Assembly (NCBI RefSeq): GCF_027625995.1
Contig: NZ_CP115396.1
Location: 1,674,001 to 1,738,000 of the forward strand
Reading direction: 5' to 3'
Length of the DNA: 64,000 bases
Source: Hymenobacter yonginensis
GTDB taxonomy: Bacteria; Bacteroidota; Bacteroidia; Cytophagales; Hymenobacteraceae
The notes under the pieces were generated by a model that worked only from the letters and a program-made list of their open reading frames with translations, was not told the DNA's origin and did not search any database. The stretch's first letter is position 1, and every line of letters begins with the position of its first letter. A program made the translations under genes and the position numbers. Positions 1-64,000 of the stretch are shown here, in pieces.

Positions 1-267
1 GAGTTCGTGGAGGGCTACCTGGCCAGCGGAGCCACCACCTTCATCTGCACCGATGTGAGCAAGGACGGCAAGCTCCAAGGCCCGTCACTGGCAACCTACA
101 CCGAACTGCGGGAGCAACTGCCCGCTGCCCGCCTCATTGCCAGCGGCGGCGTGACCACCATTGCTGACGTGGAGGCCCTGGCCGCCGTGGGCATGCACGG
201 GGCTATCATCGGCAAAGCCATCTACGAAGGCACCATCACGCTGGAGCAGCTGCAGCCCTGGCTATGA
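1..267 (+). CDS. hisA: HisA, C-terminal part (5' end outside window)
   Basis: This is the C-terminal third of phosphoribosylformimino-5-aminoimidazole carboxamide ribotide isomerase, the cytosolic TIM-barrel enzyme that isomerises ProFAR in histidine synthesis. The reading frame is open from base 1. The segment TDVSKDGKLQGPS matches the phosphate-binding and catalytic loop around the second catalytic Asp, and IASGGVTT and AIIGKAIYEG are the last two phosphate-binding strands of the barrel. It ends with a normal HisA C-terminus. hisF follows after 117 bases in the same direction, so both probably belong to one his operon. The N-terminal half cannot be seen. Confidence 0.93.
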   Translation, partial: EFVEGYLASGATTFICTDVSKDGKLQGPSLATYTELREQLPAARLIASGGVTTIADVEALAAVGMHGAIIGKAIYEGTITLEQLQPWL

Positions 268-384
268 TTTCGTTTTTAAGTTGTCAGTTGTTCGTTGCTT
301 GTCCACTCTCGATGTAGTCAGCCGGCAATAAATCATACAATCACTGACAACTGATAACGAACAACTAACAACTAAAAACCAAGC
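268..384. repeat. Imperfect inverted repeat between hisA and hisF
   Basis: The left arm (about 279-301) contains AGTTGTCAGTTGTTCGTTG and the right arm (about 344-373) contains ACTGACAACTGATAACGAAC followed by AACTAACAACT, which is close to its reverse complement. Each arm is built from a reiterated GTTGT or ACAAC unit. The transcript could fold into a long imperfect hairpin between the two his genes. The layout is like the CTCATCAC-type spacers elsewhere in the window, but the unit differs. Confidence 0.55.
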
Positions 385-1143
385 ATGCTAACCAAACGAA
401 TTATACCCTGCCTCGACGTGAAGGATGGGCGCACCGTGAAAGGGGTGCGCTTCGAGGGCCTGCGCGACGCCGGCGACCCGGTGGCCCTGGCCGCCCGCTA
501 CGCCCGCGAAGGGGCCGACGAGCTGGTGTTCCTCGATATCACCGCCACCAACCAGAAACGCGCCACGCTTGTGGCCCTGGTGCGCGACGTGGCCCGGGAG
601 CTGGACATTCCGTTCACCGTGGGCGGTGGCATCGGCACCGTATCCGATGTGGAGGCCCTGCTCATGAACGGAGCCGACAAAGTGAGCATTAACTCGGCTG
701 CTCTGGCCCGCCCTGAGCTGATTGACGAGCTGGCCGCCCGCTTCGGGTCCCAGTGCATTGTGGTGGCCGCCGATGCCCGCTACCACGACGCCGACGGCTG
801 GCAGATCTACACCCGGGCCGGTACCCACAACACCGGCCGCGACGCGGTGCAGTGGTGCCGGGAAGCCGCCGAGCGGGGCGCGGGTGAAATCCTGCTGACC
901 TCCATGAGCAACGACGGCACCAAGGACGGCTTTGCGCTTGACATCACCGGGGCCGTAAGCCGGGCCGTAACCATTCCGGTGGTAGCCTCGGGCGGCGCGG
1001 GCTCCAAGCAGGACTTCACCAACGTGTTCCAGCAGGCCCACGCCGATGCCGGCCTCGCCGCCAGCATCTTCCACTTCGGCGAAATCGGTATCCGCGAGCT
1101 GAAAGAACACCTGCGCCAGGACGGCATTGCCGTGCGGCTGTAA
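385..1143 (+). CDS. hisF: Imidazole glycerol phosphate synthase subunit HisF
   Basis: This is the cyclase subunit of the HisFH complex. It converts PRFAR plus ammonia from HisH into IGP and AICAR. At 252 residues it has the usual length. It begins [16 protein letters not shown], carrying the catalytic Asp of the first strand, and holds the phosphate loops VGGGIGT (about residues 80-86) and VVASGGAGS (about 220-228). The second catalytic Asp lies in SNDGTKDGF. The ATG at 385 gives the canonical family N-terminus. hisH is not between hisA and hisF here and is presumably upstream of the window. hisIE follows downstream in the same direction. Confidence 0.97.
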
Positions 1144-1146
1144 TTT

Positions 1147-1266
1147 TTGAGTGATGAGGTGATGGGGTGAATAGTGATGAGGTAGCTCGTCAATCTGTTT
1201 TACTTCTACATCAATGTCGGAATTCTGACGCCTTACCTCATCACCTCTTCACCTCATTACTTAGAA
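1147..1266. repeat. Decamer-rich inverted repeat (GTGATGAGGT / ACCTCATCAC) between hisF and hisIE
   Basis: Bases 1150-1185 carry GTGATGAGGTGATGGGGTG followed by AGTGATGAGGT. Bases 1231-1261 carry the complementary ACCTCATCACCTCTTCACCTC. The two arms are about 45 bases apart and would pair over most of their length in RNA. The same unit in the same left and right orientation recurs between pdxH and the DUF1015 gene at 56432-56634. The role is unknown; mRNA processing or termination between operon genes is possible. Confidence 0.7.
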
Positions 1267-1267
1267 T

Positions 1268-1906
1268 ATGAATTTTGCAAAAATGCCCGATGGGCTGATT
1301 CCGGTGATTGTGCAGGATGCCTACACGGGGCAGGTGCTGATGCTGGGCTACCAGAACGAGGAAGCGCAGCGCGTGACCCGCGAAACGGGTCGCGTGACGT
1401 TCTTCTCCCGCTCCAAGCAGCGCCTCTGGACCAAGGGCGAAACCTCCGGCAACTACCTCACCGTGGTAAGTGAGCACGAGGACTGCGACCAGGACGCCCT
1501 GCTTATCCTGGCCCGCCCCGACGGCCCCACCTGCCACCGGGGCACCACCAGCTGCTTTGAACAGCCCCAGCAGACGCGCTACCCGGCCCCGGCCGTTAGC
1601 TTCGTGGCGGAGCTGGAGCGCCTGGTGCAGCGCCGCCACCAGCACCCCGACGAAGACCCCAAGTCATACACCGCCTCGCTGTTCCGCAAGGGCATGCCCA
1701 AAATTGCCCAGAAAGTGGGAGAGGAGGCCGTAGAAACCGTCATCGACGCCGTGGGCGGCAACGTGGAAGGCCTGAAAGGCGAGGCCGCCGACCTGCTTTA
1801 CCATTTGTTGGTATTGCTGACGGCCTCCGGACTTTCCATGGAAGACGTGGTAGACGTGCTCAAGCAGCGCCACACCACCATTTCCGGCGGGGTGCGCCGG
1901 GAATAG
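1268..1906 (+). CDS. hisIE: HisIE, fused PRA-cyclohydrolase and PRA-pyrophosphohydrolase
   Basis: This bifunctional enzyme catalyses the second and third steps of histidine synthesis. The N-terminal HisI domain (about residues 1-115) has DCDQDALLI, which binds Mg, and CHRGTTSCF, which binds Zn. The C-terminal HisE domain (about 120-212) shows KVGEEAVETVIDA and the ending DLLYHLLVLL, typical of the MazG-like pyrophosphatase fold. At 212 residues the fusion has the usual length. It is the last his gene visible and is followed by a strong hairpin at 2018-2070, so it is probably the 3' end of the operon. Confidence 0.97.
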   Translation: MNFAKMPDGLIPVIVQDAYTGQVLMLGYQNEEAQRVTRETGRVTFFSRSKQRLWTKGETSGNYLTVVSEHEDCDQDALLILARPDGPTCHRGTTSCFEQPQQTRYPAPAVSFVAELERLVQRRHQHPDEDPKSYTASLFRKGMPKIAQKVGEEAVETVIDAVGGNVEGLKGEAADLLYHLLVLLTASGLSMEDVVDVLKQRHTTISGGVRRE

Positions 1907-2017
1907 GCAACGAAAGTTGCGGAAGTGACTCCGGTTTGGCGGTTCTCTCCGCTGTCGAATCGGAACCCCTCCCAACGGCCGCCGCATCGTTCGCAACTTG
2001 GGTTAACCAAACTCTTT

Positions 2018-2070
2018 AAATCGAAAAAGCCCCTTACCGACTTATAGTTGGTAAGGGGCTTTTTCGATTT
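2018..2070. terminator. Bidirectional terminator between hisIE and the next gene
   Basis: A near-perfect inverted repeat of 21 bases per arm, starting AAATCGAAAAAGCCCC on the left, flanks an 11-base loop. A-rich and T-rich runs at the outer parts of the arms let it work on both strands. It lies between the convergent hisIE and the minus-strand gene ending at 2082. Confidence 0.9.
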
Positions 2071-2081
2071 ACGGAGGTTAT

Positions 2082-3110
2082 CTACTTGTTAGACAGATTC
2101 TTCCTGATTTTTTCCAGTAGGATCCGGACAATCTCCAGGTCGTCCACGTCTTGAATGCTCAGTTGGGTGTCCAGACCCGGCCCGGCAATGTGAATGAGGT
2201 AGCCCTCAGTGGGCGGGGCCACCGTCGGTTCGGATACTCGGGGAGAAGCCAGCGGGGCTGCCCGGGGCGTCGGCGCGGATAGGGGCTCAGGCGGGGTGGA
2301 AGCGGCCGGAAGTATAACAGGAGGTACAACTGCTGCTTCCGGGGAATACTGTGTGGCCGGAGTGGGAGTTGTCCGGTTTAAACCAAACAGGGCTGACACC
2401 GGGTCCGAGTCCATTGCAGCGTCTGTGAGCGACTCAGAGGGCGCAGACGGTACAAGACTCGTCTCAAAGAATGTGCTGTCTGTAGCGTAGCGCTCTGTAG
2501 GGTCTAAACGGGAGTCCTGGGAATATGCTACGGCAGGAGAGGAGGAAGATGCGCCGGGAGCGTCTGAAGCTTTGAACAGATTCAGCGGCATCTCGCCACT
2601 GGCAAGCTCGCGGCGCGGTCCCTGTTGTGCAGCCAGCTGGTCGATGTCGGCCATTACGTTGCGCTCATCCAGAATCCCGGCCATGCGGGCGCCATCTACA
2701 AATGCCTTGGCTACATTCTGCGCATTAATTTCTTCTACTCCAAACTCCCGGATCAGCATGATGTCAAACATCTGCACGGGGAGCTCCTTGTTTCTGAATT
2801 TGCGACTTATCTGGGAGAACAGTGGTGGATGCAGGAAAGCTTCGCGGTGGTAAAGCAATTCCTCCTGCTTATCGTACGCGTGCTTGATGCGGCGAAACAG
2901 ATTCGTGGTGGTGAGTAACTCTCTTTTGCTGGTAAGCAGACCAAACTTCACCGCTGAACCCAGGATAGCTTTAAAGGAGCCACTAACCTTGCGATTGAGT
3001 TTACGGGCGCAAGCTTCGATAGAACACTTACCACCTGTATCATAAACTACTTCTGCTACTTCCCAGGCGCCAGCATAGGAAGTTCTAGGATAGTCTATAG
3101 TCTTTGGCAT
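2082..3110 (-). CDS. Unknown protein with winged-helix-like N-terminus and Pro/Ser-rich middle
   Basis: The first 160 residues look like one globular helical domain with a winged-helix-like start (SIEACARKLNRKVSG, then AILGSAVKFGLLTS). The layout resembles DUF5343-type proteins, but I cannot confirm the family. Residues about 175-300 are rich in Pro, Ala and Ser and probably disordered. The last 40 residues again look folded and end in a charged helix. I chose the ATG at 3110 (MPKTIDYPRT) because the earlier starts give a sequence with no domain character. The AT-rich, 10-bp-phased repeat at 3181-3240 lies upstream and could hold its promoter or operator. The function is unknown. Confidence 0.7.
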   Translation of the reverse strand: MPKTIDYPRTSYAGAWEVAEVVYDTGGKCSIEACARKLNRKVSGSFKAILGSAVKFGLLTSKRELLTTTNLFRRIKHAYDKQEELLYHREAFLHPPLFSQISRKFRNKELPVQMFDIMLIREFGVEEINAQNVAKAFVDGARMAGILDERNVMADIDQLAAQQGPRRELASGEMPLNLFKASDAPGASSSSPAVAYSQDSRLDPTERYATDSTFFETSLVPSAPSESLTDAAMDSDPVSALFGLNRTTPTPATQYSPEAAVVPPVILPAASTPPEPLSAPTPRAAPLASPRVSEPTVAPPTEGYLIHIAGPGLDTQLSIQDVDDLEIVRILLEKIRKNLSNK

Positions 3111-3180
3111 ATAACAGGTTGGTTGAAGTGGTGAAACAGTACGTAAATATAAGGGCATAAAAGTGAGTTGCAAGTAGTAA

Positions 3181-3240
3181 AAAGCATATAAAAGTCAATA
3201 AAAGTAATACTTATTTATACTTTATTTACTTTTATTTACT
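3181..3240. repeat. AT-rich array of six 10-base units in opposing orientation
   Basis: Read in blocks of ten, the sequence is AAAGCATATA, AAAGTCAATA, AAAGTAATAC, TTATTTATAC and TTTATTTACT twice. The first three units are roughly the reverse complement of the last three, so the block is dyad-symmetric with a helical-turn period. It lies 71 bases upstream of the gene starting at 3110 (minus strand). It could be curved promoter DNA or an operator. Confidence 0.55.
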
Positions 3241-4370
3241 ATTCCGATTTTTACACATTATAAATGCCCTCAATCTGGCTATTACCTTAATAGGAACAAC
3301 AGTCCATATACCTGTAATTTATATACTACACTAATGCAAGAAGGGGCGGGGCCTTGCAAGATCCTGCATTAGGACTTCATATCGATCCTTACTAGAGCAC
3401 TCATAGAGTTCGTTCCCGGCCCGTGACAATTTCGCCTATCACTGAACTGACTCCTAGACAAGTGCTAATATGCTTAAGCACGACATGCCCGTGCAAATGC
3501 CTGAACAAACAGGATAGTTTGCACACACTGAATAGGAGAGAAGTACCAGAAGAATCACCTGGGTAGGGTAGAGGCTCATTTTCTTTATCAATGAGCCATG
3601 CTCACTATAAGGAATACCAAGCTTACCCAACGAATCCTCAAATGCTACTGAGCTTCGACAGCAGCTGGAGCCAGGACCAATTCGGCGACGGTAGTTTGAA
3701 ACCATGAATCCATTGGCTGGTAGTAGATTGTAATGGCGTGCGCAACTTCACACCGCCCATGGTTCGTCTTGCACGTACAATCTGCGCATATACAGTTCAA
3801 ACATTCCTAACCAAGTCCAGGCCAACAGTTACAGCCAGTCGCTAAGTAATTGCCGCGCCGGCCAGCGTCCAGGCTAGGCACAACTAAGAGCGTATCACGT
3901 GGTGAATCATCTTGGCTCTGATAGTCTCATTTTTATCGTCCGCTATGACACGGCCGCAGCCGCGGGCTCAACTGTAGCTAATCGCCGCCAGATGACGAAC
4001 CTTTTAACGCTCCAGTAACTGAGTGCCAATGGGCAACAGGCGTACACTGATGCTTGCGGACGGATGCTCCAGAAACCAAGCAGCTGCCGGGCCACTAGAC
4101 GGGCCACTAGATCCGTGAACGATTAGAGCCATAAGGTGCCAACGACGAAGCCCCAACTATAAAGAAAGGCCTCAGCTGCGTCTCTACATCACTAACAGCT
4201 TCCGCAGTACACGAGCAAACAGATTCATGTTGTCTTGCCCGTACATCAGGCGTGCAAAGCCCGCCGTTAATCTTCTACTAAGCTCAGACATGACAAGCCA
4301 TAGCCGCTAGAAACCGGCATCGAAAGAACAAAACCTGTTTGTCTTATAATTTATATTATGTTAAGCGGTG
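3241..4370. other. Gene-free stretch of lower GC content
   Basis: No convincing reading frame, tRNA or conserved motif was found in about 1.1 kb. One sampled line (3781-3840) has 28 G or C in 60 bases, well below neighbouring coding DNA. The only longer open frame (3454-3705, minus) encodes 83 residues of unlikely composition and is not accepted. It may be decayed DNA or hold an untranslated RNA. Confidence 0.5.
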
Positions 4371-4407
4371 TTTTTAAAAATCATCCCGACTGTATGCCGG
4401 GATGATT
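4371..4407 (-). terminator. Terminator of the TPR gene
   Basis: On the minus strand a 10-base perfect stem (AATCATCCCG with CGGGATGATT, loop of 9) is followed at once by TTTAAAAAC. It lies about 30 bases after the stop codon of the TPR gene. Confidence 0.8.
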
Positions 4408-4437
4408 TCGGGGGCTTCCCTACTGCTGCAGGTGAAG

Positions 4438-5580
4438 CTATTTCTTCAACGCGTCAAGCTTGGCGTTCATACGCTCGGCATCGGCATTACGGCCGAGCTT
4501 GGTATATACTTTGCCCAGCGACGAAATAGTGGCGCGGTCTTCTGGCTGAGCAGCCAGCGCTTTTTCGAAGTAAGGCAGCGCTTCAGCGAAATACTTCTTG
4601 CCATCAGCTTCGAACTTCTTACCACTCTTGTTATAAGTGGCAAGATCCATCTTGCTGGCCTTAGTGTACAGGTCCGCCGCCTTGTTATAATTGTATACGC
4701 CCAGGTTGAAGTTGGCGTCGAAGTTGGTTGGCTCTGCTTCTACGGCCTGGCGATACGCTTTCAGGGCTTCTTCGGGCTGCTTGGCCTGGTCCAGCAACGA
4801 ACCTTTAACAGCGTACAGGTTGGCGTTTTTCGGGTCGGCGGCAATGGCTTTGTCGATTTTAGCCAGCGCTTCCTTGCCACGGCCGGCGCTCAGATCGGCG
4901 TTCAAGTCTTCGAGCATGAAGCCCTTGTTGTTGGGATACGCCTGTAGCGCCTGCTGAATTACTTTCGCTGCTTCAGCTTCGTTCTTTTCCTGGCGCGCAA
5001 TCTGCAACATGCGGCCGTACATCTGCGGCGACTTGTAGTTCATGGCAATCAGCTGGCCATACGTAGACTTTGCGGTGGCAAAATCGTTTTTGGCTTCCGC
5101 GGCGTAGGCCGAGTACAGATAAGCCGTGGTATCCTGCGGACGGATCTGCTGGGCCATCTGGTACGACTTGATAGCTCCGTCGTAGTCCTTGCCATTGTAG
5201 CTTTCCACGCCGGCGTTCAGCGCCATGCCATACAGGTTGTCGAGTTTAGCGGTGGCCTGCTTGCCGTACTCACCGTCTTTGCCTTCCAGCTCGATGGTTT
5301 TCTTGTACGACTCAAACGCCGTGCGCGTGCCTTCACCGGCGCCCAGCGACTTACCGTAAATGGGGCTGGCCGCCATCGCCTCATAGATTTCACCCCGCGT
5401 GTACCAGGTTTTGGCCTTGGTGGAGGTCTTCTCATTGAGAACTGCTTTGTCGATATCGGTGCGGGCTTTGTCAAGCAGGCCCTGGCGCTGGTTCAGAATG
5501 GCGTTGGTAACGGCCGAAGTCTGAGCCGAAGCGGAAGTCAGTGCCGCCGCAGCGACAAGCGTCAGAAGGATCTTCTTCAT
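4438..5580 (-). CDS. Exported tetratricopeptide-repeat protein
   Basis: The 380-residue protein starts with a classic signal peptide (MKKILLTLVAAAALTSASAQ), so it is expected in the periplasm or attached to the envelope. The rest is almost entirely TPR helices: repeats with the W-A/G-Y-A spacing pattern appear from about residue 30 to the end, for example AIKSYQMAQQIRPQ, ALAKIDKAIAADPKNANLY and ALKAYRQAVEAEPTN. TPR arrays bind other proteins, and the partner is unknown. I chose the ATG at 5580 because it begins the signal peptide directly. gyrA ends 155 bases upstream, and a hairpin at 5690-5717 separates the two genes. Confidence 0.85.
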   Translation of the reverse strand: MKKILLTLVAAAALTSASAQTSAVTNAILNQRQGLLDKARTDIDKAVLNEKTSTKAKTWYTRGEIYEAMAASPIYGKSLGAGEGTRTAFESYKKTIELEGKDGEYGKQATAKLDNLYGMALNAGVESYNGKDYDGAIKSYQMAQQIRPQDTTAYLYSAYAAEAKNDFATAKSTYGQLIAMNYKSPQMYGRMLQIARQEKNEAEAAKVIQQALQAYPNNKGFMLEDLNADLSAGRGKEALAKIDKAIAADPKNANLYAVKGSLLDQAKQPEEALKAYRQAVEAEPTNFDANFNLGVYNYNKAADLYTKASKMDLATYNKSGKKFEADGKKYFAEALPYFEKALAAQPEDRATISSLGKVYTKLGRNADAERMNAKLDALKK

Positions 5581-5689
5581 AGGGAGGTTTTTCTGAAGAA
5601 TGGTCAAAAGGAAAAAGAAAAGAAAATTTCAGGGGAAACGGGGAAACAGCGCCCGAAGTTCAGTGCTGCCCCGCGCCGGGTTGGAAAGC

Positions 5690-5717
5690 AAGAGGCTGGT
5701 CGTGAAACCAGCCTCTT
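5690..5717. terminator. Hairpin after gyrA
   Basis: AAGAGGCTGGT pairs perfectly with ACCAGCCTCTT across a 6-base loop. It lies just downstream of the gyrA stop codon (minus strand). The T-run after it is weak, so termination may be incomplete. Confidence 0.6.
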
Positions 5718-5735
5718 CCCTCCTTTTGCGCAAAG

Positions 5736-8297
5736 CTATTCGGTCGGCACCGAATCTGCATCGTCAGCAGCTTCCGGCTCGGCCGCCACATCGGCTACTT
5801 CTACCGCCGACGTCAGGCCTTCGCCGGTAAGTGCATCCAGCTCAGCTTCTTTTTCTTCCTCGGCCGCGACTTTCGCCACCGAAGAAATTTCATCACCCTC
5901 GTTGATTTTCAGCAGCCGCACGCCCTGGGTGGCCCGGCCGATGATACGCAAATCAGCCACCCGCAGGCGGATGGTGAGGCCCGATTTGTTGATAATCATC
6001 AGGTCGTCGGTGTCGTTGACGTCCTTGATGGCAACCAGCGCACCGGTTTTCTCGGTGATTTTCATGGCCTGCACCCCTTTACCACCGCGGTTGGTGATGC
6101 GGTACTCTTCCAGCTCAGAGCGTTTGCCATAGCCGTTCTCCGAAACCACCAGCAGCTCCTGCGTGGGGTCCGAAACGCAGACCATGCCTACTACCCGGTC
6201 GGCATCCGAAGCCAGCGTGATGCCGCGCACCCCGGCAGCCGTGCGGCCCATGGAGCGCACTTTGCCTTCGGGGAAACGGACGGCACGGCCGGAACGCAGC
6301 GCCACCACAATTTCGGAGTTACCGTTGGTCAGGCGCACGTCGAGCAGCCGGTCGCCCTCATTGATGGTAATGGCGTTGATACCGGCCGTCCGTGGACGCG
6401 AATAGGCTTCCAGCGGGGTCTTCTTCACCGTACCCTGCTCGGTGCAGAACATCAGGTAAGTGTTTTCCAGGTAGTCCGGGTCGCGGAGGCCGCGCACGTT
6501 CAGCACGGAGCGCACCGAATCTTCGCGCGGAATCTCAATCAGGTTCTGGATAGGCCGACCTTTGGCGCCTTTGCCACCTTCAGGCACTTCGTACACCTTC
6601 AGCCAGAACACCCGGCCCAGCTCCGTGAAGAACAGTAGGTACTCGTGGGTGGTGGCTACGAACAAGTGCTCAGTGAAGTCATCCTGCTTGGAGCCGGCGC
6701 CCCGGGCACCTACCCCACCGCGGCCCTGCGCCCGGTACTCGGCCAGCGGGGTACGCTTGATGTAGCCGTCGTTGGAGATGGTAATCACCATGCTCTCGTC
6801 CGCAATCATGTCTTCCATCGAGAAGTCGCCACCGGCGTACTCAATGGCCGTGCGGCGCTTGTCGCCGTACCGCTCCCGAATATCGATCAGCTCGTCCTTG
6901 ATGATCTGGCGCTGCAGCTCCTCGGAAGCCAGCACCGACTTCAGGTAATCAACCAGCTTCATCAGCTCGTCGTACTCCTGCACAATCTTGTCGCGCTCCA
7001 GACCGGTGAGGCGCTGCAGGCGCATGTCCAAGATGGCGCGGGCCTGCACCTCGCTCAGCGAGAACCGCTCGATCAGCTGGCCGCGGGCCACTTCGCCGTC
7101 GCGGGAGCCCCGGATCAGGGCAATCACCTCGTCGAGGTGGTCGAGGGCAATGAGCAGGCCTTCCAGGATGTGGGCGCGCTTCTGGGCTTCGGCAAGCTCG
7201 TAGCGCGTGCGGCGCACCACCACGTCGGCGCGGTGCTCCACGAAGTAGTGGATCAGCTCCTTGAGGTTGAGCGTCATCGGACGCCCTTTCACCAGGCACA
7301 CGTTGTTGACACCGAACGACGACTGCAGCTGCGTGTAGCGGTAGAGCTGGTTGAGCACCACATTGGGCATGGCATCGCGCTTCAGATCGTAGACGATACG
7401 CATCCCGTCGCGGTCGGACTCATCGCGCAGGTCGGCGATGCCTTCGATCTTCTTCTCGTTGATGAGGGCCGCCGTTTTCTCGATCATCGACGCCTTGTTC
7501 ACCATGTAGGGAATTTCGGTGATGATGATCTGCTCCTTGCCGCTGGGCAGGGTTTCGAAGTGCGCCTTGGCCCGCACCACAATGCGGCCACGGCCGGTTT
7601 CGAAGGCCTGCTTCACGCCTTCGTAGCCGTAGATGGTGCCGCCGGTCGGGAAGTCGGGCGCCAGCACGTGCTCCATGAGCTCGGCCACGGTGATGTCCGT
7701 GTTGTCGAGGTAGGCAATGATGCCGCTCACCACTTCGGTGAGGTTGTGCGGGGCCATGTTGGTGGCCATGCCCACGGCAATGCCGGTGGTGCCGTTCACC
7801 AGCAGGTTCGGAAACTTGGCCGGCATCACGCTCGGCTCTTCCAGCGAGTCGTCGAAGTTGGGCTGGAAGTCAACGGTTTCCTTGTCCAGGTCGCCGAGCA
7901 ACTCGTCGGCGAGGCGCTTGAGACGGGCCTCGGTGTAGCGCATAGCCGCCGGCGAGTCGCCGTCGACGGAGCCGAAGTTACCCTGGCCATCCACGAGCGG
8001 GTAGCGCAGGCTCCAGTCCTGGGCCATGCGCACCATCGTGTCGTACACGGAGGAGTCGCCATGCGGGTGGTACTTACCCAGCACCTCGCCCACGATACGG
8101 GCTGATTTCTTGTAGGACTTATTGTAGGAGACGCCCAGCTCGCTCATGCCGTAGAGCACGCGCCGGTGCACGGGCTTGAGACCGTCGCGCACGTCGGGCA
8201 GGGCCCGGGAGATGATAACCGACATCGAGTAATCGATGTAGGCGCCGCGCATCTCGTCTTCGATGTTAATCGGAATGATTTTTTCGCCTTCCGCCAT
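5736..8297 (-). CDS. gyrA: DNA gyrase subunit A
   Basis: GyrA is the DNA-breaking and rejoining subunit of gyrase, which introduces negative supercoils. The 853 residues cover the winged-helix and tower region and the C-terminal beta-pinwheel. The active-site Tyr lies in [10 protein letters not shown] (about residue 120). The quinolone region reads [12 protein letters not shown], with the Ser and Asp of the wild-type susceptible form both present. A GyrA-box-like motif, NRGGKG, occurs in the pinwheel, which supports gyrase over topoisomerase IV. The C-terminus is an acidic tail typical of Bacteroidota GyrA. The gene stands alone; gyrB is not adjacent. Confidence 0.97.
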
Positions 8298-8421
8298 AGG
8301 GAGAACTTAGTCGGCCGGCTGCGCCCTGAAGGGCCGCGCCGGCACTGTGAATGAAGGGTGCGTTAAGCCTGCAAGATAGGCAAAAAAGGCCGTTTTTCCA
8401 ACGTCTGGCCGCGCTTCTCCC

Positions 8422-8664
8422 CTACTTCAGTGACTTACTTTTGTCAGCTTTGTGCTTGCCGGCCTTGGGGTTGTATGTCTTGATTTTTTCGCCGATGGCC
8501 GGGTTCTGCTTCTTCAGCAAGGGCTGCCCCCGGTACTTGACGCCATCGTGAAAATGCACCTTGCGCGTGTGGCAGGAATTGATGGGGCAGGTACGGCAGG
8601 ACGCGGCCAGCAGCAGCACTAGCGCCGGCACCAGCAAACGGAGATAAAACGAGCGGAATGTCAT
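8422..8664 (-). CDS. Small lipoprotein of unknown function
   Basis: The 80-residue product has an N-terminal hydrophobic stretch ending in the lipobox-like LLAASC, so it is probably lipidated and membrane-anchored. The mature part has the motif CPINSCHTRKVHFHDG followed by a basic tail (KKQNPAIGEKIKTYNPKAGK). I recall similar short Cys- and His-containing lipoproteins in Cytophagales but know of no function. The pattern of closely spaced Cys and His could bind a metal. The gene lies between gyrA and an HD hydrolase, both on the same strand. Confidence 0.7.
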   Translation of the reverse strand: MTFRSFYLRLLVPALVLLLAASCRTCPINSCHTRKVHFHDGVKYRGQPLLKKQNPAIGEKIKTYNPKAGKHKADKSKSLK

Positions 8665-8745
8665 GCGGCAAAGATGGCAGTTTCTGGTTGTCCGGGACGG
8701 CGCGGGCTTCTACACCGCCGTGCACCCGACTGAAGGCAGGATGCT

Positions 8746-9405
8746 TTAACCCAGATCCTGACCTTCCCATTCGCGCAGAAACTGCGTCAGGAAGGTTTCC
8801 ATGAAGGCATGGCGCTGCTCGGCTACACGGCGGGCCGCGGGCGTATTGAGCCGCTCCCGCAGGTGCAGCAGCTTCTCGTAGAAATGGTTGATGGTGGGGG
8901 CCACGTTCTGCTTGTAGCTGGCAAACGAGGCGTGCTGCACCGGCGGCACCGTGGGGTCGTGCAGCGGCCGGCCCTTGTGGCCACCGTAGGCAAAGGCCCG
9001 GGCCACCCCAATAGCCCCGATGGCGTCGAGACGGTCGGCGTCCTGCACCAGCGCGCCTTCAATGGTGCTCATGGGCGTAGGTACGCTAAGGCCTTTGAAG
9101 CTGACTTCGCGGATAATGGTTTCCACGGCCTGAATAACGCTTTCGGGCGCGTGCTGGCTCTCCAGCCAGGCCCGGGCGGCCCGGGGACCGGCTTCTTCGT
9201 CGCCGTCGTGAAACTTCCAGTCGGCTACATCGTGCAGCAGCGCGCCCAGCTCGGTGTGCAGTGGGTTGGCTTCCGGAGTGTCCTGGACCAGGGCCCGGGC
9301 CACCTGCCACACTCGGCGGATATGCTCCCAGTCGTGCCCGGAACCTTCGTATAAGAACTTTTCCCGAACGAAGTCGGCAGTACGGCTGATGAGGGCAGTT
9401 TCCAA
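8746..9405 (-). CDS. HD-domain phosphohydrolase
   Basis: The 219-residue protein has the full HD metal-site pattern: GHDWEHIRRVW (first His), LLHDVADWK (the HD pair) and QDADRLDAIG (last Asp). It resembles the YedJ family of small HD hydrolases, whose members act on nucleotides or other phosphate esters; the substrate here is unknown. It is cytosolic, with no signal peptide. The ATG at 9405 lies directly before the first helix of the fold. It may be cotranscribed with the small lipoprotein and gyrA, which are on the same strand. Confidence 0.88.
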   Translation of the reverse strand: METALISRTADFVREKFLYEGSGHDWEHIRRVWQVARALVQDTPEANPLHTELGALLHDVADWKFHDGDEEAGPRAARAWLESQHAPESVIQAVETIIREVSFKGLSVPTPMSTIEGALVQDADRLDAIGAIGVARAFAYGGHKGRPLHDPTVPPVQHASFASYKQNVAPTINHFYEKLLHLRERLNTPAARRVAEQRHAFMETFLTQFLREWEGQDLG

Positions 9406-9652
9406 AACCTGAGGGCGCTAGTGAGCCTGCAAAGCAACAACACCCGCGCCACAAAATAACCGGCCCGCCTGCCAGAGCCGGCGCACGCAGCACCAGACTT
9501 GCAAATATGTAGCTGATTACGAATTTCCTGCCCGGCTTTCGCCAATTAACTCCCGCTTGTATTCGCCGGCCGCAATCCGTACCTTATGAAAGTGTAGCAC
9601 CGGTCGAATACTCATTCCCCACCTACACGAAACCGCTTTGCTCTCTACAGCC

Positions 9653-11137
9653 ATGGACCGGTTAAGACGTTGCAGCCGTGTAGCTGCCTGCTGGGCTTTG
9701 TTGGGCGGTCTGCTGCTGCTGGCCCCGTTGCCGGTGCCGGCAGAGGGCTTGCGCAATGATACTCCACTCCTACCGGCCTCGGGCCCGGGCGCGGTGGTTT
9801 CGCTGCGCACCCTGCTGGACACCGTGGCGCTTGGCTCGACTGCCACCTATGAGAGGCTGGCGCTGCAAGCCGGTTTCGCGGTCCAGACCTTTTATCTACA
9901 GCGCGACTTCGCCCCGGCCTGGACACACCCCGACTCCGGCTGGAACCACAGCGCCACCCGGGCGCTGGCCCTGCTCCGGCGCGCCCCTGCCTTCGGGCTC
10001 CACCCCGAAACCTACGCCTGGCCCCTGCTGCAGTCCCTGCCCGACTCGCTGCAGCATGCCTCCAGCGTGGCCGGCAGCCTGAGTGGGTTTGAGCTGCGCC
10101 TGACCGATGCGCTGCTGCGCTACGCAGCCCACCTGCGCTATGGCCGGCTGCAGCCGTTTACGACCAGCCCGGCTACGCTGAGCGAGCCGGCAGCCCGGCA
10201 AAGCATCGAACAACTCACGCAGGCGCTGGCAGCCGCAGAGTTTGAAACGGCCTTTTTGGCCTGCCAGCCCACAGGCACGAGCTACCAGGCCCTGCAGCAG
10301 GCCTGGCGCCGCACGCTCCCCCCCGATTCGGTGCTGATGAGCTCCGCGCAGCCGGCCTACGGTAACGCGGCCGATTTCCGGCGGGTGGCACTCAACCTGG
10401 AACGGCTACGGTGGGATATCGCCCTGCCCGACTCGGAAACGTACATTCTGGTGAACATTCCATCCTATTCGCTGCACATCATCGAAAAAGGCCGCGTCGT
10501 CCGCACGCACCGGGTTGTGGTCGGCAAACCCGATACGCCGACCCCCGTGCTCAGCAGTCGACTTACCGTGTTCATGACGGCCCCCGAATGGCGCGTGCCG
10601 CACAGTATTGCCGTGCGCGAGATATTGCCCGAGCTGCAGGATGACCCTGGCTTCCTGGCCGACAATAAGTATCGGCTATTCGATGCCCGCAACCGTCAGG
10701 TCAATCCATGGCGGGTCCGCTGGAGCCGCGTCACGCCGCAGACCTTTGGCTATACCATTCGGCAGGAACCCGGCCGGCACAATGCGCTGGGCAATCTGGT
10801 GTTCTACTTCGCCAACCAGCACGCCATCTACCTCCACGACACGCCAGCCCGGGCCCTGTTTCGGGAGCCACATCGGGCACGCAGCCATGGGTGCATCCGG
10901 GTGGAAAAGCCGCTGGAGCTGGCAGCCTACCTGTTGGAGCGTGAACACCAGCAAGCCGCCCTGCCCGACATCCGGCGCAATATCGCCACCCACACCACCT
11001 GCCGCTACGACCTGGCCCAGGGCCTGCCCATCCGCATCCGCTACACCACCTGCGAAGTGCAGAACAGCCGCCTGCGCTTCCATCCGGATATCTACTGCCT
11101 GGATGAAGACCTGGCCACCGTTTTAGCATCCCCCTGA
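9653..11137 (+). CDS. L,D-transpeptidase (YcbB/LdtD type)
   Basis: The 494-residue exported protein probably forms 3-3 cross-links in peptidoglycan or attaches proteins to it. An N-terminal signal anchor (about residues 8-30) is followed by a scaffold region containing a PG-binding-like helix bundle, then a YkuD catalytic domain from about residue 265. The catalytic motif is HDTPARALF then SHGCIRVEKP, with the His and nucleophilic Cys in place. A TTG at 9638 is also in frame, but the ATG at 9653 gives a compact signal peptide. The gene runs toward the tRNA-Thr gene and has no close partner. Confidence 0.92.
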   Translation: MDRLRRCSRVAACWALLGGLLLLAPLPVPAEGLRNDTPLLPASGPGAVVSLRTLLDTVALGSTATYERLALQAGFAVQTFYLQRDFAPAWTHPDSGWNHSATRALALLRRAPAFGLHPETYAWPLLQSLPDSLQHASSVAGSLSGFELRLTDALLRYAAHLRYGRLQPFTTSPATLSEPAARQSIEQLTQALAAAEFETAFLACQPTGTSYQALQQAWRRTLPPDSVLMSSAQPAYGNAADFRRVALNLERLRWDIALPDSETYILVNIPSYSLHIIEKGRVVRTHRVVVGKPDTPTPVLSSRLTVFMTAPEWRVPHSIAVREILPELQDDPGFLADNKYRLFDARNRQVNPWRVRWSRVTPQTFGYTIRQEPGRHNALGNLVFYFANQHAIYLHDTPARALFREPHRARSHGCIRVEKPLELAAYLLEREHQQAALPDIRRNIATHTTCRYDLAQGLPIRIRYTTCEVQNSRLRFHPDIYCLDEDLATVLASP

Positions 11138-11183
11138 GGGCGTGCGGGTTCTATAAAATCGTTATTCTTTTTTTCGCTCAGGC

Positions 11184-11213
11184 TTGAAAATCTAATTTTA
11201 GCCCCTAGTTTTG
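11184..11213 (+). promoter_or_regulatory. Bacteroidota-type promoter of tRNA-Thr
   Basis: TTG at 11184-11186 and TAGTTTTG at 11206-11213 are 19 bases apart, matching the known TTG-N19-TAnnTTTG promoter of this phylum. The tRNA begins 12 bases after the second box. Confidence 0.75.
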
Positions 11214-11224
11214 CACCACAATTC

Positions 11225-11297
<73 letters not shown>

Positions 11298-11311
11298 CTA
11301 AGACAAATTAA

Positions 11312-11347
11312 CCCCTTGCAAATCAATGATTTGCAAGGGTTTTTTTC
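11312..11347 (+). terminator. Terminator after tRNA-Thr
   Basis: CCCTTGCAAATCA pairs with TGATTTGCAAGGG and is followed by seven T. It starts about 15 bases after the tRNA end. Confidence 0.85.
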
Positions 11348-11545
11348 TTGGTGTGCCCGTCGGTGTGCCTCTTTGCAGGTTTTTGAGGTTATCCAGCGGG
11401 CAGATTGCCTGTTTCTGGAATTGGCCCTCTCCTATTGTGATAGCCTTAAAACGGCCAGTGTGCGGCCACCCAGATCTGGCGAGCTTATCGCACTTTCCCC
11501 AACTGGCTCAGGTTAGGTGCTGAAACAGGCAATACTTTTCCGCTC

Positions 11546-11839
11546 ATGAGTGCCCCCCTCTTTCACCCCGGTCAGGAGGTCGTCTGCATCAACGACGACT
11601 TCACGATGCTGCTGGTACAGAACCCCAATATCCAGACGCCCAAGCGCGGGCCGATCTACACCGTGCGCGACATCTACGACACGCACAACGGCTTCGGTAT
11701 CACGCTGGCCGAAATTAATAATGCCGCCGTGGCACCTGGCTTTCCAGAGGCCAACTTCCACGAATCACGTTTTGCGCTGGTGCCTCCACTGGAGGAAATC
11801 AGTATCGCGGAAGCCATTGAGGAGGCAGTACTGGTATAG
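11546..11839 (+). CDS. Small unknown protein, phage/island type
   Basis: The 97-residue protein has the pattern GQEVVCINDDF, then GPIYTVRDI, then LAEINNAAVAPG and FHESRFALV. I recall this pattern from short proteins of Bacteroidota prophages and mobile islands, where it probably forms a small beta-barrel (SH3-like) fold; no function is known to me. The ATG at 11546 directly precedes the conserved part. It is the first gene after tRNA-Thr and fits an island that inserted there. Confidence 0.6.
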   Translation: MSAPLFHPGQEVVCINDDFTMLLVQNPNIQTPKRGPIYTVRDIYDTHNGFGITLAEINNAAVAPGFPEANFHESRFALVPPLEEISIAEAIEEAVLV

Positions 11840-11922
11840 GCAATCCAGAAAATAAGTACTGACCAATGCAATATCTGTGGGCGTTTGAGAGTCTATAGTA
11901 CTTGTACTGTCAAACTTATTAT

Positions 11923-12207
11923 ATGGAAACCTTACAAGCAGAACTATTGCCCCCGAAGCGATATGACTTTGATGAAGGACAACTTCAAGTCTCTCTACTA
12001 TCTCCTAACGGTCTGTCCCAGATACGCATCGAGGTACTAGCTCCGGTTGATCACCAAGACTCTACAGCTGCTATGCGGGTAGACGAAGACTATCCGGATC
12101 CACAAACAGCACACCGACGGTATCATGCCTTCTCGGGAGCCGATGCAGATTACTGGATGGGTAACTTATACTTGCTGCATATGGAGATGCAGCCTGATGT
12201 AAAATAA
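11923..12207 (+). CDS. Unknown 94-residue protein
   Basis: I do not recognise this protein. It begins METLQAELLPPKRYDFD and ends DYWMGNLYLLHMEMQ. It has no signal peptide or membrane segment. Its GC content is clearly lower than that of flanking genes, which suggests recent transfer. I took the ATG at 11923 rather than an upstream frame start because the sequence before it reads like leader DNA. A strong terminator follows at once. Confidence 0.55.
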   Translation: METLQAELLPPKRYDFDEGQLQVSLLSPNGLSQIRIEVLAPVDHQDSTAAMRVDEDYPDPQTAHRRYHAFSGADADYWMGNLYLLHMEMQPDVK

Positions 12208-12208
12208 G

Positions 12209-12243
12209 AAAAGCCCCGAACCTGCAGAAGGTCGGGGCTTTTT
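12209..12243 (+). terminator. Terminator after the 94-residue gene
   Basis: AAAAGCCCCG and CGGGGCTTTT flank a short loop that extends the stem by three more pairs. A T-run follows. Confidence 0.85.
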
Positions 12244-12367
12244 CGTTGCAGTAGGTGGACCGTTGCCGGACACACACCTAGAAACCGGGTCGATGGCGCA
12301 AAACTAGAAGATTTTTCCTGTTGAGCTTCTCCTACTTTCTGCTCTCGCGTTATAGGATCGTAACAGA

Positions 12368-13135
12368 CTAGTGTTGAACCACGAATTTCTTTCCGATTTG
12401 CGTACCCGCTAGACCGCCTACCTGATACGTGTATACACCACTAGGTAAATCACGGGCCTGTAGCAGCAGATGATCAAAACTGCCGTCTACTGTAAAGCGG
12501 CGTACTGCACGCCCGGCCGGGTCAAGCACGACCAGCTCCGCCGTCTCATTGCGGCTTAGTTTATACGGCAGCTGAATGGCTTCGGCTGTCGGGTTGGGAT
12601 AAGGGCCAGCCAACGGATCCGCAGCGCGGGCAGCTGTTTTCAGGGGTGTGTAAGTCCCGGGAAGTGCATAGACCTTGGTTACCGTTTTTTGATTGCGTTC
12701 AACGTACGCGAGCAGCTTGGCACCAGTAGGCAGGGCGTAGGGCTCGGCGTAACTGCAGGAGTCGACCAAGAGGACTGTGGAACCCGTTTCATCCAGTACA
12801 CGCAGGTAGCTCACAGAGTTACCCGCCGACACCTCTGCCCGGTAGGTAAACGCCACTTCCACACCGGCCGTGCTGTTAAACAGCCGGTCACTCACATTCA
12901 GGACATCGTACAGCTCGCTGCCGTTCGGGGCGCCCGTGGCCAACTGCCGGTAAATGGAATGGTTCGCATTGTAGATACGTACCTGGTTGGTCGTTCTATT
13001 AAGACCCGCATACTTAATGTCGCCCGTTGACAGTTTAAACGGAGTTACGTTCTCGGCATACGTGTGCTCAAGTGTGATTTGCGCATGGGCTGCCAACGAA
13101 GCCAGCAATAGGGAAAGCGTAAACAACTGTTTCAT
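12368..13135 (-). CDS. Secreted protein with a type IX secretion C-terminal domain
   Basis: The 255-residue protein starts with a signal peptide (MKQLFTLSLLLASLAAHAQ). Its C-terminal 80 residues form a T9SS type A sorting domain: a PNPTAEAIQLPYKL start, then ELVVLDPAGRAVRRF, then DLPSGVYTYQV and a basic end, IGKKFVVQH. It should therefore cross the outer membrane by the type IX system and be released or attached to the surface. The middle part (about residues 25-170) matches no domain I know. I chose the ATG at 13135 because it begins the signal peptide. It lies between tRNA-Thr and the prophage remnant, an unusual place for a T9SS cargo gene. Confidence 0.85.
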   Translation of the reverse strand: MKQLFTLSLLLASLAAHAQITLEHTYAENVTPFKLSTGDIKYAGLNRTTNQVRIYNANHSIYRQLATGAPNGSELYDVLNVSDRLFNSTAGVEVAFTYRAEVSAGNSVSYLRVLDETGSTVLLVDSCSYAEPYALPTGAKLLAYVERNQKTVTKVYALPGTYTPLKTAARAADPLAGPYPNPTAEAIQLPYKLSRNETAELVVLDPAGRAVRRFTVDGSFDHLLLQARDLPSGVYTYQVGGLAGTQIGKKFVVQH

Positions 13136-13260
13136 ACAGGAAGATGAAGGTAGAAAAAATTGAGGCCCGCAATATACGGGCCCCGGGCATTGCTTTATTG
13201 CCTTACGTGCTACTGTCATGGTGAAAAATAGCGCGTAAGAGGGCTGCTTTCCCTGTTGGT

Positions 13261-13809
13261 CTACGCCTTGGTAGCGTCGATAGCCTCCCGTCGGCGACGT
13301 ACTATGGCCCGCAGCCAGCCCGCGCCGGCCAGCGGCAGCGGTACCAACGAGTAGAGCAGGCCCAGCCCAGCCAGGCCGACGGCATACGGCAGCAGCGGCC
13401 GCACCCAGCTCTCGGCCGTGGTGGCCATGGGCACCTCTGCATTCCGGCCGGCGGCCACCGCCGGGCCCTTCTTGCTCTGGGCCGTTGTGACCTGGGCACC
13501 GTCTGTGGCCAGCACCACTGCGGCCTCGGGCTTATAACTTGCAACTACTTGCTTAGCAGCCGGGGCGTTGACTGCCGCCCGCCCCTGCACCAGTGGCACC
13601 GTGCGCGGCTGGGCCCGCAGGTTCTTGCGGTACTGCCGCTGCACGGCACGCGGCAGCTGGGCCACCTGCACCGGCGTGAGGGGTTTGTGTAAGGGGTCTG
13701 GAGCAGCTAAGTCAGCAGTAACCCCTGACATTGGCCTGTCATCCTGAGCAGCGCAACGAGAGCCGGCACAGCTGGCCAACAGAAGAGCGAAGACTAGGAA
13801 GGCGCGCAT
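13261..13809 (-). CDS. Prophage-region exported protein with C-terminal membrane helix
   Basis: The 182-residue product starts MRAFLVFALLLASCAGSRC, a signal peptide with a possible lipobox Cys. A long linker with the basic segment LPRAVQRQYRKNLRAQPRTV follows. Near the C-terminus there is one hydrophobic helix (LLPYAVGLAGLGLLYSLVPL), then a basic tail. Its start codon overlaps the stop of the upstream gene (TGATG), so the two are probably translationally coupled. The function is unknown; a role in lysis or the envelope is possible from topology alone. Confidence 0.6.
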   Translation of the reverse strand: MRAFLVFALLLASCAGSRCAAQDDRPMSGVTADLAAPDPLHKPLTPVQVAQLPRAVQRQYRKNLRAQPRTVPLVQGRAAVNAPAAKQVVASYKPEAAVVLATDGAQVTTAQSKKGPAVAAGRNAEVPMATTAESWVRPLLPYAVGLAGLGLLYSLVPLPLAGAGWLRAIVRRRREAIDATKA

Positions 13810-14261
13810 CAGATGATTTTGGTAAAGAGTAGAACCCCCACGGCAAACCATACCCCGCCCCCGGCTGCCAACCACCAGCGGGTGCGGCCGTCGAAGTCGA
13901 AGCGGGCAGTCGTCGTCGAGGACTGGTAGTTGAACTTGAACACAGCCCATGCCTGGCGGAAGCTCTGCTTCGAGTTGATCCAGACGCGGGTGAAGTTGTA
14001 GGCCTCGTTATGGAAGAGGCTAAACGAAAGGCAGATGCTGCCCACTTCCCAGGCCAGCCAGCCCAGCGTGTAGGGCAACGAGGCGGCGCACACCCACGCA
14101 TCGAGGGCGGCGCCCAGGCCCACCAGGATAGCCGCGGCCCGCAGCCACACCAGCACGCGGTGCTCGTTCCAGGTGAACGACTCGGCGGCCTGCCCCGCGT
14201 AGAGCAGGCCGTCACTGACGCCATTGAACACGGCGAACAGATTGTAGAGCAGCCAGAACAT
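13809..14261 (-). CDS. Prophage-region multi-pass membrane protein
   Basis: The 150-residue product begins MFWLLYNLFAVFNGVSD and has about three to four hydrophobic helices, the last near the C-terminus (WWLAAGGGVWFAVGVLLF). I do not recognise the family. The start ATG overlaps the stop of the upstream broken gene by one base (TAATG) and its own stop overlaps the next start. This shows an operon of membrane proteins, possibly for lysis or host-envelope functions. Confidence 0.6.
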   Translation of the reverse strand: MFWLLYNLFAVFNGVSDGLLYAGQAAESFTWNEHRVLVWLRAAAILVGLGAALDAWVCAASLPYTLGWLAWEVGSICLSFSLFHNEAYNFTRVWINSKQSFRQAWAVFKFNYQSSTTTARFDFDGRTRWWLAAGGGVWFAVGVLLFTKII

Positions 14262-14876
14262 TATCGGCCCAGCGGGTTGTTGGCGCGCTGGGCGGCTTCC
14301 CGCTTCAGGCGCAGCGTGTGACGGTAGGCGTCGGCGGTGGCCACGATGAGGGCAAACACAATAATACCCAGAGCCGACCAGAGCAGGGAGCTGCCGTCGC
14401 CGTGGCTGGCATTGTCGCGAAAGCCGAGCAGGGCACAGATGCCGGCGATGATAAGCGATGCGGGCTAGGGCGTTGGGAGCAGGCAGCTCAATCTCCACAG
14501 AAAACTCAGTGCGGGTGTCCGGACTGGTGCGGCCGGCTGAGGCGGGCACCACCAGCACCGGGGTGCGGGTACCATCTGCTACCTGCATGTACACCTGTGG
14601 CGAGTCGAGGAGGGTGGTCAGGGCCTCATGCTGCTGAGGGCTCAGGTTGCCAGCGCGCAGCAGCTGGCGCCGGGTGCGGCTGCGCTGCAGCACCAGGGCC
14701 GGAACACTCTCGGGCCGGAACACGCTGCCAGCTTCGGGCGTGGTGCTGGGGTCGTAGTCGCCATCGAAAAACCAGCCTTCCCAGTTGCCCAGCGGCGAAA
14801 GTCAGCGCAGGTACACGCCCCGACCGGGGCAGATGGGAATGAGTTGAATGAGCAGCGGCTGGGTGTAGACTTCCAT
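14261..14876 (-). pseudogene. Broken prophage gene: in-frame TGA plus a frameshift
   Basis: Translation starts MEVYTQPLLIQLIPICPGRG and meets TGA at 14804-14802. The same frame then continues as clear coding sequence, LSPLGNWEGWFFDGDYDP. The stop sits where a Trp fits (VYLR-W-LSPLG). Near 14440-14464 the coding sense moves to another frame, where SLIIAGICALLGF and a second membrane helix run to a stop at 14261. Joined, the pieces give about 200 residues: a soluble N-terminal domain and two C-terminal membrane segments. I recall similar N-termini in Bacteroidota phage structural proteins but cannot name the family. Confidence 0.65.
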
Positions 14877-14888
14877 GCCAGCGAAGGT

Positions 14889-14936
14889 GCGAGGCGAAAA
14901 AGGCCACTGCAACCGCAGTGGCCTTTTTCGCCTCGC
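14889..14936. terminator. 22-bp perfect hairpin, bidirectional terminator
   Basis: GCGAGGCGAAAAAGGCCACT continues two more bases into a perfect 22-bp stem with an AACC loop. An A5 and T5 tract inside the arms gives a terminator on either strand. It lies just before the broken gene starting at 14876. Confidence 0.8.
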
Positions 14937-14982
14937 AACCGGGGTAAAACGCCGCGCAAGTTGGTGAGAACTATCCCCAAGC

Positions 14983-15066
14983 TTAGACTGACAGGCGCAC
15001 CATTTCCCGCGCAATGGCCAGGCCGATGGCTTCGGGTACATCACGAATGGGAGAGGGAGCAGGCAT
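14983..15066 (-). CDS. Possible 27-residue small protein
   Basis: A short open frame encodes MPAPSPIRDVPEAIGLAIAR followed by EMVRLSV. Codon choice fits the region, and phage genomes often hold such small genes, but there is no other support. It lies in the gap between the 14889 hairpin and the gene at 15182. Confidence 0.3.
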   Translation of the reverse strand: MPAPSPIRDVPEAIGLAIAREMVRLSV

Positions 15067-15181
15067 AGGGCTAGGTCAGGCGGTGATAGGGTAAGCGGGT
15101 GCAGTTGAGCTTGTGAGGGCAGTGGCGGCGGTATATCTTGCGGCACTATTCTGATTTAGAATTGCATTCAACAATCCAGAT

Positions 15182-15364
15182 ATGACAACTGAAATTCTAC
15201 AAGTGCAGGGCGTAGCCGTGCGGGTTACCTATTCTGATACCGCCCACAAGGAGCGGCTGATTATCAAGGCGAACGAGCTGTTGAGCGCCGGCCACAGTTG
15301 GTGGGATTCTGAGGACCAGGACGGCGGGTTTTTCTTTGACCGCGCCGCCCCGCCTCAATCCTAA
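15182..15364 (+). CDS. Small unknown protein on the plus strand of the prophage region
   Basis: The 60-residue product (MTTEILQVQGVAVRVTYSD, ending DGGFFFDRAAPPQS) has no signal or membrane segment. It runs against the prophage genes and its 3' end overlaps the tail gene by four bases. I do not recognise it. The composition looks like that of a real soluble protein, so it may be an accessory (moron-like) gene. Confidence 0.45.
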   Translation: MTTEILQVQGVAVRVTYSDTAHKERLIIKANELLSAGHSWWDSEDQDGGFFFDRAAPPQS

Positions 15365-17844
15365 GCCAGCGTCACTAGGCTGGCGGCACCGATGTAGATA
15401 TCCGCTACCTGCGTATCGGCATAGAGCCAACTCATGATCTGGTAAAGCGTGGCTCCGTTGGCGGCGCGGGCGTAGTTGTCGAACAGGATGATGTCCTGCG
15501 CCCGCGTTGCCCCAAGTTTGACAAGCTGCGTTTTCGTCTGCGTGAACACGATACGCACCCGGTCGCCAACGCCTGCCCGCATGTCATACCCTGGGTTGTT
15601 GCCGGGCGTGTACAGGTTGACTCCGAAGCCGTTCACGCCGTTGTTGCCGGTCGATACCTTGACGTAGGACGCGAAGGTCAGATCGTCCAGGTCGTTGCTG
15701 TAGACCGGCACGCTGTCCTTGACGCCAAACAGGTAGGTGTTCAGCCCCTGTTGCGCACTGCCGACGGCATCCGTCAGCTGCCACTCGATGTAGCCGATGA
15801 GCGGGTTGGCCGTGGAGGGGCCGATGGCAAACCGTGTTTTGGCGTAGCGTTGGATGCCGTTGGCCCCGGCCGTGGCCGTCATGGTGTTGGATGGGTTGAT
15901 GGCGATGCCAACCACGTCGGCGGTGAACTCCTGCTTTTTGCGCGTTAGGTAGGGGTAATCGGGGTCGGCGTCGCTAGTGGCCGGCGGGGTGCCGCCGCCT
16001 GTCGGGGTGCAGACCAGCAGGGCTGTGGCGTCGGCGTTGGCTTGCGCCTTGGATACCGTGGAAGCGGCCTGCTTTGGGGTGCCCGTGGTGTTCGCCCCGC
16101 ACGACTGCACGGCGCTGATATACCATCGGGTCGGCTGCTGGCCGTTGAGGGCTTTCACCTTTTCTTCGCCATGTTTGAGGTGAGAGAAGGCATCCCAATG
16201 GTGTAGGTTGTCGTGCAGGTTGTAGCCGATGGCGTCTACTGCCAAGCACTTGGGGCGGCTATCAGCAAACGCCTGAATATTGGCGCGGGCCTGGGTGTTG
16301 TCGTGGCTGTCCGTCTGCGTCTGCGTAAGCGTTACCGACTCCCGGCCACCATCGGGCAAGCCACAATCCGCTTTCAGGTCGGCCCAAATCTGCGCCAACT
16401 CCGGCCCCCAGTTAGGCAGGTCGGCCCATGTTTCGCCCTGGTTGCAGTCCCACACGACCTCTGCGCTCGTCAGCGGCAAGCCTTGCGCCAACCACCATTC
16501 CTTCAGCAGCAGAATCTGCCGCTTGATTTCGTTGTAAGCTGAATTGTCAAATCCGCCACCGTAAACTGGCGCGCCCTGCTTGGTGAATTTGGTGATGTCG
16601 GTTCCGTCCAACGAATAGCGAGCAGTGGCCAGCATCCCCGGCCCAGCGTTTTCCCATGCCTGCGAGTATGGCACTACAGCTCCAAACCAATTAGGATGCC
16701 CGGTTGCCGTAGCGCCACTGCTGTAGTCATTCACGCCCATCTGCAGCTTCTGCACGGCCGAGCCATTCGCTACCATGCTACGCTGGAACTCCCGCGTGAT
16801 GGCCGGTGTGATGCCGGCCAGGTGCCCGCCGGCCAGGAAGGGCGCTTTCAATCCCTGGCTGTGCTCGTTGCTCTGGCCGGGGTAGCTGATGCGGAACTGG
16901 TTCACACTGCCAGTAGGCGGCGCGGTGGCCGCCTGCGTAGTACCGGAGAACTGTGCGCCCTGGGGCGAGTCGGCATAGGTAGTGCCGTTGCCCAGCGCCT
17001 GCCATTTGTAGTAGTAGGTAGTCGAGGCGCTCAGGCCGGTATCGGCGTAGGATGGCGAAGAGAGCGTACCACCCACCTGCACGAAGGCCCCGCCGCTGGC
17101 AGGGCTGCGGAACAGCTTATAGCCGGTGGCATTAGCCACCGAGGAAGCGGCCACGTTGAGGGCGGTGCTACTGGTGGGCGTGGCTAGTGGGTCGGCCGGG
17201 GCGGCTAACGTAGTAGCGGCAGCGGCCGTCACCGTCAGGTTGCGCACCGGCGAAATCTTGGTGGCGTTTACCGCGTCGGTGACGGTGCTGGCAATGTCGT
17301 AGCTGCCGGCGGCCGAAGGTGTCCAGTTGCCGGTAGCCGCACTACCGATGCTGACCGTAGCACCGGTGGCCGTGTTGGTGGCCGTCACAGCATAGCTGTA
17401 GGGCGCCGTGCCACCGCTGGCACCGGCCGTGTAGGCGACAGCCGTGCCAGCCGCTACCGAGGCAGCCGAAATAGTGAGGGTCGCCGCAAGAGCTGAGGGC
17501 GTGGGCGTCGTTGCTCCCTCAGCTTTCCGAAAAACCAGAATCCACTGCCCGTCGATGTACTTGTACATGTCGTAGGCGGCCAGGCTCTTGAGGTGGTACC
17601 AGAGAAACCCCTCCTGCCCGCCCGTGGTTGGGCCTGGCGCGTAGCTCTCCGAGTACACCTGCGTGCCGTCGATGCCGTCCTCGCCATCCACGTAGTCGGT
17701 GCCCTTGACCGGTGTGGTGCCGGCCGCGCCCTTTTTGGCCAGCCGGAACACCCAGGCCCCGGCTACCTTCTGATACTCGTAGCCGCTGGCCGTGTCGGTG
17801 TACACGTCGTTGTCGACACCGAGCGCAGCGCCAGGTACGCCCAC
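15361..17844 (-). CDS. Tail-fibre-like protein with an SGNH/sialate-esterase-type domain
   Basis: The 827-residue product is modular. Residues 1-110 are a fibre-type start (GVDNDVYTDTASGYEYQK, then a GAWVF motif). Residues about 120-210 resemble an Ig-like fold rich in Thr and Ala, and 215-305 a fibronectin-III-like domain. From about 315 an SGNH hydrolase-type domain has SYPGQSNEHSQG, CNQGETWADLP and HDNLHHWDAFSH, matching the GQSN, QGE and His blocks of sialate O-acetylesterases. The last 180 residues look like a beta-rich binding domain. It probably deacetylates surface polysaccharide during adsorption. GTG at 17844 is taken as start; the frame is open upstream only to a TAG at 17857. Confidence 0.72.
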   Translation of the reverse strand: MGVPGAALGVDNDVYTDTASGYEYQKVAGAWVFRLAKKGAAGTTPVKGTDYVDGEDGIDGTQVYSESYAPGPTTGGQEGFLWYHLKSLAAYDMYKYIDGQWILVFRKAEGATTPTPSALAATLTISAASVAAGTAVAYTAGASGGTAPYSYAVTATNTATGATVSIGSAATGNWTPSAAGSYDIASTVTDAVNATKISPVRNLTVTAAAATTLAAPADPLATPTSSTALNVAASSVANATGYKLFRSPASGGAFVQVGGTLSSPSYADTGLSASTTYYYKWQALGNGTTYADSPQGAQFSGTTQAATAPPTGSVNQFRISYPGQSNEHSQGLKAPFLAGGHLAGITPAITREFQRSMVANGSAVQKLQMGVNDYSSGATATGHPNWFGAVVPYSQAWENAGPGMLATARYSLDGTDITKFTKQGAPVYGGGFDNSAYNEIKRQILLLKEWWLAQGLPLTSAEVVWDCNQGETWADLPNWGPELAQIWADLKADCGLPDGGRESVTLTQTQTDSHDNTQARANIQAFADSRPKCLAVDAIGYNLHDNLHHWDAFSHLKHGEEKVKALNGQQPTRWYISAVQSCGANTTGTPKQAASTVSKAQANADATALLVCTPTGGGTPPATSDADPDYPYLTRKKQEFTADVVGIAINPSNTMTATAGANGIQRYAKTRFAIGPSTANPLIGYIEWQLTDAVGSAQQGLNTYLFGVKDSVPVYSNDLDDLTFASYVKVSTGNNGVNGFGVNLYTPGNNPGYDMRAGVGDRVRIVFTQTKTQLVKLGATRAQDIILFDNYARAANGATLYQIMSWLYADTQVADIYIGAASLVTLA

Positions 17845-17856
17845 GCCGTAGCGCGT

Positions 17857-18024
17857 CTACCCTCTCTGGCCAATGCTGACTACTATTTCATCGAGCTGGC
17901 GCACGAGCAGGTCGGCCAGCGCGGGCCCCGGCAGGTTGGCTCCGGACACCAGGGTGGCCAGAATTTCAGCGCGAAGCTGGGTAAGCGCAGTGACAACCTG
18001 CGCGGAAGTGGTGGATTGAGCCAT
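17857..18024 (-). CDS. Small prophage protein, or 5' part of the tail-fibre gene cut off by TAG
   Basis: The 55-residue frame reads MAQSTTSAQVVTALTQLRAE and ends VVSIGQRG before TAG at 17859-17857. Its ATG overlaps the stop of the upstream gene (TAATG). The tail-fibre frame is the same frame and resumes directly after the TAG as TRYGVGVPGAALG. So this may be a separate short gene, or the true N-terminus of the fibre truncated by a stop. Two neighbours show what look like Trp-to-stop changes, which keeps the second option open. Confidence 0.5.
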   Translation of the reverse strand: MAQSTTSAQVVTALTQLRAEILATLVSGANLPGPALADLLVRQLDEIVVSIGQRG

Positions 18025-19419
18025 TACTTGAAATCAGTATCGGTAAGGTCGGAAATCAGGAAGTCGTGGATGCCGGCCGGCGGCGGCGGTGCGACCACCA
18101 CGGGGCAACTGCCGGGGTAGCTGCGGTCGGTATCGGTGAGCGTGAGCACCAGCTGGGTGGCGCAGGGCAGTGGGTCGGGCGGCAAACTCAGGCGGCACAC
18201 GCCGGCGGGCAGCGAGGCCGGCAGCGGCACGCTGCGGATCTCCAACTCACTGCCGTAGCCGTCGAGGTAGCGCCACTCGGCGTACCAGGTAGCGCCCGCG
18301 GCCCGCTCAGGCAGCCACACGGCCAGCTCCAGCGGCAGGCCCACGGCCTGCACCAGCTGGCCCGAGGGGAAGGCGGAGAGCGGCAGGGCGGGCCGGGCGA
18401 CATAGGCCACATAGGCGGTAGCGGGCAACTCGGGCGGCACGGCACTGAGCAGCGCATAATGCGCGCCACGGGCCTGCTGCCACTCGCCGGTCCCGGTGGC
18501 GTCCACTTCCCGCCAGCGGTAAGTAAAGGACAGCGTGGCCTGCCCGTCGTAGCGGGCCCGGCGGCCGGTGGGATAGCGCATTTCCGGTACCAGCTCGGCG
18601 TGCAGGGCCTGGGCCACGTCCACCAGCTCCCGCTGGCGGCGCACGGTTTTGCGCAGCCGCGCGAACGGGGCCTCAGCATCCGGCCGGCTCAGCTCCAGCT
18701 CGACATGCAGGCCGGGCCGGGGTTGGCTACCGGCCGTGAACAGGTCCGACACGGGCGTAGCCAGCAGCGCCGGGCGCGGCACCCGGCCACCCACGGCGTA
18801 GTAGGCCGGGGCTGGCAATGGTTCAGGCTCAGGTTCAGGCTCCGGAGCGGGCGCTGTCACTTCTACCGTCTGCTCTACCCGGCAACCGCGGGCATCTTCC
18901 ACCCGCAGCGTGTGCGTGCCGTAGGTGGTGAGCAGCAGCAGCGGCACGCCGGGCAGCGTGCCGGCTGGCACGCTGTTAAGCACGAACCCGGCGGTATCGA
19001 GTAGCGTGGCCTTCACCCAGGCGGCGGTAGTGGTGGGCGTGAATTCGATGCTGGGCAGCGGGGTGCCAGGCAGCACCTGCACGCCTGCTACAGCCAGGTC
19101 GCACGTGCCGGGCTCGGCCGTGCCGCCCCCGCCCGTGGGCGCGCCGCAGCTGATAGTATAGCTGCGCTCGACGGTGTTTTTCGTCGGTACCGGTGATGGT
19201 GTAGGTGTCATCCGGGGCCGGCGAGAAGCGGAAGGTGGTCGAGGACCCGGCGTAGAAATCGGCGAAGACCTGCTCACCCTGGCTGTTGAGCACGGCCACG
19301 CTCAGCGTCACCGGCTCGGTGCCGAAGTTGCCGGTTTTGCGCAGCGTGATGCGCAGCTCGGCGCCCGGGCCGGGGCTGAGGCAGGTATGCTGAATACCGA
19401 TCTGAGGAAGTCCGGCCAT
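18024..19419 (-). pseudogene. Prophage structural-type gene with a frameshift in an A-run
   Basis: The first part (MAGLPQIGIQHTCLSPGPG to TYTITGTDE) is in one frame. After a run of five A on the coding strand (19177-19181) coding continues in the +1 frame as NTVERSYTISCGAPTGG and runs to 18024. Removing one A joins them into about 465 residues. The product is beta-rich, with an APEPEPEPEPEPLPAP linker near the middle separating two halves. It could be a baseplate or fibre-associated protein; I do not recognise the family. The upstream gene ends right before its ATG. Confidence 0.6.
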
Positions 19420-19896
19420 TTAGTAGGCAGTTGAAGAGGTGAAATCCGGGAACAGGTCCGAGCGCAGGGCGCGGCGCGTCTCAGCCGTCAGCGCCAGGCG
19501 CAGCCGGCCGCGGCTGGCCTGCAGCACGTCGCGCAGCGTGCCCGTAGGCTTGCCGAAGCGCGGGTCTTCGCCCCGGAACAGGCGGGTGCCCCGGCGCAGA
19601 ATGCTGGTGGCCACGGCCCAGGGGCTGGCCGAAGAGCCGCGGGCCGCCAGCTAGGCCGTGATATCGGCCACCATGGCCCGGCCGGGCTTGGCCTGTGGGT
19701 CGGCGGCGGGGCCACTACCGGTTTCCAGGGCGCCGATGTGGGCCGGGCCGTAGAGGCGGGCCAGCTCCGGGACTGACTCGTTGCGTAGCGCGGCAATGGT
19801 GCGGCCGGTGGCCCGCTGACCCTTGGCCGTGATGGCCTGGCCCAGCTCGGCCTGGGTGCGGTTGATTTCGGTGTTGAGCAGCTGGGCCAGATTCAT
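19420..19896 (-). pseudogene. Prophage head-tail/tail-completion-like gene with in-frame TAG
   Basis: The frame begins MNLAQLLNTEINRTQAELGQ, reaches TAG at 19653-19651 after 81 codons, and continues in the same frame as LAARGSSASPWAVATSILRR to a natural stop at 19420. The broken place reads ITA-stop-LAARG. In comparable phage proteins a Trp fits this position (I-x-x-W-h-x-x-R-G), so TGG to TAG is likely. The full length would be 158 residues. Family assignment (HK97-gp10-like) is tentative and rests on size, location and the AVATSILRRGTRLFRG segment. Confidence 0.6.
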
Positions 19897-19898
19897 GC

Positions 19899-20339
19899 TT
19901 AGCAGAGGCTGGCCCGCTCGGCGGGCGTGATGTCGAGCTGTAGCACCACGCCGTCGAGGTTGGCGTCGAAGGCGTTGTAGCTGCTGACGATGTTGCGGGC
20001 CACCACCTTGGCAATGGCTGGGTGCTTCTCCAGCGCCGAGAGCAGCGCGAAGGCCTCGGTGAGCAGCGCATCCATGCGGGGCAGGCGCGCGGCCGCGTCA
20101 TCGGTGAGCTGCGAGTAGGCCAGCACGCTGATGGTAGCCTGAAACGTGACCGTGGTGCGCATGCCGTACTTGTTGACGGAAGGCACCACCAGCATCTTAT
20201 CCTCCACCAGCACCACCCGGCTGTCGGGCGTGAGCTGATCGAGGGTGATGTTGGCCTCTTCCTTCTCGCCGTGGGCGAAGTGGCAGCCAGGGATGGTGGC
20301 GAGCGCGCAGGCGCGGAGCGTGGGGATGGGGTACTGCAT
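19899..20339 (-). CDS. Prophage protein of unknown function, possibly connector or tail terminator
   Basis: The 146-residue frame is intact and starts MQYPIPTLRACALATIPG. It contains DQLTPDSRVVLVEDKMLVVP and ends LQLDITPAERASLC, a mixed alpha/beta protein without membrane segments. Only two bases separate it from the next gene downstream. Placement between a gp10-like gene and a chaperone-like gene suggests a neck or tail-end protein, but I see no diagnostic motif. Confidence 0.6.
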   Translation of the reverse strand: MQYPIPTLRACALATIPGCHFAHGEKEEANITLDQLTPDSRVVLVEDKMLVVPSVNKYGMRTTVTFQATISVLAYSQLTDDAAARLPRMDALLTEAFALLSALEKHPAIAKVVARNIVSSYNAFDANLDGVVLQLDITPAERASLC

Positions 20340-20359
20340 CGGAGTGCTATCTTGGGGGC

Positions 20360-20581
20360 ATGGTTATCATCATGCGTGTGTTGTTGGTCCTGTTTCTTAT
20401 TCTTTTGCTGCTGGCAGGCCTATCCTATGGTGTATATGAGGTCTTTAAATGGGATTTGCCACTAACCTTGGTGCTGGCTTTTTTCTGGTTTTGGCCGATG
20501 ATTTGGTTGCCCCTCTTGCTGTTGCTGATCGTCGCATGCCTCTGGAATCTAGGGGTGTGGGCGAGAGAGCAGTTGCAGTAG
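20360..20581 (+). CDS. Small double-helix membrane protein (accessory gene)
   Basis: The product of up to 73 residues has two long hydrophobic stretches: LLVLFLILLLLAGLSYGVY and, after a short loop, LVLAFFWFWPMIWLPLLLLL. It lies on the plus strand, opposite to the prophage genes, in a gap between two of them, and has lower GC. The start may be the ATG at 20360 or at 20372. I do not recognise it; it may be a small accessory gene. Confidence 0.5.
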   Translation: MVIIMRVLLVLFLILLLLAGLSYGVYEVFKWDLPLTLVLAFFWFWPMIWLPLLLLLIVACLWNLGVWAREQLQ

Positions 20582-20591
20582 ATGTGTAGCA

Positions 20592-21385
20592 CTAGCCCTG
20601 TCGTTTCTGTTGCCGCTCCTGCTGCACGTGCACCTGGTGGCGGTAGTAGGCTTTGTGGTTTTCCAGCTCAATCATCGTGTTGACCTCGGGCCAGCTGAGC
20701 TGGTAGAAGTAGTTCCAGCGGGTCTTATCGCCGCCGGCCAGCGCGTCCACCACGGCCAGCGTGTCCCACTCCAGCGAGAACTGCCCGACGCCTGCGGCCC
20801 GCTCAGCTTGGCTCAGCGGAATGCGCTTCAGGCGGGCGGCGTGGGCCCGGCGGATGCGGTCGAACTCGGCAAAAAAAAATCCGTGAGCGGCAGCGCTTCC
20901 CGCAGCTTCACCGCTCCGCAGAGCTGCTCCACCTCGGCCACCTGATTTGTGTCGTAGGCCGTGCCGTGGTAGGCGGGCTGCAGGATGGTGGCCAGCACCT
21001 TCAGCCGCAGCTGGGCCACGTCGCCGCCCAGCTCCTGCATCAGGGCCCCGATATCGGCGGCCTGCCCGAAGCTGATTTCTTCCAGGCTGTCGAGCACTGG
21101 TACTTCCACCTCGCCCAGCTGGAGCACCGTGGGGCGCTGGTAGCTTTCGCGGGTGGGCATGGGCTCGGAGAGAAACAGGCCGGCGGCCAGTGCCTGCTGC
21201 AGCTGCCGCGGCTGCAGGCTCAGCAACTCCGGAGCGGAGCAGTCGAGCAGCACGGCCAGGCAGTCCTGCAGGGTGGCCTGCTCACCGAGGTCGGCCAGCC
21301 GGATGGCCTGGGCCAGGGTGACGCTGCCCCAGTCGGTGGGCAGGGCGGCCAGGTGCGAGGCGAAAGAGATGGGCAGAACGGGCAT
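20592..21385 (-). CDS. Tail-assembly-chaperone-like gene spanning a T9 frameshift site
   Basis: Frame one starts MPVLPISFASHLAALPTDWG and would end at 20828. On the coding strand a run of nine T (20879-20871) follows the codons for LPLTD. A -1 slip there gives DFFFAEFDRIRRAHAARLKR, and the second frame runs on to 20592 (YYRHQVHVQQERQQKRQG). Read through, the product is about 264 residues. Tail chaperones of many phages are made from such a slip on a homopolymer. A lost T in a decaying gene would look the same. The helical sequence has no diagnostic motif I can name. Confidence 0.5.
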
Positions 21386-21389
21386 AGGC

Positions 21390-22586
21390 TTAGCGGCGGC
21401 GACTCGGGCCAAAGGATTGGTGGACGGTGATGGGGGCGGCAACGGGCTTGCCGATGCAGTTCAGGGCCACGTAGCGCACGGGGTCGATGCAGTGGTTAAA
21501 AGCATCCACCGGCTCATTGGTGGGCTTGCCGGTGAGCCGGTCTACCCGGTACTTGTAGTTGCTGAGCTCCTTGCGCAGGTTGATCGAGCGGCGCGTGACG
21601 TTGAGCGGGTAGCGCTTGAGAATGTCGAGGCCGTTGCTCACCGAGTCGGGGCCCTTCAGGGCGCCTTCGATTAGGCGGAAGCCCAGGCGCCGCAGCTCCT
21701 CGATACTCTTGGGCTCGGCCGAGTCGGCCACCAGGCGCTTGAGCGTGGCCGCTGGGTCTTCTGCCAGCAGGCGCTGGTGAATGTCGGGGTTGGTCAGGCC
21801 CTCGGCGTAGAGCACCTCATCCAGCCACAGCTCGCCCTGCTGCAGATACACGTCGATGGCGGTGGTCGGGTCGTTGGTAAAGCCGAAGTCCATGCCACGG
21901 CCGATGAACTTGGCCAGCGGGGGCACTGCCTCTACCACGGTCCAGTTGCGCAGCACCAGGCCTTCGATCTTGCCGGTCATGCCGCGGGCGTACACCTTCC
22001 ACAGTTCGAGGTCCTTCTGCTTCAGGCCTTCGATCTTGGCCCGCTGCTTCTCCATCAGGAACGGGTTGTGGCGGTGGTCACTGATGAGCAGCTCTACCCC
22101 GGGCCGGCCGATGATGGACTCGTGCACATAGAACTCAGCATTGGGGTTGTAGTCGATAAAGACCTGCTCCTTGGTGCGTAGCTCCAGCTCGTCATAGATG
22201 GGCTTGACCACGCCCTGGGCCTCGTTGACGAACAGGAAGTCCCGCTTGCCACTTTTGGCGTCCTGGCTGTCCTCGTAACTCTTGAACTCCATCACGCAGC
22301 CGTTGTGGAACTCGAAAATCCGCTCCGACTTGTTGTAGGACTTGATCAGGCTCTGCAGCTCGGGGCTGTTGTTGTAGATGTCGAGCGCATCACGCAGGGC
22401 CCCGGCCTTCAGGTTGGGAATATCCTGGCCGGCCACGGTGCACACCTTGCGCTTGAGCTCCGAGAGCTTGGTGAAGAGCACCTGCAGGATGCTGTAGGTT
22501 TTGCCGCTGCTGGTGCCGCCCTGGTTGACGACAGTATCGGCCGCGCTGTGGTAGTTGTCAACGAAGAGGCGGGAGCTTTTAAACAT
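21390..22586 (-). CDS. terL: Phage terminase large subunit
   Basis: The 398-residue protein is the DNA-packaging motor with nuclease activity. The Walker A variant is NQGGTSSGKTYSIL (about residue 25) and Walker B is DFLFVNEAQ, followed by a C-terminal RNase-H-like nuclease region with FGFTNDPTTAID and LVADSAEPKSIEEL, typical of Terminase_3/6C. I chose the ATG at 22586 (MFKSSRLFVDNYH). It overlaps the end of the small terminase by eight bases. The frame is intact, unlike its neighbours. Confidence 0.9.
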   Translation of the reverse strand: MFKSSRLFVDNYHSAADTVVNQGGTSSGKTYSILQVLFTKLSELKRKVCTVAGQDIPNLKAGALRDALDIYNNSPELQSLIKSYNKSERIFEFHNGCVMEFKSYEDSQDAKSGKRDFLFVNEAQGVVKPIYDELELRTKEQVFIDYNPNAEFYVHESIIGRPGVELLISDHRHNPFLMEKQRAKIEGLKQKDLELWKVYARGMTGKIEGLVLRNWTVVEAVPPLAKFIGRGMDFGFTNDPTTAIDVYLQQGELWLDEVLYAEGLTNPDIHQRLLAEDPAATLKRLVADSAEPKSIEELRRLGFRLIEGALKGPDSVSNGLDILKRYPLNVTRRSINLRKELSNYKYRVDRLTGKPTNEPVDAFNHCIDPVRYVALNCIGKPVAAPITVHQSFGPSRRR

Positions 22587-23357
22587 CGTCCACCTCCTTC
22601 TCCGAACGGGCCAGCGGCGGGCCGGTGGTGATGATTTCCACCTTCGTGTTGAGCACGGGCACCGTGGCGGCCTGCGTGTTGTCCTTCTCGAACACGCCTC
22701 GGATGCGGCCCATGTCACGCAGTGCCGCGGCCGAGTCGTAGAGCTCCACCGCAATACCGAACTCGGTAGGCTTCCAGGACTTGATGAGGCCCAGCTCCTG
22801 CGCCTGAGCCAAGGCCACCAGGTCTAACTCGGCCCGATCCTGCAACACCAGCGGGCCTTCCACGTAGACCATGGCATCGGGGCCGAAGCGCAGCACTTCC
22901 AGCTCCAGCTCCATTTCCCGCTTGCGCAGCTTGGTGAGCATGGCACGAAAAGCAGCCGCCTCCTTTTTGGGTAGCGGCCGGATTTTTTCACCAATAAGTT
23001 CTATTTCCTCCTTCACCTGGGCCAGTACCACGTTGGCGTAGGCGGCTACCCGTTGCCGTACGGGCACCTGAATAATGCGAACGAAGCCATTCAGGCGAGT
23101 TTCGGCAATGTTGCTGATGAGCTTGGTGAGCTTGCCAGCGGATAGGCTCAGGTCATCGAAGCGCGCGTCGATAGCCGCCTTTATCTCAGGTTTCTTCAGG
23201 TTCCGCTCCCGATGGAGTAGGCCGACTCTTCCGAGTAGCCGGCCCGAATTGCCGCCTGAGTGCAATTCCAGTCCACACAGTACTCCTCGACGAAGCGCTG
23301 CTGCTTCGCGGTGAGCTTTTTGGCGGTGGTGGCTGGGGCTTCGGGTTGAACTGACAT
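22579..23357 (-). pseudogene. Phage terminase small subunit, frameshifted
   Basis: The N-terminal part, MSVQPEAPATTAKKLTAKQQ then FVEEYCVDWNCTQAAIRAGY, is a textbook terminase small-subunit helix-turn-helix. At about 23200-23212 the frame ends as YSIGSGT-stop, while coding continues one frame over as RNLKKPEIKAAIDARFDDLS. One missing A in AGC-GAG-AAC explains it (expected YSIGSENLKKPEI). The rest is about 200 residues of helical sequence with the pattern KKEAAAFRAMLTKLRKREME and a C-terminus overlapping terL. A product with DNA-binding ability only might be made. Confidence 0.75.
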
Positions 23358-23402
23358 GCCACGAAACTCCCACCATCCGCCTGCGCCTACAATAGCCACC
23401 CG

Positions 23403-23439
23403 CCCAAAACGCCGCGAACCTACCCCAAAACGTCGCGCA
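23403..23439. repeat. Two CCCAAAACG(C/T)CGCG direct repeats upstream of the small terminase
   Basis: CCCAAAACGCCGCGAA (23403-23418) and CCCAAAACGTCGCGCA (23424-23439) are spaced 21 bases, two helical turns, in the 92-base gap before the terminase genes. A third copy of the core, AAAACGCCGCGCAA, lies at 14946-14959 at the other side of the remnant. They could be a packaging or repressor site. Confidence 0.5.
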
Positions 23440-23449
23440 GTTTCGGGGC

Positions 23450-23749
23450 CTACTGCTCGACGTGGGCTAGCATGCGCCGCAGCTGCACGGTGCTCACGGC
23501 CAGCTCCCGGGTGGTTTCGCGGCGCGCCTTGGTCTGGGTCCAACTGGGGTGGGCACTCAGTAGCTCCGCCACCCGGCGCTGGGCGCGCATGCACTCACCG
23601 ATGGGGTGCGCCTTGGGCTTGGGTGGCTCGGGGGGCAGGCTGATGTAGTCGAGCACCTGCCGACGCTCGACGGGGTCGAGCTGGGCCAGGGCTTAGCGCA
23701 GGACTTCAGCATGGGGCTGCCAGGGACGAAGGGAAAGTGCATTGAGCAT
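23450..23749 (-). pseudogene. Small prophage gene with an in-frame TAA
   Basis: The frame starts MLNALSLRPWQPHAEVLR, meets TAA at 23695-23693 (codon 19) and continues as ALAQLDPVERRQVLDYISLP to a stop at 23450. The CAA or CAG codon for Gln would restore it (LRQALAQLD). The full product is 99 residues with a C-terminal helical segment that could bind DNA (TRELAVSTVQLRRMLAHVEQ). It precedes the terminase genes, a common place for a small regulator. A later internal start (ATG at 23581) could still give a short product. Confidence 0.5.
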
Positions 23750-23806
23750 AGCAACGGTGGTGAGGGAGCGAGGGGATGTTTAACAGATTTTTAGCTTCTT
23801 GCCGAA

Positions 23807-23995
23807 ATGAATACGGCCAACCCAGAGCACCCGCAGCAGCCCGAATCGCCTGAAAACGAATCGTCTTTCCTTCCCAAGCTGGAAGACCTAATTGCCGTGA
23901 CAGGGCTGTTCACGCCCAGTCTGATTCTGGAAGAATTGCAGGACTTGGAGAAGTTGGATGAGCAGCAAGAAGTGAGTAAGCCGGACATAGATTAG
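23807..23995 (+). CDS. Possible 62-residue acidic protein
   Basis: The product begins MNTANPEHPQQPESPENESS, has a helical middle (LEDLIAVTGLFTPSLILEEL) and an acidic C-terminus. Its lower GC matches other small plus-strand genes of the island. There is no family I recognise. It lies just right of the prophage remnant. Confidence 0.4.
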   Translation: MNTANPEHPQQPESPENESSFLPKLEDLIAVTGLFTPSLILEELQDLEKLDEQQEVSKPDID

Positions 23996-24084
23996 AGCGG
24001 GATAAGGCGGATGACGGTCAGTTGGTACTCCTTGCCGGCGTCCTGCACCTGGTTGTAGGCGCGCTGGCTCCTATCTTGGCGGGC

Positions 24085-24438
24085 ATGAAAAAACTATTCT
24101 ATATCGTGGGCTGCCTGCTGGTGCTAGGTAGCTCGCCTGCTTTCGCTGTGGCAGATGATCCGGCGGTGATTATCGTGCGGGTTCATGAATCCTTAAAGGG
24201 TGCTCATTTGGTCATTGAGCGGGGTGCTGAAAAGCCCGAGGTAATTGATTTTGTAGCTGGTAACTCCGCCAGCGAAAATGCAAGTGCGGCCAAAGGGTAT
24301 CACAGCGTCATTTCCAAACTCTACCAGCAAGGCTATGTGCTGCAGAGCACAATTACGGGAGCTAGTCTGCAGGGTGGAACGTCCGCAGCTACTTACAGCC
24401 TGAGCACACTAGTCTTCATCAAGGGCCCGAAGCTGTAA
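24085..24438 (+). CDS. Exported protein of unknown function
   Basis: The 117-residue product has a clear signal peptide (MKKLFYIVGCLLVLGSSPAF then AVA) and a small periplasmic domain ending STLVFIKGPKL. The mature part reads as alternating strands and one helix (SAAKGYHSVISKLYQQGYVL). I chose the ATG at 24085 because it begins the signal peptide. It overlaps the 3' end of the convergent nuclease-like gene by 20 bases. No function can be assigned. Confidence 0.65.
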   Translation: MKKLFYIVGCLLVLGSSPAFAVADDPAVIIVRVHESLKGAHLVIERGAEKPEVIDFVAGNSASENASAAKGYHSVISKLYQQGYVLQSTITGASLQGGTSAATYSLSTLVFIKGPKL

Positions 24439-24733
24439 CGATGCGCAGGGCTTCCTCTATCGTTTCCACGATGTGGTAGGGGGAGCCCCGCCATTTGGCC
24501 CGGAACTCCTCCTCCCCCTCCGTGAGCTTTCGTTTGCTGGGTGGCTGGGCCGGGTCCTTCACCTCCAAGATGAACGTGCGGCCGCGGTAGCCGACGAGCA
24601 GATCGAAGCAGTTCTTGAGCTGGTGGCAGTGGCGCGGGCACACCGAGTAGCCGGTGTGCCCGCCCGGTGTGCCCGTTTGGCGGCAACTCGCTACCGGTGG
24701 GCACCGAAACCGGGCTGAGCCGGTGCAGTACAA
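24419..24733 (-). CDS. VRR-NUC-like nuclease, N-terminus possibly eroded
   Basis: Residues about 40-104 match the core of small phage-type PD-(D/E)XK nucleases: FDLLVGYRGRTFILEVKDP contains the Asp, Glu and Lys of the motif, followed by LTEGEEEFRAKWRGSPYHIV and a final helix. The usual first helix of the family (an E-x-x-I-V-x-x-L start) cannot be read clearly. The first 35 residues are Cys- and Pro-rich and unlike the family, so the 5' end may be damaged. In phages such proteins act on DNA during replication or packaging. Confidence 0.6.
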   Translation of the reverse strand: MYCTGSARFRCPPVASCRQTGTPGGHTGYSVCPRHCHQLKNCFDLLVGYRGRTFILEVKDPAQPPSKRKLTEGEEEFRAKWRGSPYHIVETIEEALRIVTASGP

Positions 24734-24793
24734 TCCGGTTCTGCGTGTAGGATACAGAGAATAACGATACGCCCCGGTAAAGTACTGATTTCA

Positions 24794-24804
24794 ACAGGAG
24801 GCTC
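24794..24804 (+). repeat. 11-base direct repeat of the tRNA-Thr 3' end (possible att core)
   Basis: ACAGGAGGCTC here is identical to 11288-11298, the last bases of tRNA-Thr plus one. It lies about 150 bases before the integrase start. Integrases of this type often recombine at tRNA 3' ends. The match is short and the integrase is outside the interval it would bound, so the assignment is tentative. Confidence 0.35.
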
Positions 24805-24957
24805 ACATATTCACTACCGGAATGCCCGGAAACTTGCTCCTCGCGCTGCGAGAGCTGGTTTCCGGTTTTTTTGCGTCTGGGGGTACTCGGTTCTCTGGGC
24901 GCGAATCTTTCAACTCTGGGTGGGAGTCACGCCCCCCCTTACGCCCCCCATACCGGT

Positions 24958-26277
24958 ATGGTGACGCAATTCACGCTTCGCACCGACAAAAAGGACAGCA
25001 AGGGCCGGTGCCCCGTGCATTTGGTGGTTTACTTCGACGGCTTGCGCCTGCGCTGCGCCACCGGCGAGAAGTGTAAACCGGCCGACTGGAACACCGAGCG
25101 GCAACAGTTCCGGCGCTCCTATCCACTGGCCGAGGACGCCAACGCGTTGCTGGCCCGCATGGCCACCGACGTGCTGGCCTGGTGGCGCGCCGTACGCGCT
25201 GCCGGCGAAACCCCTACCGTAGCCGGCCTGAAAAATGCCCTGAGGCCGGCCCCGGCTCCCACGCCCGTTCCCGAGCGGCTGGTGGTAGCGGAAATCATGG
25301 AATTTCGCGAGGTCATGCGCCGGCGCGGGCTGATGTGGAACACGCTGCGCCACTACCTGGTCACGGCCAACTGGCTGCGCGACTTCGAGCAGTGGGCCAA
25401 CCGTCGGCTAACGGTGGCTGGGTATGACCTGGCCACCCACGACCTGGTGCTGGCTTACCTGCGCCACGAGCGGGCCCTTAGCCCCAATTCTCTCTACACC
25501 GTGGGCAAAGACCTGCGGCGGCTCTTCGGCTACCTGCGCGATGAACGGGGCCTGCCGGTGAGCGTGGAGCCCCGTAAGCTGCGCGTGGCCTGCCAGGATA
25601 CGGAGAAAGTCTACCTCACCGGGCCGGAGCTGGAGCGGCTGCGCGTGACGGTGCTGCCCACCACGCTGGCGCCCGTGCGGGACGTGTTTCTGTTCTGCTG
25701 CTACACCGGCCTGCGCTACTCCGACGTGCTGCAGCTGCACGGCGGCAACGTGGAGGCCCTGCCCGACGGCTCGGGCCGGGTGCTGCGTCTGACCCAGACC
25801 AAAACCCGCACCCGGGTGAGCGTCTACCTGACAGCCGCCGCCTCTGCACTGCTGGAAAAATACGCCGGCCCCGAGCGCGAGGGCCCGGATGCCCGCCTGT
25901 TGCCGGTGTACCAGAACCAGGTGATGAACCGCTACCTCAAGCGTATCTGTCAGCTGGCCAGCGTCACGGCCGGAGTCGAAGTGGTGGAAGTGCGGGCCGG
26001 GCAGGTGATCAAGTCCATGCGGCCCAAGCATGAGCTGATTACGATGCACACGGCCCGCCACACCTTCGCCACCCAGAGCCTGCTGCGCGGCATGCCGGTG
26101 GAGGTGCTACAGAAGATCCTGGGCCACGCCAGCATCAAGACCACGCTGGTGTACGCCAAAATCGTGGAGGATTTCCAGCACCAGACCATGCGCCGCATCT
26201 GGGATGACGCGCCCACGCCGGCACCGGTAGCGGTAGCGGCCGACACCATCTGCACCGTGGAATCGTCGGCCGCCTGA
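24958..26277 (+). CDS. Tyrosine recombinase/integrase, Bacteroidota type
   Basis: The 439-residue enzyme probably integrates and excises the island. It has an N-terminal arm-binding domain (MVTQFTLRTDKKDSKGRCPV to about residue 60), a SAM-like core-binding domain (about 120-225) and a catalytic domain. The active residues are visible: Arg in TGLRYSDVL, Lys in TQTKTRTRV, HTARHTFATQ (His-x-x-Arg), the later His in LGHASIKTT, and the nucleophile Tyr in LVYAKIVED. I chose the ATG at 24958 since it begins the arm domain; upstream codons read as leader DNA. It is followed by an unusually long palindrome. Confidence 0.93.
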   Translation: MVTQFTLRTDKKDSKGRCPVHLVVYFDGLRLRCATGEKCKPADWNTERQQFRRSYPLAEDANALLARMATDVLAWWRAVRAAGETPTVAGLKNALRPAPAPTPVPERLVVAEIMEFREVMRRRGLMWNTLRHYLVTANWLRDFEQWANRRLTVAGYDLATHDLVLAYLRHERALSPNSLYTVGKDLRRLFGYLRDERGLPVSVEPRKLRVACQDTEKVYLTGPELERLRVTVLPTTLAPVRDVFLFCCYTGLRYSDVLQLHGGNVEALPDGSGRVLRLTQTKTRTRVSVYLTAAASALLEKYAGPEREGPDARLLPVYQNQVMNRYLKRICQLASVTAGVEVVEVRAGQVIKSMRPKHELITMHTARHTFATQSLLRGMPVEVLQKILGHASIKTTLVYAKIVEDFQHQTMRRIWDDAPTPAPVAVAADTICTVESSAA

Positions 26278-26280
26278 TTC

Positions 26281-26331
26281 CTATCACACGACACCCCGAC
26301 TCACTCAATGGGTCGGGGTGTCGTGTGATAG
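26281..26331. terminator. Perfect 20-bp inverted repeat after the integrase
   Basis: CTATCACACGACACCCCGAC at 26281-26300 is repeated in perfect reverse complement at 26312-26331 across an 11-base loop. It begins 4 bases after the integrase stop. No T-run follows, so it may be a terminator without a tail, or a structure or end of the mobile element. Confidence 0.65.
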
Positions 26332-26337
26332 GATCCC

Positions 26338-26577
26338 TGAAGATGGCCAGCCCGGCAAAGTAGCGGATACAAGTCGCGGACCACGCCCACGATGCGGGCC
26401 TCGTCGAGCTGTTGGCCCACGGGGTCCGGCATCCCCAGGCCGGCCACCAGGGCTTGGTTGACGATAATGGCGAAACTGTCGGCGCGGAACTGCGGACGGC
26501 TACCAAGTGCAGGCCCATCGTTTCCACTAGGGCATAGCCCACCAGCATCGTCCCGACTGACAGGCGCTTACATAGCA
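26338..26577 (-). pseudogene. Fragment of a MacB/FtsX-like ABC transporter permease
   Basis: On the minus strand GYALVETMGLHLVAV is followed, in another frame, by RADSFAIIVNQALVAGLGMP, then DPVGQQ and ARIVGVVRDLY. This is the periplasmic (MacB_PCD-type) segment of Bacteroidota FtsX-like permeases (MG-x-x-L-x-x-GR-x-F ... VN-x-x-x-x-x-x-G ... IVGVV-x-D). Both the start and the end of the gene are missing and there is at least one frameshift. The 3' side stops where the integrase palindrome begins, which may mark the island's insertion point. Confidence 0.6.
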
Positions 26578-26637
26578 TAGGTAAGCAAGTGGCAGAGGAG
26601 TTCGAAGATATAATGTACTGGTGATCGGGCACAGTAA

Positions 26638-26820
26638 CAAGCCGAGCAGCAATACACGCAGGCCTGGCGCAACCTCTTGAGCCTGCACATCAGGGCCGGC
26701 CGTCTCATTCACCAGTTTTTTGGCCGCCCGGCCCTAACGGCGCTGGCGATTCAGGCTCTCAAAGGGCTACCCGTCCTCACCAATCAGGTGCTGAAGCTGA
26801 TGCATGGGAAAAGCTATTGA
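26638..26820 (+). pseudogene. C-terminal relic of an oxidoreductase-like gene
   Basis: An open stretch encodes QYTQAWRNLLSLHIRAGRLI followed by HQFFGRPALTALAIQALKGL and a final LMHGKSY. It resembles the C-terminal end of geranylgeranyl-reductase-type FAD oxidoreductases (AGR-x-h-x-x-h-FG-x-P ... HG). There is no start codon and a stop lies directly upstream in frame. I treat it as an eroded fragment; the family call is tentative. Confidence 0.4.
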
Positions 26821-27126
26821 TTCAGTACTTCAAGAAGTAGCACAAGAGCAGGAACCGAAAGTATGGGCAGTGAGAAGCTGGGCGGGGCGGCTGTCTCATA
26901 AGGCCGTTTTGGCGACCCATCTGCTCCACCTTTCTGCTTGGCCGAGAAGGTGCCAAAGATTGCCTCATTTGCTGCCTTCAGGAATCAGTGACCCACTATC
27001 TTCGCCCTGGTTGATTTCTTGCGAAAAACGACGGTGATTTCCGGGTATGCCCTCGTGAGTACTACCGGCCAGCACCCGTAGACCAATGCCTTGCGGACTT
27101 ACACCTTATCCTGCCGCTCTCTCCCG
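26821..27126. other. No gene seen
   Basis: The only open frame (26804-27037, plus) is rich in Trp, Arg and Pro in an order that does not look like a protein. The stretch probably holds further eroded DNA and the promoter of the gene at 27127. Confidence 0.4.
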
Positions 27127-27765
27127 ATGCTGTTACTGGATGAATCGAATGTTTTACGAGGAATCGGAGCCATCGGTGCTGCACTTGAATACCTTGGCTA
27201 TGCGCTGCTGGCTGCAGTAACCTACCTGGGTTTACGATTGCTCTGGCGACCGGTCCGCCGCTCCGACGGGTCGCTAGAGTGGGGAACGAATGTTGGTCGT
27301 TGGCTGAGCGGCCTGCTACTGCTGACGCCGGCTACATTGCTACTGACTGGATGGCTCTGGCCGGAGTGGTATTCACGGCGTGCCGACCAGGCTTATTCTG
27401 CCAGGCAACGAGCGCAACAACTACGGCTGGTGGGCGACTATGCATTGGATCCGACTATGAGTGACTCCTGCCTGCGCCGTGCTACTTTTACCCTCTCATT
27501 GTATGCCGACAGCACGTTTCGTGCGCAGGCCGATTTGCCGGAATTTGCATCTGATTCGCTCATCAGCGGGCGTTGGAGCCTGAACACGGACCACTCACCC
27601 CGGCTCATCGTTACGTTGGAGCCCTCGTGGAGTAACGTTAGGGCCTATCCATTGTACACCGATGCTACAGCTACTATTCCTTATCTGGAGGCCTCTACGG
27701 ACTTGCCAGGAAAGCCCTCTAGCTATCGTCTTCGCTTGGCCAAGCGGCATGCTACTGATCGGTAG
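27127..27765 (+). CDS. Unknown membrane protein with periplasmic domain
   Basis: The 212-residue product begins MLLLDESNVLRGIGAIGAAL. It has two hydrophobic helices in the first 90 residues (AALEYLGYALLAAVTYLGLR and SGLLLLTPATLLLTGWLW), then a soluble domain of about 120 residues with FTLSLYADSTFRAQADL and SGRWSLNTDHSPRLIV. That part is beta-rich and resembles the next gene's C-terminal domain (GRW or GS, TxxF). The two neighbours (27127 and 27843) share topology and may be related. No function is known. Confidence 0.6.
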   Translation: MLLLDESNVLRGIGAIGAALEYLGYALLAAVTYLGLRLLWRPVRRSDGSLEWGTNVGRWLSGLLLLTPATLLLTGWLWPEWYSRRADQAYSARQRAQQLRLVGDYALDPTMSDSCLRRATFTLSLYADSTFRAQADLPEFASDSLISGRWSLNTDHSPRLIVTLEPSWSNVRAYPLYTDATATIPYLEASTDLPGKPSSYRLRLAKRHATDR

Positions 27766-27842
27766 GATCCCCGGCTCAGCAAGGACGTTATCAGAGCATT
27801 TACATTGCCTTTAATAGATCGTGGCCCCTATACTCCCTAGGA

Positions 27843-28445
27843 ATGGAAGGCTTATTTTTCGTCTTATGCTGGTTTTTAGCCTTTCTCTTTATCGTGACGC
27901 TGGGTCTGGTGAAGTTTGTGGTCATTCCCTGGGGACTGCTCCGCGCTTTTTTTCACAGCGACTGGATTCCACCAGTGGTCAAGCAAGTGGTGGCCTGGAC
28001 CGTAGGAATCCTTGTGCTCCTGCTCTTTGGGTTCCTGAGTTGGAGTTGGTATCGGCAGTGGCAGGTGAGGCAGACGGCGGCAGTTGAGCGTTACTTGCCA
28101 CCAATTCGCCTCACGGCCCACCAACCCGGCCTGTTGCCGTTCCCGCTGGGCCGAGGCCGTATTGAGGTAGCCCGCTATAACCAGGACCCGCTGCTGGTCG
28201 TAGCCGGCGACTTGGTCATCGAGGGCCGGCTACGCGCCTACTTCACCGCTAGCCCGGACTTGAAGTTTCTTAACGAAACCAATAAAGTGCGGGTAAGTAC
28301 TGAACAGGGAGATGCTACCCAGGCTACGGGACGGTCGGTGTATGACCCCGGTAGCCGAACCGTAAGCGGATCAATTCGCTGTGTGCTGCCCTCAGGCAAG
28401 CCGCTTTCCATTACTTTCTCGTCCACCCCAATTACCAGACCATAA
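27843..28445 (+). CDS. Unknown membrane protein with periplasmic domain
   Basis: The 200-residue product has two hydrophobic helices (LCWFLAFLFIVTLGLVKFVV and VAWTVGILVLLLFGFLSWSW) followed by a beta-rich domain from about residue 80 (RIEVARYNQDPLLVVAGDLV ... YDPGSRTVSGSIRCVLPSGK). Topology matches the gene just upstream, 77 bases away in the same direction, which suggests a pair or a duplicated family. I do not recognise it. Confidence 0.6.
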   Translation: MEGLFFVLCWFLAFLFIVTLGLVKFVVIPWGLLRAFFHSDWIPPVVKQVVAWTVGILVLLLFGFLSWSWYRQWQVRQTAAVERYLPPIRLTAHQPGLLPFPLGRGRIEVARYNQDPLLVVAGDLVIEGRLRAYFTASPDLKFLNETNKVRVSTEQGDATQATGRSVYDPGSRTVSGSIRCVLPSGKPLSITFSSTPITRP

Positions 28446-28766
28446 ACCCCGTAGTGTTTCGGTAGACATTTTCCAACCTGTTGCACTCACTACGACCTGG
28501 ACAGTTCGTGCAGTGTTCTGGTGTTCAGAAGCTCATGCCATTGCGACAAAACGGGAATACCTTATCAGAAGCCCAAGTTGCGCCACTAACCTGGACTTGG
28601 CTGTTTTTAAGCCGCCGCCGCGTGAGGAAAATTAAACACCCCCCAAACATTGAAGCCGGCAATTACCGCCCCAGGAGTACATTTAACGCCTTTTGGTCAG
28701 CCTATTATCGTTTATCAGTCCTAACAGTTCGAGGGCCGCACATCTCACCACTACCTTACCCCATTG
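28446..28766. other. No gene seen
   Basis: Open frames here are short and do not look like proteins. A stretch at 28484-28630 (plus) reads LRPGQFVQCSGVQKLM and continues for 30 more residues without clear family. It may be another relic. Confidence 0.35.
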
Positions 28767-29606
28767 ATGCCGCCTCGTATGCTTACTCCTGTCGACTCAC
28801 TACCCGCCCGCTCCTCGGGCATGAGTAGCCTGCTCCTGTTCGTGCTTTGCCTGGTGGGGAGTTGCGCTGTCGTGGGGGGCGTGATCCTAATCGAGTTCAT
28901 GTCCTTCTCCAGAGGCCAGGACGACTTCCAGGAGGGCTCTTACCTGCTGATTTTCTTTAGTCTATTCCTAAGTTTCTGCGGGCTGGTTGCCGGATGCTTC
29001 TCCCGCAAATTCGGCCACGTGCTAGCCATCCTGCTGGGCCTAGCCCCGGTGAAGGTGCTGTCTTTCTTTATCTACGAAGTGAGTGGCCATAGTACCCGTG
29101 CAGTATCGCCTGCCGACCAGCTGGCCGCTGAGGAGCAGGAGCAAGCGCGGATAAAGGCCCGGCGAGCAGCCCTTACGCGTGCTGCGTTGGCTCAACGACA
29201 GGCCATTGCCCGCACGCATCCTTACGCGGGCCGGGATTCCACCCAGCCGTATTATACAGCCGATCAGATGCCCAGCCTCACCGGCAAACCGGAGTTCCGA
29301 CCTGAGCAGCACGAGTCGTACCACGAGTTGGCCCACTTACTCAGCCGCGCGGCAACTCCCCATTTGGATCATACAGAATTGCAACCAGATACAATTCCGG
29401 TCAGCTTCATCGTTGGCCCGTACGGAGGTATCTTCCAAGTCCAGATTCAGTACGGGGAAATACCCGAGACTGGCGCTCACACGCGGGCAGAGGCAGCAGT
29501 GCTGCAAGCCGTGGAAGAGTTGCCGCTACTACATCCCGGCCGCATGAACGGTCAGCCCGTATCGGTACGCATCCTGGTTCTAGTATCCGTACCAGCTTCT
29601 CACTAA
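28767..29606 (+). CDS. Membrane protein with C-terminal TonB domain
   Basis: The 279-residue product has two membrane segments at the N-terminus (about 20-45 and 60-85), a charged helical stalk (LAAEEQEQARIKARRAALTR, about 125-150) and a TonB-C domain in the last 90 residues: VSFIVGPYGGIFQVQIQYG, EAAVLQAVEELPLLHPGRMN and GQPVSVRILVLVSV. The canonical YP motif of energy-transducing TonB is absent, so a role as true transducer is uncertain. Two other TonB-C proteins lie within 8 kb. Confidence 0.72.
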   Translation: MPPRMLTPVDSLPARSSGMSSLLLFVLCLVGSCAVVGGVILIEFMSFSRGQDDFQEGSYLLIFFSLFLSFCGLVAGCFSRKFGHVLAILLGLAPVKVLSFFIYEVSGHSTRAVSPADQLAAEEQEQARIKARRAALTRAALAQRQAIARTHPYAGRDSTQPYYTADQMPSLTGKPEFRPEQHESYHELAHLLSRAATPHLDHTELQPDTIPVSFIVGPYGGIFQVQIQYGEIPETGAHTRAEAAVLQAVEELPLLHPGRMNGQPVSVRILVLVSVPASH

Positions 29607-29734
29607 AGGCGCCTTCCAATACCAAGGTGGGCTAGACAGCACATGTGTTGCCTAAACGCTACGTATTATGGCCGCAGCGGTAGTGTGTGCCACCGGTAAA
29701 CGAGTTACTAGATTGGATGGGCGAGACAGGAGAA

Positions 29735-29872
29735 TCAAAGCTGGAGAGGCAGAAACCTGTGTTGAAGATCATCCACGAGCCCACCGCCTGCGCGGTACAG
29801 CCACAGGCTCAGCAACAGCAGGACAGGAATAGCTAGCACACCGGCCGCGGTTAAGAAAATCGGCTTCCACAT
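29735..29872 (-). CDS. Possible 45-residue single-helix membrane protein
   Basis: MWKPIFLTAAGVLAIPVLLL continues as a long hydrophobic helix and ends in a short polar tail (DDLQHRFLPLQL). I chose this internal ATG because the sequence before it does not look coded. No family is known; support rests on the clean membrane helix. Confidence 0.4.
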   Translation of the reverse strand: MWKPIFLTAAGVLAIPVLLLLSLWLYRAGGGLVDDLQHRFLPLQL

Positions 29873-30011
29873 GTGGCAAGTTATGGCCGTCAAGAATTCT
29901 GACAAGATAATTGACAACGCATCAGCCATTGGAGCAAGTCCCTGGTTCGCCTTTCCCGAAGCGGCCACGATGGTGCCTGGCAATCGGGTGACTCGCTAGG
30001 ACCCTGGAGCA

Positions 30012-30512
30012 TTATATCCAATAGGGCAGGTTGTCGGGGGAAAAGTACGCCGCCAGCTCATCAAAATCACCGGCGGCCTGGCACCGTTGTAAGTAGTCAA
30101 CGGCCGCGGCCGCGTCGGGGTCGGGCACAGACTGCAAGTAGTCCAAGGTCTGTTCAATGCCGGCAAAGGCGACGAGTTGAATGTCGAACTCGCAGGCCGT
30201 GTCAAAGCTCAGCTGCTTGGTGCGCCAGAGCAGCAGGGCGTCGCGCACGTCCCCGTGCAGGGCGATAAGGTAGCCGGCCAGGCGCAGCCCTTCCGTCGTG
30301 GCCCCACCGCCCTGAGTGTAAGCCTGCATGTAGCGGGCACTTAGGGTGGTGAGCAGGGCGCGGGCAAACGTGATATTGAGGCGTTGTCGGTAGCAGTGGT
30401 AGAGGCGCAGGCCCGCCTCCGACTCGTCCTCCTCGTCCGTTAACACTGCAAGAGCTTGTTCGTTTAGCTGTCCGGTTCTTTCGTAGGTGGTCAGCAGATC
30501 ACACGTCGTCAT
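30012..30512 (-). CDS. Unknown cytosolic protein
   Basis: The 166-residue product (MTTCDLLTTYERTGQLNEQA) is helical and acidic, with ALLTTLSARYMQAYTQGGGA, a helix-rich middle and a final DYLQRCQAAGDFDELAAYFS. No signal or membrane segment is present. The pattern resembles proteins of contact-dependent immunity or SMI1-neighbour type only in general composition, so I assign no function. It is divergent to the DUF3828-like gene at 30668. Confidence 0.6.
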   Translation of the reverse strand: MTTCDLLTTYERTGQLNEQALAVLTDEEDESEAGLRLYHCYRQRLNITFARALLTTLSARYMQAYTQGGGATTEGLRLAGYLIALHGDVRDALLLWRTKQLSFDTACEFDIQLVAFAGIEQTLDYLQSVPDPDAAAAVDYLQRCQAAGDFDELAAYFSPDNLPYWI

Positions 30513-30667
30513 GGGAAATCATCAAGCGGAGGAAAGGGATAAAAATCAGCAGCGAGTGAGGCCATGTAAAGAAAGCAGAAGCCGTTGCGTCTATCTTTCG
30601 CCGATTCGTCAGGAAGATGCGCACACATCACTCAGCAGAAGTTAAGCAGCAAATTTCGCGGCCGGCC

Positions 30668-31198
30668 ATGAGAAAATGGAGTCTACTCTTATATTGCTGG
30701 CTACTGCTGCCGTTTGCCGGGCAGACACAACAGGCAGGCGTAGCCGGCACTGCCAGTTCTGTGCGCACGTTCGTGCAGGCGTTTTACGGCTGGTATCTTC
30801 CCAAAGCCACAACGGGCGGCGCTGGCAGGACCTGGCAGACGGCCCTTGAGAAGAAGGCGAATTGCTTCAGCCCGGAGTTGCGCCGCCGGCTCCGCGCCGA
30901 TGCTACCGCCCAGGCCAGGGTCGCGCATGACCTAGTCGGCCTCGACTTTGATCCGATCCTCAACAGCCAGGACCCAGACCCCTATTACCGCGTAGGGAAA
31001 GTAGTTCGCAAGGGCCAGACGTACATGGTCGAGATTCGCCGCGTGGTTCCCGGCACCGCGGGCCAGCGGGCCGTGCTGGCAGAAGTTGGCGGCACAGCAG
31101 GGCAGTGGTACTTTGTGAACTTCCGCTACCCGGAAAGCCCCGATCTGATCACCTTACTCAAAACGCTGGAGAAAAGCCGCACGACCAGTTTCCGCTAA
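30668..31198 (+). CDS. Exported DUF3828-like protein
   Basis: The 176-residue product starts with a signal peptide (MRKWSLLLYCWLLLPFAG then QTQQ). The mature part has VRTFVQAFYGWYLPKA near its start, and LVGLDFDPILNSQDPDPYY and YMVEIRRVVPG later, which fits the DUF3828 pattern of small periplasmic NTF2-like proteins that bind a ligand in a cone-shaped fold. The ATG at 30668 begins the signal peptide. It stands alone. The ligand is unknown. Confidence 0.7.
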   Translation: MRKWSLLLYCWLLLPFAGQTQQAGVAGTASSVRTFVQAFYGWYLPKATTGGAGRTWQTALEKKANCFSPELRRRLRADATAQARVAHDLVGLDFDPILNSQDPDPYYRVGKVVRKGQTYMVEIRRVVPGTAGQRAVLAEVGGTAGQWYFVNFRYPESPDLITLLKTLEKSRTTSFR

Positions 31199-31285
31199 CG
31201 TGACCGTATCTTTCCTCGGTTTACATACTCTGCAGCCTGCGCCACTAAATGGGCAGTAGAGTAATCAATACGCTTATTCCCCATC

Positions 31286-32449
31286 ATGTCTCTACCTCTA
31301 TCTGGCCGGTATGTTGGCCTGTTGCTGTTGCCCTTGCTGATGGCCTGTCAGACTGATAAGCCAACCCAACATCCGCCCGCATCACCAACCGCCCGGCAAT
31401 TCCCCACGGAAAAGCCAGCCTCGGCTCCTTTCCGCGGGTGGCGGCGCTACACCGGGCAGGTAGGGTCTTATCCGGTGGTAGTTGAGCTGACCTTCGAGGA
31501 TACCGCCACGGTCGGCTCCTACTACTATGCGCGCCATGGTGAACTGGTGCCGTTGCGGGCGCAGCCGCCGGGGCCGGGGCAGGCACTGCGGCTGCGCGAA
31601 GGAACCGCTGCAACCAGCAGCGGCACCTGGGAGGCGGTGCAACCCGCCGGCCCGGTGCTCAGCGGCAACTGGCGCAGCCCCAATGGCCGGCGAAAACTGC
31701 CGTTCTCGCTGCGGGAGGATTATGCCGGGTCCGTGCGCTACGAGCAGGTCGGGTTCAGCCGCGAAGGCCAACTGCCCGCCGACTCTGCCGTGTGCGGTAT
31801 TCCGGGCCGTACCGTGAAATTTTCGCTGCAAGGAGTGCAGTTGCTCGATGCCGGGAGCAGCCCCGCCCTCCAACGGATCCAGCAGCTGCTGTTGCCGGTG
31901 CCCCCCGCACAGCTGGAGGCCTACGTGGTCCGGCAGGTGGCCGACAACGTGGGCGACTGCACCGAAACCGAGAAATCGGCCTGGGTAAGCTACAATGCCG
32001 ACCACCTGCTGTCCGTGACTTCGCTGGAAGTGGTGTTTGCCTTCGGTACCCCGCACCCAACCCACCACTTCACCTCGATGACCTTTGGCCTGCGGACGGG
32101 TAGCCGGCTGCGTCTGGCCGATTTGCTGCGCCCCGGCTACGAGCAGCCGCTGCGGCAGCTGCTAACAAAACGGCTACTGGCCGATCCCAGTTACGGCGAC
32201 TTTTACCGGGGTGAGCAGGCTGAGGGCCAGCAGCGGTGGCTGGACGAGGCCGGGCGGCCGCAACAACTGGTGCCGTTGCCGGCAGAGGGGTTTGTGCTGA
32301 CTCCCGCTGGGCTGGAGTTCACCTGGAACGAGTACGACATAGCCCCCTACGTGATGGGCCCGCAATCCGTGGAGCTCAGCTACGCCGACCTGCGCCGGCT
32401 GGTTCGGCCCTCAGGGCCCCTGGCAGCGGTAGTTACGCGACATAAGTGA
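31286..32449 (+). CDS. Lipoprotein with DUF3298-like C-terminal domain
   Basis: The 387-residue product has a lipoprotein signal (LLLLPLLMACQTDKP), with Cys as the modified residue, so it is probably anchored in the outer membrane. The C-terminal part (about 250-385) fits DUF3298/RsiV-type domains: THHFTSMTFGLRTGSRLRLA, then FVLTPAGLEFTWNEYDIAPY and a final VELSYADLRRLV. The N-terminal part (about 55-150) reads as a separate beta-rich domain. RsiV-type domains bind lysozyme in Gram-positives; here only the fold can be inferred. Confidence 0.68.
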   Translation: MSLPLSGRYVGLLLLPLLMACQTDKPTQHPPASPTARQFPTEKPASAPFRGWRRYTGQVGSYPVVVELTFEDTATVGSYYYARHGELVPLRAQPPGPGQALRLREGTAATSSGTWEAVQPAGPVLSGNWRSPNGRRKLPFSLREDYAGSVRYEQVGFSREGQLPADSAVCGIPGRTVKFSLQGVQLLDAGSSPALQRIQQLLLPVPPAQLEAYVVRQVADNVGDCTETEKSAWVSYNADHLLSVTSLEVVFAFGTPHPTHHFTSMTFGLRTGSRLRLADLLRPGYEQPLRQLLTKRLLADPSYGDFYRGEQAEGQQRWLDEAGRPQQLVPLPAEGFVLTPAGLEFTWNEYDIAPYVMGPQSVELSYADLRRLVRPSGPLAAVVTRHK

Positions 32450-32563
32450 CAAGGAAATATCAGCAGGTCGAACTGATATTGGTCGTCGTCACACGTGCCC
32501 TCTCAATCGAGCGCACTGGTAAAAAGCATGGAAAAGAGAGCATTAAAAAGGCAACACGCTCTT

Positions 32564-32881
32564 TTACCAGATCTTGAATGAGGCGGGAAACTTATCGGCT
32601 TCCCGTCTATTGTAGGTTCGTTTGGTGGCCGTCACCATCACCACCACCTATAGCTCTCGGTAGTGGTAGGCCCTGAAGTGAACTACATCGCCTAGTGGAT
32701 CTCGCCATAAAAGTTCTTCCACTCTGCCTGGATGGGGCCTGGAGGCCGGCAGCACTAGCGGGCGAGCATATACTACTTGTCCGTCTTGCTGGTAGACCGC
32801 ATGACTGGTCGCGCCCCTTTGAAAGGGGCCATGAGAAAAAGGAAAATTAACGCGTAAAGGAAAACAAACGGTACGTTTGGC
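32564..32881 (-). pseudogene. Broken gene fragment with an in-frame TAG
   Basis: The minus strand reads TVCFPLRVNFPFSHGPFQRG then VYQQDGQVVYARPLVLPASR, later LLWRDPLGDVVHFRAYHYREL, a TAG (32650-32648 by count) and then VVVMVTATKRTYNRREADKF in the same frame, ending PASFKIW at a TAA (32566-32564). No start codon is visible and a stop lies directly upstream. The continuous sense across the TAG suggests a decayed gene for an exported or soluble protein I cannot name. Confidence 0.5.
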
Positions 32882-32955
32882 TTAGTATGTGATACATTGA
32901 CTGCCAGGGCATTCCATAACTACCACGCGCTCTACCCCTGCAGCCTGGGCCCTGG

Positions 32956-32997
32956 CTATTTCCCGCTAACTATTTCCCGCTAACTATTTCCAGTAAC
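32956..32997. repeat. Three tandem 14-base copies carrying the stop codon of the WG-repeat gene
   Basis: CTATTTCCCGCTAA occurs twice exactly (32956-32969, 32970-32983), and a third, diverged copy follows (32984-32996). The gene's TAG stop lies in the middle copy and the next copy holds another in the same spacing. It is a small slippage duplication. Confidence 0.75.
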
Positions 32998-34751
32998 TGA
33001 GACTGACCGGCGGTATCTACGACTCGCACGCGTCCCTGCTGCAGACGGGGTACGGTCACCGGCTCCAGCGTATTAGTCGTTCGGTGCTGGCCGACGAGGT
33101 TAGAACTTCCCGCATACTGCGGCTCCGTTTCGATAGACGTGAACCGGGCCGGTAGCACCAGCCGTCCGCGTTGATCAATCAACCCAAAGAGCTTACCCTG
33201 CCGCACCAGTGCCACCCCTTGGTGGAAGTAAGACGCTAGAACCAGACCACCAGAGTACGTCACTTTCTGGCCTTTGGTATCAATCCCGTAGCTTTCATTG
33301 TGTTTGCGGACCAGCGCGTAGCCCCCGTGAAAGGGGCCGACCCAGTCGAAATAGTCCGCCGAAATCTGCTTGCCCGCTGCATCCTGATAGGTATACTGAA
33401 CGGCCGTGCTGCCCTGGGCCGAATGGATGAGCTGCGCCCCCGGGTATTGGTCGCGGGAGGCATTGGGGACCAGCTTGCCGCACACGGCGTAACCTTCGGT
33501 GAACTCGGAGAGCAGCTGGCAATCGGGCGTAAGCAGGCGAAGTTGTCCTGAGTGGCTTAAATACCCGACACTATCCTGCTGGAAGAAGATAAACCCCAGC
33601 GGGGTCTGTTGCAGCACGTCGTAGCGGGGTGGAATCAAAAATCCGCGCTGCAGGTCGTAGAGCCCGCTTTTATGGGTGCGCTCATCCTGCAGCACCAGCG
33701 GCGGCTGGGCCAGGGTGCTGTCCAGGGGCTGCCCGGTGGTGTACTCGCCCACATCCACCAGCCCCCGCTCAGGACTGAACAAGGCCAGATGCGTACGGCG
33801 GTTGCGCACGTCGCGCAGCAAAAACTGCCGGTTGCCCACGTAGAAGAATTGGCCCGTCTGCTGCGTGGGCACCACCGGGCGGCCGCTGGCGTCTAGCAAA
33901 CCTGACTTACCGTCCCGAGCAACGGCAAACCACCGTCTTGCTGGCCCCGTGGGTACGATGGATGCGTAGCCGCTTAAGGCCGGCAGGGGACGCAGCAGCG
34001 TGTCGGTCACGATGACGGGGTGCCCGCGGCGGCGCAGGTAAACCAGCTGTTGAGGGCCGGTCTCCACGCCGGCGTCGAGGGAGTCGAAGAGCACCTGGCC
34101 CTGCAAGTTCACAATTCGCTCGATGCGCTGCACCTGATTTTTGCCGGGAATGATGGTCGTTATCTTGAGAAAGGGCAGCAAGCGAATGCGCTGGGCACCC
34201 CTGGCAGGCGTCAGGTCCAGGTATAGCGGAGCCGCCTCGGCGGCCGGCCGGTGGGTGTACACTTCCCGCTTACTCGTTAACTCCAGCATCCGCACCGGGC
34301 CGGTCACTTGGTTTCGGCCTACCTCTGCCACCAGCAGGCGGTTAAAGCGGGGCAGCGCCGTGAAGTGGTGCGTGCCCGGCTCCCGGTACACGACCTGACC
34401 GCGGGCGTCAAGCAACAGCGTCTCATTGCCCTGCTGCAACTGAATATGGTCGCAGCCGGCGGATTCTACTTCCTCATACTCCTGGGGTAGCAGCTGCCGG
34501 CCCTGCAGATTGAGCACGGCCCAGCGGGCCGGGCCCGAATTATGGCCCACCTTCACCAGACTGCTGGTGAGCACCCGCACGGGCCGCTGGGCATACGGAA
34601 TGACCACCCGGCCCCGGGCGTCCAGTACTGCCCAGGCCCCGTCTGCGTTCATGTCCGTAATAAGCCCGCTGGCATCGCACAGCTCTTGGGCCGGGGCGGC
34701 AGTAATAACTGCTAACTGCAGAAAAAGCAGCCATCGGATGGCTAAGCGCAT
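32970..34751 (-). CDS. Exported WG-repeat protein
   Basis: The 593-residue product has a signal peptide (MRLAIRWLLFLQLAVITAAP then AQ). The rest is built from WG-type beta repeats, in which a W/L-V-x-D-x-x-G-x-x-(V/L)-(I/L)-P-x-x-(Y/F) unit recurs: WAVLDARGRVVIPYAQRPVR near the start, then WAVLNLQGRQLLPQEYEEVE, KSGLLDASGRPVVPTQQTG, KSGLYDLQRGFLIPPRYDVL and LFGLIDQRGRLVLPARFTSI near the end. WG repeats form propeller-like binding surfaces in the envelope. The ligand is unknown. It stands alone between intergenic relics. Confidence 0.85.
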   Translation of the reverse strand: MRLAIRWLLFLQLAVITAAPAQELCDASGLITDMNADGAWAVLDARGRVVIPYAQRPVRVLTSSLVKVGHNSGPARWAVLNLQGRQLLPQEYEEVESAGCDHIQLQQGNETLLLDARGQVVYREPGTHHFTALPRFNRLLVAEVGRNQVTGPVRMLELTSKREVYTHRPAAEAAPLYLDLTPARGAQRIRLLPFLKITTIIPGKNQVQRIERIVNLQGQVLFDSLDAGVETGPQQLVYLRRRGHPVIVTDTLLRPLPALSGYASIVPTGPARRWFAVARDGKSGLLDASGRPVVPTQQTGQFFYVGNRQFLLRDVRNRRTHLALFSPERGLVDVGEYTTGQPLDSTLAQPPLVLQDERTHKSGLYDLQRGFLIPPRYDVLQQTPLGFIFFQQDSVGYLSHSGQLRLLTPDCQLLSEFTEGYAVCGKLVPNASRDQYPGAQLIHSAQGSTAVQYTYQDAAGKQISADYFDWVGPFHGGYALVRKHNESYGIDTKGQKVTYSGGLVLASYFHQGVALVRQGKLFGLIDQRGRLVLPARFTSIETEPQYAGSSNLVGQHRTTNTLEPVTVPRLQQGRVRVVDTAGQSQLLEIVSGK

Positions 34752-34934
34752 AGTATAGGATTAAGAAGAATAGGCAGCAATGGAAGCCCCATGAGCGTGC
34801 CCGATTGACTGTAGTGCAACTTCACGGCGCGTTGCTGCACGGCGGAAAGCGGCCAGCCCATCAGGCAGCAGGTGGAGTCGGATAAGTCGCTAAGAGTGCT
34901 AACTCAAGAAATACTTCCGTTTGAGCTGCGCACA

Positions 34935-35378
34935 CTAAGGCCGGGGCGGAAGCTGCACTAGCAATGATTTGCGCACGGCGACCCGCTGACCGTTTTGCTT
35001 GCCGGGTATGAATCGGGGCAGATTATCCAGCGCTGCCAGAGCGGCGGCATCGGCCTGTGGATTCAGCCCTTGCACCACCTTTTTTTCGAACACCCCTCCC
35101 CGGGGACCGATGACGATGCTGACGATTATGCGGCCACTCATGGACTGCGCGCTGGCACCGAGCCGCTTACGCACGCGACGACTCAGCGTGTCCTGCAGGG
35201 CGGACCAGCCGCCTTCCAGGACGACTGTGGGACTCTGTTCAACAAAGGTGTAGATGCGGCTGGAATCGGCGTCGAACAGGGGCCGGGTAGCAGCCGGAGT
35301 AGCGACTGGGCTACCTTGGCCATGACTCAGCAGCGGATAAAACGCCAGGAGAAAAGATAATAATACGGTACGAGTCAT
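34935..35378 (-). CDS. Exported small TonB-C-domain protein
   Basis: The 147-residue product starts with a signal peptide (MTRTVLLSFLLAFYPLLSHG). The last 80 residues are a TonB-C domain: SGRIIVSIVIGPRGGVFEKK, VVQGLNPQADAAALAALDNL and PRFIPGKQNGQRVAVRKSLL. It lacks the N-terminal membrane anchor and Pro-rich spacer of energy-transducing TonB, so it is probably a free periplasmic domain. I chose the ATG at 35378; earlier starts extend the sequence by non-signal residues. Confidence 0.75.
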   Translation of the reverse strand: MTRTVLLSFLLAFYPLLSHGQGSPVATPAATRPLFDADSSRIYTFVEQSPTVVLEGGWSALQDTLSRRVRKRLGASAQSMSGRIIVSIVIGPRGGVFEKKVVQGLNPQADAAALAALDNLPRFIPGKQNGQRVAVRKSLLVQLPPRP

Positions 35379-35446
35379 GGGATAAGCCATTAAAAAAGAA
35401 GTTGGTGGCCACGAAGGTAGCTCCCCGATGGCAACAAGGGAGAAAG

Positions 35447-35587
35447 TCATCGTAAGCCGAGGCGCTGCTCTTCGGTATAGGTGGTCCTGGCTGGCGCTAA
35501 ACGGGCAAACTTGCTATTCTCCTGTTTAAAAGGATCATTCCAGAAACTGCAGCAGCAATAGGACACTCTGATTTCAAAAGCTGACAT
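35447..35587 (-). CDS. Possible 46-residue protein or gene fragment
   Basis: An open frame reads MSAFEIRVSYCCCSFWNDPF, then KQENSKFARLAPARTTYTEE and a short basic end. It ends 69 bases before the TonB-C gene start. Composition is protein-like, but there is no other support. The remaining gap 35588-35813 shows nothing. Confidence 0.25.
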   Translation of the reverse strand: MSAFEIRVSYCCCSFWNDPFKQENSKFARLAPARTTYTEEQRLGLR

Positions 35588-35813
35588 CATGAGAACGCAC
35601 AGTGCTAACTAGGTAATACGTAATCAGCTCCCCACCAGAAAGTCAGACTGGAGTTAACAAGCTGCTAAGTATGTTGGCCCTTGCCCCATCCATACCGGCA
35701 GAGCGCCCGCCTCTGCCCATCGTCTTCGGGTGGAAGTAGCTGCTGCCGGGTGACCCCACGGTTCTGGCATTGTGGCTACAGTTCTCGTTATCACAGTATA
35801 TTGCCTCCACTTC

Positions 35814-37163
35814 ATGCTGGCTTATACATTATTCGTCTCCTCGTATAGCCCTCTAGATTTTACTTCTACTCCTACGTATTTGAAACATATTGTATCGGTA
35901 GGTGCCATTTACCTGGCCTTGGCCACCATTGCCTGCGGGCAGGTACAATCGCCTGCTCCCAAAGACTACTCGCAATTACTGGCTGGACGCTACGACGTGC
36001 GGGAAGCCAAACGCCTTCTGCAGCAAACCGTCGTCTACCCCCGGTGCGTGGAAGAGCAAAAAGCCCAGGGCAAGACGGAACATAGTGTCAGCATCTTCTC
36101 GCTGACGGTAGATAAGGAAGGTCGGGGCGGCCAGGTTGATTTCACCGTCACGAAGCAGATCAGTCGGGCGTGCGCCCCGGAGATTGAGGCCGCCATTCGG
36201 GCGGCCGTCCAACGGTTGCCGCGCTTTCGTCCGGCCCAAGAAAATGGCGTGCCCGTACCGGTAGAACTCCGCATGGGGATGGAGTTCCCACCACCGGATC
36301 CGGAAGACTATGGTAAGCAAGAGCCCGAGGTGAGGGCCAACTATCCGGGGGGAGACGCTGCCTTGGATAAAGCGCTGGGCTTCCCCAGCAAGCCGCTTAC
36401 CAGGGCAGACTCCGTGAATGTGGTATCCGTGCTGTTGAGTGTACGCCCGGATGGGCGGGTGGGCCGCACGCGGCTCATGAGCCTAAGTCAGCCAGCGCCC
36501 GGGTACTATCAGGGAATCTATGCGCAAACGATGGTTCGCCGCTTAGCAGTGTTCACACCGGCCAAGAGCAACGGCAAGTCGGTCGGGTCTGAGTTCATTC
36601 TCAGCGTGTACTGTCCCGCGGAGGAAAAACTGGAGGAATTGGCCTTTCTGGGGCAGCTGCCGGTGGCACCGGTGCTGCCCCCCTTGCCGCTGAAGCTCTT
36701 GCCTATCCCAGAAAGCTTCCCGACAGCGGCCAGTGCCCCCAGCGACTACACCCTGCGCCCTGGCGCCGCCCCCACCGCCAGCCGGAGCAATGCCGATGCC
36801 CCCCGCACGCTGGACGGCAGTCCGGTGTACGGGTACGTGCAGCAAATGCCTACCCTGGCCCCGCCCCACGAGAAGGCCACAGTATCCACCGCCATCTTGG
36901 AAAACCTAGTGGTGTCGGACGACGTGCGCAGCGGCAAATTTGAAGGACTGGTACGGGTTGCGTTTACGGTAGACGCCCAGGGCACCGTGCGCGACCCCAA
37001 AATGGTGCAGGGCCTGTGCGAGCCTTGCGACGAGGCCGTGCTAGCTGCCGCGCGCCACCTGAAGTTCGTACCTGGCCAGCAAAACGGCCAGCCCGTGCCG
37101 GTGTTCATGCGCGTGGACGTCCCCTTCAAGCCCAGCCCACCCGCCCCAGCCAAGGATAGGTAG
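35814..37163 (+). CDS. Exported protein with three TonB-C-like domains
   Basis: The product of about 449 residues has three tandem TonB-C-type domains. One: VSIFSLTVDKEGRGGQVDF to VQRLPRFRPAQENGVPVPV. Two: VVSVLLSVRPDGRVGRTRL to RLAVFTPAKSNGKSVGSEF. Three: LVRVAFTVDAQGTVRDPKMV to ARHLKFVPGQQNGQPVPVFM. A hydrophobic segment, HIVSVGAIYLALATIACGQV, probably serves as signal. The start is uncertain: GTG 35772, ATG 35814 or TTG 35880 all precede it. Three domains in one chain are unusual, since energy-transducing TonB has one. Confidence 0.7.
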   Translation: MLAYTLFVSSYSPLDFTSTPTYLKHIVSVGAIYLALATIACGQVQSPAPKDYSQLLAGRYDVREAKRLLQQTVVYPRCVEEQKAQGKTEHSVSIFSLTVDKEGRGGQVDFTVTKQISRACAPEIEAAIRAAVQRLPRFRPAQENGVPVPVELRMGMEFPPPDPEDYGKQEPEVRANYPGGDAALDKALGFPSKPLTRADSVNVVSVLLSVRPDGRVGRTRLMSLSQPAPGYYQGIYAQTMVRRLAVFTPAKSNGKSVGSEFILSVYCPAEEKLEELAFLGQLPVAPVLPPLPLKLLPIPESFPTAASAPSDYTLRPGAAPTASRSNADAPRTLDGSPVYGYVQQMPTLAPPHEKATVSTAILENLVVSDDVRSGKFEGLVRVAFTVDAQGTVRDPKMVQGLCEPCDEAVLAAARHLKFVPGQQNGQPVPVFMRVDVPFKPSPPAPAKDR

Positions 37164-37294
37164 TTGACCGAATAGCAGCGGGTGCTATTGGCTGCTTAAC
37201 CACTCTGACTAAGCGCCGATCCACTACTGCCGCTGCTACCAACAATTCTGCCTTTCTACGCAAAGCCATCCTGGCCCGAACAAAATCCCAAGCA

Positions 37295-37434
37295 ATGGAT
37301 ATAACAACTATTGGCGGAGGAATAGGGGGCTGACTACGGCCCTGGCCCTGCACCGGAACGAAATAAAAAGCACCGTTTCGCTGTACCCCGAGCGGATGAT
37401 TCCGGTGCTACTGCCGTTTTCTCCAGTAGCTTAA
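37295..37434 (+). pseudogene. N-terminal relic of a FAD-dependent oxidoreductase
   Basis: An ATG is followed by DITTIGGGIGG and a TGA; one base over, coding continues as LTTALALHRNEIKSTVSLYP. This is the dinucleotide-binding start (GGGIGGL-x-x-A-x-x-L) of FAD monooxygenases with one base lost in the G-run. The sequence ends after about 45 codons. It is the eroded start of a gene. Confidence 0.55.
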
Positions 37435-37494
37435 GTGCTCGGTTTCCTTCTTAGACTGTCCGCTAAAGAAGCCTCCCCTTTCAGCATCGTCTGT

Positions 37495-37881
37495 ATGTAC
37501 GCCCCTGGCTGGTTACTGCTTATACTTATTCTACTACTGGTGCCCGTGGGCGCTCTTCACCTCGCAACCGGAATGTTGCGTGCATGGCCCCGCTGGCTGA
37601 CGAGAATCTGGTTGCTGGGGTTGGTGCTTACCCTTCTTTGTTCCTCCATCGGAGAATCATCCGACCGTTCCTTTCCGTTTTCTTTGATAAAAGGAAATGG
37701 GTTTAAGGCGGTCGTTGACATGATTTTTGTCTTCACCGGACAAATAAAAACAACCGCGGTAGGGGACATCATCCGCCGTAATGCGGCTGATTTCTGCTGG
37801 GTCCTGTTGCTGCCTTCCATGCCGCCAATGCTGCTATGGCTGATAGGATTACCCATAAGAAAACGATTGGCCAAGACATAA
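37495..37881 (+). CDS. Unknown membrane protein
   Basis: The 128-residue product begins MYAPGWLLLILILLLVPVGA and has about three hydrophobic helices, the last near the C-terminus (WVLLLPSMPPMLLWLIGLPI) before a basic end. A polar loop (RSFPFSLIKGNGFKAVVDMI) lies between them. I chose the ATG at 37495 since the longer frame adds a non-conserved leader. No family is recognised. Confidence 0.5.
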   Translation: MYAPGWLLLILILLLVPVGALHLATGMLRAWPRWLTRIWLLGLVLTLLCSSIGESSDRSFPFSLIKGNGFKAVVDMIFVFTGQIKTTAVGDIIRRNAADFCWVLLLPSMPPMLLWLIGLPIRKRLAKT

Positions 37882-37989
37882 AACAGCCAAGACAACAGTG
37901 CTTAATTCAGCACTCCTTCAACTGAACGGAGCGCGTTTACCTTGCCACCGTTTCGGTGAACGCGGCTAGGGCATAACAGCTTTCCTTGC

Positions 37990-38403
37990 CTAGGCATTGC
38001 CCTGCGTCAGGCGGGCTGCGAGGGCTTGAACAACCCACGGCGCCACAAGACCGGCCACGCCGCTGCCCAGAATGGATAAGAACAGGTACGGGCGGTCAAC
38101 GGCCCCCGAAAACACGCCACACAACGCCGAGGCTACCGCAGTGTAGAGCAGACTGGTACCGACTACAGCGGGCCAACGCCGGCCAAATTGGTTCAGGGCT
38201 GCCCACGTGGCCAGTCCGACCGCCAACAGGCCAAACGTGTAAGCGCAATAATGCAGGGAGATGCCCCATGAAATCGGTACCCTCAACGACCGGCCCCGGA
38301 ACTGCTGCACGCTCACAGCTGCAAACCTGCTGGCATAAAATAGGGCCCCTGAAACCGCCAGGCGCCAACCCAGGGCCCAGCCAATGCGCAGCAACTTGTC
38401 CAT
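37990..38403 (-). CDS. Unknown four-helix membrane protein
   Basis: The 137-residue product starts MDKLLRIGWALGWRLAVSGA. It has hydrophobic helices near the N-terminus, at about 55-75 (YTFGLLAVGLATWAAL), 85-105 and 110-130, and ends LAARLTQGNA. Three copies of GTTTACGAAAC lie 80-145 bases upstream, so it may be under a dedicated regulator. No family is recognised. Confidence 0.55.
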   Translation of the reverse strand: MDKLLRIGWALGWRLAVSGALFYASRFAAVSVQQFRGRSLRVPISWGISLHYCAYTFGLLAVGLATWAALNQFGRRWPAVVGTSLLYTAVASALCGVFSGAVDRPYLFLSILGSGVAGLVAPWVVQALAARLTQGNA

Positions 38404-38484
38404 ACCCAAAAGAACGCTCCCTTTCTTAAACGGCGAACAGCTGCTCCACACCAAATGCCAGCAGGCCGCTACAGTGCCCGGTAA

Positions 38485-38548
38485 GTTTACGAAACCCGTC
38501 TACGATTGAACGTTTACGAAACTGGCAAACGAGATGCGTTTCGTAAAC
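38485..38548. promoter_or_regulatory. Three GTTTACGAAAC sites, candidate operators
   Basis: GTTTACGAAAC occurs at 38485-38495 and 38512-38522, and its reverse complement GTTTCGTAAAC at 38538-38548. Starts are 27 and 26 bases apart. Each site is itself nearly palindromic (GTTT-ACG-AAAC). The cluster lies in the gap between two minus-strand genes, upstream of the membrane protein gene at 38403. Confidence 0.6.
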
Positions 38549-38649
38549 TCGCAACAGGCTGCTTTCCCGGGCTTGCTTAAACAGTATTTTCGGGGTCATA
38601 GCTTTTCGTTCGGGAAGAACTTACAGCTAATAGCTGAAAAAATAACCAC

Positions 38650-38838
38650 TCAACGCAGAGCGGCAGCTACCTCCTGCTCGGGCAGGCCGGTGAAGCGGCA
38701 GAACTCGCCGATGGAGACGTAGGAGCCGGTGGGCTTGCCCAAGTGCCGGCGCACACGCTGGAGTAGGCGCTTGGCGCCGTCGTAGCTGTGGCCGGTGAGC
38801 GTGGCCACGTCCTTGGGAAATACGCAGACCTGGGGCAT
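38650..38838 (-). CDS. Small helix-turn-helix-like protein
   Basis: The 62-residue product (MPQVCVFPKDVATLTGHSYD) reads as a compact helical fold: KDVATLTGHS, AKRLLQRVRRHLGKP and SIGEFCRFTGLPEQEVAAAL. I recall short proteins with this pattern in Bacteroidota, often next to islands; they look like MerR- or excisionase-sized DNA binders. It could bind the GTTTACGAAAC sites lying 100 bases downstream of its stop, but that is only a guess from proximity. Confidence 0.6.
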   Translation of the reverse strand: MPQVCVFPKDVATLTGHSYDGAKRLLQRVRRHLGKPTGSYVSIGEFCRFTGLPEQEVAAALR

Positions 38839-38908
38839 ACGGGGTATCGTGGGGTAGTATCGGAAAGTGAAGATACGAAGCGCCCCGATGCCGTGCTAGG
38901 TTTGGCCT

Positions 38909-39526
38909 ATGCAGGTATTCAGGGCACTTCTGGCAGCTATCCTCCTGACGGGCAACGTGCCCGGCCGGGCCCAGGTGCGCGCCAGCAGGCTGCCCCGACT
39001 GCTACGACCCGCGCCGGCCGCAGCCGGGCTGCCGGCCTCGCCGGTCTGGCAGCTGGTGCGGGTAGAACGGGTAGTGGACGCCGACACCTACGAGGTGGCC
39101 ACGGCCGGCGGCCGAGCGAAAGTACGGCTGCTGGGGGTGGACGCGCCGGAAGCGGATCAGTCGTTCGGGCCCGAGGCCACGGCCCTGGTTGGGGCCTTGC
39201 TGCGCCGACAGTACGTGTGGGTGCAGGTGCGGGGCCGGGATTTGTACGGGCGGCACCTGGCCGTGGTGCGGCTGCGGCCGGCGGCCTTCTCCCCGGCCGG
39301 GCCGGTGGCGCTGGATAGCCTGCTGGTGGTGCACGGCTGGGCCTGGGCCTATGAGCCGGACCGGGCTACGGCCCGGCGGCTGGCCGAGCAACAGCAGGCC
39401 CAGCGGGCCGGCCGGGGACTGTGGCAGTGCCCGCAGCCAATGGAGCCGCGCTTCTGGCGTGGCCTGGACAACGAAACGAAGCGGCGCAACCGGGGCGGCT
39501 GCCCCCGGCTGCAGCAAGGCCGCTGA
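38909..39526 (+). CDS. Exported thermonuclease (SNase) family protein
   Basis: The 205-residue product has a signal peptide (MQVFRALLAAILLTGNVPG) and a staphylococcal-nuclease fold from about residue 48. The active residues are present: Asp in VVDADTYEV, Arg and Glu in RLLGVDAPEADQ and the second Arg in DLYGRHLAVV. Members cut DNA and RNA with calcium outside the cytoplasm. It is followed by a DUF6266 gene after 37 bases, so cotranscription is possible. Confidence 0.88.
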   Translation: MQVFRALLAAILLTGNVPGRAQVRASRLPRLLRPAPAAAGLPASPVWQLVRVERVVDADTYEVATAGGRAKVRLLGVDAPEADQSFGPEATALVGALLRRQYVWVQVRGRDLYGRHLAVVRLRPAAFSPAGPVALDSLLVVHGWAWAYEPDRATARRLAEQQQAQRAGRGLWQCPQPMEPRFWRGLDNETKRRNRGGCPRLQQGR

Positions 39527-39563
39527 AGCAGCCGTTTTTCTCACCTCTTTTCCCCTATTTCCT

Positions 39564-40199
39564 ATGGCACGCATTCGCAGCCTGCTCGGCGACATTGAAG
39601 GCTCGGCCGGGCAAATCACCTTCAGCAAGCAGAATGGCAAAAACATTCTGCGCCAAAAAGTGGGCAGCAACTCCAGCAACTCGCCCGCTCAGCAGAACAC
39701 GCGCAGCCGCTTCAAGCTGCTGGCCGACCTGTTCCGCCGCTTCGGCGGGGCCGTGCAGCTGGGCCTCAAGGCCCAGGGAGGGCAGTCGCCCTACAACCGC
39801 TTCGTGGGCCAGAACTTCGCCAACACCCAGGCCGACGCCCAGAACGTGGCCACGGTGGACTACACGAAGCTGGTGCTCTCGGGCGGGGCGGTGGAGCCCC
39901 TCGCGGGCGTTTCGGCCGCGCTGGACGCGGCCACCGGCAAGGTAACGGTGAGCTTCACCGACAACAGCAACGGCAACACGGCTTTGGACACCGACCTGGT
40001 GAAGGCGCTGGTGGTCAACAAAACCACCGGCCGGGTGGTGACGGCCGCCGACGAGGACAGCACCCGCGCCGACGGCGCGGTGGAGCTGGAGGACGACGCG
40101 CTGACGGGCGCCGTGGCCGCCGACCTGGTGGTCCTGGCCTTCGCCTACCGCGCCAACGGCTCGGACGCCTCGGCCACTAGTGCCGCGCAGGTGGCCTAG
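39564..40199 (+). CDS. DUF6266 family protein
   Basis: The 211-residue product starts MARIRSLLGDIEGSAGQITF, and with RQKVGSNSSNSPAQQNTRSR it fits DUF6266, a Bacteroidota family found near phage-like and secretion genes. The second half is a beta-rich Ig-like domain (AALDAATGKVTVSFTDNSNG and VVLAFAYRANGSDAS). No signal peptide is present. Function is unknown; possible roles in structural or tail-like assemblies are inference only. A terminator follows. Confidence 0.75.
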   Translation: MARIRSLLGDIEGSAGQITFSKQNGKNILRQKVGSNSSNSPAQQNTRSRFKLLADLFRRFGGAVQLGLKAQGGQSPYNRFVGQNFANTQADAQNVATVDYTKLVLSGGAVEPLAGVSAALDAATGKVTVSFTDNSNGNTALDTDLVKALVVNKTTGRVVTAADEDSTRADGAVELEDDALTGAVAADLVVLAFAYRANGSDASATSAAQVA

Positions 40200-40221
40200 T
40201 AGTGGCCGGATAACCAACCGT

Positions 40222-40254
40222 AAAACCGCCCCGGCCGCTGGTCGGGGCAGTTTT
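40222..40254 (+). terminator. Terminator after the DUF6266 gene
   Basis: AAAACCGCCCCGG pairs with TCGGGGCAGTTTT with one or two mismatches. T-rich end; 22 bases after the stop. Confidence 0.7.
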
Positions 40255-40379
40255 GCACCGTGACCGGATAGGGCTGACGGGAGCTGCATAGGAGAAGCAT
40301 AGGAGCAACCTACCAGCTACCCCCTGCCCTACTACGGCCGTCCTATTTGCATTTTTTCCATTCTCATCCTCTGCTTACG

Positions 40380-40796
40380 ATGGCAAAGACTGCCTATCAG
40401 AAACAAGCCGACAAGCGCACGAAGGACGCGCTGCGGCTGCGGGCGCGCTTTGATGCGCGCCTGCGCAAATCGGCCCGGCAGCTGCTCAACGCGCTGGCCG
40501 GCACGGCCCAGGCCAAAGCCCGGCTGGACCGCATCAACCTACTCTACGGCGTGGATATCAGCACCGAAACCCTGCTGGCCCACGATGTTCGCGTGGCCGG
40601 TCTGGGCGGGGCACTGGCGCCGCTGCTGGAACAGAGCGCGCCGGACGAGGAAGTGCAGCTCTTCAACCCTACCCCCGATGGCAACGGCGGGATGTCGCTG
40701 GCGATAGAGGCCGTATTCGGTGAGCCCATTATGCTGGAATCACTGCCATTGGATCCACCACGCCGACCGCCGGTAGTCGATTTCATCGACGGGTAA
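40380..40796 (+). CDS. Unknown basic helical protein
   Basis: The 138-residue product starts MAKTAYQKQADKRTKDALRL and is helical and Arg-rich for 50 residues, then more acidic (LLEQSAPDEEVQLFNPTPDG) with a Pro-rich end. I chose the ATG at 40380, the first ATG in the frame. There is no signal. It may be a small island gene that goes with the DUF6266 gene upstream. Function is unknown. Confidence 0.55.
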   Translation: MAKTAYQKQADKRTKDALRLRARFDARLRKSARQLLNALAGTAQAKARLDRINLLYGVDISTETLLAHDVRVAGLGGALAPLLEQSAPDEEVQLFNPTPDGNGGMSLAIEAVFGEPIMLESLPLDPPRRPPVVDFIDG

Positions 40797-40818
40797 TGCC
40801 TCTACCACTCTTTGATAG

Positions 40819-40849
40819 AAAACCCCGGCCTGCTCAGGTCGGGGTTTTT
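40819..40849 (+). terminator. Terminator after the 138-residue gene
   Basis: AAAACCCCGGCCTG pairs with CAGGTCGGGGTTTT (one mismatch) and a T-run follows. Confidence 0.85.
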
Positions 40850-41016
40850 AACTTAATGTGCGTCATCGCACGGCACCTCCATTTTTATGGACTAGTCAGG
40901 TAATACCCGCCTGCTACGCAAAGTGCTGCGCCACTGCTTGCTCGACCTGCTGGATACAACGGCCACCCATTCGCGACGCATCAGATAAATACGACGGGGC
41001 AGCAATTTTGTCCCAC

Positions 41017-41044
41017 CGGTTTGGCACAACTTTGTGCCAAACCG
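41017..41044. promoter_or_regulatory. 28-base palindrome upstream of the AraC-type regulator
   Basis: CGGTTTGGCACAA (41017-41029) is followed, after two bases, by its exact reverse complement TTGTGCCAAACCG (41032-41044). It lies 41 bases before the regulator gene. A 13-bp perfect dyad with a 2-base centre is typical of an operator for a dimeric regulator. Confidence 0.65.
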
Positions 41045-41084
41045 ATGAGTCTATTTTACCGCTCCCCTTTCACACCCTCATCCA

Positions 41085-42767
41085 GTGCCTTCCTACACCA
41101 GCAGTAGATTTTTCTTTTTGCTCCTCTTCTGGCTCATCGGGTGTGTCGCCGCACCGCTGGCCAGTGCAGCCCAATCCGTCCATAGAGACAATATTACTGT
41201 CGACACCGGCCAGGTACATAGTACCTACCGATTCCTCCTTACTCGCTTGCCCGCTAATACACCGGGCGATGCGGCCTTCTACCTGGTCGGCTCCTTCAAT
41301 AACTGGCAGCCTGCAGATAAGCGCTACCGGTTTCGGCGGCAGCCCAATGGGCTGTTCGGCCTGGTGCTGCGCACGACGCGGGCGCGCCTCGAATACAAAG
41401 TGTCGCGGGGGAGCTGGGCCGCCATTGAGGGGAGCGGACACGGGCAGGTGCGGGCCAACCGGGTGGCAACACGCCAGCAGGCCCGGGCCGGAGAGCTGGA
41501 AGTGCGGGTGCAAAGCTGGGAAGATTTGAATGGCACCTTCCAGTTTTACTCGCTCTACGACCTGCTACTGCTGTTCTCAGGCTTGCAGGGAGTACTACTG
41601 GTAATAGCCATCCCCAATACGCAGCACGCTAATCGGGCCGCCAATCGGTGGCTGCTGTGGTTGTTGGGCCTGGGCGCACTGGCTATGGTGCTCACGGTAG
41701 TGAGCGGCTACCGTGAGGTGGCCAACGCGTATCCTAAACTGGCCCTGCTGCCGGATTTTGTCTGGTTTCTTTACGGGCCCCTGTTTTACTGCTACCTGCG
41801 CCGCCTGCTGTTCAACGAAACAAAGTTGCAACGCCAGTGGCTGTGCTTACTGCCAGCGGCCCTTCAATTGCTGGTGTATCTGCCCTATTTTTTGCTTGAC
41901 AGCTACGAGTTTCAGCTCAAGCTGGTAAGCCATGACCCAACGCTTCGTGCGGTGCTGCTGGCCACCGGAGTGGCCGCCTGGCTGAGCAACGGGGCCTATT
42001 GGCTGGCCTGCCGCCGCACCCTTCGGGCGTATACCCGGCAATATGAAGCCAGCGTTTCGTATGAGCAGAACCTGCAGTACCTCGGTACGGTGCTGGGCAT
42101 TCAGGCGGCTTGCCTGGCCTTGTGGGGGTTCCTGTTTGTGCTTATGCTGGCCAGCCGCTGGGTGGAGTTTGATGTGTATTCGCTGGCGGCCCGCAACGTG
42201 GAGTTAATCTGGCTGACGTTTTCTACCCTACCCTACTTTCTGGGCTACGTCGCTATTCGGCAGCCAGAAATCTTCAAGCTGGTGCCCGCCGCCCCAGCGT
42301 ATCCGTCGGACATTCCGGCGCCTGCCTTACCATTGCCCGAAGTCTCACGGGCGGCACCACTGATTTCCACGCCGGTAGAAGCACCACGCCCCAGCCCGGC
42401 CCGGCCGCCGCTGGCCCTCGACCTGGCAGCTCTGCAGGCCACTGTGACTAGCTATATGCAGGAGCATAAGCCGTACCTCAACCCCAACCTGACCATTCAC
42501 GAGCTGGCCACCGGCCTGAAGCTGCCGCCACACGTGCTGTCGAAAGTCATTAATGAGGGATTTGAAAAGAACTTTTTCGACTTCATCAATTCTTACCGGA
42601 TTGAGGAGTTCAAGGCGGTGATGGCGACGCCGCGCGCTCAGCACTACAGCCTGTTGGGCGTAGCGCTGGAAGTGGGTTTCAACTCCAAAACGGCCTTCAA
42701 CCGGGCGTTCAAAAAGCAAACCGACCAGACCCCGCGCCAGTATTTCAACGGCGTCAGCGAGGAATGA
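41085..42767 (+). CDS. Membrane-bound AraC-family regulator with outer carbohydrate-binding-like domain
   Basis: The 560-residue protein joins four parts. A signal sequence (to about residue 29) leads into an E-set/CBM48-like domain (about 50-120): FYLVGSFNNWQPADKRYRFR and LEYKVSRGSWAAIE match glycogen-binding repeats. Six to seven membrane helices follow (about 155-400, with FVWFLYGPLFYCYLRRLL). A Pro-rich linker leads to a cytosolic AraC helix-turn-helix domain (about 455-558, LTIHELATGLKLPPHVLSKV and QTPRQYF). It probably senses oligosaccharide outside and activates the amylase gene downstream. The 28-base palindrome in its own promoter region may be its site. Confidence 0.85.
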   Translation: MPSYTSSRFFFLLLFWLIGCVAAPLASAAQSVHRDNITVDTGQVHSTYRFLLTRLPANTPGDAAFYLVGSFNNWQPADKRYRFRRQPNGLFGLVLRTTRARLEYKVSRGSWAAIEGSGHGQVRANRVATRQQARAGELEVRVQSWEDLNGTFQFYSLYDLLLLFSGLQGVLLVIAIPNTQHANRAANRWLLWLLGLGALAMVLTVVSGYREVANAYPKLALLPDFVWFLYGPLFYCYLRRLLFNETKLQRQWLCLLPAALQLLVYLPYFLLDSYEFQLKLVSHDPTLRAVLLATGVAAWLSNGAYWLACRRTLRAYTRQYEASVSYEQNLQYLGTVLGIQAACLALWGFLFVLMLASRWVEFDVYSLAARNVELIWLTFSTLPYFLGYVAIRQPEIFKLVPAAPAYPSDIPAPALPLPEVSRAAPLISTPVEAPRPSPARPPLALDLAALQATVTSYMQEHKPYLNPNLTIHELATGLKLPPHVLSKVINEGFEKNFFDFINSYRIEEFKAVMATPRAQHYSLLGVALEVGFNSKTAFNRAFKKQTDQTPRQYFNGVSEE

Positions 42768-42953
42768 GCGGCCGTGGCATAGAAGGGAACGGGACTAGGC
42801 AAGAGCCCTGGGGGCAAACCACCAACGTGCCGACTTTCAAAAAGAGCACCTATTTTACAGAGTGTAATCAATAGGCCTTCAGTATTTTAAAAAGCGGCAC
42901 TACTAAAAGCAACCGCTTTTGGAAAGTGGGGCGCGACGCGAAAAGTGACGCGG

Positions 42954-42961
42954 TAGGTTTG
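42954..42961 (+). promoter_or_regulatory. TAnnTTTG box before the amylase gene
   Basis: TAGGTTTG fits the -7 box of Bacteroidota promoters. The -33 box cannot be set with the usual spacing. The direct repeat GACGCG-N6-GACGCG (about 42935-42951) lies directly before it and could bind an activator. The box is 106 bases from the start codon. Confidence 0.4.
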
Positions 42962-43066
42962 CCTCACCAATTCGTCCCGGCTATGCCTAGCTCGCCCGGC
43001 CGGAGTGGTACGCAACTTTTCCGTTCACCCGCCGGCCAATGGGCCGGACCTGCTTTCTCCCCCACC

Positions 43067-44953
43067 ATGTCCTTCCCCAAACCCCTGCTGGTGCTGCTCG
43101 TACTCCTGAGCCGGCTGGCCGCCAGCGCCGCTCCCCTTGCCAAGCCGGCCGCGCCCATCAGCCGCATCGACCCGACGTTCTGGTGGGTGGGCATGAAAAA
43201 TCCGAAGCTTCAGCTGCTGGTGCACGGCCCGGGCCTGGCCACCAGCCGGGTGAGCCTGGCCAGCTATCCGGGCGTCACGTTCGACGGCTTTCAGCGGCTG
43301 GAAGGCCCCAACTACCTGCTCGTCAACCTCACGATTTCGCCTGACGCCAAACCCGGCAAGCTGCAGTTGACCTTTACCGGCAAGCAGAAAAGTACCTACG
43401 CCTACGAGTTGCGGGCCCGCACGACGCCCGGCGACAAGTCGAAAGTACAGGGCATCAGCAGCGCCGACTTCGTGTACCTGCTCATGCCCGACCGGTTTGC
43501 CAACGGCGACCCGACAAACGACGTGGTGAAGGGCAACCGGGCTCCGGGCGTGGCGCGCGACTCCATGTATGCCCGCCACGGCGGCGACCTGAAAGGCATA
43601 GAGCAGCATTTCGATTACCTGAAAGAGCTGGGCGTGACGGCTATCTGGCCCACGCCGGTGGTCGACAACAACATGCCCAAGGCCGGCTACCACGGCTACG
43701 CCCTCACGGACTATTATGCGGTGGACCCACACTATGGCACCAACGAGGACTATGTGCGCTTCGTGCAGCACGCCCACCAGCAGGGCCTGAAGGTGGTGCA
43801 CGACGTGGTGCTCAACCACATCGGCAGCTTCAACTACCTCTGGCTCGACCAGCCGGCCCGGGACTGGTTTCACCAGTGGCCCCAGCCCACGAAGGGCAAC
43901 TACCGCAACGGCACGGTGAACGACCCGCACGTGTCGGCCCTGGACCGCACCATGTTCAGCACTACCTGGTTTGACATCACCATGCCCGACCCGGCCCAGG
44001 AGAATCCGTTGGTGGCGACCTACCTCATCCAGAATTTTCTCTGGTGGGTGGAATACACCGGCGTCGACGGCTACCGCGTGGATACCTACACCTACTCCGA
44101 CCCGACGTTTCTGATGAACTGGGGCAAGGCCATTCTCGATGAGTACCCGCAGCTGGGCATGTTTGGCGAAACCTGGATGCAGGAGGCCGAGGGCGTGGCC
44201 CAGCAGGCATTCTGGACCCGCAACGTGTTTCCGCCCGTCAACGGCTTCAAGAGCAACCTGCCCGGCGCCATCGATTTTATCCTGCGCCAGGCCCTGCTCG
44301 AAAGCCTGACCAAGCCGGCCGGCTTTGCCGAGGGCGTGGCCAAGCTCTACTACGCTGTGCAGGGTGACTGGATGTACGAGGACGCCAGCCGCAACCTGAT
44401 TTTCCTGGACAACCACGACGTAGACCGGGTGTTTTCGGTGCTGGGCGAGGACGTACGCAAGCAGAAGATGGCGCTGGCCTGGCTGCTCACCGAGCGCGGC
44501 ATTCCGCAGCTCTACTACGGCACCGAGGTGCTGATGAAAAACTTCAGCCGCCCCGACGGCCTGTTGCGCGAAGACTTTCCCGGCGGCTTTCCCGGCGATG
44601 CGCGCAACGCCTTCACGGCGGCCGGCCGCACCCCGGCCCAGCAGGAAATGTACGAATTCGTGCGGCGGCTGGCCACCTACCGTAAAACCCATCCGGTGCT
44701 GCAAACCGGGCAACTCACGCACTTTGTGCCGGAGGATGGCGTGTATACCTACTTCCGCCACAACGCTCAGGGACAAAGCGTGATGGTGATGATGAACTGC
44801 AGCGCGGCCGCCAAAACGGTGAAGATGAATCGGTTTGCCGAGCGTCTGAGAGGCTATACCGCCGCGCAGGATGTGCTGACCAATGCCGTTGTACCAGACC
44901 TGCAAACCACCCACGTGCCGGCCTATACGGCCCTGGTGTGGGAATTGCGCTAA
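43067..44953 (+). CDS. Exported alpha-amylase family enzyme (neopullulanase/cyclomaltodextrinase type)
   Basis: The 628-residue product has a signal peptide (MSFPKPLLVLLVLLSRLAAS), an N-terminal cyclomaltodextrinase-type domain (about 25-125, TFWWVGMKNPKLQLLVHG) and a GH13 barrel from about 135. The catalytic residues are visible: Asp in VDGYRVDTYTY, Glu in MFGETWMQ and Asp in FLDNHDVDRVF. It should hydrolyse starch, pullulan or cyclodextrins in the periplasm or at the surface, like SusA. Start ATG 43067 gives the signal peptide. It follows the carbohydrate-sensing AraC regulator and precedes a broken sugar kinase, so the three form a starch-use locus. Confidence 0.92.
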   Translation: MSFPKPLLVLLVLLSRLAASAAPLAKPAAPISRIDPTFWWVGMKNPKLQLLVHGPGLATSRVSLASYPGVTFDGFQRLEGPNYLLVNLTISPDAKPGKLQLTFTGKQKSTYAYELRARTTPGDKSKVQGISSADFVYLLMPDRFANGDPTNDVVKGNRAPGVARDSMYARHGGDLKGIEQHFDYLKELGVTAIWPTPVVDNNMPKAGYHGYALTDYYAVDPHYGTNEDYVRFVQHAHQQGLKVVHDVVLNHIGSFNYLWLDQPARDWFHQWPQPTKGNYRNGTVNDPHVSALDRTMFSTTWFDITMPDPAQENPLVATYLIQNFLWWVEYTGVDGYRVDTYTYSDPTFLMNWGKAILDEYPQLGMFGETWMQEAEGVAQQAFWTRNVFPPVNGFKSNLPGAIDFILRQALLESLTKPAGFAEGVAKLYYAVQGDWMYEDASRNLIFLDNHDVDRVFSVLGEDVRKQKMALAWLLTERGIPQLYYGTEVLMKNFSRPDGLLREDFPGGFPGDARNAFTAAGRTPAQQEMYEFVRRLATYRKTHPVLQTGQLTHFVPEDGVYTYFRHNAQGQSVMVMMNCSAAAKTVKMNRFAERLRGYTAAQDVLTNAVVPDLQTTHVPAYTALVWELR

Positions 44954-44978
44954 ATCAGAAGGGTGGTAACAACGACTT

Positions 44979-45298
44979 ATGGCACCTATCCTGATCCTGG
45001 ACGGAACGAGCTTCGACCACATCGTGACCTTACCCGTGCTGCCAGCACCGCAGCCGCGGACTGTCCATCAGGCTCCTTTTCATGAGGGAACAAGCTTCAC
45101 CGGGGCAAGGCCCTGGCTCTTACCAAGCTGGGCCTACCGACTACGTTGTACTCGGCCGTAGGCGACGATGCCTATGGCCGCCACATCGTCGCCGATTTGC
45201 AGGCACTGGGCGTACGAGCCCACTACGTGGTGGACCCCGCCGGGACCGAGCGCCATATCAACTTGATGGATAGCCACGGCCAGCGCATCTCCTTGTAG
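44979..45298 (+). pseudogene. Broken PfkB-type sugar kinase
   Basis: Translation from ATG 44979 gives MAPILILDGTSFDHIVTLPV, then a frameshift near 45085-45110. One frame over, the PfkB core reads GKALALTKLGLPTTLYSAVG then DDAYGRHIVADLQALGVRAH, followed by AGTERHINLMDSHGQRISL and a stop. This is the N-terminal third of a ribokinase-type kinase (G-N-x-A ... G-D-D-x-x-G ... ). The ATP-binding end is missing. It follows the amylase by 25 bases and probably once phosphorylated its sugar product. Confidence 0.75.
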
Positions 45299-45490
45299 CG
45301 GCAGCTAGGCCGGGGGAAGGCCCTGCGGGGTGTGGTGGCGGTGGGGCTCCAGGACGGCCCCGTTAAAGGCGCTACCGAACGTGAGGCCATTGCCCATGCT
45401 CTGCTTCTGGCCGCCGCAGGGCTGAGTAGGCTTGTCGAGGGCCTCGCGTTCGATGCCTGAAATCCGGAAGCAGTGCAACGCAACCCCGCG
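45299..45490. other. Possible remnant sequence, no gene called
   Basis: A plus-strand open frame (to 45459) reads VVAVGLQDGPVKGATEREAI then AHALLLAAAGLSRLVEGLAF. It could be more of the broken kinase or unrelated. No start codon belongs to it and no family can be named. Confidence 0.3.
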
Positions 45491-46006
45491 TCAGGGCACC
45501 CGCACAAACTCCACCACCCACACCCACTCGTTGCGGGCCCATGCGTCAGGATAAATGGAATCCAACAGGCCCTGGAATGCCCGTACAGCGGTATCGTACC
45601 AGCGGAAGCCATCGGCAGCACAGGCGTCGGGCTCTACTCCGCCCCACTGCACGCTACCCTGCTGCAGCCGAAAGCTCAGGCCCTCCTGCCGGGCCTGGGC
45701 TTCGGTGATGCTGCGCACCTGCTCCACCTGAATGCGGACCACCCGCAACCGGCAGTCCGGAGCTTCCTGCACATACAGCACAGTACCGGCCGGCCCGAAA
45801 GGGCACGGCACGGGTGGCAGCGTATCAGCCGGCGCGTGACGGTCGGTAAATAACGCGCCGGCCGCCGTCAGGGCCCGCAGGCCGTAGCGCCCGGGGTCCT
45901 GGCGCAGCTGCAGCGTGGGCGCCAGCCGGCGGCGGGTGACAGTTTTGCGGCCGGCCAGCACCGCGGCCAGCATGGCCGGATTGAAGGAAATACTATCCAT
46001 CAGCAT
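45491..46006 (-). CDS. ASCH-domain protein
   Basis: The 171-residue product fits the ASCH fold: it opens ISFNPAMLAAVLAGRKTVTR, with the GRKT-x-T-R-R signature, then FGPAGTVLYVQEAPDCRLRV, RIQVEQVRSITEAQARQEGL and WARNEWVWVVEFVRV. ASCH domains bind RNA and are linked to translation or RNA modification; phage versions are common. It is cytosolic. It lies convergent or tandem to the nuclease gene, 36 bases apart. The ligand is unknown. Confidence 0.72.
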   Translation of the reverse strand: MLMDSISFNPAMLAAVLAGRKTVTRRRLAPTLQLRQDPGRYGLRALTAAGALFTDRHAPADTLPPVPCPFGPAGTVLYVQEAPDCRLRVVRIQVEQVRSITEAQARQEGLSFRLQQGSVQWGGVEPDACAADGFRWYDTAVRAFQGLLDSIYPDAWARNEWVWVVEFVRVP

Positions 46007-46042
46007 AGCCCAAACAGGCGTCCTTGGCCCTGAAACAGCCTG

Positions 46043-46918
46043 TTACTGTACCGGCCCGGTATCGGTGCCGGCTTCCAGCACCTGCTGCACGGCCGAAGGC
46101 ACGGCGGAGAGCAGGTCAAGGCCGGTGGCGGCCTCAATAGCATCGACGCTGGTGCGGTACTGGCCCCAGCTGGTGCTCAGGCTGTTGTCGTTGGGCGTGT
46201 CGATGGCAATGACGCGGGTGCCCGCCGTAACGCGGGTAGCGTCCGACTCGCCCACCGGCAGCACCACCACCACCTTCCAGATGCGGGCCGGCACCGTTAC
46301 GCGGCCCTGGTCGAGGGTGGTTCTGGCCCCCGACGAGCCCACTCCGCCTATTCCGTACTGCCCCATAATAACGTAGAGCTCGTTGCCGGAACTCAGCAGG
46401 GAGCGGGTGTAGTCTTCCAGATTGGCCCAGGTTTGCTGGTTGTTGCGCGGGGCCTGCGGAATCATGTTGGTCATCAGAAACGTGGCCGAGTTGTCGGGCA
46501 CGGTGTTAGTGCGGTCGGCGCTGGGGCAGTTGTGGCCCCGGTCGAAGCCCGACCCGGAGTAGCTGGTGGCCTGCACCTGATACCAGCCGGTCGGCAGCGT
46601 GGCGTCGGCGCGGAAATCATCCTGCCGGGCAGCCGATCCGCGCCAGCTCAGGTCGAGGTGCCAGCTCACCCAGTTGGGGATGCCCCGCTCCCGGTGGTAG
46701 CTGAGCGCATACTGCGGCTTGCTGAGCAGGTAGTTGGTGGGCTGCGACGGATCGGCGGTAGCGCCGCTGGGGTTGCCGAGCGTCAGGTGCTCGGGCAGCG
46801 GCTGCACGGGCGGGGCGGGCGGCGAGGCGGGAGTCGGGTCCTGTGTGGTAGAGCAGGAGGCCACGGTGAGCAGCCCCAGCAGCCCCCAGACGGGCAAACT
46901 GAGCGAGCGGTACAGCAT
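46043..46918 (-). CDS. Exported DNA/RNA non-specific endonuclease (NucA type)
   Basis: The 291-residue product has a lipoprotein-type signal (WGLLGLLTVASCSTTQ), then a Pro-rich linker and the endonuclease domain. The DRGH motif is present in SGFDRGHNCPSADR with the catalytic His, and the metal-binding Asn lies in APRNNQQTWANLEDYTRSLL. It degrades nucleic acid outside the cell or in the periplasm for nutrition. I chose the ATG at 46918 because it begins the signal. It is divergent from the aldehyde-oxidase operon, with 162 bases between. Confidence 0.88.
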   Translation of the reverse strand: MLYRSLSLPVWGLLGLLTVASCSTTQDPTPASPPAPPVQPLPEHLTLGNPSGATADPSQPTNYLLSKPQYALSYHRERGIPNWVSWHLDLSWRGSAARQDDFRADATLPTGWYQVQATSYSGSGFDRGHNCPSADRTNTVPDNSATFLMTNMIPQAPRNNQQTWANLEDYTRSLLSSGNELYVIMGQYGIGGVGSSGARTTLDQGRVTVPARIWKVVVVLPVGESDATRVTAGTRVIAIDTPNDNSLSTSWGQYRTSVDAIEAATGLDLLSAVPSAVQQVLEAGTDTGPVQ

Positions 46919-47080
46919 CAGACGGGATAAAGCAAAGGTGTGTAGCAGAGAGCGGAAGCACAAAGGTACCCTTTTGGGAGTTGGCCCGCGCGCCGCCACT
47001 CCGGCCCGGCCGGTGCGCCCGCGCCAACGCTGCGTGGGCAACTGCGTATTTGCTGCTACCTGCCATCTATTTCCGCCTGC

Positions 47081-48103
47081 ATGAAGCTGCCCTCTATCCT
47101 CCCCCTCCAACCCGGCGACCCTGCCCCCGACGGCCTGCTGCCCGGTGGTTCGCCCCTTTCCGCACTGCGGGGCCGGCCTGTAGTGCTGGCCTTCGCGCCC
47201 GACGACTGGAACCCCGGCCACGCGCATCAGAGCGCCCTGTTTGCCCAGCTGCTGCAGGAGTTCGGCGAAGAAATAGCCTTCGTCGATACGGCCGCCGAGG
47301 GCTGGCACTCGCTGGACTGGCGCGGCACGCTAGCAGAGCAGTTTGGCGTGAGTGGCCGGCGGGCGCTGTTTCTGCTCGATGAGCAGGGCCTGATCCGCTG
47401 GTCGGCGGTCGTGGAGGCCGGCACCACCATCCGGGCCGGCCAGGTGCTGGCCGCGCTGGAAACCCTGAAAGCCCCGGCGGCGGCCCCCACGGTTTCGGCC
47501 GAGGCAGCCGGCACCGTATCGCGGCGCACGTTCGTGACGGCGCTGCTGGCCACCGTGGCCCTGCTGCAGCTGCCCGGCACCGATATGGCCGCCGCCACGC
47601 CAGCACCGGCCGACGCCTCCGACGCGCCGGCCGTTCCTGCCGATACCGTACCCGTTACGCTGCGCATCAATGGCAAAACGCACCGCCTGCAGCTGGAGCC
47701 CCGCGTGGCGCTGCTGGACGCGCTGCGCGAAAACCTGCACCTCACGGGTACCAAAAAGGGCTGCGACCATGGCCAGTGCGGCGCCTGCACCGTGCACCTT
47801 GACGGCCAGAGCGCCCTCTCCTGCCTGCGCCTGGCCGTCATGAGCCAGGGCCAGGAAATCACCACCATCGAGGGCCTGGCCACCGGCGACACGCTGCACC
47901 CCATGCAGACGGCTTTCGTGAAGCACGATGCCTTCCAGTGCGGCTACTGCACGCCGGGCCAGATTATGGCCGCCACTGCCCTGCTGCAGGACAAGCAGCA
48001 GCGCTCCGCCGTGGAAATCAGGGAGGCCATGAGCGGCAACCTGTGCCGCTGCGCCGCCTACCCCAACATCATTGCCGCCATCGAAGACGCCCAGCGCGCA
48101 TAA
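47081..48103 (+). CDS. PaoA-type [2Fe-2S] subunit with an N-terminal redoxin domain
   Basis: The 340-residue protein is the iron-sulfur subunit of a xanthine-oxidase-family aldehyde dehydrogenase. Residues about 5-140 are an AhpC/TSA-like domain (LQPGDPAPDG, VVLAFAPDDW, GRRALFLLDEQGLIRW); no CxxC is seen, and the usual peroxidatic Cys position holds Trp-Asn (DDWNPGH). Then a twin-Arg segment (SRRTFVTALLATVALLQL, about 147-165) precedes the ferredoxin part with CDHGQCGACTVHLDG and the second cluster with CGYCTPGQIM and GNLCRCAAYPN. A Tat segment in mid-chain is odd: it may act as an internal anchor. paoB follows after 9 bases. Confidence 0.85.
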   Translation: MKLPSILPLQPGDPAPDGLLPGGSPLSALRGRPVVLAFAPDDWNPGHAHQSALFAQLLQEFGEEIAFVDTAAEGWHSLDWRGTLAEQFGVSGRRALFLLDEQGLIRWSAVVEAGTTIRAGQVLAALETLKAPAAAPTVSAEAAGTVSRRTFVTALLATVALLQLPGTDMAAATPAPADASDAPAVPADTVPVTLRINGKTHRLQLEPRVALLDALRENLHLTGTKKGCDHGQCGACTVHLDGQSALSCLRLAVMSQGQEITTIEGLATGDTLHPMQTAFVKHDAFQCGYCTPGQIMAATALLQDKQQRSAVEIREAMSGNLCRCAAYPNIIAAIEDAQRA

Positions 48104-48112
48104 CCCCCGCTT

Positions 48113-49165
48113 ATGAATCCTTTTCACTATCAGCGCGCCGGCAGCGCCGCCGAGGCGGTGGCCCTGGTGGCTCGGGAACCAGCCGCCACGTTTATTGCCG
48201 GCGGCACGTCGGAAGTCGATCTGCTGAAGGAAGGCGTGCACCAGCCCAGCCGGCTGGTAGACCTCGCAGGTTTGCCGCCCGGCACCATTGCCCCCCTGAA
48301 CGGCGGGTTGCGCCTGGGCGCCAGCGTGAGCAATAGCGCCGCCGCCGCCCACCCCGAAATCCAGCAGCGCTACACGGCCGTGAGCGAGGCTCTGCTGGCA
48401 GGTGCCTCCACCCAGATCCGCAACGTGGCCACCATGGCCGGCAATCCGCTGCAGCGCACCCGCTGCCCGTATTTCCGCGACCCCGGCCAGCCCTGCAACA
48501 AGCGCGTGCCCGGCAGCGGCTGCGCGGCCCTCGGCGGCCTCAACCGCATGCACGCCCTGTTCGGGGCCTCGTCCAGCTGCGTGGCCACCCAGCCCAGCGA
48601 CCTGGCCGTGGCCCTGGCAGCCCTCGATGCGCAGGTGCAGACCACCGGCCCCGGTGGCAGCCGCACCATCGCCTTCCCCGACCTGCACCGCCTGCCCGGC
48701 AGCACCCCGCACCTGGATACGGTGCTGGAGCACGGCGAACTGATAACGGCCATCGACCTGCCCGCCTTCTCTGGCCGCTCGCACTACCTTAAGGTGCGCG
48801 ACCGGGCCTCCTACGCCTACGCTTTGGTGTCGTGCGCGGTGGCGCTGGAACTGGATGGCACGCGCATCCGGCGGGCCCGGATAGCGCTGGGTGGCGTGGC
48901 CCACAAGCCCTGGCGGGTGCCCGCCGCCGAAGCCCTGCTGGCCGGCCAGAAACCCACCGAAAAGCTGTTTCTGGCCGCCGCCGAGCGCGCCTTCGCCGAT
49001 GCCAAGCCGCTGGATCACAACGGCTACAAAGTCCCGATGGGCCGCAACCTGCTGGTGCGGGCCCTGCTGGAAATCAGCGGCCTGCAGCCGCTGGTCGGTC
49101 CGGCCGGCACGGCCTTCGCCGCCAGCGTGGGCGGCATGGGCGGCCTCGTTTCTTCTCCCCGCTAA
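48113..49165 (+). CDS. PaoB-type FAD subunit with [4Fe-4S] insertion
   Basis: The 350-residue protein is the FAD-binding subunit that carries electrons between the iron-sulfur and molybdenum subunits. The FAD motif is ATFIAGGTSEVDLLK. A loop with four Cys, TRCPYFRDPGQPCNKRVPGS then GCAALGG and SSSCVATQPSD, matches the [4Fe-4S] insert of E. coli PaoB (YagS). The ending is the CO dehydrogenase flavoprotein C-terminal domain (KVRDRASYAYALVSCAVALE). It is the second gene of the operon, 9 bases after paoA and 15 before the Mo subunit. The final acceptor is not visible. Confidence 0.9.
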   Translation: MNPFHYQRAGSAAEAVALVAREPAATFIAGGTSEVDLLKEGVHQPSRLVDLAGLPPGTIAPLNGGLRLGASVSNSAAAAHPEIQQRYTAVSEALLAGASTQIRNVATMAGNPLQRTRCPYFRDPGQPCNKRVPGSGCAALGGLNRMHALFGASSSCVATQPSDLAVALAALDAQVQTTGPGGSRTIAFPDLHRLPGSTPHLDTVLEHGELITAIDLPAFSGRSHYLKVRDRASYAYALVSCAVALELDGTRIRRARIALGGVAHKPWRVPAAEALLAGQKPTEKLFLAAAERAFADAKPLDHNGYKVPMGRNLLVRALLEISGLQPLVGPAGTAFAASVGGMGGLVSSPR

Positions 49166-49180
49166 TTTCTCAGGACTACT

Positions 49181-51439
49181 ATGATAATGACGGAAGCCAC
49201 CGGCCAACCCCTCGACCGGGTGGATGGCCAGCTGAAAGTGACGGGCGCGGCCCGCTACACCGCCGAATGGGACGTGCCGGGCCTGGTGTACGGGGCCGTA
49301 GCCGTGAGCACCATTGCCCATGGCACCATACGCACCCTGGACACGGCCGCCGCGCTGCGGGCTCCGGGCGTGCTGGCCGTGCTCACCCACGAAAATGCCC
49401 CCCGCCTGCAGCCCATGCCCGAAAAGGTAGGCGAAACGCTGTTTCGGGGCGAAGGCGGCATCACGGAAACGCGCCAGCCCCTGCAGGATGCCACCGTGGA
49501 ATATGCCGGCCAGCCCATTGCAATGGTGGTAGCCGCCACCCACGAGCAGGCCCGCCACGCCGCCACGCTCCTGCGCGTCACCTACGACGAACGGCCCCCG
49601 CAGCTTGACCGGCAGAACGCGGCCCGGCAGACCAAGCCGGAGACCTTTCTCGGCAGCAAGGAAGAAAAGCTGCAGGTCACCATCGGCGACACCAAATCTG
49701 CGCTGGCCGCTGCTCCGGTGAAGATTCAGCAGGTGTACGAGTCCGGCATCACCCACCACAGCCCCATCGAGCAGCTGGCCACCATTGCGCATTGGCAGCA
49801 GCGCGGCGGCACCGATTTCCTGACGCTCTACGACACCACCCGCGGCCTCGGGAATGCCCAGGCCGTGGCGGCGCTGTCGCTGGGGCTGCCCAAGGAGCAG
49901 GTGCACGTCATCTGCCCGTTTGTGGGCGGGGCCTTCGGGGCGAAGGGCTGGCTGTTTGCCCCGATGCTGCTGGCGGCCATGGCGGCGCGGGTAGTAAAGA
50001 AGCCGGTGAAGCTGGAATGGCGGCGGCAGGAGATGTTTACGGTGGCCGGCCAGCGCGCCGCCACCCGCCAGACCCTGGCCCTGGGCGCCACCCGCGACGG
50101 CCGCCTCACGGCCCTGCAGCACGACACGCACACTCATTCCTCGCTTTCCAGTGGGTTTACGGAGCCTTGCGCCCGGGTGTCGCGGATGATGTACGCCGTG
50201 CCCAACCTGGGCTTCTCGCACCAGCTGGCCCACCTGAATATGCCCTCGCCGTGCCCCATGCGCGGCCCCGGCGAAACCGTGGGCGGCTGGGCTCTGGAGT
50301 GCGCCCTCGATGAGCTGGCCACCGAGCTGAACCTGGACCCGGTGGAGCTGCGCCTGCGCAACTACGCCGACAAAAACCCCGAAACCGGCAAGCCCTGGTC
50401 GAGCAAGCACCTGCGCGAGTGCTACGCCCGCGGCAAGGCCCTGATCGGCTGGGACGCCCGCAACCCCAAGCCCCGCTCCATGCGGGAAGGCCGCGAGCTG
50501 ATCGGCTACGGCATGGCCACCACCATGTACCCAGCCGGCCGCCGCAAGGCCGCCGCCAAAGCCACCATCTTCGCCGATGGCCGCGCGCTGGTGCAAAGCG
50601 CCACCCACGAGCTGGGCAACGGCGCCTACACCATCTTCCGCCAGATCGGGGCTGATGGCCTGGGCTTGCCGGTCGAGCAGGTGCGGTTCGAGCTCGGCGA
50701 CTCCGCCCTGCCCCCCACGCCCACTTCGGGCGGGTCCGTCACGACGGCAACCGTGGGGCCGGCCGTGCTGCAGGCTAGCCGGGCCGCCGTGCGCGCCCTG
50801 CAGCAGCTCGCTACCCGCGACGCGAAGTCGCCGCTGTACGGGGCGGCGCCGGAGGCCGTGGAAGCCCGCGCCGGCCGCCTGCAGCTGAAGGCCACCCCCG
50901 CTACCGGCGAAACCTACGCCGCCATTCTGAAGCGGGCCAACCTGCCTTCGGTGAGTGGCACCGACGAGGCGCAGCCCGGCGCGGAGCGCGAGCAATATTC
51001 GTTCTACTCGTTTGGGGCGGTATTTGCGCAGGTGCGGGTCGATGAGGCCAGCGGCACCATTCGGGTAGCCCGTTTGTGCGGCGTCTACGACGTGGGCCGT
51101 CTCATGAACCCCAAAACCGCGCACTCCCAGATCATTGGGGGCATGACCATGGGCCTGGGCGCCACGCTGATGGAAGAAACCGCCTACGACCCGCGCAGCG
51201 GCGCCGCCGTGGTGCGCAACTTCGCCGACTACCACGTGCCCAGCATGGCCGACACGCCCGACATACAGGTGGAGTGGCTCAACATCCCCGACCCACACAT
51301 CAGCGAGCTGGGGGCCCGGGGCATCGGCGAAATCGGCTGCGTAGGCACGCCGGCCGCCATCACCAACGCGCTGTTTCACGCCACCGGCCGCCGCCTCCGC
51401 TCCCTGCCGCTTACGCCGGATAAGTTCTTTAGCGCCTAA
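49181..51439 (+). CDS. PaoC-type molybdopterin-binding aldehyde oxidase subunit
   Basis: The 752-residue protein is the catalytic subunit that oxidises aldehydes to acids at a molybdenum centre. It starts with the a/b-hammerhead domain (LKVTGAARYTAEWDVPGLVY) and holds molybdopterin loops FVGGAFGAKGW, MRGPGETVGGWALECALDEL and TSGGSVTTATVG. The catalytic Glu lies in GARGIGEIGCVGTPAAI. No signal is present, so export would depend on the small subunit, as in E. coli PaoABC. No XdhC/PaoD-type insertion chaperone lies in the window. A terminator follows. Confidence 0.93.
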   Translation: MIMTEATGQPLDRVDGQLKVTGAARYTAEWDVPGLVYGAVAVSTIAHGTIRTLDTAAALRAPGVLAVLTHENAPRLQPMPEKVGETLFRGEGGITETRQPLQDATVEYAGQPIAMVVAATHEQARHAATLLRVTYDERPPQLDRQNAARQTKPETFLGSKEEKLQVTIGDTKSALAAAPVKIQQVYESGITHHSPIEQLATIAHWQQRGGTDFLTLYDTTRGLGNAQAVAALSLGLPKEQVHVICPFVGGAFGAKGWLFAPMLLAAMAARVVKKPVKLEWRRQEMFTVAGQRAATRQTLALGATRDGRLTALQHDTHTHSSLSSGFTEPCARVSRMMYAVPNLGFSHQLAHLNMPSPCPMRGPGETVGGWALECALDELATELNLDPVELRLRNYADKNPETGKPWSSKHLRECYARGKALIGWDARNPKPRSMREGRELIGYGMATTMYPAGRRKAAAKATIFADGRALVQSATHELGNGAYTIFRQIGADGLGLPVEQVRFELGDSALPPTPTSGGSVTTATVGPAVLQASRAAVRALQQLATRDAKSPLYGAAPEAVEARAGRLQLKATPATGETYAAILKRANLPSVSGTDEAQPGAEREQYSFYSFGAVFAQVRVDEASGTIRVARLCGVYDVGRLMNPKTAHSQIIGGMTMGLGATLMEETAYDPRSGAAVVRNFADYHVPSMADTPDIQVEWLNIPDPHISELGARGIGEIGCVGTPAAITNALFHATGRRLRSLPLTPDKFFSA

Positions 51440-51507
51440 AAGCACACGCGAGCCGTCTGGGCTAGCTCAGACGCCAACGACTATTTTCCTGCCTTTCGGC
51501 TTTCTGC

Positions 51508-51543
51508 AAACCGGTGCCTATACAGGATATAGGCACCGGTTTT
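51508..51543 (+). terminator. Terminator of the aldehyde oxidase operon
   Basis: AAACCGGTGCCTATA pairs perfectly with TATAGGCACCGGTTT (loop of 5) and is followed by TTGGTTT. It lies 69 bases after the stop of the Mo subunit. The rest of 51440-51932 shows no gene. Confidence 0.85.
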
Positions 51544-51876
51544 GGTTTCAGCGAACAGGTAAACAGTGCACTATTATTTCTCCGCGCTAAGGAAAGGTGA
51601 AGAATAAAAAATCAGCGTATTACTGCCAAACTGAATTACAAGCACCGGTGTTCCTGGCCGGCTAATCTGTGCTTTAGTGTTTGTGTTTGATGCTTTCTTT
51701 TCAATCAACACCCTTACAATGAAGTCTTAGCAAATAGCAATAACCTGAACAGCCAGGAAAGTTAAATCCAGGCTCTATCCAAATTATCTGCAACCCCGGC
51801 TTATTTACAGCGCAAGAATTAATTACTGAATTTCACAGCTCGCTTTCTAAATTTAGCGTATTGAAAATTATTCTGG

Positions 51877-51884
51877 TAGGTTTG
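51877..51884 (+). promoter_or_regulatory. TAnnTTTG box before the small basic protein
   Basis: TAGGTTTG fits the -7 element. The best TTG upstream (51861-51863) is only 13 bases away, shorter than usual. AT-rich DNA surrounds it; it is 49 bases from the start codon. Confidence 0.5.
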
Positions 51885-51932
51885 CACTACTAAGTTTCCC
51901 TACACGCTTTTCACATTTAACATACGTACCCC

Positions 51933-52190
51933 ATGGCCCTCGACATCAGCCAGCTTGAAGAAGTAATTAAAAACGCTAAAAACAGCGACATCGTAAAGAA
52001 GGATCTGCGCAAGGCACTCCGTGGTGTTTCGGCCGCAATCCGCACGCTCAACCAGGCCGTGGAAGATATGGATGCTATTCTGGCCGACGATTACCAGCCG
52101 GTAGCGAAGGAGCGCAAGCCCCGCACCGTAACGCCGGGTGGCGCCAAGCGTGGCCGCAAGCCTAAAAACCCAGTGCCAGCTGCTGAATAA
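51933..52190 (+). CDS. Small protein with basic AT-hook-like tail
   Basis: The 85-residue product has a helical start (MALDISQLEEVIKNAKNSDI, then VKKDLRKALRGVSAAIRTLN) and a basic C-terminus with GGAKRGRKPKNP, close to the G-R-x-P AT-hook core. I suggest a small chromatin-type or regulatory DNA binder, but there is no family to name. It has its own promoter box and a strong terminator, so it is a single-gene unit. Confidence 0.72.
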   Translation: MALDISQLEEVIKNAKNSDIVKKDLRKALRGVSAAIRTLNQAVEDMDAILADDYQPVAKERKPRTVTPGGAKRGRKPKNPVPAAE

Positions 52191-52220
52191 CAATTACCTG
52201 TGGGCGCTACCTATTTTACT

Positions 52221-52264
52221 GCCCATAAAAAAAGCCTCGCTTCGGCGGGGCTTTTTTTATGGGC
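52221..52264. terminator. Bidirectional terminator
   Basis: GCCCATAAAAAAAGCCTCGC pairs with GCGGGGCTTTTTTTATGGGC across TTCG (one mismatch). It works on both strands. The gap 52265-52442 shows nothing. Confidence 0.9.
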
Positions 52265-52442
52265 AATTTTCCGGGCCGCATAGCCCCTTCCGAAATACCG
52301 GCGGCCAAGCAGGAAACTGAGTCCGGCAACCCAGACAACCCGCTAAGCCAGCTTCGCTAATTAGCGTAGTGCGCCGGCATCATTTGCCGGTTGGCTCGGC
52401 TACTTTGTCAGATTCAGCGGGTATTTGGGCTGCAAATGCCGC

Positions 52443-52486
52443 AAAAAAGGGCGGCCCCGGAAATTTACCGGGGCCGCCCTTTTTTA
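52443..52486. terminator. Terminator of the DUF349 gene
   Basis: AAAAAAGGGCGGCCCCGG pairs with CCGGGGCCGCCCTTTTTT across a 7-base loop. It lies just after the stop of the minus-strand DUF349 gene. Confidence 0.9.
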
Positions 52487-52508
52487 TGGCGATTTTGCGC
52501 AGCCAGGA

Positions 52509-54932
52509 TTAGCTCCGCACTACACGCAGCTGCTTTTTCAGCCCTTCGATGCGGCGCTGCGCCTCATCAATCCGGCCCTGATATTCTTCGCGTAACTGGG
52601 CCGCGTTTTTAGAGCGGGCGAAGAATTCCAGATTCGTTTTCAGCGTGGAAATATCATTTTCCAGCTCGTTGATTTCCCGGCGCAGCGTCTGCTCTTTCTT
52701 GTAGAGCTGCTGCTGGGCATCGGGGCTGGACTTGAGGCGCTCCACCTGCAGGTTGAACAGCAGGTCTGTGCGCTCTTCGTAGGCCAGGCCCGGTACCGTG
52801 TCGAGGTACTTGCCCATCACGCCCTGGAACCGCTCGTCGGCGCGGCTGTCGGCCCCGAAGGCCTGCCACTCCTGCACGTGCTGCCGGAAACCCTCCAGAC
52901 TGCCCGGCTGGTCGGCCGACAGGGCGGCGGTGCTGGCGGCCAGCTGGTCGAGGTAGGCGCTTTGCTCCTGGCTGAGCTGCTGCACCCGCTCTTGGCGCTG
53001 CTTCTGCTCCTGATTTTTGCGGTCGAAAAACGAGTCGCAGGCGGTGCGGAACCGGTTCCACACTTTGTCGGACTGCTTCTCGGGTACGCGGCCGATGGTT
53101 TTCCAGTCTTTCTGCAGCCGGATAACCACCTCACGGCCCTGCTCCCAGTCGGGGTTGGCCAGGGCGGCTTCGGCCTGCTCAATCAGCTCCAGCTTGCGCT
53201 TGAGGTTGCCGTTCTTCTCTTCGTCGAGGGCCTTGAAGAACTGGTTTTTGCGCTGGAAGAAGCCTTTGTATGCACCCCAGAACTGCTTGTTCATGTTCTC
53301 AGCCTTGTCGCGGGGCACGAGGCCGGCGGCGTCCCACTCCTCCTTGAGCTTCTGCAGCTCGTCGGTTTTGGCACGCCACTCGTTCACGCGCTCCGTCTGG
53401 AAGTCGCCGAACGGACGCAGCTGCTCCAGCAAGGCGGCTTTGCGGGTCATGTTGGCGTTTTCCTGGGCCGAGCGCGTATCCAGAAACTCCTTCTTGCGGT
53501 TGTGCACCAGCTCCGAAGCCTGCAGGAAACGCTGCCACAGCGGCTCGCGCTGCTCATTCGGCACCGGCCCGATGTGCTTCCACTCCTCGTGCAGCTGGCG
53601 CAGATCGGTCAGGGCCTTGTTGATGCTCGACTGGCCGGCTAGGGCCTCGGCCCGCACAATCAGGGCTTCCTTGGCCTCCAGGTTGCGGCGGCGGTCCAGC
53701 TCCTTCATTTCGAAGAACAGGCCTCGGTTGTTGTAGAAGATGTCGAGCAGCGCGTGGTAGGAATTCCACAGCTCCTGCGTGTCTTTCTGCGGCACCGGGC
53801 CGGTGGCCTTCCAGTCGTTCTGCAGCGCCTTGATGCGGGCCGAGCTGTCCTTGGTTTCAGCAGACTCCACCAGCAGCCGCAGCTGCGAGAGCAGGTGCTG
53901 CTTGTGCAGCAGGTTGCGGGCACGCTGCTCGTCTTCGGCTTTGGCGTCGCGCACGCGGCTCTCGCGGAACTCCTGCATGGTCTTGCTGAGCTCCTGGTAG
54001 CCTTCGGGGCCCGCGTAGGCAAAGTCGTCGCCTTCGTTGCCGGCTTCGGTGAAGCGCTGGCGGGCGGTGGCGCGGTCGGCCTGTACGGTGGTGTCGTACT
54101 GGCGGTAGAGGTCAGTGATCTGCTTGCGGTTCTGGCGGGCATCGGGGCGGCGCAGCAAGCTCAGCAGGTGCGCCGTCTGGGCGGGCAGGTCCAGTGTGGT
54201 GAAGTCAGGGGCCGGCGTTTCGGGCACAAACTCCTCTTCCTCCTCGTGGGCAGCACCCGTTTCCAACGGCGGCGTTTCCGAAGAAGTTGGCAGCGTAGCC
54301 AGGGCCTCCGGAGCCGATTCCAGCTCAGCAGCGGCGTGAATATCGGCTACGGGCAGCTCGGCATCCGGCGTAGTGGCCGGCTCGGCGGCACCGGTCAGGG
54401 CCTCCGGCTCGGGCGAAACGGGCGCGGCAGGCGCTTCCGTTGGGTCGCCGGTCAGGGCTTCGGGCTCGGGCGTGACTGGCACGGCCTCCGCGGCCACCAC
54501 CTGGCCGGGCGCCGACGCTGTAGTGCCGGCTTCCTGCGCCTGGGCACTCACCACCCCGGGGTTGCTGGTGCCGTAGTGACTTTCGGCGCGGGCCTGGGTG
54601 TCAGAAATGGCGGGGCTATGCGCGGGCGGCGCTACCGAAACCGGCGTGGCGGGCACCACGGCCGGCGACTCGGCCGTGCCGGCTTCCTCGGGCTGGCCGG
54701 GCTGCGGGTGCGTTTCGGTGGCGGGGCGTTCGGTTATGTCGTCATCAGCAGCAGAGGCGGCGGTGGGCGTAGCGGGAGCCGCGGCTACCGGGGCGTCGGC
54801 CGGGGCAGCAGAAGCATCCGTGGCGGGCTGCTGGGAGCGGATTTCGGCCAGCCGGCGCTCCAGAATGCTCATCGGCGATTCGGAATCGGCAGCAGAGCCA
54901 GCGGGGGTGGCGTTATCGTTTTCAGGTAGCAT
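52509..54932 (-). CDS. DUF349 protein with long disordered N-terminus
   Basis: The 807-residue product has an N-terminal 260 residues rich in Ala, Pro, Glu and Thr with repeated PEPEALTG units (EPEALTGDPTEAPAAPVSPE), probably disordered. From about 270 to 700 there are several DUF349 repeats, each with W-K-x-h-G-x-V-P (DWKATGPVPQKDTQELWNSY, EWKHIGPVPNEQREPLWQRF, EWDAAGLVPRDKAENMNKQF, DWKTIGRVPEKQSDKVWNRF). The end is a coiled coil (LRREINELENDISTLKTNLE). DUF349 proteins are cytosolic and of unclear role, sometimes linked to nucleic-acid binding. A stop-flanking terminator lies at 52443. Confidence 0.88.
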   Translation of the reverse strand: MLPENDNATPAGSAADSESPMSILERRLAEIRSQQPATDASAAPADAPVAAAPATPTAASAADDDITERPATETHPQPGQPEEAGTAESPAVVPATPVSVAPPAHSPAISDTQARAESHYGTSNPGVVSAQAQEAGTTASAPGQVVAAEAVPVTPEPEALTGDPTEAPAAPVSPEPEALTGAAEPATTPDAELPVADIHAAAELESAPEALATLPTSSETPPLETGAAHEEEEEFVPETPAPDFTTLDLPAQTAHLLSLLRRPDARQNRKQITDLYRQYDTTVQADRATARQRFTEAGNEGDDFAYAGPEGYQELSKTMQEFRESRVRDAKAEDEQRARNLLHKQHLLSQLRLLVESAETKDSSARIKALQNDWKATGPVPQKDTQELWNSYHALLDIFYNNRGLFFEMKELDRRRNLEAKEALIVRAEALAGQSSINKALTDLRQLHEEWKHIGPVPNEQREPLWQRFLQASELVHNRKKEFLDTRSAQENANMTRKAALLEQLRPFGDFQTERVNEWRAKTDELQKLKEEWDAAGLVPRDKAENMNKQFWGAYKGFFQRKNQFFKALDEEKNGNLKRKLELIEQAEAALANPDWEQGREVVIRLQKDWKTIGRVPEKQSDKVWNRFRTACDSFFDRKNQEQKQRQERVQQLSQEQSAYLDQLAASTAALSADQPGSLEGFRQHVQEWQAFGADSRADERFQGVMGKYLDTVPGLAYEERTDLLFNLQVERLKSSPDAQQQLYKKEQTLRREINELENDISTLKTNLEFFARSKNAAQLREEYQGRIDEAQRRIEGLKKQLRVVRS

Positions 54933-54999
54933 AGTTCAGGAAAAAAGGCCCGGCCGGCAGTCGGCAAACGACGGCACGGGCGACGGAGGAAGAAACAGG

Positions 55000-55569
55000 T
55001 CAGTTGAGGCGGGGGTCCAGCGGGTAGTTGGACAGGGCGCGGTAGCGGCCACCTTTCTCGCGCAGAATGGCCTGCCAGAAGGCATCATGGTCCAAAGTAA
55101 AGACTTTCCCGGCATCATTCGGGTGCACAATCCAAACATTTTCGTTGATTTCGGCTGCCAGCTGCCCGGCAGTCCAGCCGGAGTAACCGGCGTAGAAGCG
55201 CACGGTTTCGGGCAGCAGCTCGCCGCTAAGCAGAAGGCCCAGCAAAACGCTGAAATCACCGCCCCAGTATACGTTGTGGCCCAGGGGCTGCGCGCCGGCA
55301 ATATCGGAGCGCTGGTGCAGGAAATGCAGGGTATCGGGCTGCACGGGGCCGCCCAGCAGCAGCGGCGCCTCGGCCAGCGGGCCGGTGTCGGCGGGCTCGG
55401 GCAGCTCCAGCACGTCGCCGAGGCGCAGCGCCGTGGAGCGGTTGAGCACCAGCCCAAAGGTGCCGTCCTCGTCGTCGTGGCGGCAGAGCAGCACCACGGT
55501 CCGCTCGAAGTTGGGGTCGCCCAGAAAAGGCTGGGAAATCAGAAGACTACCGGGACGAAGGCGTGGCAT
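55000..55569 (-). CDS. yqgE: YqgE/AlgH family protein
   Basis: The 189-residue product fits the YqgE (AlgH) family: it opens with PGSLLISQPFLGDPNFERTV, then HDDEDGTFGLVLNRSTA, LLLGGPVQPDTLHFLH and YAGYSGWTAGQLAAEI. Function is unknown; the fold is linked to ligand binding. ATG 55569 (MPRLRPGSLL) is the family start; an upstream start would add 6 residues. It lies downstream of the DUF1015/pdxH block on the opposite strand. Confidence 0.92.
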   Translation of the reverse strand: MPRLRPGSLLISQPFLGDPNFERTVVLLCRHDDEDGTFGLVLNRSTALRLGDVLELPEPADTGPLAEAPLLLGGPVQPDTLHFLHQRSDIAGAQPLGHNVYWGGDFSVLLGLLLSGELLPETVRFYAGYSGWTAGQLAAEINENVWIVHPNDAGKVFTLDHDAFWQAILREKGGRYRALSNYPLDPRLN

Positions 55570-55774
55570 GGCAACAAATCCTGACAAACAAATACAACGC
55601 CCAGGCCGTTGCCGACCCGACGGCCAGCTTCGGTTGGTGCCCTGCTAAACTACCTGCAGTACGTCAGCCGCCCCGAATCAGGTTCCGCCAAGCCCACATT
55701 ATGCTACCTTGCGGCCGATTTGGGCCGGAAATAGCGGTTCCCTTTCTTTTTTTCCTTCTCCCCCCCTGCCCGCC

Positions 55775-56425
55775 ATGCTCGACCCGCAACTGGCCGATTT
55801 GCGTAAAACCTATGCTCAGCGCACTCTTTCGGAATCCGACGTTCTGCCGTTGGCCGTGCCGCAGTTCCGGCGCTGGCTGGACGAGGCCCTGGCCGCCCAG
55901 CTCGACGAGCCCACGGCCATGACCCTGGCCACGGTCAGCGAAACCGGCCAGCCCTCGGCGCGGGTGGTGCTGCTCAAGGGCCTGCCCGACGATGCTGGCT
56001 TCCTGTTCTATACCAATTACGAGTCGCGCAAGGGCCAGGAGCTGGCGGCGCGGCCGCAGGCGGCCCTCACGTTTTTCTGGCCGGGCCTGGAGCGGCAGGT
56101 GCGCGTGGAAGGCCGCGTGGAAAAGGCGCCCGCCAGCCTGTCCGACGAATACTTCCAGAGCCGCCCCCGCGCCAGCCAGATCGGGGCCTGGGCCTCGCCG
56201 CAGAGCCAGCCCATTGCGAGCCGCGAGCAACTGGAGCAGCGCGAGGCCGCTTTGCTGGACGAGTTTGCTGCCCAGGACCCGCTGCCGCGCCCCGAGCACT
56301 GGGGCGGCTACATCCTGCGCCCGCACCGCGTGGAGTTCTGGCAGGGCCGCCCCAGCCGCCTCCACGACCGAATCCTCTACGAGCTGGAAGGTGATGCCTG
56401 GCACCTGAGCCGGCTGGCACCTTAA
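55775..56425 (+). CDS. pdxH: Pyridoxamine 5'-phosphate oxidase
   Basis: This FMN enzyme oxidises PNP or PMP to pyridoxal 5'-phosphate. The 216 residues show the family blocks: [60 protein letters not shown] and a C-terminal W-x-x-x-RL-x-DR ([16 protein letters not shown]) followed by RLAP. ATG 55775 is the family start. The CTCATCAC-type spacer follows, then the DUF1015 gene. Confidence 0.96.
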
Positions 56426-56431
56426 TTTAAA

Positions 56432-56634
56432 GTGATGGGGGGAACCGTGATGAGGTAAATGGGGATGAGGTGATGAGGTAAAAGATGACAAGTGGACAGC
56501 AGACGCTTCGCCGGCTACTTTGGCTACAGTTTATCTCATCACTTTATCACCATTCACCTCATCACTTCATCACCAATCACCTCATCACAATTTACCTCAT
56601 CACGGTTCACCTCATCACCTCATCACCAAAACCG
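56432..56634. repeat. Long decamer-built inverted repeat (GTGATGAGGT left, ACCTCATCAC right)
   Basis: The left arm (56432-56482) has GTGATGGGGGG, CGTGATGAGGT and GGATGAGGTGATGAGGT. The right arm (56531-56634) holds many copies of ACCTCATCAC or close variants (TTCACCTCATCACTTCATCA, CACCAATCACCTCATCAC, CAATTTACCTCATCACGG). About 45-50 bases separate the arms. It is related to the hisF-hisIE spacer at 1147-1266 by the same decamer and orientation. The open frame through it is repeat-encoded and not a protein. Confidence 0.8.
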
Positions 56635-56636
56635 AT

Positions 56637-57956
56637 TTGGCTGAAATTCAACCTCTCCGTGGCTGGCGCTACAATGCAACGCTGAGCCAGAACATTGATG
56701 ACTATGTTTCGCCGCTGTTTGATGTGGTGTCGGCGCGGCAGCGGGAGGCGCTCTACCGCAATCCGCTCAACAGCATCCATCTGTCGGTGCCGCGGGGCGA
56801 GGATGCCGCAGGCGAAGCCCTGCGGCGGCTGCAGGAGTGGCAGCAGGCCGGCGTATTGCGCCAGGATGAGCTGCCGGGCATCTATGCGTATTATCAGTAT
56901 TTCCGGCTGCCGGGCAGTGCCCGCGAGTACTGCCGCAAAGGCTTCATGTGCCACATCCGGGCCTACGACTGGGCCGAGGACGTGGTGCTGCGCCACGAAA
57001 ACACGCTGCCGGCGGCCGTCAACGACCGGGCCGAGCTGCTGGCCCGCACCGAGTTCCAGACCAGCGCCACCCACGGCCTCTACCGCGACGACGACTTCGA
57101 GCTGGAGCGCTACCTCGACGAGGCCATCCTGACGCCGCTCTACCAGACCGAGGAAGACTACCAGGGCGCCCGCGACGTGCTGGCCGTGATTCAGGATGCG
57201 GCCGTCATCAAGCGGTTTCAGCAGGTGCTGGCGGCGCGGCAGGTGATTCTGGCCGACGGCCACCACCGTTACGAAGGCTCGCTGGCCTACCGGCAGGCGC
57301 GCCAGGCCGCCGAGCCGGCCGCCACCGGCCAGGAAGGCTGGAACTTCCACCTGATGTACCTCACCAACTCGTCCGCCGACGACCTGCGCATTCTGCCCAC
57401 GCACCGGCTGCTGCTGGAGCTGCCCAAGGGCCTCAGCAACGAGGAGCTACTGACGCGGCTGGAAACATATTTTCTGGTGATGCCCAAGGAAGACCCCTAC
57501 GACCTGCCCGAGCTGATTGCCGGCAAGCCCTGGGCGTTTGGGCTGTATCTGGGTGAGGGCCAGGCCTACAAGCTCCGGCTGCGGCCCGAAGTGCATGCCC
57601 AGCTCGACTGGGATACCACGACCGAGGTGAAGGCGCTGGATCTGACGGTGCTGCACTTCTTCGTGCTGGAAAAGGTGCTTGGCATTGTGGGGCCCGATGC
57701 GCAGCGGCAGTGGCCGGGCGTGGCCTACGTGCGCAACTTCCCCGAGTGCCTGCAGCGCGTGGACCACGGCGAGGCGCGCGCCGCCTTCATCACCAGCGAG
57801 GTAACCATGGACGAGGTGGAGCGCGTGTGCCACTCCGGCGCCGTGATGCCGCCTAAATCCACGTTCTTCTACCCCAAAACCATCGGCGGCTTCCTGTTCA
57901 GCAGCATCCGCGCCGACGAAACCCAGCACCCATTTATGCGGGAGTTTATGGGGTGA
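56637..57956 (+). CDS. DUF1015 family protein
   Basis: The 439-residue product starts at TTG 56637 (L-AEIQPLRGWRYNATLSQ) and has the family pattern: ISPLFDVV-type start (VSPLFDVVSARQREALYRNP), NSIHLSVPRGEDA, DGHHRYEGSLAYRQA and NFPECLQRVDHGEA late. DUF1015 (SerC-like) proteins are widespread and of unproven activity. I chose the TTG since no ATG lies between the repeats and the first conserved residue; upstream frame is only CTCATCAC repeat. maf follows after 127 bases. Confidence 0.9.
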   Translation: MAEIQPLRGWRYNATLSQNIDDYVSPLFDVVSARQREALYRNPLNSIHLSVPRGEDAAGEALRRLQEWQQAGVLRQDELPGIYAYYQYFRLPGSAREYCRKGFMCHIRAYDWAEDVVLRHENTLPAAVNDRAELLARTEFQTSATHGLYRDDDFELERYLDEAILTPLYQTEEDYQGARDVLAVIQDAAVIKRFQQVLAARQVILADGHHRYEGSLAYRQARQAAEPAATGQEGWNFHLMYLTNSSADDLRILPTHRLLLELPKGLSNEELLTRLETYFLVMPKEDPYDLPELIAGKPWAFGLYLGEGQAYKLRLRPEVHAQLDWDTTTEVKALDLTVLHFFVLEKVLGIVGPDAQRQWPGVAYVRNFPECLQRVDHGEARAAFITSEVTMDEVERVCHSGAVMPPKSTFFYPKTIGGFLFSSIRADETQHPFMREFMG

Positions 57957-58080
57957 AGTGGTGGGTTAGCGGCTAGGTGGATTGGAGATGAATAATCAGT
58001 CAGGTAAAAATCCCCTCGCAAAAACCCTATCCCATTAACACCAACCCAACAACCTTCCAACCCATCACTCCACCAACCCT
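57957..58080. repeat. Imperfect inverted-repeat spacer between DUF1015 gene and maf
   Basis: GTGGTGGGTTAGCGGC and TAGGTGGATTGGAG on the left, and CCAACCCAACAACC, CCAACCCATCACTCCACC on the right, are partly complementary. It resembles the other decamer-built spacers but is more diverged. Confidence 0.4.
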
Positions 58081-58083
58081 CCT

Positions 58084-58668
58084 ATGAAGCTTATCCTGGC
58101 CTCTAACTCGCCGCGGCGCCGGCAGCTGCTCTCCGACCTGGGCCTGGCCTACACCGTGCGCCTGCAGGAAGTGGATGAGTCGTTTCCAGACCACCTGCGC
58201 CGCGCCGAAGTGGCCGAGTACCTGGCCGCCCATAAGGCCGATGCCTACCGCGCCGGCCTGGCTTCCGATGAGGTGGTGCTGACCGCCGATACCATCGTCT
58301 GCCTCGACGACGACGTACTTAACAAACCCGCCGACGAGGCCGAAGCCATCCAGATGCTGCAGCGCCTGCAGGGCCGCACCCACGACGTCTTCACCGGCGT
58401 CTGCCTGCTCTGCGGCGACGGCCGGCAGGTAGTTTTCTCCGACCAGACCCGGGTAACGTTTCGCAAATTATCTCTCTCGGAAATAGAGCATTACGTCCGG
58501 CAGTATCAACCATTAGATAAGGCCGGCGCCTACGGGGCCCAGGACTGGATTGGCATGGTAGCCGTGACCCGGCTGGAGGGCTCCTACTTCAACGTGATGG
58601 GCCTGCCGGTGCACCGCGTGTGGGAGGCACTCACGCGCCTGACGGGTGCCAGCCTGCTGGCCGGATAG
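58084..58668 (+). CDS. maf: Maf-like nucleoside triphosphate pyrophosphatase
   Basis: The 194-residue protein hydrolyses NTPs to NMPs and pyrophosphate, acting on modified or dTTP/UTP substrates in a housecleaning role. It starts MKLILASNSPRRRQLLSDLG with the family S-x-S/N-x-x-R-x-x-L block, followed by DTIVCLDDDVLNKP, GRTHDVFTGVCLL and DKAGAYGAQDWIG. Length and start are typical. It precedes the membrane glycosyltransferase by 42 bases, same strand. Confidence 0.95.
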   Translation: MKLILASNSPRRRQLLSDLGLAYTVRLQEVDESFPDHLRRAEVAEYLAAHKADAYRAGLASDEVVLTADTIVCLDDDVLNKPADEAEAIQMLQRLQGRTHDVFTGVCLLCGDGRQVVFSDQTRVTFRKLSLSEIEHYVRQYQPLDKAGAYGAQDWIGMVAVTRLEGSYFNVMGLPVHRVWEALTRLTGASLLAG

Positions 58669-58710
58669 TTCCTCCCACGCCCTATTATTCGGCTGCCTTC
58701 ATTCCCGCAC

Positions 58711-60462
58711 ATGCGCGCTTCCGCACCTGTTCCGTTCCGCGCCTTGCTGACAGTCGGGCTCCTGTGTTTACTGGCCAGCAGCATGGGGCTGCTGCTGATT
58801 TTCGGACCGACTGCTTACGCCAAAGTGCAGGCGCTGGGCCACGTGACGTACCACGAAGGCAGCTACCGGCACCTGCGGCTGGCCCTGACGCCAACGCGCT
58901 ACCTGGCTTTGCGTGGGGGGCTGCTGGCCACCACCCTGCTCAGCTTGGGGGGCCTGTGGCTGCTGCGCCGCCGGGAACCAGAACTGCTGCACCGCGAAGC
59001 CCGGCAGCTACGCCACGAAGCCCGGCTACTCGGTGCAAGCCTGCGCCGCACCTGGCAGCAACTGGGGCGGGGGCAGCAGGTTGTATTTGGAAGCTTGCTA
59101 CTGGTGCTGCTGCTTGTGCGGCTGTGGTACCTGGTTTATTACCCCATCAGCACCGACGAGGCGGCGTCGTTCGACTACTTCATTCACGAGGGGCCGGTGG
59201 CCATCAGCAGCTTCTACCCTATTCCCAACAACCACCTGCTGTTCAACTTTGTATGCTGGCCGCTGAGCTGGCTGAGTGCCGATCTGCGCGTGGTAATGCG
59301 GCTGCCGACGCTGCTGCTGGCCACCGCCGGCACCAGCACCTGCTACCTGCTCCTAACGCGCCAGATGGGCTTTCGGGCTGCCACGCTCAGCACGGGATTC
59401 TTCAGCTTCACGCCGCTGGGGCTGTACTACGCAGTGGCGGGCCGGGGTTACTTTCTGCAGCTGGTGTTGCTGCTGGCGGTGTTTTTTGCGGCTATGGCGC
59501 TGTGGCGTCGCCCGCTGCGCCCGCGACTGGCCTGGGTGGTCTTTGTAGGTGGCAGCATCTTAGGATTGTACACCATCCCGACGTTTGTTTATCCGCTGAC
59601 GGCCCTTAGCCTGGGCTTGCTGCTGCGCTTTGGCGGGCAGCAGCAGTGGCAAGCAGTGGGCAGGCTGGCCCTGGCGGGTGCCAGCGTTGTAGCTGCTACC
59701 AGCCTGCTGTACACGCCGGTCATAGCGGTGTCGGGGCTGCCGCGGCTGCTGGGCAACCGCTACGTAGAGCCTCTGAGCAACGCCGTATTCTGGCCCCGCT
59801 ACGCCGGCCACCTGCGCGGGCTGGCAGACATGCTGGCTGGCAATGGCCGCCTTGGCTTGCTAGGGGCGGCTGGCCTGCTAGCAGCGTGGCCGCTGCTGTG
59901 GAAATGGGTGCCACGCCAACGCCCCCTGCTGGCCCTGAGTGGCCTGCTGCTAGCCGTGCCGCTTCTGCTGATGGCCTTGCAGCAGGTGCTTACCCCGGCC
60001 CGGGTGCTGCTGTTTGTGGCCTGCTTCGGCAGTATTCTGGCAGGCGTAGCGGCTACTGCGCTGCTCAACTGGCTGCGGGTGCCTACTCGCTGGCAACTGG
60101 CGCTGTTTCTGCTGCTGATTGGCGGCTACGAGGGGTACCAGTTCCGGCGGCAGCTGCCGCCATGGCGGGCAGAGCAACGCCAAGAGCAACTCATGCAGGC
60201 TTCGTACCGGTGGCTGCTTGGCCACGGGGCGCGGCGGGTGTTTCTGGCCTCGCCGCAGCACGAGCTGTTCATGCACCACTACGCCCTGCAGCAAAGCCAT
60301 CCGCCGGCCCTCGTCACCCGCGCCGACCCGCACCAGACCTACGACTTTGTGGTGCTGGAACGCGACGCCAAAAACCCTCCTGCCTGGACTCAGCCGCCAT
60401 TCTACATCCCAGCCTATCAGGACGGATATGTGGTGATTTACAGGCGAGCCACAACGCCATAA
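58711..60462 (+). CDS. Membrane glycosyltransferase-like protein (GT39/PMT type)
   Basis: The 583-residue protein has about 11 hydrophobic helices. The first loop after the second helix carries YYPISTDEAASFDYFIHEGP, with the acidic DE typical of GT-C enzymes such as PMT/ArnT. ALYYAVAGRGYFLQLV-like helices (LGLYYAVAGRGYFLQLVLLL) follow. A periplasmic C-terminal domain (about 480-583) ends the chain. It likely transfers a sugar from a lipid carrier to lipid, glycan or protein at the outer face of the inner membrane; the acceptor is unknown. ATG 58711 is used; it may be cotranscribed with maf. Confidence 0.8.
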   Translation: MRASAPVPFRALLTVGLLCLLASSMGLLLIFGPTAYAKVQALGHVTYHEGSYRHLRLALTPTRYLALRGGLLATTLLSLGGLWLLRRREPELLHREARQLRHEARLLGASLRRTWQQLGRGQQVVFGSLLLVLLLVRLWYLVYYPISTDEAASFDYFIHEGPVAISSFYPIPNNHLLFNFVCWPLSWLSADLRVVMRLPTLLLATAGTSTCYLLLTRQMGFRAATLSTGFFSFTPLGLYYAVAGRGYFLQLVLLLAVFFAAMALWRRPLRPRLAWVVFVGGSILGLYTIPTFVYPLTALSLGLLLRFGGQQQWQAVGRLALAGASVVAATSLLYTPVIAVSGLPRLLGNRYVEPLSNAVFWPRYAGHLRGLADMLAGNGRLGLLGAAGLLAAWPLLWKWVPRQRPLLALSGLLLAVPLLLMALQQVLTPARVLLFVACFGSILAGVAATALLNWLRVPTRWQLALFLLLIGGYEGYQFRRQLPPWRAEQRQEQLMQASYRWLLGHGARRVFLASPQHELFMHHYALQQSHPPALVTRADPHQTYDFVVLERDAKNPPAWTQPPFYIPAYQDGYVVIYRRATTP

Positions 60463-60547
60463 CAAACCGGCTGCCCGCACCAGACTATTGCGAACAATCA
60501 TCCGGCACGGGCGGCCTATATACTGCACGCTGCTCCCCCCGAGCCGC

Positions 60548-60982
60548 CTAATGCCCGCGGGCCAGCAGCGCAATGCCGCCCACTATCAGCAGCATGCCCA
60601 GCGCCTGAGGCCAGCCCAACGCCTCGCGCAGCACCAGCACGCCCAGCAGGGCCGTCAGCAGCACCGAGCCGCCTACAATCAGCGGCGTACCTACTGAGGC
60701 TGGCGCGCCGCGGCTGTACACCGCAAACGTCAGAATCTCGGCCAGGCCGATGCCTATGCCGGCCAGGGCGGCCAGCGTGAGGCCACGGGGTGTGGCCAGC
60801 ACCGGCGGCAGGGCGCCGCGCAGGTACAGCACCAGCAGCAGGCCCGCGCCCACCAGGGCGGCCACCACCTGGAGCACCACGGCGCCCACCATTTCGTGCA
60901 CCTGCCCGGCCGAGGCCTTAATCAGCAGGTTGTAGAGCGCCATGCACACGGCGGCGCAGGCCGCCAGCAGAAGCCAGTTCAT
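60548..60982 (-). CDS. EamA-type membrane transporter (single domain)
   Basis: The 144-residue protein has five hydrophobic helices, with the EamA pattern (NLLIKASAGQVHEMVGAVVL, GIGIGLAEILTFAVYSRGAP, VLVLREALGWPQALGMLLIV). It represents one half of a DMT-type carrier and probably works as a dimer. The substrate is unknown. It is the second gene on the minus strand after the DUF4259-like gene, 6 bases apart. Confidence 0.85.
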   Translation of the reverse strand: MNWLLLAACAAVCMALYNLLIKASAGQVHEMVGAVVLQVVAALVGAGLLLVLYLRGALPPVLATPRGLTLAALAGIGIGLAEILTFAVYSRGAPASVGTPLIVGGSVLLTALLGVLVLREALGWPQALGMLLIVGGIALLARGH

Positions 60983-60988
60983 TCGCCG

Positions 60989-61420
60989 CTACGCTTCGTC
61001 GTCGTCGTCGGCTTCGCCGTCCTCGTCGTGGAGGCGGGCCAGCAGGTCCTGCTGCAGCTGCTGCCAGCTGGCGTAGTCCTCCGACTCGGCCCATTTCTCC
61101 TGCAGTTCCGAGTTCTTCAGCACGGCTGCTACGGCGTCTTCGGCGAGTTCGCGCAGGTCTTCGCTGTCGGCGGCGTCGAGGTGGGCGACGGCGGGCAGCA
61201 GGCCGGGCGGGAAGTCGGCGGCGGGCTTGCCCAGGATGGCGGCTACGATTTCGGCCGCGGCCAGCGCTTCGCTGGCTTCGTCCAGTTCCAGGTAGCCTTC
61301 TTCTTCAGCCGCCGTGGCCAGCGCCTCGTAGAGCGCGGCTTCATTGGGCGTTTCGCGGAAACTCTCGCCGAGGTCAGCGGCGGCGTCGTTGTCGAAGTTG
61401 TGGTAGTCCCAGGTGCTCAT
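60989..61420 (-). CDS. DUF4259-like protein
   Basis: The 143-residue acidic protein opens MSTWDYHNFDNDAAADLGES and has a helical middle (EALATAAEEEGYLELDEASE, AEIVAAILGKPAADFPPGLL). It matches the DUF4259 pattern (W-x-x-x-x-F-D-N-D-x-A-x-D). It ends in a run of Asp and Glu (DGEADDDDEA). Function is unknown. Its stop is 6 bases before the EamA gene start, which suggests an operon. Confidence 0.75.
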   Translation of the reverse strand: MSTWDYHNFDNDAAADLGESFRETPNEAALYEALATAAEEEGYLELDEASEALAAAEIVAAILGKPAADFPPGLLPAVAHLDAADSEDLRELAEDAVAAVLKNSELQEKWAESEDYASWQQLQQDLLARLHDEDGEADDDDEA

Positions 61421-61447
61421 ACAATTTGGGGGCTTTAACTTGAGCTT

Positions 61448-61798
61448 ATGAATGACTGTTTTCTGGCATATGGCCAGCTTCTCTGCAAACTGGACTTTCC
61501 AACTCTACGGCAGATATGCGAAGGAAACGGCGTTTTGGCGCGAATAAGAAGCTCCAGCCATTACGAACGTGAAGAATACCTCCTACTGACGACTCCGAAA
61601 GAGGCTCGCATTTCTTTTGAACAGATAGCCGAATGTGAGTTTCTGTTACGTGGAGAAGCGGAATCAAAAGCCGATTTACTACAGGTATGCCAATTGGCTT
61701 CTGCGGCGCTATCTAACGCTCAGCTTCGCCATAGCCTAGAGCTTTACGACTTAGACGATCAGCTTTTTGCTTACCTGCACCATAACTGGTTGCCGTAA
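61448..61798 (+). CDS. Unknown 116-residue protein
   Basis: The product (MNDCFLAYGQLLCKLDFPTL to the end LFAYLHHNWLP) is helical and acidic, with no signal or membrane segment. GC is lower than in neighbours, which hints at transfer. I do not recognise it. It is divergent from the DUF4259-like gene and convergent to gpsA. Confidence 0.55.
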   Translation: MNDCFLAYGQLLCKLDFPTLRQICEGNGVLARIRSSSHYEREEYLLLTTPKEARISFEQIAECEFLLRGEAESKADLLQVCQLASAALSNAQLRHSLELYDLDDQLFAYLHHNWLP

Positions 61799-61813
61799 GG
61801 GTTAAGTTGACGC

Positions 61814-62803
61814 CTACCGAAACTTCTCCTTCAGCAGCTCGATTTCCACGGCCGGCGAAATCTTCTCGTAGAGAATGTGGTAGGCGGCCGAGGTGATGGG
61901 CATGGGCACCTGCAGGCGCTTGTTTATCTCGTAGATGCTCTTCACGGCGTAGTAGCCCTCGGCCACCATGTTCATCTCCATCTGCGCTGACTTCACTGAG
62001 TAGCCGCGGCCCACCATGTTGCCGAAGGTGCGGTTACGCGAAAACTGCGAGTAGGCCGTCACCAGCAGGTCGCCGAGGTAGGCCGAGCCCGACAGGTCGC
62101 GGGGCGTGGGGTTGAGAGCGTGCACGAAGCGGCGCATCTCCTGCACCGCGTTGCTCACCAGCACCGCCTGGAAATTGTCGCCGTAGCCGAGGCCGTGGGC
62201 AATGCCGCTGGTCAGGGCAATGATGTTTTTCATGACGGCAAAGTATTCGATGCCGTCGAGGTCCTGGGCGGGGTTGGCCTTCACATAGCGGTTGCGCAGC
62301 AGGCGGCAGAAGTCCTCGGCCAGCGTGGGGTCGGGCGAGCCGATGGTGAGGTAGCTCTGCTTTTCCAGCGCCACTTCCTCGGCGTGGCACGGGCCCGCCA
62401 CCACGCCCAGACGGGTAGGCGCCAGCCGAAACCGCTCGGCCACGTAGTCGGTCACCAGCACGTTTTTGCCCGGAATCATGCCCTTGATGGCCGAAATGAC
62501 GCGCTTGTTCTTTAGCGAGTCGCGGTCCAGTTTGTCGAGCACGCCCTGCACGAAGGCGGCGGGCACGCCCAGCACCAGCCAGTCGGCCTCGGCCACCACT
62601 TCCTGCAGGTCCGTGGAGGGGAACACCCGCGTGAGGTCGTGGGCCACGGAGGAGAGGTAGCGCGGGTTGTGGCGCGTGGTGCGCAGGTGCTGCACGTCGT
62701 CTTTGGAGCGCAGCCACCAGCCCACCCGGGACCCGTTTTCGGCCAGAATCTTGGTGAGGGCAGTGGCCCAGGAGCCGCCGCCGAGCATGGCTATCTTTTC
62801 CAA
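61814..62803 (-). CDS. gpsA: Glycerol-3-phosphate dehydrogenase [NAD(P)+]
   Basis: This cytosolic enzyme reduces dihydroxyacetone phosphate to sn-glycerol-3-phosphate for membrane lipids. The 329 residues begin with the dinucleotide loop MEKIAMLGGGSWATAL, and contain the family blocks KGMIPGKNVLVTD, AGPCHAEEVALEKQSYLTIG, VMKNIIALTSGIAHGLGYGD (with the catalytic Lys), and GDLLVTAYSQFSRNRTFG. ATG 62803 is the usual start. Bases upstream carry GTGATGAGG-type repeats. Confidence 0.96.
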   Translation of the reverse strand: MEKIAMLGGGSWATALTKILAENGSRVGWWLRSKDDVQHLRTTRHNPRYLSSVAHDLTRVFPSTDLQEVVAEADWLVLGVPAAFVQGVLDKLDRDSLKNKRVISAIKGMIPGKNVLVTDYVAERFRLAPTRLGVVAGPCHAEEVALEKQSYLTIGSPDPTLAEDFCRLLRNRYVKANPAQDLDGIEYFAVMKNIIALTSGIAHGLGYGDNFQAVLVSNAVQEMRRFVHALNPTPRDLSGSAYLGDLLVTAYSQFSRNRTFGNMVGRGYSVKSAQMEMNMVAEGYYAVKSIYEINKRLQVPMPITSAAYHILYEKISPAVEIELLKEKFR

Positions 62804-62809
62804 CGAGGT

Positions 62810-62852
62810 AACAGGTGATGTGGTGATGAGGGGAATCGTGACAGGTGACAGG
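62810..62852. repeat. Short GTGATGAGG/GTGACAGGTG repeat cluster before gpsA
   Basis: GGTGATGTGGTGATGAGGGG followed by GTGACAGGTGACAGGTG gives several copies of the GTGATGAGG-like decamer. Only one arm is present. It is a smaller relative of the spacers at 1147 and 56432. Confidence 0.55.
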
Positions 62853-62953
62853 TGCTGGGCCTGCTGTGGGGCAGCGTAGCCGGTTGGGCGTGGGCCGCCA
62901 TTGGGGCCTTACGGTTGCCTGTCCTCAAAAGTGCGAAGTTTCCTTTACAAACA

Positions 62954-62981
62954 AGCCCCTGCCGCGCGAACGACAGGGGCC
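62954..62981 (-). terminator. Hairpin after the efflux adaptor gene
   Basis: GCCCCTG pairs with CAGGGGC across a 12-base loop that can pair further. On the minus strand it is followed by TTGTTTG. It lies about 80 bases after the adaptor stop. Confidence 0.55.
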
Positions 62982-63063
62982 TGGCTGCTATAGGAGGTTG
63001 GCGGACAGCGGACAACAAATAGTGCCCGCCGGGAGCCGCCCCTCCCGAAATACGGTTTCAGGG

Positions 63064-64000
63064 CTATTTGGCTTCCTCAGGGCCTTCTTTCAGGGCTTCC
63101 TTGTTGAGGCTTTTGGCGTCCTTCACCACCACCCGCTCGCCGGGCTTCAGGGTTTTGGCCACGGCCCGGAACGGCCCGCTCACCACTTCGTCGCCGGCTT
63201 TCAGGCCGCTCAGGATTTCGATGTTCTGGAAGTCACTGATGCCGGTTTTCACGGGCGTAATCATCGCCTGGCCGTCGCGGATAACGAACACCACTTCCTG
63301 CACGTCGGTGGTTTTCTTGGCGCTGGCGGCCTCAGTAGCCCCGCTTTTGCCGCGCCCGCCTACGCCGCCCACCCGCACGCGGGGGCCGGCGCTGCCAGCC
63401 GCATCGGCGGCGGCCGTCATGGCGCTGTCGGAGCGGGTCGTGACGGCGGCCAGCGGCACGCTCAGCACGCCGGTTTTGCGGTCGGTGATGATGTCGACGG
63501 AAGCCGTCATGCCGGGGCGGAACGGCACCACCGTGCGGCCGTTGACGGTGCGCAGCAGGTGGCGGTACGAGTCGGGCAGCAGCCGGATGCGCACCTCAAA
63601 CTCGGTTACGGCTTCGGCCGTGAGGGCGTCTTTGGCCGTGTTGGCAATGCTGGTCACGAGGCCGCGGAACTTCTCGTCCTTGCTGGCATACGAATCCACT
63701 TCCACCACCACCGAGTCGCCGAGGTGCACGTTGATGATGTCGTTTTCATTCACGTTCACCCGCACCTCCATGGAGTTGAGGTTGGCGATGCGCATGATTT
63801 CGGTGCCCGACATCTGCGAGGTGCCCACTACCCGCTCGCCTTTCTCCACGTTGAGCTTGCTGATGGTGCCGCTCACGGGAGCGTAGATGGTGGTTTTGTT
63901 GAGGTTGCGGCGGGCATCGTCGAGGCCGGCCTGGGCGCTCTGCACGCTGCTCTGCGCCGAGCGGATGCCGGCCCGGGCGCTGTTGAGCTCTTCCTGCGAG
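63064..64000 (-). CDS. Efflux RND periplasmic adaptor subunit (N-terminus outside window)
   Basis: This is the membrane fusion protein that links an inner membrane pump to an outer membrane channel. The visible 312 residues run from a coiled-coil hairpin (SQEELNSARAGIRSAQSSVQ) through the lipoyl-like half (TTIYAPVSGTISKLNVEKGE), a beta-barrel (VNENDIINVHLGDSVVVEVD, VPFRPGMTASVDIITDR) and a membrane-proximal part (VFVIRDGQAMITPVKTGISD, LKAGDEVVSGPF). The frame is open to the last base of the window, so the start is further on. The pump gene is expected nearby but not seen. Confidence 0.93.
   Translation of the reverse strand, partial: SQEELNSARAGIRSAQSSVQSAQAGLDDARRNLNKTTIYAPVSGTISKLNVEKGERVVGTSQMSGTEIMRIANLNSMEVRVNVNENDIINVHLGDSVVVEVDSYASKDEKFRGLVTSIANTAKDALTAEAVTEFEVRIRLLPDSYRHLLRTVNGRTVVPFRPGMTASVDIITDRKTGVLSVPLAAVTTRSDSAMTAAADAAGSAGPRVRVGGVGGRGKSGATEAASAKKTTDVQEVVFVIRDGQAMITPVKTGISDFQNIEILSGLKAGDEVVSGPFRAVAKTLKPGERVVVKDAKSLNKEALKEGPEEAK

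Follow-up and report, generated by a model that had tools for sequence, protein, structure and literature searches.

In bacteriophage lambda, the tail-assembly chaperones gpG and gpGT come from one gene of the tail module, as a short product and a form with a C-terminal extension read in the -1 frame (excerpt of PMC5009743). In transcriptional slippage of the Shigella mxiE type, one nucleotide is added at a U-run and fuses two overlapping frames (excerpt of PMC1088944), and Thermus dnaX makes two products from one gene at a nine-base slippage site, with the templated run giving the long product (excerpts of PMC1088944 and PMC5009743). Efficient bacterial transcriptional slippage is reported in excerpts of the same papers at a run length of nine A or T (PMC5009743; PMC1088944).

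The window, the whole stretch of 64,000 nucleotides that was analysed, contains a phage gene directly after the large terminase subunit gene (TerL) in which the coding frame switches to -1 at a run of nine T residues (T9). At the sequence level, this gene resembles lambda gpG/gpGT in predicting a short product that a C-terminal extension in the -1 frame would lengthen. In contrast to the lambda pair, its shift site is a T9 run, it gives no profile match to known chaperone families, and it directly follows TerL rather than directly preceding the tape-measure gene, which in H. metallicola is preceded by about 11 kb of other genes. From its position and two-product design, we infer that it probably works like the G/GT pair. 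The U-run and the single added nucleotide fusing frames, as the excerpt describes them for the mxiE type, are what is proposed for T9, but the host gene here is a phage tail-module gene. With dnaX, as excerpted, the T9 gene has in common a run of nine and one gene with two products; the templated run, however, would give the short product here and gives the long one in dnaX. Two relatives with T10 and a single fused ORF (L010 and L193) are arranged the dnaX way round.

Overview of the prophage region

On comparison with relatives, we consider it likely that the region, which lies in a Hymenobacter-like genome, represents a prophage in decay, from a siphophage-like family of Bacteroidota, and that the one frame change left over is recoding built into its gene. 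The original prediction had offered decay or recoding as alternatives for a cluster of in-frame stops and frameshifts. Both appear to hold, for different items: decay at six lesions and a deletion, and recoding only at 20871-20879. By this comparison, the listed breaks are of three kinds, namely six genuine lesions, one deletion junction, and one conserved frameshift site. The TerL-to-tail gene order is the same in prophages of H. sediminis (L001, whose genome also carries L140 on a different contig), H. fodinae (L005), and H. metallicola 9PBR-1 (L002/L138 and L003/L139). The T9 -1 site is also present in L001, L002, L003, and L005; unlike the window, these Hymenobacter prophages have uninterrupted genes at the six lesion sites where compared. 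The features are as follows.

13261..13809, minus strand: lipoprotein-like gene (by reading), positioned as the 185-aa ORF of L138
13809..14261, minus strand: small membrane-protein gene, open, after the holin-like gene; 58% and 53% identity to L138 and L140
14261..14456, minus strand: remainder of a two-helix, holin-like gene (by position and hydrophobicity); its stop overlaps the next start
14440..14464, minus strand: deletion junction at about 14456, tail-module gene end fused to the holin-like gene
14457..14879, minus strand: tail-module gene interrupted by TGA 14802-14804; homology runs as far as 14457, the end of the relatives' gene
15361..18024, minus strand: tail-fibre-like gene with TAG at 17857-17859; L001, L002, L003, and L005 are continuous there
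18024..19419, minus strand: tail gene ("tail" by position), frame broken at 19177-19181; continuous homologues in L005 and L001 (463 and 471 aa)
19420..19896, minus strand: tail-completion-like gene with TAG at 19651-19653; uninterrupted homologues (158-161 aa) in L001, L002, and L005
19899..20339, minus strand: tail-module gene of 146 residues, open; homologues in L001, L002, L003, L005, and L053
20592..20879, minus strand: -1-frame extension of the frameshift gene, 95 codons long, with 62-94% identity to its counterparts in five relatives
20828..21442, minus strand: zero-frame ORF of the frameshift gene, directly after TerL
20871..20879, minus strand: T9 frameshift site, conserved, no lesion; coding sense continues in the -1 frame
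21393..22586, minus strand: TerL (large terminase subunit), 398 aa, open; matches PHROG terminase large subunit at E 5e-28
22579..23404, minus strand: TerS (small terminase subunit), with a frame break near 23200-23212; matched weakly by PHROG terminase small subunit at E 0.02
23450..23758, minus strand: small gene preceding TerS, TAA at 23693-23695; continuous homologues of 117 aa and 111 aa in L001 and L005
24419..24733, minus strand: small nuclease-like phage gene, remnant; C-terminal ~65 codons kept in L004, L006, and L053
24871..26277, plus strand: tyrosine recombinase/integrase, open, 468 aa; PHROG phrog_1, E 1e-36, and Pfam Phage_integrase

The T9 run and proposed mechanisms of frameshifting

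The run at 20871-20879 is the sole T9 or A9 run of the window, where 0.14 would be expected. Both the run and the -1 switch are common to the window, L001, L002, L003, L005, and L053, and the -1 domain shows dN/dS of 0.10-0.45. A lesion at this place is ruled out, as the relatives change frame at this very run. Homologues with splits at the same points had been named as evidence that would count against decay; they occur here only, the homologues at the six lesions being continuous. The T9 site is apparently one of programmed frameshifting in a tail-module gene, giving two proteins from one gene. Plain reading would give the short protein, and slippage at T9 would append a C-terminal domain from the -1 frame, a domain whose conservation is observed and whose expression we infer.

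Of 105 TerL loci scanned, 60 yielded a candidate, and 59 of these had T9; 130 had been fetched, and the scan left aside 25 of them (L030-L050 and four contigs ending near TerL). Among 110 -1 junctions at T-runs of at least 6, counted over all loci collected to that point, 101 were exactly T9, one was T7, eight were T6, and none was T8 or T10. This set comprises 82 distinct contexts in 20 clusters at 50% identity, from loci that are related and in many cases were obtained by homology to the -1 domain. T9 is present in two reading-frame registers, between which parsimony counts five changes, at least one of them forced; in 82/82 contexts no T flanks the run. As in programmed transcriptional slippage sites, a run of at least nine A or T joins overlapping frames and is kept in homologues.

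Because run length, and not register, is conserved, transcriptional slippage seems somewhat likelier than ribosomal slippage. RNA polymerase would slip on T9 and add a U in part of the transcripts, thereby fusing the frames. The wider proposal, which we regard as evenly balanced, is that RNA-polymerase slippage on exactly T9, in any register, lets a large group of tailed phages of Bacteroidota produce a tail-module protein in two forms, in place of a lambda-like ribosomal frameshift, and that sister lineages have ribosomal-type sites or a T10 fused gene.

The close rival to the polymerase step is ordinary -1 ribosomal frameshifting on the same T's (T TTT TTT or T TTT TTG), for which tail-assembly chaperone genes are the classic case (excerpt of PMC5009743). 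It is quite possible, though short of an even chance. T9 always contains the T TTT TTT heptamer, in both registers, and on this account the fixed length would be explained by codon constraints of the two overlapping frames and common ancestry, which may indeed contribute in part. Homologues lacking T9 shift to the -1 frame at about the same protein position, some at sites of ribosomal type: L004/L051 have T5, L195 has an A AAT TTT-type heptamer, L196 has T7, and L006, by reading, also shifts. T9 is thus not required, and ribosomal slippage may serve in those relatives. Against a ribosomal mechanism at T9 itself, the T's beyond the heptamer are kept in both registers with a flank that is never T, the junctions include a single T7 and no T8 or T10, and no conserved simple RNA structure was found downstream in 16 sequences (pseudoknots lay outside the test). 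In GC-rich loci, TTT TTT encodes 20 of 68 Phe-Phe pairs, and 17 of those 20 are in FFL, presumably the frameshift site itself. In AT-rich loci it encodes 145 of 319, so this control informs GC-rich loci only.

The frameshift gene has no informative Pfam or PHROG match: the zero-frame ORF of the window matches 0 Pfam families, the fused homologue L193 matches 0 PHROG families, and other homologues match only weak ones of unknown function. A tblastn search of 50,697 INPHARED phage records with five queries gave no match, and a profile of the zero-frame part matched one INPHARED record weakly (L204, E 9e-4). Profile comparison against the ~200-aa gene that follows TerL in one Bacteroides and one Parabacteroides phage gave nothing significant.

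Should T9 be a site of transcriptional slippage, environmental Bacteroidota phages would rely on the polymerase, and not the ribosome, to slip in their tail genes, and T9, T10-fused, and ribosomal-type sites would occur naturally side by side in one gene family. It would also open the question of what sets product ratios during phage tail assembly.

Point lesions and a deletion in the remnant

All the stops and open-frame changes listed in the original prediction are present on the minus strand. Hymenobacter relatives are uninterrupted at TAA 23693-23695, TAG 19651-19653, TAG 17857-17859, and TGA 14802-14804, making all four stops real breaks, and they keep one frame at the breaks near 23200-23212 and 19177-19181. 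The other two frameshifts first proposed, at 14440-14464 and 20871-20879, proved to be the deletion junction and the conserved site. The six lesions fall in six different genes, one each, within about 9 kb, and all six genes are continuous in relatives (two to four per gene). Coding sense does resume past each lesion, as had been claimed, the flanking pieces showing 33-90% identity to one continuous homologue, more than chance would give. For the small terminase subunit, uninterrupted homologues have 289 aa (L005), 273 aa (L001), and 307 aa (L002). A distant relative has, at the place of the tail-completion-like gene, a weak PHROG tail-completion match (L176:3143-3766, E 0.04). A search of IMG/VR for an independently obtained copy of the 14802 lesion, by exact 30-mer, gave 0 matches.

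TerL, 93% identical to that of H. sediminis, and the 146-residue gene stay open as predicted; the tail fibre, also called open, does not. In 4/4 relatives, one frame joins the short ORF that precedes TAG 17857 to the first part of the 827-aa ORF that follows, by which this stop, earlier only a "possible" one, is a real break. In L003, the fibre frame crosses the site and then stops at residue 394. The gene has no Pfam or PHROG family match and is called "fibre" by reading, in the original prediction and here.

A point frameshift at 14440-14464 is ruled out, as homology stops at the end of the relatives' gene. Compared with two H. metallicola prophages, 13-15 kb is absent at this junction: the tail-module gene end and the small membrane-protein gene are 196 bases apart here and about 15.6 kb apart in H. 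metallicola, where tape measure, head protease, portal, and other genes lie between them. ORFs of the missing block gave no tblastn match within the window. The holin-like remainder had no sequence match, and 13261..13809 had one short DNA match at the matching place in L140. Comparison with relatives shows that a single large deletion took out a block that starts with the tape-measure gene, continues across the head genes, and reaches a lysin-like gene; six of the genes left over each acquired one nonsense or frameshift mutation. Evidence for decay comes from these six single lesions in genes continuous in relatives and from the loss of the tape-measure/protease/portal block. L138 has tape measure, protease, portal, and capsid-like genes; the remnant lacks the first three, which are essential virion genes, and judged by its sequence the element is dead. 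In 24419..24733, "nuclease-like" by our own reading, the N-terminal part is not recognisable in frame by eye, possibly a further lesion. Exact 14-mers common to 10801-13400 and 24001-28500, as attachment-site repeats, numbered 0. Prophage pseudogene calls can take programmed frameshifts for damage, and comparing relatives tells the two apart.

The elevated dN/dS that had been expected of decaying genes was not seen. Among eight gene segments measured, which covered the broken genes except the 463-aa-type and fibre-like ones, ratios in four of the six broken genes were within the range of relatives, so decay would be recent or undetectable by dN/dS. Raised dN/dS is expected only after long decay and hence is not defining for a remnant.

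The normal dN/dS would also fit sequencing or assembly error at every lesion, stops included, as would the presence, among the six, of two frame changes, one of them at a short A-run. We think this unlikely: homopolymer slips would not create the in-frame stop codons that make up four of the six, breaks in six genes crowd into about 9 kb whereas other long genes, such as full-length GyrA, are whole, and a 15-kb block is missing too. Very improbable is that the broken genes are retained and decoded through recoding or a reassigned stop codon, for although both flanking pieces still resemble homologues and dN/dS is unremarkable where measured, the four stops are of three kinds, relatives keep one frame throughout at all six sites, and essential structural genes are lost. 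Reassignment itself, against which the three kinds of stop had already been cited, is ruled out, as relatives read on at all four.

As a weak check on the predicted confinement of lesions to the prophage, 20 long ORFs elsewhere (integrase included) were scanned, chosen because they were open; 14 matched a Pfam family, with near end-to-end matches for GyrA, HisIE, AlgH-like, and DUF1015, and the other six were uninformative on intactness. At 27-39 kb of the window, stretches are 85-90% identical to H. wooponensis.

Gene breakage in the prophage remnant

The prophage genes lie on the minus strand in the order small gene, small terminase, large terminase (TerL), frameshift gene, 146-residue gene, tail-completion-like gene, tail gene, fibre-like gene, another tail-module gene, holin-like remnant, and small membrane-protein gene, several of these names being assigned by position only. 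The closest TerL relatives are from Hymenobacter, with the H. sediminis TerL showing 93% identity. All of the stops and frame changes listed in the original prediction were found in place on this strand. The parts of each broken gene before and after the break were compared separately with two to four relatives. There is one lesion per gene in six genes.

Lesions in six prophage genes, with the state of the homologues at each site
23693, minus strand: TAA in the gene before the small terminase; homologues continuous
near 23200, minus strand: frame break in the small terminase; homologues continuous
19651, minus strand: TAG in the tail-completion-like gene; homologues continuous
19177, minus strand: frame break in the 463-aa-type tail gene; homologues continuous
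17857, minus strand: TAG in the fibre-like gene; homologues continuous
14802, minus strand: TGA in the last tail-module gene; homologues continuous

In all six genes, the pieces on either side of the break match one homologue (33 to 90% identity), and the homologues are uninterrupted at the lesion sites in every case shown. The fibre gene had been described as open and its stop as only possible; because the gene matches one continuous homologue across 17857, the stop is real and the gene is not open. The fibre-like gene of the second H. metallicola 9PBR-1 prophage (L003:15775-19000) has an in-frame stop at residue 394, beyond the window's lesion site, after which similarity resumes in another frame, and it may be broken too, at a different place from the window's copy. 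In a small nuclease-like phage gene at 24419-24733 (minus strand), the C-terminal part is conserved and no start could be recognized in frame; this is possibly a further lesion that had been missed.

Decay had been predicted to raise dN/dS. Nei-Gojobori analysis of eight gene segments, including four of the six broken genes, did not show such a rise, with values of 0.08 to 0.58 for the window versus its relatives and 0.07 to 0.55 for the relatives among themselves. This fits recent decay and is still compatible with sequence error. Outside the prophage, 14 of 20 long open reading frames (ORFs), which had been picked as open, gave Pfam matches. The lesion cluster is mostly ordinary prophage decay; the entry at 20871-20879 is no lesion, and it is the item worth following.

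Homology in the last tail-module gene ends at 14457, the same point as the gene end in H. sediminis (L001) and both H. metallicola prophages. Downstream of this gene, H. metallicola has ORFs for, among others, a 688-aa protein, a 958-aa tape measure, a head-maturation protease, a capsid-like protein, a portal, and a lysin-like protein. PHROG matches identify the tape measure, the protease, and the portal, and the capsid-like and lysin-like labels come only from position and our own reading. A short two-helix gene and a small membrane-protein gene come next. The frame change listed at 14440-14464 is the junction of a large deletion: between the corresponding genes there are 196 bases in the window versus about 15.6 kb in H. 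metallicola, and about 13.5 kb in its second prophage. None of the intervening ORFs of the first prophage (L138) matched the window at E 0.001. In its present state, the element would be unable to produce virions unaided. In L138 and in the Bacteroides/Parabacteroides phages L200 and L201, tail-module genes directly follow TerL. Phage modules usually run from head genes to tail genes, and L138 departs from this order, with protease and portal downstream of the tape measure.

A conserved T9 junction after TerL

At 20871-20879, coding sense passes from the zero frame to the -1 frame inside GATTTTTTTTTG, the sole T9 or A9 run within the 64-kb window. The run and frame switch are common to H. sediminis, both H. 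metallicola prophages, H. fodinae (L005), and L053. In L053, a stop immediately before the run closes the -1 frame, which thus opens exactly at the run, as it likewise does in L189, L165, and L192. The -1 domain is 62 to 94% identical to that of the window, and the zero-frame domain is less conserved (38 to 70%).

A scan of 105 of the 130 loci fetched by TerL, many of them near-copies of one another, looked for XXXYYY heptamers of any composition where a -1 overlap lies downstream of TerL, and the longest-run candidate was retained. Candidates were found in 60, and 59 of these were T9; the other, in L052, looked spurious. Among the 46 remaining loci (L052 included), nine end less than 700 bases from TerL (one of these nine, L075, has T9), five more have T9 within 2.5 kb (L068, L082, L084, L090, and L128), L010 has T10, and the other 31 have neither. 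Profiles of both gene parts detected the frameshift gene in all six T9 loci and L010, by the first part only in L075 and with the first part divided over two frames in L128. At least one part was detected in six of the 31 (L004, L051, L006, L009, L052, and L093, whose contig ends before the site), and the other 25 matched neither profile.

A wider scan for T-runs of at least six covered a larger set of fetched loci, including those found by -1-domain homology, and gave 110 junctions: 101 T9, one T7, eight T6, and no T8 or T10. Runs overall in the same loci, on both strands, number 687 T7, 193 T8, 153 T9 (the junctions among them), and 8 T10; the loci share ancestry, so neither set of counts is independent. 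The T9 set comprises 82 distinct contexts (GC 0.30 to 0.67), clustering as 46, 34, 20, and 8 at 90, 70, 50, and 30% identity. The -1 domain was matched in 11 of 120 genomes of the genus of H. metallicola.

Run length, register, and proposed mode of slippage

The zero-frame register is NNT TTT TTT TTG in 37 contexts and NTT TTT TTT TNN in 45, the flanking bases are never T in the 82 contexts, and L029 shows a third register. A tree of the zero-frame part, with the run left out, gave five register changes by parsimony, at least one forced by well-supported branches, many of the branches being long and uncertain. With T9 fixed across differing registers, length is kept while register slides, which is what a run-length-dependent polymerase would demand and a ribosomal heptamer alone would not. 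In the review PMC5009743, efficient in vivo slippage is reported on nine A or T, with an RNA-DNA hybrid of 9 to 10 bp. The same length was the criterion of an earlier genome survey; of the seven conserved cases that it found, six were in insertion sequences and the other was in Staphylococcus (PMC1088944).

What speaks most strongly against a purely transcriptional mode is a group of relatives whose -1 shift falls near that protein position without T9: L004 and its copy L051 (T5), L195 (an A AAT TTT-type heptamer), and L196 (T7). L006 seems to do the same, judging from its reading frames. All of these are matches of weak to moderate strength (E 3e-4 to 1e-7). The two-frame design therefore reaches beyond T9, and ribosomal slippage is probably in use in some lineages, judging from these sequences. 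T8 occurs in H. wooponensis (L191) and genome G023 (L194), whose frames are broken elsewhere too, as expected of decayed copies. T10 occurs in L193 and L010, where the two frames are fused into one, of 266 residues in L193 and 248 in L010.

Putative function and neighboring sequences

No Pfam or PHROG model gives the frameshift gene a name, and five queries against a 50,697-record phage collection found no match. Our best guess, from tail-module position and the two-product design, is that it may have a G/GT-like chaperone role. However, G/GT chaperones are adjacent to the tape measure and match known-family profiles; the frameshift gene shows neither feature and is thus not classed among them. 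Open-licence papers on tail-chaperone frameshifting, phage or Bacteroidetes transcriptional slippage, and Hymenobacter prophages held nothing on the T9 site in the titles and abstract starts among the matches listed. Slippage in phage genes was already proposed earlier, in that PMC2853527 suggests poly-A-tract slippage in a Campylobacter phage methyltransferase gene.

The frameshift gene is separated from the 146-residue gene by 252 bases (20340-20591), within which a small hydrophobic ORF runs the other way (20360-20581, plus strand); L002 has almost no spacer there. An element of about 85 bases, which contains repeats resembling GCGACGTTTTG and ends in a conserved sequence resembling GGATGGTTGGAGTTTCGTGGTATG, precedes the small terminase gene, and the same type of element recurs before the last tail-module gene in relatives. 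It is possibly a late-gene control element.

Occurrences of the element of about 85 bases
window 23355-23439, minus strand
L003:8821-8909 and 19162-19246
L002:9113-9206 and 17905-17989
L138:2673-2757
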